Part shown: positions 1 through 25,068 of the stretch, piece after piece
Numbering within the stretch: the stretch's first letter is position 1
How the letters are laid out: each line of letters begins with the position of its first letter
Source of the DNA: an uncultured Prevotellaceae bacterium
GTDB lineage: Bacteria > Bacteroidota > Bacteroidia > Bacteroidales > Bacteroidaceae
Direction: 5' to 3'
NCBI GenBank assembly: GCA_937892315.1
Contig: CALAVF010000144.1
Span: 1 to 25,068 of the forward strand
Length of the DNA: 25,068 nucleotides
Position numbers and translations under genes: made by a program
Notes under the pieces: generated by a model
Database searches by the model: none
What the model saw: the letters and a program-made list of their open reading frames with translations, nothing else
Told to the model about the DNA's origin: nothing

Positions 1-803
1 GTCGGCAAATATACATTTCTCAACGAGGTACACTCGCCAAAGGTGGCGCATCCGATAGAGCGTACTGTCATAGGGATTACTATCTCCGTCAGACGCTCGC
101 ACCAACGGAAACAGCCGTTGCCGATCTTGGTAACAGTGTTCGGAAGTATGATTTTGGAGAAATATGCTTTCATACACGAGTAGTCAAGCAACTCATTTAC
201 GCCCGTCGGAACGGTAAACACCTCGTTTCTGCAACCTTGAGGATAGGAGATGAGTTGGCTCATGTTCTTTGTGTAAAGAACACCATCAACATCGCAGTAC
301 ATCGTGTTTTGCTTGTTCACGTTTATCTTTTGCAGGTTCTTGCAACCTTTGAATATCTCCTTGCCTATACTGAATACGCTTGCAGGTATATCCACAGAAG
401 TGAAGTTATTGTAGCTGAACGCTTCCTCGCCTAACTCCAGCAAACCTGACGGCAATTGCAGACTGCCTATGCTGTTCAGAGAAAAGGCAGACTCTTTGAT
501 GTATTTAATCGTAGGCGGCAGGGTCAGTTCCTTCAGACTGCAAAGATAAAAGGCACCTTTGCCGATAGTTGTAACTTTATATGACTTGCCTTGATAATAA
601 ACACTCTGAGGAATGTTGGCTGTCGTAATGCTGTACTTCGACTCCTGATTATAGTACGCAGTAGCATTCATGTCCTTGTAGGTTACTTCTACTTCGTCAT
701 AACCAATAACTTGGTATGTGAAAGTACCATCACTGAAGCGTTGAGAGAAAACTGCGGTAACTGCAGATATTGCAGCTATTACCAATAAAAATAAGCGTTT
801 CAT
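1..803 (-). CDS. BspA-like leucine-rich-repeat secreted protein (3' end outside window)
   Basis: Reading the minus strand from the ATG at 803 gives an open frame of 267 codons that runs off the left edge. The start MKRLFLLVIAAISAVTAVFS is a typical signal peptide. A ~60-residue N-terminal region follows, then repeats of the BspA/LRR_5 type with the recurring pattern I-x-x-x-A/C-F-x-x-C-x-x-L-x-x-[IV]-x-[IL]-P (for example GKGAFYLCSLKELTLP and GCFRWCERLTEIVIP). Family knowledge: these proteins are exported by Bacteroidota and other mucosal organisms and often mediate adhesion. The C-terminus, where a type IX secretion signal could sit, is missing, so the export route is unknown. It is transcribed divergently from the S4-domain gene, with its own TAnnTTTG promoter 25 bp upstream. 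The LRR assignment is secure; the specific role is not. Confidence 0.85.
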   Translation of the reverse strand, partial: MKRLFLLVIAAISAVTAVFSQRFSDGTFTYQVIGYDEVEVTYKDMNATAYYNQESKYSITTANIPQSVYYQGKSYKVTTIGKGAFYLCSLKELTLPPTIKYIKESAFSLNSIGSLQLPSGLLELGEEAFSYNNFTSVDIPASVFSIGKEIFKGCKNLQKINVNKQNTMYCDVDGVLYTKNMSQLISYPQGCRNEVFTVPTGVNELLDYSCMKAYFSKIILPNTVTKIGNGCFRWCERLTEIVIPMTVRSIGCATFGECTSLRNVYLP

Positions 804-827
804 AAGCAAAGTGTTAAAATTTGGCGA

Positions 828-860
828 CAAAGATACAAATTTTATTTTTTATTAACAAAA
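828..860 (-). promoter_or_regulatory. Bacteroidota-type promoter for the LRR gene
   Basis: On the minus strand TTTTG (860-856) and TATCTTTG (835-828) are separated by exactly 20 nt, matching the Bacteroidota sigma-70 consensus TTTG-N19/21-TAnnTTTG. The start codon at 803 lies 25 nt further on, leaving a short leader. Its -33 element abuts the -33 element of the opposite promoter. Confidence 0.7.
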
Positions 861-891
861 TTGCATGATTAATTGAAAATATATACTTTTG
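861..891 (+). promoter_or_regulatory. Bacteroidota-type promoter for the S4-domain gene
   Basis: TTG at 861-863 and TACTTTTG at 884-891 (an exact TAnnTTTG) are 20 nt apart. Transcription would begin about 6-10 nt downstream, just before the ATG at 909. This helps decide that start over an upstream in-frame TTG at 873, which lies upstream of the -7 element. Confidence 0.65.
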
Positions 892-908
892 CAAGCAAAA
901 TTGCAACT

Positions 909-1283
909 ATGTCAGAAAGAATAGATAAATACATGTTTGCCATGCGTATTTTCAAGACTCGCAGCATGGCGGCAGAAGCGTGCCAGAAAGGGCGAGTGAA
1001 GATGGGTGAGGTGGAACTGAAGCCATCGCGCACGGTGAGTGAGGGCGATGTATTCAGTCTAAGGCGCGACGGAATAGTGTTTTCGTATAAAGTGCTTAAA
1101 TTGTCGGAGAACCGCCTCGGAGCCAAGCTCGTGCCGGAATATATGCAGGATGTTACCGCGCCCGACCAATTACAATTGCTCGAGTTGTCGCGTTTAGCAG
1201 GCAAGTCAGGAAGGGATAGAGGTACAGGGCGTCCGACAAAAAAAGATCGCCGAGATATAGAAAGTTTCTTGAGCGAATACTAA
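909..1283 (+). CDS. S4-domain RNA-binding protein, Hsp15/HslR-like
   Basis: A 124-residue protein. The N-terminal ~60 residues form an S4 RNA-binding domain: RIDKYMFAMRIFKTRSMA, then ACQKGRVKMGEV with the characteristic G-x-V-x-[VI]-[NG] turn. A basic C-terminal tail (GKSGRDRGTGRPTKKDRRD) follows, as usual in Hsp15-type proteins. Known family role: Hsp15 binds 50S subunits carrying stalled nascent chains and helps recycle them. I chose ATG 909 because MSERIDKYMF is where the family normally begins and because the promoter -7 box ends at 891. It heads a co-directional run with the DUF4924-like gene 38 bp downstream. The domain call is firm; equivalence to E. coli HslR is by similarity of architecture only. 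Confidence 0.85.
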   Translation: MSERIDKYMFAMRIFKTRSMAAEACQKGRVKMGEVELKPSRTVSEGDVFSLRRDGIVFSYKVLKLSENRLGAKLVPEYMQDVTAPDQLQLLELSRLAGKSGRDRGTGRPTKKDRRDIESFLSEY

Positions 1284-1321
1284 AAGCTGTTTTGAGCCAA
1301 TACCGACTTAAACAAAAAGTA

Positions 1322-1786
1322 ATGATTATGTTATCGAAGAGAGAAAATATAGCAGAGTATATCCTGTACTTATGGCAGATAGAAGACTATCTGCGGGCGT
1401 TCCCCGAGCAGGCGGATGCCACGGAAGAGTTACACGACCTGAACGAGATGATGCATCGCGAAGGTATTATGGAAGGGGGGCATCTGCAACTGGCACAGAA
1501 CGCCTTGAACGAATTGGAAGAACTGCATGCCCAGTTATTGGACGAAGATGCCATTTACCGTGCTGCCACCATACGTCTGCAGCCGTCGCTAAACGTCCTC
1601 AAATCCAAAACAGACAGACCCACGATGAGCGATATTGAAGCAGGACTGATTCTGCTCTATCAAATTATGCTTCTGCGTCTGCAGCAGAAAGAAGTCTCCG
1701 CCGAGACCACACAAGTACAACTGCAAGTGACACCACTCTTCCAGTTTCTGAGCAAGACGTATGCGAAGATGAAGGAGGAAGGGTGA
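1322..1786 (+). CDS. DUF4924-like protein, function unknown
   Basis: About 154 residues, predominantly helical and acidic, with no signal peptide or membrane segment. The pattern RENIAEYILYLWQIEDYLRA near the N-terminus, then EMMHREGIMEGGHLQ and LILLYQIMLLRLQQKEVS, resembles my recollection of DUF4924, a Bacteroidota-restricted family of unknown function. Possible starts are ATG 1322 and ATG 1328; the in-frame TTG at 1292 is unlikely because it adds a non-conserved stretch. The stop codon TGA (1784-1786) is the first three bases of the 8-bp tandem repeat that leads into the next gene. No biochemical role is suggested by the sequence. Confidence 0.7.
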   Translation: MIMLSKRENIAEYILYLWQIEDYLRAFPEQADATEELHDLNEMMHREGIMEGGHLQLAQNALNELEELHAQLLDEDAIYRAATIRLQPSLNVLKSKTDRPTMSDIEAGLILLYQIMLLRLQQKEVSAETTQVQLQVTPLFQFLSKTYAKMKEEG

Positions 1787-1831
1787 AAGGGTGAAAGGGT
1801 GAAAGAGTGAAAGGGTGAAAGGATGAAAGGA
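1784..1831 (+). repeat. Six-copy 8-bp tandem repeat (TGAAAGGG) between two genes
   Basis: Six consecutive units TGAAAGGG, TGAAAGGG, TGAAAGAG, TGAAAGGG, TGAAAGGA, TGAAAGGA occupy the whole intergenic space. The first unit supplies the TGA stop of the upstream gene. The last A of the sixth unit is the A of the ATG at 1831. Every unit contains an AAAGG Shine-Dalgarno-like core, so the array is also the leader and ribosome-binding region of the downstream gene. Confidence 0.9.
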
Positions 1832-2940
1832 TGACAACCAAACAACGATTCGAACATATCCTCCGCTGGTTTGAGCAAAACATGCCTGTGGCAGAGAGCG
1901 AACTGGTGTACAACAACCCTTACGAGTTGCTGGTAGCGGTTATGCTGTCAGCTCAATGTACAGACAAACGCGTGAATATGGTCACTCCGTCTCTCTTTGC
2001 CGCCTACCCTACGGCAGAGTCGCTGGCAAAAGCCACAAGCGATGAGGTGTTTGACTATGTCATGGCAGCTAAGCGCAAATACAGACTGGACCCAGCTGAG
2101 CGCAACCTCAACACTGACGTTCAGACAAATCCGGACGAAGTGATTATGATAAGTAAGGACACTGCTTACGTGGATGACAACGGCGTGATACACCGCGAGA
2201 CGATAACAAGACCATTGTCAAGTTATTGGGATTTCGTAAACACGTATATCGTAAACGTGTATCCTGACACAACATGTTGGATTAACGATTTCCAAAACGC
2301 AGAGAATGAGGTGTACATGCGACTGTATTTCACTCACGCCAACTACAACGATTATCCTGTCGTTGGCGTAAACTGGGAACAAGCCAATGCATTCTGCAAC
2401 TGGAGAACAGACTTTCTGATAAGAGGACTTGGACCTTCCGCTAAATTCATTCAGCGTTACAGACTGCCGACCGAAGCTGAGTGGGAATTCGCGGCGCGAG
2501 GCAAGAACGGAAACGAGTTGCCTTGGGAACAGAACAGCGTATCCAGTGATAAGGGATGTTACTACGCGAACTTCAAACCGGACAGAGGAAACTACACCAA
2601 GGACGGTAATCTCATAACATCCAGAACTGGTATATACAGCGCAAACAGTAATGGCTTGTATGACATGGCAGGTAATGTCGCCGAATGGACAAGCAACGTA
2701 TACACTGAGGCAGGTGTATTGTCAATGAGTGACATGAATCCTACCCTTCTATACAATGCAGCCAAGGAAGACCCCTATGCACTGAAGAAGAAGAGTGTGC
2801 GTGGTGGCTCGTGGAAAGACCCCGAGAGTTTCATCAAGAGTGCATGGCGTTCCTTCGAGTACCAGAACGTAGGACGCTCCTTCGTAGGCTTCCGTTGCGT
2901 GAGGTCGCAGGTGGGGACTGCTTCGAGGGCGAAAAAATGA
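1831..2940 (+). CDS. In-frame fusion: endonuclease III N-terminus joined to the GldK SUMF1-like domain
   Basis: A single 369-residue frame with two unrelated parts. Residues 1 to ~75 match the start of endonuclease III (Nth), including LLVAVMLSAQCTDKRVNM. The Nth catalytic Lys and Asp, helix-hairpin-helix and Fe-S cluster cysteines are all absent. From about residue 77 the protein is GldK/PorK, the type IX secretion ring lipoprotein: LDPAERNLNTDV, MISKDTAYVDDNG, then a full FGE/SUMF1-like fold with YPVVGVNWEQANAFCNWR (~175), RLPTEAEWEFAARG (~211), GNVAEW (~281), VRGGSW (~323) and a terminal FVGFRCVR. The GldK signal peptide, lipobox cysteine and N-terminal region are missing. GldK normally sits in the outer membrane/periplasm with GldN, so this product would be mislocalised. 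Its place directly before gldL matches the usual gldK position. It is either a genuine deletion joining nth to gldK or an assembly chimera; the sequence alone cannot decide. Confidence 0.85.
   Translation: MTTKQRFEHILRWFEQNMPVAESELVYNNPYELLVAVMLSAQCTDKRVNMVTPSLFAAYPTAESLAKATSDEVFDYVMAAKRKYRLDPAERNLNTDVQTNPDEVIMISKDTAYVDDNGVIHRETITRPLSSYWDFVNTYIVNVYPDTTCWINDFQNAENEVYMRLYFTHANYNDYPVVGVNWEQANAFCNWRTDFLIRGLGPSAKFIQRYRLPTEAEWEFAARGKNGNELPWEQNSVSSDKGCYYANFKPDRGNYTKDGNLITSRTGIYSANSNGLYDMAGNVAEWTSNVYTEAGVLSMSDMNPTLLYNAAKEDPYALKKKSVRGGSWKDPESFIKSAWRSFEYQNVGRSFVGFRCVRSQVGTASRAKK
2041..2085 (+). other. Inferred nth/gldK junction
   Basis: The codons for DEVFDYVMAAKRKYRL (2041 onward) mark the change from Nth-like to GldK-like sequence. 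VFDY fits both an Nth helix (compare the E. coli 'VKTYIK' position) and, from memory, a tyrosine-rich stretch of GldK before the RLDPAERNLNTD block. The exact breakpoint may therefore be hidden in a short microhomology. No transposon, repeat or scar is visible at this point. Confidence 0.6.
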
Positions 2941-2981
2941 GAAAATGACAAATGATTAAATGAAGAAAAAACCAAAACATT

Positions 2982-3806
2982 ATGGCAACACAATATAATG
3001 CTATTCAGAAGTGGCTCAGAACCAAGAGGGGTCAGACTTTCTTGAACTACGCATACAGTTGGGGCGCATCCGTCGTGATTGCAGGTGCCCTCTTCAAACT
3101 CACCCACATCGCAGGTGCTGACATCATGCTCTTCTTGGGTATGGGCACCGAGGTCGTTGTGTTCTTCCTCGCAGGTTTCGAGCCGCAGGAGAGTTTCGAC
3201 GCACAAGAACTGGCAGAGGAGGCAGCCGAGAACGCTGCTATCGCTGCAAAGGTCAATGCCTCCCTCTCCGAAGAGACGGCAGCAGCCCTTGCCAACGCTG
3301 CCAATGTGGCAGCCCATGCACCGTCAGGCGGTGGAGCGGTAGTTGTTGGCGGTGGAGGTGTGCCAGGCGGTGGCACCATCGTCATCAATGGCAGCGGTGG
3401 AGGCTCTTCCGAAGGTGGTACATCGGCTTCTATCGATGCCGCCCAGTTGGCAGAGAACATTTCTTCTGCCCCTGTCTTCAACTCCGCACAGTTCCAGGGC
3501 ATGGCACCCGAGATGCAGGAGGCAACCAAGGCATACGTAGAGCAGTTGGCAGACCTTACCGACATTCTCAAGAAGGTGGCAGAGCAGAGTGCCCGTCTCA
3601 CCCGCGACTCCGAGGAGATGGAGAACATGAACCGCACCCTCACAGGCATCAATCGCTTCTACGAGATGCAACTCAAGAGCGTCGGCACCCAGTCTGCCAC
3701 CATCGACGAGGTGAACGATCAGACCAAGAAACTCGCAGCACAACTCCAAGAGTTGAACGATGTCTATTTCAAGATGGTTGAAGCACTCAAAATGAAGATT
3801 GCATGA
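2982..3806 (+). CDS. gldL: Type IX secretion motor protein GldL (PorL)
   Basis: 274 residues. GldL forms the inner-membrane proton-driven motor of the type IX secretion system with GldM. The N-terminus is cytoplasmic (KWLRTKRGQTFLNY). Two transmembrane helices follow at roughly residues 20-40 and 46-66 (WGASVVIAGALFKL; ADIMLFLGMGTEVVVFFLAG). TM2 carries the conserved Glu of the GldL family (GTEVV). The C-terminal cytoplasmic part has an alanine-rich segment, a glycine-rich linker at ~107-146 and a helical, coiled-coil-prone tail. Length is typical. It starts 41 bp after the gldK-containing frame and its stop overlaps gldM by 4 nt (ATGA), which indicates translational coupling. Identification is strong. 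Confidence 0.93.
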   Translation: MATQYNAIQKWLRTKRGQTFLNYAYSWGASVVIAGALFKLTHIAGADIMLFLGMGTEVVVFFLAGFEPQESFDAQELAEEAAENAAIAAKVNASLSEETAAALANAANVAAHAPSGGGAVVVGGGGVPGGGTIVINGSGGGSSEGGTSASIDAAQLAENISSAPVFNSAQFQGMAPEMQEATKAYVEQLADLTDILKKVAEQSARLTRDSEEMENMNRTLTGINRFYEMQLKSVGTQSATIDEVNDQTKKLAAQLQELNDVYFKMVEALKMKIA

Positions 3807-5362
3807 TACGAAAGAAGTTAAGTCCGCGTCAGAAGATGATCAATCTGATGTACGTAGTGCTGATGGCAATGTTGGCACTCAACGTTTCGTCGGATGTGCT
3901 CGAAGGCTTCTCGCTCGTGGACGAAGGTCTCAATCGCTCCAAGCAGAACTCTACCACGCAGAACGAGGCGATATACAAGGAACTGGATGCTGCCATGAAG
4001 CAGAATCCAGAGAAGACTCGCCAGTGGTTCGAGAAGGCACAGCAGGTTCGCAAGATGTCAGATTCGCTCTACAACTTCGCCGAGAACCTGAAGTGGGAGA
4101 TTGTGCGTGAGGCTGACGGAAAAGATGCCGACCTGAACAACATAGAAGGACGTGACAACCTCGAGGCTGCCACCCACGTGATGCTGGCTCCGGGCATTGG
4201 AAAAGGCGGAAAACTCAAGTCTGCCATCGAGTCCTATCGTGAGGGCATCACCAAGATGATTAACAACGAGCAGCAGAAGAAACTGATTCGTTCCAACCTC
4301 ACCACCGACGTGCCCCAGAAGGCAAAGTTGCAGGGTAAGAACTGGCAGGAATATATGTTCGAGAACACCCCCGTGGCTGCCGCAGTCACCCTGCTCACCA
4401 AACTCCAGACCGATGTGCGTCACGCCGAAGGCGAGATGCTCCACCAACTGATTGCCAACATCGACGTGAAGGATGTGCGTGTGAACCAAATCAACGCCTA
4501 TGTCATCCCCAACGCTCAGACCGTTGTCCGTGGAGGAAAGTTCTCCGCTCAAATCATCATGGCAGCAGTTGACACCACCCAGCGACCTGAAATCTACGTG
4601 GGCAACACGCTGCTCAAGTCGGAGAACGGACGCTATGAGACCATCTGTGGCTCCACTGGCGATTTCACCCTCAAGGGCTACCTCGTCATGAAGAACGGCG
4701 ACGGAGAGACCATCCGACGCGAGTTCTCACAGCCCTACACCGTGGTGGAACCTTCCGCTACGGTCAGTGCCACCATGATGAACATGCTCTATGCAGGTTA
4801 TCAGAATCCCATCAGCGTCAGTGTGCCAGGCGTGCCCAGCAACAAAATCAGTCTCTCCATGACCAACGGAACCCTCACCAAGAAGGACGGCAGCAACTAT
4901 GTGGCAGTGCCCTCCAAGGTGGGCGAAGATGTCACCTTCACCGTCACCGCGCAGAATGAGGGGCGCCAGCAGGAGATGGGCAAGTTCTCCTTCCACGTGC
5001 GTAAACTCCCTGACCCGACGGGTTATCTCGAATATACCGACTCCAAAGGCAATGCCACCCGATTCAAGGGCGGACGCATCTCCAAGCAAGCCATCGTGGC
5101 AGCAGGAGGCATCGGAGCCGCCATCGACGATGGTCTGCTCGACATCTCCTTCCGGGTGCTCGGTTTTGAAACCCTCTTCGTTGACAACATGGGCAACGTG
5201 GTGCCAGAGGTCAGTTCCTCTGCCTCCTTCACCCCCAACCAACTCACCCGTATCCGTTCTCTTAGCCGCGGCAAACTCTTCAACATCAGCCGCATCCGAG
5301 TGGTCGGACCCGACGGAATCGAACGAACTCTTACTTCGCCTGTCGAAGTCATAATAAACTAA
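3803..5362 (+). CDS. gldM: Type IX secretion motor protein GldM (PorM)
   Basis: 519 residues, the usual family length. It begins RKKLSPRQKMINLMYVVLMA, the family hallmark. A single transmembrane helix (~12-28) with N-terminus inside is followed by SSDVLEGFSLVDEGLNRS, also highly characteristic. The rest is the large periplasmic shaft, first helical (~35-220) and then beta domains (~225-519) rich in PGVPSNKISLSM- and FHVRKLPDP-type strands. GldM spans the periplasm and transmits GldL-generated torque to the GldK/GldN ring. It overlaps gldL by 4 nt, and gldN follows 6 bp after its stop. Third codon positions are strongly C-ending, as in gldL and gldN. Confidence 0.95.
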   Translation: MIRKKLSPRQKMINLMYVVLMAMLALNVSSDVLEGFSLVDEGLNRSKQNSTTQNEAIYKELDAAMKQNPEKTRQWFEKAQQVRKMSDSLYNFAENLKWEIVREADGKDADLNNIEGRDNLEAATHVMLAPGIGKGGKLKSAIESYREGITKMINNEQQKKLIRSNLTTDVPQKAKLQGKNWQEYMFENTPVAAAVTLLTKLQTDVRHAEGEMLHQLIANIDVKDVRVNQINAYVIPNAQTVVRGGKFSAQIIMAAVDTTQRPEIYVGNTLLKSENGRYETICGSTGDFTLKGYLVMKNGDGETIRREFSQPYTVVEPSATVSATMMNMLYAGYQNPISVSVPGVPSNKISLSMTNGTLTKKDGSNYVAVPSKVGEDVTFTVTAQNEGRQQEMGKFSFHVRKLPDPTGYLEYTDSKGNATRFKGGRISKQAIVAAGGIGAAIDDGLLDISFRVLGFETLFVDNMGNVVPEVSSSASFTPNQLTRIRSLSRGKLFNISRIRVVGPDGIERTLTSPVEVIIN

Positions 5363-5368
5363 CCGATT

Positions 5369-6460
5369 ATGAAAAAGATACTCTTCATACTGATGACGCT
5401 CACGATGGCTGGCACGCTTGCTGCCCAGCCTCAGAAGAGCCGAGTGCAGAACAACAGGACTGCCGCCCAGAAAACTCAGGCGACCACCTCCGACCGTGCC
5501 AGCCTTATGTTCCCCACGGCTGTTGATGTGCCCGAAGACCCGGCGTGGCGACGTGACATCTACCGTTCCATCGACCTCACCAAGGACGAGAACGCAGCCC
5601 TCTACTACCCTGTAGAGCCACAGGGCACGCAGGTCAACCTCTTCACCCTCCTCTTCCAGTTGCTCAACACTGGCAAGATTCCTGCCTACGAGTACCAACT
5701 CGACGGCATCGAGAACTTTGCCCAGAGCAATCGTATGCACTTCAAGGACATGCTTGAGCGGCAAGACATCTTCTATGAGGTGGACGGCAACAGCATCAAA
5801 GTAGCACAGGGCGACATCCCTTCCGCTGAGGTGCTCAGTTACTATGTGAAGGAAAGTTCTTACTACGACCAGAACACGGCGACTTATCATAGCCGCATCG
5901 TCGCCATCTGCCCCGTGCTCCATCGCTCTTCCGACGAGTTCAGTTACGGCGATGTGCAGAAGCGACCCCTCTTCTGGGTGAAGTACGACGACATCAAGAC
6001 CTACCTCAGCGGTCACGAAGTCATGACCAGCAACCTCAACAACGCTGCCCGGATGTCGATGGACGACTTCTTCTCCACCAACCACTACAAGGGCGAAATC
6101 TACATGACCACCAACATGCAGAACAAGTCCCTCCAGCAGTATTGTGCCACCGACTCCCTCCTGAAGAAAGAGCAGACACGCATCGAGAAGGAAATGACCG
6201 ACTTTGAAGAGCACATCTGGAAAGAACCTGTCGATTCCCTCGAACAAGCCAAGAAAGACTCCATCGCCGCCCTTGCCAACACCAAAGGCCGCCGCGTGAA
6301 GAGTCCTGCTGGAGCCAACTCCTCCTCCTCTTCTGCCGCACGCACCTCACGCCGAGGGTCCTCCGCAGCAGCCACCAAGAAAGAGAAATCCTCCTCTGGC
6401 GGTTCTTCTGGCGGAGGTAGCGGTGCTCCCCGCGTGTCAGTTCGCCGCCAGCGTCACTAA
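5369..6460 (+). CDS. gldN: Type IX secretion ring protein GldN (PorN)
   Basis: 363 residues with signal peptide MKKILFILMTLTMAGTLAAQ. The core ~45-250 contains family-typical segments such as WRRDIYRSIDLTKDENAALYYP near the start of the mature protein and KRPLFWVKYDDIKTYL around residue 200. GldN binds GldK to form the periplasmic ring of the type IX system. The last ~50 residues are low-complexity, rich in Ser/Gly/Ala with basic residues, ending RVSVRRQRH. From memory this tail is not part of the conserved core and may be lineage-specific. It is the last gene of the gld block, with 644 bp before the next gene. Confidence 0.92.
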   Translation: MKKILFILMTLTMAGTLAAQPQKSRVQNNRTAAQKTQATTSDRASLMFPTAVDVPEDPAWRRDIYRSIDLTKDENAALYYPVEPQGTQVNLFTLLFQLLNTGKIPAYEYQLDGIENFAQSNRMHFKDMLERQDIFYEVDGNSIKVAQGDIPSAEVLSYYVKESSYYDQNTATYHSRIVAICPVLHRSSDEFSYGDVQKRPLFWVKYDDIKTYLSGHEVMTSNLNNAARMSMDDFFSTNHYKGEIYMTTNMQNKSLQQYCATDSLLKKEQTRIEKEMTDFEEHIWKEPVDSLEQAKKDSIAALANTKGRRVKSPAGANSSSSSAARTSRRGSSAAATKKEKSSSGGSSGGGSGAPRVSVRRQRH

Positions 6461-6461
6461 A

Positions 6462-6789
6462 AGAAAAAAACCAAAGAGACAAGAGACAAAAAACCACCCC
6501 CGTGTCCCTGCTGCCTGTATTCCCATGCCCCAGCCGCCTATAGCCCGACAACGTTTTTGCCACATCGGGCAGGAGACGCTTGACCAGTCGGAGTAGGGAA
6601 GCGACAGCCATCGGGCAACAGTCACCCACACCTATCGGGTAGCGGTCACTCACACCTATCGGGTAGCGGTCACTCACACCTATCGGGTAGCAGTCACTCA
6701 CCCTTATTGGGCAACGGTCACACCCCCCATCAAGGAGGACACTGTATAGGAAAACGGTTTTTTGTCTCTTGTCTCTTTAGTTTTTTTCT
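6462..6789. repeat. Pair of 34-bp inverted repeats enclosing a repeat-rich spacer
   Basis: The 34-bp sequence at 6462-6495 (A-rich start, then CCAAAGAGACAAGAGAC and AAAAAACC) recurs as its reverse complement at 6756-6789 with one mismatch. The left arm starts 2 bp after the gldN stop. The 260 bp between the arms includes the 24-bp tandem array. No open frame with coding character lies between the arms and no clear target-site duplication flanks them. Confidence 0.8.
6610..6728. repeat. 24-bp tandem repeat array, about five copies
   Basis: Units begin with ATCGGG at 6610, 6634, 6658, 6682 and (as ATTGGG) 6706. The central two are identical; their first 16 bases are ATCGGGTAGCGGTCAC. The outer units differ at several positions. 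The period is exactly 24 bp with no spacers, so it is not a CRISPR array. One minus-strand frame through it is open and would encode a YPIGVSDR octapeptide, but it has no coding context. Confidence 0.9.
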
Positions 6790-6807
6790 CTCTCCCTCCC
6801 GCCTCGC

Positions 6808-6862
6808 TTATTATATATTATATATTATATATATTATAATATTATATATTATATATATATAA
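6808..6862. repeat. AT-only low-complexity tract
   Basis: A ~55-bp run composed almost solely of TA/TAT units in an otherwise ~50% GC region. It is strongly self-complementary. It lies between the right arm of the inverted repeat and a third, partial copy of the repeat (6906-6931). Function is unknown; it may be an easily melted or bent region, or slippage-generated simple sequence. Confidence 0.8.
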
Positions 6863-6905
6863 ACAAACTTCCCCCCCTACCTAAATATCCCCCATCGCAG
6901 GAGAG

Positions 6906-6931
6906 ACCAAAAAGACAAGAGACAAAAAACC
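6906..6931 (+). repeat. Third copy of the AAGAGAC-type repeat
   Basis: 26 bp matching the distal part of the 6462-6495 arm, same orientation, with one mismatch (AAAAGAC for AAGAGAC). Like the right arm read on the minus strand, it is followed by GTTT. Confidence 0.7.
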
Positions 6932-7036
6932 GTTTCTGTTGTTCAAAACAGGGGGGCTGACTGTCATGAGACTATAGCAGAAGGCACTTGCCCTCTGTCA
7001 TCGTTATGCTTTCGAAGAAAGAATAATCCAAATAAA

Positions 7037-7068
7037 TTTGTTTTTTCTCTCACTTATCCGTAACTTTG
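7037..7068 (+). promoter_or_regulatory. Bacteroidota-type promoter of the threonine operon
   Basis: TTTG (7037-7040) and TAACTTTG (7061-7068, exact TAnnTTTG) are separated by 20 bp, an excellent match to the Bacteroidota housekeeping consensus. Initiation near 7073-7076 would leave a leader of about 30 nt before the thrA ATG at 7105, too short for a peptide-type attenuator. Confidence 0.75.
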
Positions 7069-7104
7069 CACCCGATTTTGATATTGTACAATATAGAACG
7101 CTGA

Positions 7105-9591
7105 ATGAAGGTATTAAAGTTTGGCGGAACCTCGGTGGGTTCCGTGGAGAGTATTCTCAATTTGAAAAAGATTGTGGAGGCTTGTCAGGAGCCTGTGATT
7201 GTGGTAGTGTCGGCTTTGGGTGGCATTACGGACAAACTCATCGGCACTTCGAAACTGGCGGTGGCTGGTGATGCGACTTATCTGACGGCTTACGAGGAAA
7301 TGGTGGAGCGTCACCACCAGATGATTGACGCAATTATCACAGACACAGAGAAGAAGGCTCGGCTGCTGGGCACGGTGGACGAGTTGCTGGGGCAACTGAA
7401 GAGCATCTATCAGGGTGTGTTCCTGATTGGCGACTTGAGCGAGAAGACGAGCAACGTGATTGTGTCTTACGGCGAGCGGATTTCGAGCAATATTGTGGCG
7501 ACGCTCATCGAGAACGCCAAGTGGTATAACTCGCTGGAGTTTATCAAGACGAAGCACAAGCAGGGCAGGAATCTGTTCAGCAATTCGGTGAGTATGCCGC
7601 TGATTCTGGAGGCTTTCAAGGACTTTAAGGAGGGCAAGGCTGACCATCGGGTGTGTCTGGCTCCTGGTTTCATTGCCACCGACAGCGTGACGGGCGAGGT
7701 GACGAACCTGGGCAGAGGCGGCAGTGACTATACGGCTGCGATTTTGGCTGCGGCACTGGATGCCGAGGTGCTGGAGATTTGGACAGACGTGTCTGGATTC
7801 ATGACTGCCGACCCGAGGGTGATTAACACGGCATACCCGATTGACAAACTCTCCTACGTGGAGGCAACGGAGTTGTGCAACTTCGGTGCGAAGGTGGTGT
7901 ACCCGCCAACGATTTATCCGGTGTGTGTGAAGAAGATTCCAATTCTCGTCAAGAATACGTTCCGTCCCGAGGATAAGGGTACCATCATCACGAATCTGGA
8001 GGCAGGTGACGACAACGGACGTGCCATCAAGGGCATTTCGAGCATCAACAACACGAGCCTGATTACGGTGAGTGGTTTGTCGATGGTGGGTGTGATTGGT
8101 GTGAACCGACGCATCTTCACGACGTTGGCAGAGAATGGCATCAGCGTGTTCATGGTGAGCCAGGCAAGTTCGGAGAACAGCACGTCTATCGGTGTGACGG
8201 ATAGCGATGCTGAACGGGCATGTGAGGTGCTGAACCGCGAGTTCCAGAAGGAGATAGAGATGGGCGCGATGTACAAGATGAAACTGGAGAGCGACTTGGC
8301 AACGGTGGCGATTGTGGGCGAGAACATGAAGCATACGCCTGGCATTGCGGGCAAGTTGTTCGGCACGTTGGGACGAAACGGTATCAGCGTGATTGCCTGT
8401 GCTCAGGGTGCGAGCGAAACGAACATCTCGTTTGTGGTGGAGCGGAAGAGTCTGCGGAAGTCGCTGAATGTGATTCACGATTCGTTCTTCCTGTCGGAAT
8501 ATCAGGTGCTGAATGTGTTCCTGTGTGGCGTCGGCACGGTGGGCGGCAGCCTGCTGGAGCAGATTGCCAGTCAGCAGAAGAAATTGATGGGGGAGCGGAA
8601 CCTGAAGATTAACATCGTGGGCATTGCGAGTGGACACAATGCGGTGTTCAATCGGGATGGCATCGACTTGCTGCAATTTACGGAAGACAATGCTTTCTCC
8701 ATCAAGAAACTGCGTGCGGCGTTGAAGGCGGCTGAACCGAGCAACATCAAGCGGCTGAAGAACGAGGTCATTGGCATGAACATCTTCAACAGCGTGTTTG
8801 TGGATTGTACGGCAAGCACGGAGGTGGCAAATCTGTACGAAGACTTCTTGAGCAACAACATCTCGGTGGTGGCTGCGAACAAGGTGGCGGCATCGAGCGA
8901 CTATGCGAACTATGCGAAACTGAAGGCGACGGCACGGAAGAGGGGCGTGAAGTATCTGTTTGAGACGAATGTGGGTGCTGGATTGCCCATTATCAATACG
9001 ATTAACGACCTCATCAACTCAGGCGACAAGATTCTGAAGTTGGAGGCGGTGCTGAGTGGCACGCTCAACTTCTTCTTCAACAAAATCAGTGCCGAGGTGC
9101 CTTTCAGCGAGACGGTGCGTATGGCGAAGGAGGAAGGATACAGCGAACCCGACCCACGCATCGACCTGAGTGGCAAGGATGTGGTGAGAAAGTTGGTGAT
9201 TCTGTCTCGCGAGGCAGGTTATCAGATGAATCAGGAGGACGTGGAGAAGAAGTTGTTCATTCCTCAGTCGTTCTTCGACGGTTCGCTGGAGGACTTCTGG
9301 AAGAACCTGCCATCGTTGGATGCTGACTTTGAGAAGGAGCGTCAGGAGGTGGAGGCTGCCAATCAGCACTGGAAGTTTGTGGCAAAACTGGAGAACGGGA
9401 AGGGTAGTGTGTCTTTGCAGCGTGTGGGCGAGCACCATCCGTTCTACGACCTCGAAGGCTCTAACAATATCATCCTCATCACGACGGAGCGTTACAACCA
9501 GTACCCCATGCTCATTCAGGGCTACGGTGCAGGTGCTTCGGTGACGGCTGCCGGCGTGTTTGCGGACATCATGTCAATAGCCAATATCTGA
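7105..9591 (+). CDS. thrA: Bifunctional aspartokinase / homoserine dehydrogenase
   Basis: 828 residues, the normal length for ThrA-type fusions. It catalyses the first and third steps of the aspartate pathway to threonine (aspartate to aspartyl-phosphate; aspartate semialdehyde to homoserine). Aspartokinase is N-terminal with KFGGTSVGS at residues 5-13 and GRGGSDYTAAIL at ~203. Two ACT regulatory segments follow (around SLITVSGLSMVGVIGV and VAIVGENMKHTPGIAGKLF). The dehydrogenase begins with the NAD(P)-binding CGVGTVGGSL at ~474 and includes VAANKVA (~592), GAGLPII and LSGTLNF. It is first in a thrA-apgM-thrC operon with a clear upstream promoter. Feedback inhibition by threonine is expected from the ACT domains but not shown here. 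Confidence 0.97.
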   Translation: MKVLKFGGTSVGSVESILNLKKIVEACQEPVIVVVSALGGITDKLIGTSKLAVAGDATYLTAYEEMVERHHQMIDAIITDTEKKARLLGTVDELLGQLKSIYQGVFLIGDLSEKTSNVIVSYGERISSNIVATLIENAKWYNSLEFIKTKHKQGRNLFSNSVSMPLILEAFKDFKEGKADHRVCLAPGFIATDSVTGEVTNLGRGGSDYTAAILAAALDAEVLEIWTDVSGFMTADPRVINTAYPIDKLSYVEATELCNFGAKVVYPPTIYPVCVKKIPILVKNTFRPEDKGTIITNLEAGDDNGRAIKGISSINNTSLITVSGLSMVGVIGVNRRIFTTLAENGISVFMVSQASSENSTSIGVTDSDAERACEVLNREFQKEIEMGAMYKMKLESDLATVAIVGENMKHTPGIAGKLFGTLGRNGISVIACAQGASETNISFVVERKSLRKSLNVIHDSFFLSEYQVLNVFLCGVGTVGGSLLEQIASQQKKLMGERNLKINIVGIASGHNAVFNRDGIDLLQFTEDNAFSIKKLRAALKAAEPSNIKRLKNEVIGMNIFNSVFVDCTASTEVANLYEDFLSNNISVVAANKVAASSDYANYAKLKATARKRGVKYLFETNVGAGLPIINTINDLINSGDKILKLEAVLSGTLNFFFNKISAEVPFSETVRMAKEEGYSEPDPRIDLSGKDVVRKLVILSREAGYQMNQEDVEKKLFIPQSFFDGSLEDFWKNLPSLDADFEKERQEVEAANQHWKFVAKLENGKGSVSLQRVGEHHPFYDLEGSNNIILITTERYNQYPMLIQGYGAGASVTAAGVFADIMSIANI

Positions 9592-9592
9592 T

Positions 9593-10894
9593 ATGAAGCA
9601 TATTATTATCTTGGGTGACGGCATGGCAGATTGGCATGTGGAGTCGCTGGGCGGAAAGACGCTGCTCCAGTATGCCAAGACACCTTATATGGACATGCTT
9701 GCCAAAGTGGGCAGGACGGGTATGCTGAAGACGGTGCAGGACGGATTCCACCCTGGCTCAGAGGTGGCGAACTCGAGCATCCTCGGCTATGACCAGAACG
9801 AGGTGTATGAGGGTCGTGGCCCTTTAGAGGCTGCCAGCATCGGCGTGGAACTGGCTCCTGACGACATGGCGATTCGCAGCAACATCATCTGCATCGAGGG
9901 CGACCACATCAAGAACCATTCGTGTGGAAGGCTGGAGACAGAAGAGGGCGATGTGCTGATCAAGTATTTGCAGGAGAAGTTGGCGAATGACCCCGAAGTG
10001 GTGGAGAAGTATGGCAACGTGGTGCATTTCTATACGGGTGTGCAGTACAGGCATCTGCTGGTCATCAATGGTGGCAGCAAACACTTGGTGTGTACACCAC
10101 CTCATGATGTGCCGCTGAAGCCGTGGAAGCCACTGCTGGTGAAGCCCGACCTGGAGGCGGAGAAGAAAGACCCTCACAAGTCGAAACTCTCGGCGACGGA
10201 GACGGCGGAGTTGCTGAATCTGCTGATTGTGAAGAGTCAGAAACTGTTGGGTGAACACCCGTTCAATGCTCAACGCATCGCTGAAGGGAAAGACCCAGCC
10301 AACTCCATCTGGCCCTGGGCAGGAGGCTATCGTCCGCACATGGTGCCGCTGACGACGACTTTCCCCCAGATTAAACGGGGTGCGGTCATCACGGCTGTTG
10401 ACCTCATCAGGGGCATCGGCTCGCTGGCAGGCTTGCGGATCATCAATGTGGAAGGTGCTACGGGGCTTTACGATACCAACTATGAAGGGAAGGCACAGGC
10501 AGCCATTGAGGCGTTGAAGACGGACGATTTCGTCTATCTGCATATCGAGGCATCTGATGAGGCTGGACATGACGGCGACTTGGAACTGAAACTCCTGACA
10601 ATTGAGAATCTGGACAGCCGTGCCATCAAACTTATCTACGAAGAGGTGAAGAACTGGGGAGTGGCTGGCACTCCGACGGCTGACTTGGAACCTGTTGCCA
10701 TTGCCGTCTTGCCTGACCACCCGACGCCCATCGCACATCGGACACATACGAATGAACCGATTCCTTTCCTCATTTATGCTCCTGGCATCGAAGCGGATGA
10801 TGTGGAGGTGTTTGACGAGGACGCTTGCAAGGCAGGTGCTTACGGACTGTTGGAAAAGGATGGGTTTATCAGAGCGTTTATGGATATAAAATAA
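9593..10894 (+). CDS. apgM: ApgM-family (alkaline phosphatase superfamily) protein, proposed homoserine kinase
   Basis: 433 residues starting 1 bp after the thrA stop (TGATATG), so translation is coupled. The N-terminus IIILGDGMADW carries the metal-binding Asp. GSEVANSSILGYD (~55-67) holds the nucleophile Ser. Later metal ligands are in HIEASDEAGHDGD and LPDHPTPIAHRTHTNEPIPF. This is the archaeal-type cofactor-independent phosphoglycerate mutase family (2,3-bisphosphoglycerate-independent). Bacteroidota members embedded between thrA and thrC have been annotated as a proposed homoserine kinase, since no thrB is present. The family is certain; the kinase role here is inferred from operon position. 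Confidence 0.9.
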   Translation: MKHIIILGDGMADWHVESLGGKTLLQYAKTPYMDMLAKVGRTGMLKTVQDGFHPGSEVANSSILGYDQNEVYEGRGPLEAASIGVELAPDDMAIRSNIICIEGDHIKNHSCGRLETEEGDVLIKYLQEKLANDPEVVEKYGNVVHFYTGVQYRHLLVINGGSKHLVCTPPHDVPLKPWKPLLVKPDLEAEKKDPHKSKLSATETAELLNLLIVKSQKLLGEHPFNAQRIAEGKDPANSIWPWAGGYRPHMVPLTTTFPQIKRGAVITAVDLIRGIGSLAGLRIINVEGATGLYDTNYEGKAQAAIEALKTDDFVYLHIEASDEAGHDGDLELKLLTIENLDSRAIKLIYEEVKNWGVAGTPTADLEPVAIAVLPDHPTPIAHRTHTNEPIPFLIYAPGIEADDVEVFDEDACKAGAYGLLEKDGFIRAFMDIK

Positions 10895-10900
10895 GAAGAT

Positions 10901-12202
10901 ATGATATTTTACAGTACAAACGGACAGGCTCCTGTTGCTACGCTGGAAAAGGCGGTGGTGAAGGGGTTGGCAGAGGACAAGGGACTTTATATGCCAGAAC
11001 GCATCAAGGCTCTTCCTCAGGAGTTTTTTGACCATATAGAGAACCTTTCATTCCAAGAGATTGCTTACACCGTGGCAGATGCCTTCTTCGGTGAAGATGT
11101 GCCTGCTGAGGATTTGAAGAAGATTGTGTATGACACGCTGGCGTTTGACTGCCCTTGTGTAAAGGTGACAGATAGTATCTATTCGTTGGAGTTGTTTCAT
11201 GGTCCTACGTTGGCTTTCAAGGATGTGGGTGCCAGATTTATGGCTCGCCTGTTGCAGTATTTCTTGAAGAAAGAGGGTAAGGGACAGGTGAATGTGCTGG
11301 TGGCTACCTCGGGTGATACGGGAAGTGCGGTGGCAAATGGCTTCTTGGGCGTGGATGGCATTCATGTGTATGTGCTCTATCCGAAGGGAAAGGTAAGCCC
11401 GATTCAGGAGTGCCAGTTCACCACATTGGGCAAGAACATCACGGCAGTGGAGGTGGATGGTGTGTTTGACGATTGCCAGGCACTGGTGAAGAATGCCTTT
11501 ATGGATGCCGACCTCAATGCTCACATGAGGCTGACATCAGCCAACTCTATCAACGTGGCACGTTTCCTCCCACAAGCGTTCTACTACTTCTATGCATACG
11601 CTCAGATGAAGAAACGTGGTTTGGCTGACCAACTGGTGGTGTGTGTGCCATCGGGCAATTTCGGCAATATCTGTTCGGCACTGTTTGGCAAGAAGATGGG
11701 GCTGCCCATCAAGCGTTTCATTGCTGCCAACAATGCTAACGACATCTTCTTCAAATATCTGCAAACAGGCAAGTATGAGCCGAAACCATCTGTTCAGACC
11801 ATTGCTAATGCGATGGACGTGGGCGACCCGAGCAATTTTGCCCGTATCTACGACCTGTATGGCAAGAGTCATGCGGCGATTACGGCAGACATCAGCGGTG
11901 CTACTTACACGAATGAGCAGATTGCCGAAACCATTAAGGAGGTGAAAGCGAAGACGGGTTACGTGTGCGACCCTCATGGGGCATGTGGCTATCGTGCCTT
12001 GAAAGAAGGATTGAAGGAAGGCGAAGTGGGCGTGTTCCTCGAAACGGCTCACCCAGCCAAGTTCAAAGATACGGTGGATGGCATCCTTGGCGAGAACATC
12101 GAGATTCCTGCCAAACTTCAGGCATTCATGCAGGGAACGAAGCAGAGTGTGCCGATGGGCAGGGACTTTGCCGCCTTTAAGCAGTATCTTCTGGCTGAAT
12201 AA
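10901..12202 (+). CDS. thrC: Threonine synthase
   Basis: 433 residues. It converts O-phosphohomoserine to threonine using pyridoxal phosphate. The N-terminal threonine synthase domain is recognisable (YSTNGQAPVATLEKAV, EDKGLYMPE). The PLP-binding lysine is Lys107 in HGPTLAFKDVGARF. The Ser/Thr-Gly phosphate-binding loop is VATSGDTGSAVANGF, and VPSGNFGNICSALFGKKMG lies further on. It starts 6 bp after the apgM stop, completing the operon that makes threonine from aspartate semialdehyde. Length and domain order are normal. Confidence 0.97.
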   Translation: MIFYSTNGQAPVATLEKAVVKGLAEDKGLYMPERIKALPQEFFDHIENLSFQEIAYTVADAFFGEDVPAEDLKKIVYDTLAFDCPCVKVTDSIYSLELFHGPTLAFKDVGARFMARLLQYFLKKEGKGQVNVLVATSGDTGSAVANGFLGVDGIHVYVLYPKGKVSPIQECQFTTLGKNITAVEVDGVFDDCQALVKNAFMDADLNAHMRLTSANSINVARFLPQAFYYFYAYAQMKKRGLADQLVVCVPSGNFGNICSALFGKKMGLPIKRFIAANNANDIFFKYLQTGKYEPKPSVQTIANAMDVGDPSNFARIYDLYGKSHAAITADISGATYTNEQIAETIKEVKAKTGYVCDPHGACGYRALKEGLKEGEVGVFLETAHPAKFKDTVDGILGENIEIPAKLQAFMQGTKQSVPMGRDFAAFKQYLLAE

Positions 12203-12218
12203 AAAAAGGAGTGTTTCT

Positions 12219-14288
12219 ATGAAATCGAGCAAGCAGCAAAAACGTACTGACATCACCCGCTTTCTGATGAAGGTGGCATTGGTGGTCGTGTCAACGGTAT
12301 TGATTGTCTATTTCATGCCGAGGGGCGATGAGTTTGGCTATAAGTATGAGCAGAACATGCCTTGGAACTACGGTTTGCTGATTGCCAATACAAAGTTCCC
12401 TATCTTGAAGAATGACTCAGTCATTCATAAGGAGCGGGAACTGACCAAGCGACGTTTCCAGCCTTACTTCCACTATGAGAAAGAAGTGAAGGACAGTATG
12501 GTGAATCGTCTGTATCATCATGCCGCTCAAGAGTGGAATGGGGAGAACGCCACAATGTATGTACACCACATTGCGGTTTTGCTGGATACGATTTATCGTC
12601 ATGGTGTGCTGTCTGTCGAAGACTATACGCAGCAATCGGACGAGGAGCATCACAAGAACATCCGCATTGTGAATGACAATTTGGCGACGTCTGTCCCTTT
12701 GTCCAGCGTTTATTCTCCACGTTCTGCCTACAAATACATCATGTCGGCAGACACAGCCAAATATTCGCGTCTGGTCTTGCAGCAGTACAATATCAATGAA
12801 CTGATTCAACCCAACTTGACCTATGATGAGATGATGTCGAAGGAAGAGTTGGATGAGCAGTTGCAGGGCATTTCGAACTATAGCGGTTTTGTGCAGGCAG
12901 GACAGAAGATTATTGACCGTGGCGAGACGGTGACAGATGAGATTTACGATATTTTGTATTCCTATCAGAAAGACTTTGAACGGCGGAACACGGATAGTGC
13001 GGAACTGCCTTATAAGTCTATCGGGCAGACCATCTTTGTGCTGGTCATCCTCACCATCCTCATTTCCTATCTGACGCTTTTCCGTGCAGATTATTTCGAC
13101 AATGCCCGTAGTGGCATTCTGCTTTTCGCTTTGCCTGTGGCTTTCTGCATCATCGCCTCGTTGATGATGTCGCATAAGATACTGAATGTGTTCATGTTGC
13201 CATGTTGTATGGTGCCTATCATCATCCGTGTGTTCATGGATTCTCGTACCGCCTTTATGTTCCACACGGGCATGGTGCTCATCATCTCTCTGATGCTGAC
13301 CAGCAACTATGAGTTCATTATCTTGCAGTTGGTGGCAGGTATGGTTGCCATCCAGACCTTGCGTGAACTCTCACAGCGTTCGCAGATTATCCGCACGGCG
13401 TTCATCATTTTCTGTGTCTATGTGATATTCTATACGGGTTATTCGCTCTACCATGAGAACGGCGTCAAGATGGACACGTGGATGTATGTGTGCTTCTCTG
13501 TGAATTGTGTGCTGCTGATGTTCACCTATCCGATGCTGTGGGTGTTTGAGAAACTCTTCGGCTTTGTCAGCGATGTGACGCTGGTAGAATTGAGCAATGT
13601 GCACAATCCGCTTTTGCAGCGAATGACAGAAGTGGCTCCTGGCACTTTCCAGCACTCCATGCAGGTGGCAAACCTCAGTGCGGAGGTGGCGAACAAGATT
13701 GGAGGAAAGGCACAGTTGGTGCGTACAGGTGCCCTCTATCATGACATTGGCAAGATGGAGCGTCCTGTCTTCTTCACGGAGAATCAGAACGGTGTGTCGC
13801 CTCACAAGCACTTGACCCCGTTGAAGAGTGCCGAGGTCATCATTGCCCATGTAGCCAATGGTGTGGCACTTGCCGATAAGAATCACATCCCCAATTCCAT
13901 CAAGCGTTTCATCCTCACGCACCACGGAAAGGGCAAGGCGAAGTATTTCTACATCACTTACAAAAACGAGCATCCAGACGAAGAGATTGATGAGGCAGCA
14001 TTCACCTATCCTGGTCCGAACCCCAGCACGAAGGAAGAGGCAATCCTGATGATGTGTGATGCTACAGAAGCAGCCTCACGTTCCCTGCCAGAATACACGG
14101 AAGAGAGCATCAATCAGTTGGTTGACAGGATTATAGATGCCCAAGTGGCAGAAGGATTCTTTAGCGAGTGCTCCATCACGTTCAAGGATATTGCCGTGGC
14201 AAAAGCCGTCTTGAAAGATAAGTTGAAGACCATCTACCACACACGCATTTCCTATCCGGAACTGAACAATGCAACCAATGAGTTGTAG
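12219..14288 (+). CDS. 7TM-HD domain phosphohydrolase, PgpH-type
   Basis: 689 residues from ATG 12219, chosen because AAAAAAAGGAG (12201-12211) is a good ribosome-binding site and upstream frame overlaps thrC. An N-terminal membrane helix (~17-33) precedes a ~250-residue extracytoplasmic 7TMR-HDED domain. A seven-helix block spans ~265-455. The cytoplasmic HD domain has His479 (QHSMQVANLSAEVA), His508-Asp509 (YHDIGKM) and a later THHGKGK. Known family role: PgpH-type proteins degrade the second messenger c-di-AMP in Firmicutes and some other bacteria. Substrate is not established from this sequence. It lies 16 bp after thrC but is functionally unrelated to threonine synthesis. Confidence 0.88.
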   Translation: MKSSKQQKRTDITRFLMKVALVVVSTVLIVYFMPRGDEFGYKYEQNMPWNYGLLIANTKFPILKNDSVIHKERELTKRRFQPYFHYEKEVKDSMVNRLYHHAAQEWNGENATMYVHHIAVLLDTIYRHGVLSVEDYTQQSDEEHHKNIRIVNDNLATSVPLSSVYSPRSAYKYIMSADTAKYSRLVLQQYNINELIQPNLTYDEMMSKEELDEQLQGISNYSGFVQAGQKIIDRGETVTDEIYDILYSYQKDFERRNTDSAELPYKSIGQTIFVLVILTILISYLTLFRADYFDNARSGILLFALPVAFCIIASLMMSHKILNVFMLPCCMVPIIIRVFMDSRTAFMFHTGMVLIISLMLTSNYEFIILQLVAGMVAIQTLRELSQRSQIIRTAFIIFCVYVIFYTGYSLYHENGVKMDTWMYVCFSVNCVLLMFTYPMLWVFEKLFGFVSDVTLVELSNVHNPLLQRMTEVAPGTFQHSMQVANLSAEVANKIGGKAQLVRTGALYHDIGKMERPVFFTENQNGVSPHKHLTPLKSAEVIIAHVANGVALADKNHIPNSIKRFILTHHGKGKAKYFYITYKNEHPDEEIDEAAFTYPGPNPSTKEEAILMMCDATEAASRSLPEYTEESINQLVDRIIDAQVAEGFFSECSITFKDIAVAKAVLKDKLKTIYHTRISYPELNNATNEL

Positions 14289-14365
14289 GCTTTCTGCAGA
14301 AGGGGAATGCGACGGGGTGAGAGAAAGAGAAACAAGGTAAAAAGATATAATAGGTAAAGAGAAAA

Positions 14366-15874
14366 ATGAAGAATAAACTTTGGCAGACATTTCTGCTTGT
14401 GCTTCTGGTGCTGGTGGCATTGATAGGCTTGTTCTATCTGCCACGCATGAAGATGTTTGACACCGACCTTCGTCGTGTGAACATCCTCAGCGATGTGCAG
14501 CGTCGTGATAAGGACGGCAAGATATTGGCAGAAGTCGTCGCCGATTCGCTCGATGGCTATGTGGAGCAAGGCGTTGATTCTGCAGCCATCAAGGTCAAGC
14601 AACTGCATTATGTCGATTCCGTTCCTGTCGGAATGACCGCCACCGAGGATTTTGCGGACATAAAGGGTGTCAATCGTGAGATGGACATCTTCTATGCAGC
14701 ACTTGACCATGTGTCAGAGCGTCCTGTACGCATCGCCTACTTTGGCGATTCTTATATTGAGGGCGATATCCTTACGATGGACTTGCGAGGATTGTTGCAG
14801 CAGAAATACGGTGGTCGAGGCGTTGGTTTTGTGGAGATTCAGTGTGTCTCTTCCGATTTTCGCCGTTCCCTCACCACCAAACGCAGTGGTTGGAGCAATT
14901 ATCATGCCAATGAGAAAGGCAGAGGATTCAAGGCTTCGTTGCAGGGTCCTGCTGGCAGTTATTTTATCCCCAGTGGGTCGGCCACTTACGAGATGCGTGG
15001 CACCAAAAATGTCTATCCCAACTTGTTGGATACAGCCGAGGTGGCAACCGTCTATTTCACGCCGGGCACAGGGTTGAACATCAACTATGCCATCAATGGC
15101 GGTGAAAGCCAGTCGCTCTTCTCCAATGGCACCCCTGTCGAGCCAGAAACATACGAGGAGGTGATAGAGGAACTCGACTCCGATTCGGTGGTACATTACA
15201 AGACCGTCACTCGCCAAGTGGCTCAGGCAACCAACGACGCTTGCTATGTGAAGGCAGAGTCAGTGAAAGGTCGCATCGGAAAGTTCAACATGAAGATTTC
15301 GGGCGGTGGCGGGTCACGCTTTTATGGTGTGGCTCTCGACGGACAGCATGGTATCTCGCTCGATAACTTCAGCATGAGAGGCAGCGGTGGTCAGCACCTG
15401 CTCAAAGTGCCTCAAGAGACCTTGCGAAGTTTTGCCGCTGTGCGTCCTTATGACCTCATCATCCTCCATTTCGGCCTGAACGTGGCAGGGCCTAAGCAGA
15501 AAGATTACAGTTCGTATGTGTCGCAGATAGGGAAGGTGGTGGAGCACATGAAAGATGCGTATCCCCATGCCAGCATCCTGATTGTCAGCATTGGCGACCG
15601 TGACGCTCGTGGCTCTGACGGACAGATGCACACGATGGGCGGCATTCAGGAGTTGGTTTCTTATCAGCGAAAGATGGCAAGCGACCAGCACGTGGCATTC
15701 TGGAATCTCTACGAGGCGATGGGTGGCGACGGAAGTCTTGTCAAGATGGTGGAGAACAAACAGGCAAATAAGGATTACACCCACATCAATTTTGCAGGAG
15801 GTCGTCATCTGGCAGAACTGCTGTTTGATGTGCTGATGAACGGAAAAAAGAATTACGACAATCGTGTTCATTAA
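14366..15874 (+). CDS. SGNH/GDSL hydrolase-like membrane-anchored protein (first of two)
   Basis: 502 residues. One N-terminal transmembrane anchor (~6-25: TFLLVLLVLVALIGLFYLP) is followed by an extracytoplasmic part. SGNH blocks are present: Ser129 in YFGDSYIEGD (block I), FGLN near residue 375 (block III with Asn), and Asp470-x-x-His473 in KDYTHINFAGG (block V). The region between blocks I and III (~150-360) is long and beta-rich, a probable carbohydrate-binding insertion. SGNH proteins beside MBOAT genes usually work as O-acetyltransferases or esterases on exported polysaccharide (compare AlgJ/AlgX and PatB). It overlaps the next SGNH gene by 11 nt if that uses the GTG start. Confidence 0.85.
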   Translation: MKNKLWQTFLLVLLVLVALIGLFYLPRMKMFDTDLRRVNILSDVQRRDKDGKILAEVVADSLDGYVEQGVDSAAIKVKQLHYVDSVPVGMTATEDFADIKGVNREMDIFYAALDHVSERPVRIAYFGDSYIEGDILTMDLRGLLQQKYGGRGVGFVEIQCVSSDFRRSLTTKRSGWSNYHANEKGRGFKASLQGPAGSYFIPSGSATYEMRGTKNVYPNLLDTAEVATVYFTPGTGLNINYAINGGESQSLFSNGTPVEPETYEEVIEELDSDSVVHYKTVTRQVAQATNDACYVKAESVKGRIGKFNMKISGGGGSRFYGVALDGQHGISLDNFSMRGSGGQHLLKVPQETLRSFAAVRPYDLIILHFGLNVAGPKQKDYSSYVSQIGKVVEHMKDAYPHASILIVSIGDRDARGSDGQMHTMGGIQELVSYQRKMASDQHVAFWNLYEAMGGDGSLVKMVENKQANKDYTHINFAGGRHLAELLFDVLMNGKKNYDNRVH

Positions 15875-16775
15875 CGCTCGACATATCATCCGCATGGCAC
15901 TCGGTGTCTTCGTTTTCGTCCTCTTCGGAAGCGGAGCCGTTGCTCAGTCGCTTTACACGCCCTTCCCCTCCAACTTCCGCAACACGCGTTCCAACGAGTT
16001 GATAGAGGGTTCTTCGCTTGAACCTGTGTTCAAGAAGTTGCAGCAGAAGAAGACGGTGAAAGTCATGCAGATAGGCGACTCCCACGTCAAGGGAAACTAC
16101 CTGCCACGTGCACTTGGCAACACCCTGCAGAACTACTTTCCACGCCTCGAATTCGCCTACTATGGCATCAACGGGGCATGGGCACGTCGTTTCTACGAGC
16201 AGGACATGATTAACCGTGTGGCAACCGAGCGTCCCGACCTCGTGGTCATCTCCTTTGGCACCAACGAGGCGCATGGCAATACCATCGACGAGCGTGCTCA
16301 TGCCGAAACCATGAACCTGCTCACACAGCGTATCAGCGAGCGATGCCCAGACGTGTGTTTCCTCTTCACCACACCTCCTGGCAGTTATATCTCTCAGCGG
16401 ACAGGCAGTTACACGACGGGCAGGGGACGTTACAGGCGGACACACTACAACACCGTGAAGGTGCCCAATGCCAACACCGCCAATGTGGCTCGCAGTATCG
16501 TCAAGTTCTGCCAGACGCACTACTTTGCCGTGTGGGACATCTACACCATTGCCGGCGGTGCTACATCCGCCTGTTCCAATTGGCGAGATGCAGGCTTGAT
16601 GAACACCGACTGCATCCACTACCTCGCCTCTGGTTACACCCTTCAGGGGAAACTGCTTGGCGAGGCTATCTACAAAGCATATTCAGGTACTGCCGTGTCG
16701 GGTAGTCAGACGCGTATGATGCACGGCTCCACACCGCAGGAGCAGAAGCCTTACATGTCAGTAAAAGGATTTTAA
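15864..16775 (+). CDS. SGNH/GDSL hydrolase-like secreted protein (second of two)
   Basis: 303 residues from a GTG at 15864; ATG 15894 is the alternative. The longer form is preferred because RHIIRMALGVFVFVLFGSG gives a signal peptide with a basic n-region, ending near GAVAQ. It is compact compared with the upstream paralogue. Block I is QIGDSHVKGNYL (Ser73), GINGAW supplies block II, FGTNEAH block III, and Asp249-x-x-His252 in TDCIHYLASGY block V. The full catalytic Ser/Gly/Asn/Asp-His set is present, so it should be active. Start overlap with the upstream gene and a 3-bp gap to the MBOAT gene argue for one transcript and a joint function. Confidence 0.85.
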   Translation: MFINARHIIRMALGVFVFVLFGSGAVAQSLYTPFPSNFRNTRSNELIEGSSLEPVFKKLQQKKTVKVMQIGDSHVKGNYLPRALGNTLQNYFPRLEFAYYGINGAWARRFYEQDMINRVATERPDLVVISFGTNEAHGNTIDERAHAETMNLLTQRISERCPDVCFLFTTPPGSYISQRTGSYTTGRGRYRRTHYNTVKVPNANTANVARSIVKFCQTHYFAVWDIYTIAGGATSACSNWRDAGLMNTDCIHYLASGYTLQGKLLGEAIYKAYSGTAVSGSQTRMMHGSTPQEQKPYMSVKGF

Positions 16776-16778
16776 GAA

Positions 16779-18419
16779 ATGTTTGACATCGATTTTTCAC
16801 GCCTCATAGAACAGTTGCTCTATCAGCCCGATTCCCCGATGATTTTCTCTTCGGGCATATTCCTGTTCTTGTTTTTAGGATTCACACTCATCTATAACTG
16901 TCTCAGCAAGGCAGACACCCTCCGCATTCTTTTCGTCACCCTCTTCTCTTATTATTTCTACTATAAGAGCAGCGGCTTTTTCTTCTGGCTGTTGGCGTTG
17001 GTGACCACTTCCGACTATTTCATCGCACGAGCCATCGGCGGCGTGAAAGAACGGGGCGGGTTGGCAAAGACCCTTGTCTTCCTCTCGCTGGTGCTCGACT
17101 TGGGGCTTCTTGTCTTTTTCAAATATACCAATTTCCTCGGAGATACCATCTGCACCCTGCTCGAAAACAACGGCATCCACGTGCCTTCCTCCATCACTGG
17201 CTCCTACCTGAAAGCCGTTGTGTGGCAGCCACGCGACATCTTCCTGCCCGTGGGCATTTCCTTCTTCACCTTCCAGTCGCTGAGTTACACCATCGATGTC
17301 TATCGAGGCAACATCAAGCCCCTCAATCGGCTGCTCGATTATGCCTTCTACGTCAGTTTCTTCCCTCAGTTGGTGGCAGGCCCCATCGTTCGTGCTCGCG
17401 ACTTCATCCCACAGATTCGCCGTCCGCTCATGGTCACCGATGCCATGTTTGGCACGGGTGTCTTCTACATCATTGCCGGACTCTTCAAGAAAGCCGTCAT
17501 CTCCGACTATATCAGCGTCAACTTCGTCGAGCGTATCTTCGACCAGCCCGACCTGTACAGCGGACTTGAAAACCTCCTTGCCGTCTATGGCTACACCCTT
17601 CAGATTTACTGCGACTTTTCGGGCTATTCCGACATGGCAATCGGCATCGCCCTCCTGCTCGGGTTCGAGTTCCCCAAGAACTTCGACAGCCCCTACAAGT
17701 CTGCCTCCATCACCGAGTTCTGGCGGCGTTGGCACATCAGCCTCTCTTCCTGGCTCAAGGACTACCTGTACATCTCCCTGGGCGGCAACCGTCACGGCAA
17801 GTTCCGTCAATACTTCAACCTGCTCATGACCATGCTCCTCGGCGGCCTTTGGCACGGAGCCTCCCTCAACTTCATCCTGTGGGGCGGCATCCACGGCGTG
17901 CTCCTTTGCCTCGACAAAATCTGGCATTCCCTCTGTGGAGTGCTCAGCCCGTTGACCTATCTGCCGAGCAAGAAGACCCCCTCTCCAACCCTCCCCCATA
18001 ATGGGGAGGGAGCACCATTCGGATTGGGTAACATTACATCCTCCCCATTATGGGGGAGGGATGGAGAGAGGGTCTTCCTGTTGCTGGGCGGCATCATCAC
18101 CTTCCACCTTGTCGCCGCCTGCTGGGTGCTCTTCCGTGCCCAGTCTTTCGGCATCGCCGAGCAGGTCTTCCACCAGATTTTCTACAAGTTCGAGCCGCAG
18201 ATTTTCCTCCAGTGGTGCCAGTCATACGCCGCCGTCGGCAGCCTCATGCTCCTTGGCTACGTGCTCCACTTCCTGCCCCAGACACTCTCCGACAAGAGCA
18301 AGGTCTTCGTCACGAAATGCCCCTTGGTGGTCAAAGCCCTCCTCATCGTCATCGTTATCTTTATCGTCATCCAAATCAAATCGAGCGACGTGCAGCCCTT
18401 CATCTATTTCCAGTTCTGA
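16779..18419 (+). CDS. MBOAT-family O-acyltransferase (AlgI/DltB-like) carrying an in-frame repeat insertion
   Basis: 546 residues, multi-spanning. Family motifs include PVGISFFTFQSLSYTIDVYRG (~150-170), AGPIVRARDFIPQ, YCDFSGYSDMAIG, WRRWHISLSSWLKDYLYISLGG and the catalytic His359 in LLGGLWHGASLNFILWGG. AlgI-like proteins move acyl groups, usually acetyl, across the inner membrane for transfer to extracellular glycans, with SGNH proteins as partners; two lie immediately upstream. Residues ~399-433 are not MBOAT-like: they are encoded by a 104-bp palindromic repeat (17974-18077) rich in Pro/Gly/Glu, between two helices. The frame stays open and the C-terminal helices (VFLLLGGIITFHLVAACWVLFRA onward) are intact. 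Acceptor glycan is unknown. Confidence 0.9.
   Translation: MFDIDFSRLIEQLLYQPDSPMIFSSGIFLFLFLGFTLIYNCLSKADTLRILFVTLFSYYFYYKSSGFFFWLLALVTTSDYFIARAIGGVKERGGLAKTLVFLSLVLDLGLLVFFKYTNFLGDTICTLLENNGIHVPSSITGSYLKAVVWQPRDIFLPVGISFFTFQSLSYTIDVYRGNIKPLNRLLDYAFYVSFFPQLVAGPIVRARDFIPQIRRPLMVTDAMFGTGVFYIIAGLFKKAVISDYISVNFVERIFDQPDLYSGLENLLAVYGYTLQIYCDFSGYSDMAIGIALLLGFEFPKNFDSPYKSASITEFWRRWHISLSSWLKDYLYISLGGNRHGKFRQYFNLLMTMLLGGLWHGASLNFILWGGIHGVLLCLDKIWHSLCGVLSPLTYLPSKKTPSPTLPHNGEGAPFGLGNITSSPLWGRDGERVFLLLGGIITFHLVAACWVLFRAQSFGIAEQVFHQIFYKFEPQIFLQWCQSYAAVGSLMLLGYVLHFLPQTLSDKSKVFVTKCPLVVKALLIVIVIFIVIQIKSSDVQPFIYFQF
17974..18077. repeat. Palindromic repeat element inserted in the MBOAT coding sequence
   Basis: Two 37-bp arms (17974-18010 and 18041-18077) are inverted copies with two mismatches, separated by a 30-bp loop. 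Each arm contains a nested near-palindrome of the form CCTCCCCCATAATGGGGAGG. The element is G/C-homopolymer rich and unlike the coding sequence around it. It encodes ~35 residues in frame with the acyltransferase. Confidence 0.85.
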
Positions 18420-18431
18420 GGAAGTATTATA

Positions 18432-18514
18432 AGTGAAAAATGAAAAATTTGCTATCACAGCAGTTGCCAATGGTTGACCGTGCAAGTGCGGTAGCAAATT
18501 TTTCACTTTTCACT
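18432..18514. terminator. Long inverted repeat between convergent genes, possible bidirectional terminator
   Basis: 23-bp arms at 18432-18454 and 18492-18514 (AGTGAAAAATGAAAAATTTG then CTA, and its reverse complement) differ at one base and enclose 37 bp. It lies between the MBOAT stop (18419) and the HU-related gene stop (18524), where a bidirectional terminator is expected. The A/T-rich arms supply T-runs on both strands. The unusual arm length suggests it may instead be, or derive from, an interspersed repeat. Confidence 0.55.
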
Positions 18515-18523
18515 CATCACTTT

Positions 18524-18925
18524 TCATTTGTCATCCATCTCCTGCTGATACTCGTATCCGTTCTCCGCAATCGCCTGTTGCAGAGGCTGATGCGGATAGA
18601 ACCGAACCTTCACGCCCTTGATGCTGTCCGCAGGCTCTCCCAAGGCATCCGATGTCTCTGCCGATGCCGAGTTGATGACCGGCTTCAGCGTGCCGATGCC
18701 GTCAATCTGCACCGTGCGGCCAATCTTCAGGTAGTGAGAGACACGATCCATGAGTGCACCCACCACGCCCATTGTTTTACTGGGATTCTCGCCACATGAT
18801 TCCGCACACTCCTTCACCAACTCCTTGAAGGTGATGATGGGCAGTGCAGGCGACTGATAAATCCATGCATCATGCTGTCCGTCTGGACGCACGATTTTCT
18901 TCCTTGCTTTTCTTACGACTAACAT
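18524..18925 (-). CDS. HU-related DNA-binding protein
   Basis: 133 residues. It resembles the Bacteroidota HU-related family: an N-terminal ~25-residue extension, then an HU-type fold with ITFKELVKECAES, a helix ending MGVVGALMDRVSHYLKIGRTVQIDGIGTLKPVI (helix plus the conserved [IV]xxxGfGtf-like strand), and VKVRFYPHQPLQQAI toward the C-terminus. Such proteins are small nucleoid or DNA-bending proteins; individual roles are generally unknown. The start is supported by AAGGAG five nucleotides upstream of the ATG. It converges with the MBOAT gene and is separated from the anti-sigma gene by 327 bp. Confidence 0.8.
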   Translation of the reverse strand: MLVVRKARKKIVRPDGQHDAWIYQSPALPIITFKELVKECAESCGENPSKTMGVVGALMDRVSHYLKIGRTVQIDGIGTLKPVINSASAETSDALGEPADSIKGVKVRFYPHQPLQQAIAENGYEYQQEMDDK

Positions 18926-19252
18926 ACGTTCTCCTTTCTTTTATAAATGTTTATCCGTTCTTGTTGTTCGCATTTTCCCGTTCCTCCTGCCTACGCTCTT
19001 CTTTCCCTCCTAACCCACATTTCTCTTTCTCTCTTCTCCACTTTTTTCCATCCCCGTCCAAGAGTAAAATCCTCGGCTCGACACCCCTCAAACCACTCCC
19101 TCGCAACCCCTCAAGTGGTGTGACTCACACCGCCCTGGTGGTCTGAGTCACACCACCGAGGCGGTCTGACTCAGACCACTTTTGAGGCTTCGAGGTGATG
19201 GTTTTTAGGGTGAAGAGTATGTGTTGGAAGGTGGGGTGGGGGTGCTGGCGGA
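18926..19252. other. Non-coding stretch upstream of the HU-related gene
   Basis: No plausible gene. The first ~130 bp are pyrimidine-rich on the plus strand (purine-rich as leader of the minus-strand HU gene). The middle holds the three-unit palindrome array at 19114-19180. I see no exact TAnnTTTG promoter for the HU gene here. Confidence 0.6.
19109..19187. repeat. Three 21-bp palindromes at exactly 23-bp spacing, nested in a larger palindrome
   Basis: Units at 19114-19134, 19137-19157 and 19160-19180 each follow the form [AG]G[TC]GGT[GC]TGA[CG]TCA[CG]ACC[AG]C[CT]. The 15-bp core GGTGTGACTCACACC of unit 1 and GGTCTGACTCAGACC of unit 3 are perfect dyads about the central base; unit 2 has one mismatch. 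Unit 3 reverse-complemented resembles unit 1, so the whole block is palindromic about unit 2, extended by CCTCAA/TTGAGG at 19109-19114 and 19182-19187. It lies downstream of the anti-sigma gene and upstream of the HU-related gene. Confidence 0.85.
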
Positions 19253-20524
19253 TTAGAGTCCGCCATCGGCAATCCATAGATGCTGCTCGTTGTCATTTCT
19301 GATGGCGATGTGCTTCTGTTCTTGTTTTCCGTCGGGGTGGGTGAGGGTGTAGAACACGTAGGTTCCGATGTAGTTGTCATCGTGACGTTCCTTGAAGTCT
19401 GTCGCTTTGCAGCCTTTCATGTTTTCTGAGAGTGCGGGGAGGACGTTCTTGTAATAAATCAGGGCTTCGCTGGCATGGTTGGTGTCGCCTGTGATGATGG
19501 CTTGGATGATACGCTGGGCGGCTTGCGTGGCTGTTTCTTTCTGCAACAAGCGGAGTCTTTTGTCGGTTGTTTTTGTATCTTTCTCCAAGTCTGTCCATTG
19601 GCAATCAGGAATTTGTGTGAGATTTGCCTTGTTCATCATTACGTTATACTGGATGTTGTCAATGTGTAGCAGCAGTGTCTTCTGCCCCTTGCGGGCGAGC
19701 CATAGTTTGACGAATCTCAGCAAGCCGTCGTTCTTTGTGAAGACATTTTCCACTTCCACTTCGCAGTCGCCCATCTTCCCCGTTTCGAGCAGTTGTTGCA
19801 AGTCGCTGTTTTTCTCCGTTCCTCGGAAGGTGAGAATGACTGTGGAGTCAGTTTCTGTGCTGGTCAACTGGTTTTTCTTGGAGAAATCGATGGCTGACTT
19901 CTGCATCGCCAACAGACGGTCGGGATAGAGCAGGTTGATGAAGTGTTCGAGGAAGTTTGCCGAGCGTGTGCCTTTCAGATAGAGCACGTCGGGAATCCAC
20001 AGATATTGTGCTTGACCGTCACATACGATGGTGCGTCCGCCTTGTTTCTCTGCTCGATAGAAGACGCTGTCATTTTGCCGAAGCAGTCCAATGTCGATTC
20101 TCACAAAGTCAGCCTCGGGGTCGAAATAGGCAAAATTCTCATGGGGAGTGGTGCGGGCATAGATGGTCATCTGGAAACTGCCCACGTTCTGCACGCTTCG
20201 GATGCTCTGTTCTAAATACATTCCATGCGAGTTGTCGGCAACGGCAGGTGTGGAGAAGAAATGGTTCCAGCCGATGACAATGCCGAGCAGAAATGCGGCT
20301 GCGGCGGCGATGGGTCGCCAAATTCGATGGTGGATGGTGGTCGTTTTTGGAGTCACAGATGCCTCTTGTGGTTGCAGAACTTTGAAGGTTTCGGAGAGTT
20401 CCTCGTAATAGGCTTTGCACTCAGGGCATTCTGCCATGTGTTGCTTGCATTCAGCCTGTGTCTGCATGTTGATGGTGGTGTCGAAAAGGTCAACCACTTT
20501 ATTCTTAAATTCTTCGCAATTCAT
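19253..20524 (-). CDS. Anti-sigma factor with zinc-finger domain and large extracytoplasmic region
   Basis: 423 residues. The N-terminal ~45 residues form a zf-HC2/ZAS anti-sigma domain with His29-x3-Cys33-x2-Cys36 (KQHMAECPECKAYYEEL). One transmembrane helix is at ~69-87 (WRPIAAAAAFLLGIVIGW). The extracytoplasmic remainder (~90-423) is large for an anti-sigma factor. Its first half (VQNVGSFQMTIYARTT, FVRIDIGLLRQNDSVFYRAE, GQAQYLWIPDVLYLKG) has the beta-rich look of LolA/LolB-like lipid-binding folds, an impression only. The end (YYKNVLPALSENMKG ... GTYVFYTLTHPDGKQEQKHIAI) could be a separate small domain. It starts 12 bp after the sigma gene stop and should sequester that sigma factor. Confidence 0.8.
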   Translation of the reverse strand: MNCEEFKNKVVDLFDTTINMQTQAECKQHMAECPECKAYYEELSETFKVLQPQEASVTPKTTTIHHRIWRPIAAAAAFLLGIVIGWNHFFSTPAVADNSHGMYLEQSIRSVQNVGSFQMTIYARTTPHENFAYFDPEADFVRIDIGLLRQNDSVFYRAEKQGGRTIVCDGQAQYLWIPDVLYLKGTRSANFLEHFINLLYPDRLLAMQKSAIDFSKKNQLTSTETDSTVILTFRGTEKNSDLQQLLETGKMGDCEVEVENVFTKNDGLLRFVKLWLARKGQKTLLLHIDNIQYNVMMNKANLTQIPDCQWTDLEKDTKTTDKRLRLLQKETATQAAQRIIQAIITGDTNHASEALIYYKNVLPALSENMKGCKATDFKERHDDNYIGTYVFYTLTHPDGKQEQKHIAIRNDNEQHLWIADGGL

Positions 20525-20536
20525 TTTCTTTTGTTT

Positions 20537-21055
20537 TTAGAGTTCATGTTTTGTTTGTTTCATTGCTCGACGGATTTTCTCCAGTCCGTAGAGGAATCGG
20601 GATTTTACCGTCGGCAGTGGGATGGAAAGAATCTCTGCCACATCAGCAAAACTGTTGTTGCCATAGATTCTGAGTCGGATTACTTCGGCTTGTTCTTCGG
20701 GGATGTCCTTCAGTAGTTGTGTGATTCGTTGGATGTCTGCCTCATTGTTTTCTGTGGGAATGTCTGCCATGTCGAGGCGAGCATCTAAAGGAATCGTTCT
20801 GTGTCGTCCTGATGAGGATAGCCGTGAAGTGCAGAGGTTCGACAGCGTGCGGAAGAGGTATTTACGCCAGTCTTTCACTTCGTCTCCTTGCTTGTCGGCG
20901 AGTTTGTTGCAGATTTTCAGGTAGGCGTCTTGTAGCACGTCTTTCGCATCGTCGGCATTGCCCAATCTGTAACACGCATATCTCATCAGATGAGATTTCT
21001 CATGTTGCAGCAATTCTGCAAACTCGTTCATGGTAATGTTGTTTTCTCTATTCAT
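20537..21055 (-). CDS. ECF-family RNA polymerase sigma factor
   Basis: 172 residues from ATG 21055. Region 2 is at ~10-75 (LMRYACYRLGNADDAKDVLQDAYLKICNKL, then WRKYLFRTLSNLC). Region 4 is at ~115-165 (IPEEQAEVIRLRIYGNNSFADVAEILSIPLPTVKSRFLYGLEKIRRAM), containing the helix-turn-helix. I prefer 21055 over the in-frame ATG at 21109 because AAAAGG precedes it and the extra 18 residues are not sigma-like. It is paired with the downstream membrane anti-sigma factor, the standard arrangement for a cell-envelope-responsive ECF switch. The regulon is unknown; autoregulation is usual but no defined promoter was recognised. Confidence 0.9.
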   Translation of the reverse strand: MNRENNITMNEFAELLQHEKSHLMRYACYRLGNADDAKDVLQDAYLKICNKLADKQGDEVKDWRKYLFRTLSNLCTSRLSSSGRHRTIPLDARLDMADIPTENNEADIQRITQLLKDIPEEQAEVIRLRIYGNNSFADVAEILSIPLPTVKSRFLYGLEKIRRAMKQTKHEL

Positions 21056-21163
21056 TGCCTTTTTGTTGTTTTTTAGATGCATCTGACATAAAGACTCGGA
21101 AATGTCCAAAAAGATTTAAATGAACGAGATGAATTATGAAAATAGTGGGGGAAAAAGTCAAGG

Positions 21164-21206
21164 AAAAATGACCAAGGGGATGAACCGTGTTGGTGCATCC
21201 CCTTGG
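21164..21206 (-). terminator. Rho-independent terminator of nhaA
   Basis: The stem arms CCAAGGGGATG and CATCCCCTTGG (21172-21182 and 21196-21206) form a perfect 11-bp stem with a 13-nt loop. On the minus strand it is followed by a T-rich stretch (complement of AAAAA at 21164-21168). It lies 30 bp after the nhaA stop and isolates nhaA from the sigma gene. Confidence 0.85.
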
Positions 21207-21235
21207 CTATATGTGCATTGGTGTGAGGACAAAAT

Positions 21236-22612
21236 CTATGCTTTCTTCGTTTCCATCTTATGAAACAGAGAGATGAGGATGGAGCCGAGGATGCCTGCGG
21301 AAAGGGAGCCGAGCAGGACGGCTATCTTGCCGGAGGAGCGGAGAATGTCTGTGGTTTGAGGAGCGAGTTCGCCGAAGGAGAGGGTATCGACGAAAATCGC
21401 CATTGTGAAACCGATACCTCCCAGACAGGCGACAGCGAAAAGCATTTTCCAAGATGCCCCTTCAGGCATGGCTCCCACTTTACACTTGATGGCAATGAAA
21501 CTGGCAAGTGTGATGCCGATAGGTTTGCCGAGCAAGAGTCCGAAGAAGATGCCCATGCCGACGAAGCCAGCACCTTCGATGCCTGGCAATGCTTGGAAAA
21601 TATTGAAGAAACTGATGTCGGGAATGACAACTCCAGCGTTGGCAAGTGCAAAAATCGGCATGATGAGGAAGTTGACCCACGGATTGAGGGCATGTTCGAG
21701 GCGATAGGACATGCCAATGGAGTTGTTTGTGATGTAACTCATTCTGCGGAGGCAATGACGCTGAGGACCATTGGGGAAGGGGGCACCTTCTTCAAATTCG
21801 TCGTTGTCATATCGAGAAAGGCGAGTGAGGTACTTTCGGTTGTTGCGGTCGAGGAAAGAGCGGTTGAAACGTGCATCCATTGGAATCATGAATGCCATGA
21901 CCACGCCCGACATGGTGGAGTGGATGCCTGAATAGTAGAACAGGAACCAAACGACGATGGCGGGGATGAGGTAGTACATCATGCGTTTCTCGCCGAGTTT
22001 GTTCATGATGAAGATGCCTGCCAGAATGAGCAGGGCAACGAACAGGAGGGGAAGGTTGATGTCGCCTCCATAGAAAAATGCAACGACGAGGATGGCTCCG
22101 AGGTCGTCGGCGATGGCAAGTGCCGTGAGGAAAATCTTCAAGGAAACGGGCACTTTGTTGCCAAGAATGGACATGATGCCCACAGCGAATGCGATGTCTG
22201 TGGCTGTCGGGATTCCCCAACCGCCAGCCGTGGTTGTGCCTGCATTGAAAAGCAAGAAGAACAGAGCGGGGGCTGCCATTCCGCCAGCGGCGGCGATGAC
22301 TGGCAGGAGGGCTTTCTTGACGCTGGAAAGTTCTCCGCAAACTACTTCACGCTTGATTTCGAGTCCGACGGTGAAGAAGAACACCACCATGAGAATGTCG
22401 TTGATGAATTTCTCGACGGTCATGTCTTGAGGGAAACTGACGGTGAAACTCTCGTTGCTGATGGTCATGGAGAGGTTGGTCTCGAGAATCTCATGATAGA
22501 GATGAGCCGTCGCAGGCAAGTTTGCCAAAAGCATCGCTATGATGACACACAACAAAAGGGTGACACCCCCTGCCCAGGGCTGGTTCATGAAGTTCTTTCC
22601 TGAGAGTTTCAT
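21236..22612 (-). CDS. nhaA: Na+/H+ antiporter NhaA
   Basis: 458 residues from ATG 22612; ATG 22657 would add 15. I prefer 22612 because AAAGGA sits 9 nt upstream. NhaA exports Na+ (or Li+) in exchange for protons at the inner membrane. Motifs are FFFTVGLEIKREVV in TM2-3, the TM4 Asp139 in IPTATDIAFAVGI, the paired Asp169-Asp170 in ALAIADDLGAI that bind the cation, and Lys in LLLGKPIGI equivalent to E. coli Lys300. Compared with E. coli NhaA there is an extra hydrophilic loop of ~45 residues (around DRNNRKYLTRLSRYDNDEFEEG) before the RLEHALNPWVNFLIMP segment. The gene follows the AraC pair and has its own terminator. Confidence 0.95.
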   Translation of the reverse strand: MKLSGKNFMNQPWAGGVTLLLCVIIAMLLANLPATAHLYHEILETNLSMTISNESFTVSFPQDMTVEKFINDILMVVFFFTVGLEIKREVVCGELSSVKKALLPVIAAAGGMAAPALFFLLFNAGTTTAGGWGIPTATDIAFAVGIMSILGNKVPVSLKIFLTALAIADDLGAILVVAFFYGGDINLPLLFVALLILAGIFIMNKLGEKRMMYYLIPAIVVWFLFYYSGIHSTMSGVVMAFMIPMDARFNRSFLDRNNRKYLTRLSRYDNDEFEEGAPFPNGPQRHCLRRMSYITNNSIGMSYRLEHALNPWVNFLIMPIFALANAGVVIPDISFFNIFQALPGIEGAGFVGMGIFFGLLLGKPIGITLASFIAIKCKVGAMPEGASWKMLFAVACLGGIGFTMAIFVDTLSFGELAPQTTDILRSSGKIAVLLGSLSAGILGSILISLFHKMETKKA

Positions 22613-22702
22613 GGAATGCAGTCCTTTGTTCCAAGTGTAGAGTGGGATGAGTCGCATGAGGAAATAGGTGTTTTGTGTTAATATTTGAATTTCTGTTATT
22701 GC

Positions 22703-23683
22703 TTATTTGTCATTGATGGCAACCGAATCTGTTATGTTTTCTTTGTTTTTGTGTGTCCGCAAGTATTCTTTGGGTGTCTCGCCAGTTACTCGCTTGAAGA
22801 AACGGCTGAAACTGCTGATTGTCTGGAAGTTGAGCAGGTCTCTGATTTGGCTGAGTGTGTAGTTGTGTACGACCATGTACACAATGGCTTTCTTTACGAC
22901 CGACTCGTCAATCCAGGTAGATGCATTCTTCTTGCTGTAACTGACACAGACGAAGGAGAGGTATTTGCTGGAGATGCCAAGCAGATTGGCGTAGTAATGC
23001 ACGGTGCGATGTTCCTGTGAGTGCTTGTTCAAGGCAGCGAGGAAGCGGCAGTAAATATCATATTGGTGAGAGTTGTAGTTACCGTCTTCTTGTTGTATGA
23101 GGTCATGCTTGTGTATGTTCATGTTCTCGACGAAGAGGGCATTAAGCATACTACGTAAATAAACTTCCTTGTATTCGTATGAAGGTGCAAGTATGTCGTG
23201 TTTGATTTCTTGATATATGCTTAAAAGCCTTGGCTTCTGCTCGTCAGGCATTTCGGACACAAAGTAGCGTTGGGCTGCTTTGGTGGTGCTATAAGTCATG
23301 CCAAGATCCTTGAAGGTCTCAATGATAACCTTTGGATAGATAACGAGCATGAAGTAACTGATATCAGGGCTGACGTAGATGGGATTGATGACGCTATCGG
23401 GCATCGTGGTAATCATCATGCCCTCAGTCAGAGTCTCCACATTTCCGTTGATGTTGAGCCGGTACTCTCCTTTGTAGATGTACAGACAGGTCATCTGGTA
23501 GAGTTTGTTGCCAGTGGGGAATCGAAAAGAAACGAGCGGATTGGTACCGTTCAGCGTGTCAAAACAAAGTATATAATCACGGATGCCAGCCGAAGGGATG
23601 ATTCCGTCTCGGGTGAAGGAATCTGTGTATTCTATGTATCCACTGTTGTGGAGAGGTTGCTGAGATTTTGTTGTATATGGCAT
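22703..23683 (-). CDS. AraC-family transcriptional regulator (proximal of a tandem pair)
   Basis: 326 residues. The N-terminal ~200 residues resemble a cupin-like AraC sensor region (YRLNINGNVETLTEGMMITTMPD). The C-terminal ~100 residues hold an AraC/HTH_18 domain: HYYANLLGISSKYLSFVC for the first helix-turn-helix and LSQIRDLLNFQTISSFSRFFKRVTGETPKEY for the second, including the conserved FSRFFKR-TG-TP-Y pattern. A strong AGGAGGA Shine-Dalgarno 9 nt upstream lies inside the last codons of the preceding AraC gene, whose stop is 5 bp away, so the two are co-transcribed. Ligand and targets are unknown; nhaA immediately downstream is a candidate target. Confidence 0.88.
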   Translation of the reverse strand: MPYTTKSQQPLHNSGYIEYTDSFTRDGIIPSAGIRDYILCFDTLNGTNPLVSFRFPTGNKLYQMTCLYIYKGEYRLNINGNVETLTEGMMITTMPDSVINPIYVSPDISYFMLVIYPKVIIETFKDLGMTYSTTKAAQRYFVSEMPDEQKPRLLSIYQEIKHDILAPSYEYKEVYLRSMLNALFVENMNIHKHDLIQQEDGNYNSHQYDIYCRFLAALNKHSQEHRTVHYYANLLGISSKYLSFVCVSYSKKNASTWIDESVVKKAIVYMVVHNYTLSQIRDLLNFQTISSFSRFFKRVTGETPKEYLRTHKNKENITDSVAINDK

Positions 23684-23688
23684 GGCTG

Positions 23689-24618
23689 TTAGTCCTCCTG
23701 ATATTTGTTTCTGCGAAAGTTCAGAGACTTTCTGTTATGCTTTTTGATGAATTCGTTGGGTGACAAACCCGTGATTCGCTTGAAAAACCTGCCGAAGAAA
23801 CTTTGGCTGGGGAAGTTGAATTCCTTGCTGATGGTTTTGATCTTGTGCTCGTTGATGTACAACACCTGTTTGATAGCATGTGTCACATATTGGTCAATCA
23901 CTACAGAAGCGGAAAAGCCCGTGACGGTTTGCGAGATGGTTGACAGGTACTTAGGTGTGATGTCGAGAGCCTTTGCATAAGATTGCACCGAGCGTTCTTG
24001 CTTATACTTTTTGCTGAGTGTTTTGAGAAATTCGTTGAACAGGTGATACTGCTTGGAAGTCTTCGTGTGCGTGATGATGTCTTCAGCCTTTGCCATCGAG
24101 AAGAGTTTGGCAATGTATGCTGTTTGGTAAGCACGTAGCACAATTTCTTTCATGACGTAGTTGGGGCGATCGTGCTCACTCTTGATTCGTTGATAGCAAC
24201 TCAGCAGTGCATTCGTCGTTTCTTGATTCAGGTGCAGATGATAGAACATGAATGCTCTGATGGGGAGTTTCTGACCGATTTTGCTATGGTCATAGATGTC
24301 GTTCATGATGTAACTGCGGGTCAGGAAAGAGAAATACAGGCATTTCGACTCCTGAATGGTTATCCTCATGCAAGGCAAAATGGCAAGATACTCATTTGAA
24401 TGTATTTCTATTTCTGTGCATCCCACGATGGCGTGCAATGTTCCTCTGAGCACAATTATCACGTAAACATAATCCTCGTTGTATCGCTCTTGGCGAGCAT
24501 GAATCATCGGATTAGTTTTCTCTTCCAGATTATCCATAATCATGTACTTGTCTTCAAATGAAGAAAAGTACACATCCTTTGAATGTTCTTTCGTGATAAG
24601 GTTTTGTGAGTTTATCAT
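23689..24618 (-). CDS. AraC-family transcriptional regulator (distal of a tandem pair)
   Basis: 309 residues from ATG 24618. The in-frame ATG at 24666 is less likely because it would overlap the FHA gene end by 35 bp. The architecture matches the neighbouring regulator: cupin-like N-terminus (LHAIVGCTEIEIHSNEYLAILP) and a C-terminal AraC domain with SYAKALDITPKYLSTIS and IKTISKEFNFPSQSFFGRFFKRITGLSPNEF. The two proteins align over their whole length with modest identity, indicating an old tandem duplication. It lies 13 bp after the FHA gene stop. Its C-terminal tail is basic (KKHNRKSLNFRRNKYQED). Effector is not identifiable. Confidence 0.87.
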   Translation of the reverse strand: MINSQNLITKEHSKDVYFSSFEDKYMIMDNLEEKTNPMIHARQERYNEDYVYVIIVLRGTLHAIVGCTEIEIHSNEYLAILPCMRITIQESKCLYFSFLTRSYIMNDIYDHSKIGQKLPIRAFMFYHLHLNQETTNALLSCYQRIKSEHDRPNYVMKEIVLRAYQTAYIAKLFSMAKAEDIITHTKTSKQYHLFNEFLKTLSKKYKQERSVQSYAKALDITPKYLSTISQTVTGFSASVVIDQYVTHAIKQVLYINEHKIKTISKEFNFPSQSFFGRFFKRITGLSPNEFIKKHNRKSLNFRRNKYQED

Positions 24619-24631
24619 GTGTAGATTGATA

Positions 24632-25035
24632 TTAGTTAGTTGGCAACTCTGTTTCTTTGGCTGCACGTAAAATTAACGTGGTTGCCCCAATGGTGATGAT
24701 GGCTCCGTCTTCCAGATTGATGCGGTCTGTATCTCGCAAGATTTCATTCATGTAGAAGGTGCCGGTGTCGCTCGGAGCGTCACGCAGAATGTACTGCAAC
24801 TTTCCTTGCTTGTTTCGTTTCACCGTAATGACACAATGAAATGTGTCGATACTGGGGTCTCGTGTTTCTATGGGTTTGTTGATGTTTGTTCCTTTCAGAT
24901 ATCTGCCAAATTCGTTTTCGCCGAAATCGAGAGGGATGACTTGCTTGTATGCGAACTTGTTTTCTACCACCACAATGCTGCCGAAGTCTTGGTTAAACGC
25001 CTGCTCATCAAGGGTTTTCTCCTCGTGGCGGTTGG
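24632..25035 (-). CDS. FHA-domain protein, 5' end cut by the contig edge
   Basis: The frame is open from the edge of the genomic sequence to the stop at 24632. A GTG at 24973 is only an internal valine codon: the same frame continues upstream through EKTLDEQAFNQDFGSIVVVE to the adapter. The C-terminal ~90 residues are a forkhead-associated fold: VIPLDFGENEFGR (strand with the Gly-Arg), DPSIDTFHCVITV (the S-x2-H motif variant), then TFYMNEI (the final N position) and LEDGAIITIGATTLIL. FHA domains bind phosphothreonine peptides. Whether a kinase partner or zinc ribbon precedes it cannot be seen. It is probably the first visible gene of the unit leading into the AraC pair. Confidence 0.75.
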
Positions 25036-25068
25036 AGATCGGAAAGAGCGTCGTGTAGGGAAAGAGTG
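25036..25068. other. Illumina sequencing adapter remnant at contig end
   Basis: The last 33 bases match the reverse complement of the Illumina TruSeq universal adapter: AGATCGGAAGAGCG with one additional A, followed by TCGTGTAGGGAAAGAGTG. This is not biological sequence; genomic DNA ends at about 25035. Confidence 0.95.

Follow-up and report, generated by a model that had tools for sequence, protein, structure and literature searches.

The stretch of 25,068 nucleotides analysed here (the window) holds an open reading frame that begins as endonuclease III (Nth) and ends as GldK. This raises the question of whether some cell carries such a fused gene, whether a deletion brought two genes of one genome together, or whether the contig joins DNA of two organisms. 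We favour the last answer at a probability of about 0.93: judged by sequence comparison, the window would be a chimeric metagenome contig, an inter-genome misassembly joining a left-hand source to a right-hand source, and neither a fused gene nor a deletion.

Results

Composition of the open frame

The frame of 369 residues at 1831-2940 on the plus strand was confirmed, and the reading given in an earlier note on this DNA, that it consists of the start of Nth and the remainder of GldK, was borne out. Residues 5-78 match NCBIfam nth (TIGR01083) over profile positions 2-75 of 192 at 72.5 bits, short of the curated cut-off of 211.7 bits over the whole enzyme, and residues 114-360 match GldK (TIGR03525) over positions 173-407 of 408 at 336.7 bits, which does not reach the curated 350 bits. 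Neither identification arose by chance, given E-values of 3.4e-20 and 2.4e-100 respectively; among Pfam domains, HhH-GPD lies at residues 35-76 and FGE-sulfatase at residues 132-358. The head of GldK is missing, as the same note had held: residue 72 of the frame pairs with residue 180 of the 477-residue GldK of the closest genome compared (G001; L118:3872-5305), and relative to that protein the N-terminal 179 residues are absent. We take the cysteine at residue 20 of the G001 protein to be the lipidation site by its motif; by eye, neither it nor the signal peptide of GldK stands at the N-terminus of the frame, which is that of Nth.

The genes run in the order S4-DUF4924-nth/gldK, followed by gldL, gldM and gldN (Table 1), where left-hand and right-hand denote the two sides of the joint. 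The S4-domain gene is presumably Hsp15-like. Two tandem repeats lie among these genes, one of 8 bp in 7 copies at 1779-1834 between the DUF4924 gene and nth (unit AAGGGTGA), and one of 24 bp in 4.7 copies at 6610-6721 downstream of gldN.

Table 1. Features on either side of the joint, with the source assigned by comparison and the basis of each entry
Feature	Position	Strand	Source	Basis
S4-domain gene	909..1283	+	left-hand	61-74% amino-acid identity in 45 of 46 loci (L068-L113); colinear in L069
DUF4924 gene	1328..1786	+	left-hand	Pfam PF16271
nth, 5' part	1831..2041	+	left-hand	TIGR01083, residues 5-78
21-base source-switch stretch	2042..2062	+	fits either gene	ungapped comparison with nth and gldK rows
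gldK without its first 179 residues	2063..2940	+	right-hand	TIGR03525; 81-92% amino-acid identity in same-genus genomes
gldL	2982..3806	+		TIGR03513, PF22827
gldM	3803..5362	+		TIGR03517
gldN	5369..6460	+		TIGR03523

The right-hand source

DNA identity to G001 is 92-97% over most of 2044-25035, made up of 92% to contig C38 for window 2044-6823 (the first base of C38 pairs with 6823), 94-97% to contig C42 for 6855-17971 and 18085-19182, and 95% to contig C52 for 19100-25035. About 113 bases at 17972-18084, inside an MBOAT-type gene, have no G001 counterpart (546 residues in the window, 522 in G001). In G001 the gldK gene is whole and lies 3' of a gene that we take, by eye, to be PorP-like. All 25 same-genus genomes compared for it carry gldK as an open frame of 478-524 residues, at 81-92% amino-acid identity to the GldK part of the window, and of 45 genomes in the genus 43 have an nth that scores above the cut-off. 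In G001 nth is likewise whole (214 residues), on another contig than gldK and with neighbours that differ from those in the window. Since records titled Bacteroidaceae bacterium or Prevotellaceae bacterium stand among the best 120 of 8000 scored proteins, we call this source Prevotella-like, and on these identities the part from about 2063 onwards, gldK-L-M-N and beyond, is assigned to such a bacterium.

The left-hand source

A scan of genome contigs for DUF4924 returned 48 loci, of which 46 (L068-L113, with record titles of Paludibacteraceae or Bacteroidales) stand at 64-82% identity and two, from Tannerellaceae, at 34-36%. Of 41 genomes in the right-hand genus, 39 have a DUF4924 relative at 33-41% along the main stretch matched, and the other two (G001 and G008) gave no match. 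At the DNA level, positions 1-2080 match 34 of 45 genomes of that genus in short patches only, consisting of nth at 69-80%, minor fragments of the S4 gene, the DUF4924 gene and spacer, and the gldK end from 2039. One-piece alignments at 66-68% DNA identity, by comparison, join window 905-2057 to L069, 922-2062 to L068 and 924-2062 to L076, and in L069 the order is S4-DUF4924-nth (214 residues)-recA, the last named by eye.

Protein comparison of the 46 left-type loci with 62 loci of the right-hand genus (L001-L026 and L032-L067) separates the two sides of the window; L027-L031, from other families of the order, and the Tannerellaceae loci L114-L115 belong to neither group. The S4 protein is found at 61-74% in 45 of the 46 left-type loci and in none of the 62, and DUF4924 at 64-82% in all 46 as against 33-39% in 8 of 62. 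Nth residues 1-70 stand at 64-87% (median 77%) in all 46 versus 57-65% (median 61%) in 9 of 62, ranges that touch. GldK shows the reverse, with none in the left-type loci and 81-93% in 26 of 62. Most of the 62 loci were fetched round one gene and several overlap, so absences among fetched loci say little. The four left-type genomes examined all have a gldK of their own, elsewhere in the genome and at 45-49% identity; three of these matches were counted with one stop codon inside, probably the gene end.

On this evidence window 905-2041, with S4, DUF4924 and nth, is attributed to a Paludibacteraceae-like Bacteroidales bacterium, and the left and right sides are thereby placed in different families of Bacteroidales. 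Positions 1-904, to the left of this assignment, hold part of a minus-strand gene. A phage origin of 1-2080 was considered and set aside, as the stretch has no match in the phage collection.

The joint

We aligned 2000-2110 ungapped with 30 nth rows (23 from L068-L113, the other 7 from loci of the right-hand genus) and with 18 gldK rows representing 17 distinct places, since L001 and L049 are an identical place. All 30 nth rows and none of the 18 gldK rows carry the window's base at 2041; at 2063 every gldK row agrees with the window and every nth row differs. Read from these rows, the change of source is sharp and falls between these two bases, within the 21 bases of 2042-2062 and inside the interval 2041-2085 where the earlier note had placed it. 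That note had also pointed to a VFDY on the Nth side that could belong to GldK, which fits: the 21 bases are compatible with both genes, the peptide at this site being EVFDYV in G001 GldK, EVFEYI in Nth of L069 and DVFVYV in Nth of G001. The codon phase at the switch is identical for the nth and gldK peptides, and because similar peptides are encoded in the same phase the frame stays open across the joint without any selection.

As judged on relatives and not on the parents themselves, up to 21 bases fitting both genes could serve as a k-mer bridge in assembly, although the relatives are not identical throughout. One gldK relative (L004) is identical to the window over 2042-2060; no exact run of at least 12 bases reaching 2061 was found in any nth relative among L068-L113, and the window's base at 2061 is shared by 15 of 30 nth rows and by none of 18 gldK rows. 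We infer that the whole stretch was common to both true parents. Common assemblers begin with k-mers near 21, and two random 3-Mb genomes are expected by chance to share about 4 21-mers and 65 19-mers. One other genome (G264) contains an exact 22-base match to 2041-2062 away from its nth-like match, which illustrates how such short bridges originate.

Search for the joint elsewhere

No joint-spanning match was present in the 45 genomes of the right-hand genus, with up to the best 6 candidates per genome scored. Across the order, 19 of 393 genomes match 1960-2150 (up to the best 2 candidates per genome scored), and none among the matches listed spans both sides. Relatives of both sides lack the joint, each continuing past 2041-2063 in its own gene. 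Among proteins, no Nth-GldK fusion was seen in the best 120 of 8000 scored, whose coverage of the query does not exceed 88% and whose only domain is PF03781; a known family of such fusions, tried as a candidate, thus had no example there. Searches with Rfam and for tRNAs and repeats revealed no mobile element at the joint: no Rfam family reached the gathering score in the window, L116 or L117, and the window contains no tRNA.

A second discontinuity

The G001 match changes from contig C42 to C52 at 19100-19182, with an overlap of 83 bases that encloses a 23-bp tandem repeat at 19115-19179. Both G001 contigs continue beyond the repeat. On the C42 side the G001 genes past it also lie near this region in two relatives (G055 and G043), and on the C52 side G001 has an oadB-like gene for which no counterpart turned up in the stretches fetched from G060, G019, G055 and G043; for this reason the relatives favour the G001 order on the C42 side only. 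The window joins here what G001 keeps apart, which may reflect either repeat recombination or a second misassembly. The repeat is short, intergenic and palindromic-looking, is also seen at L116:6041-6105 and L117:4818-4882, and its motif occurs in 3 of 122 loci, two of them one place (L058 and L117).

Discussion

With its two sources labelled as different families, its switch inside 21 bases that fit either gene, full-length genes in the relatives and no second example in what was searched, the window looks like an inter-genome misassembly. The k-mer-driven misassembly that the earlier note had offered as one possibility agrees with the sharp switch in a 21-base stretch fitting both genes and with the full-length GldK of G001. 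In such an event the assembler would have left one genome and entered the other by way of up to 21 identical bases at 2042-2062, identical because nth and gldK encode similar peptides there in the same codon phase, and that phase would also have kept the frame open across the joint. We infer that the joining took place in the computer, neither inside a cell nor in a library tube, and the Nth-GldK fusion most likely exists in no cell. Against a chimera stand the open frame, which a real fusion would also show, the touching Nth identity ranges of the two groups, and base 2061, at which no gldK row agrees. An open frame, however, says little for a real fusion where the two genes encode a similar short peptide in the same phase.

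Improbable, if the best placed of the alternatives, is a real event between families, in which a Prevotella-like bacterium took up Paludibacteraceae-type DNA and microhomology recombination at 2042-2062 replaced the start of gldK with a foreign nth start. Illegitimate recombination also yields an open frame and a switch within a short stretch fitting both genes, but here it would break a gene that is full-length in 25 of 25 genomes of the genus, it is shown by no genome searched and by none of the best 120 of 8000 proteins, the joint showed no mobile element in the Rfam, tRNA and repeat searches, and nothing specific speaks in favour of the transfer. Were it true, there would be a natural strain with a GldK lacking its export signal and an altered type IX secretion machine. 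Less probable again is a physical chimera made before sequencing, in which ligation or amplification joined two fragments; this would likewise account for two sources and for a short stretch of similarity, but a single molecule would rarely attain the depth needed for a contig of more than 25 kb. A deletion or rearrangement fusing the nth and gldK of one genome has next to no standing: relatives do have both genes, and in all 23 genus genomes (of 25) with both listed the two lie on different contigs, but G001 nth has other neighbours, DUF4924 stands at 33-41% in the right-hand genus against 64-82% in left-type loci, and the reading is rejected, as the left block differs from what the right-hand genus carries.

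The favoured reading, an inter-genome misassembly, also bears on what the earlier note had drawn from the frame. Its proposal that one strain had lost or relocated both genes runs against the different family of the left side and against relatives that keep gldK and nth apart and full-length. For the same reasons the loss of Nth activity and the cytoplasmic GldK that it had envisaged do not follow. The practical meaning is one of quality control only: the contig is to be split at 2041-2063, and the 369-residue fusion is not to be taken as a natural Nth-GldK protein.

Set beside known systems, the frame shares with endonuclease III (TIGR01083) the first 75 of 192 positions, covered by its residues 5-78, and differs in that positions 76-192 are missing, which we take to include the helix-hairpin-helix, the catalytic residues and the iron-sulphur cysteines. 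With the GldK/PorK lipoprotein of the type IX secretion system (TIGR03525) it has in common positions 173-407 of 408 and the gldL-M-N neighbourhood, and it differs in being without the 179 N-terminal residues that hold the presumed signal peptide and lipidation cysteine. The metaMIC article (PMC9661791) reports that no type of error is more frequent in CAMI assemblies than inter-genome translocations. Although the breakpoint here keeps an open frame and is placed by comparison of sequences, the window resembles the translocation misassemblies described there in having flanks from different genomes and one sharp breakpoint.
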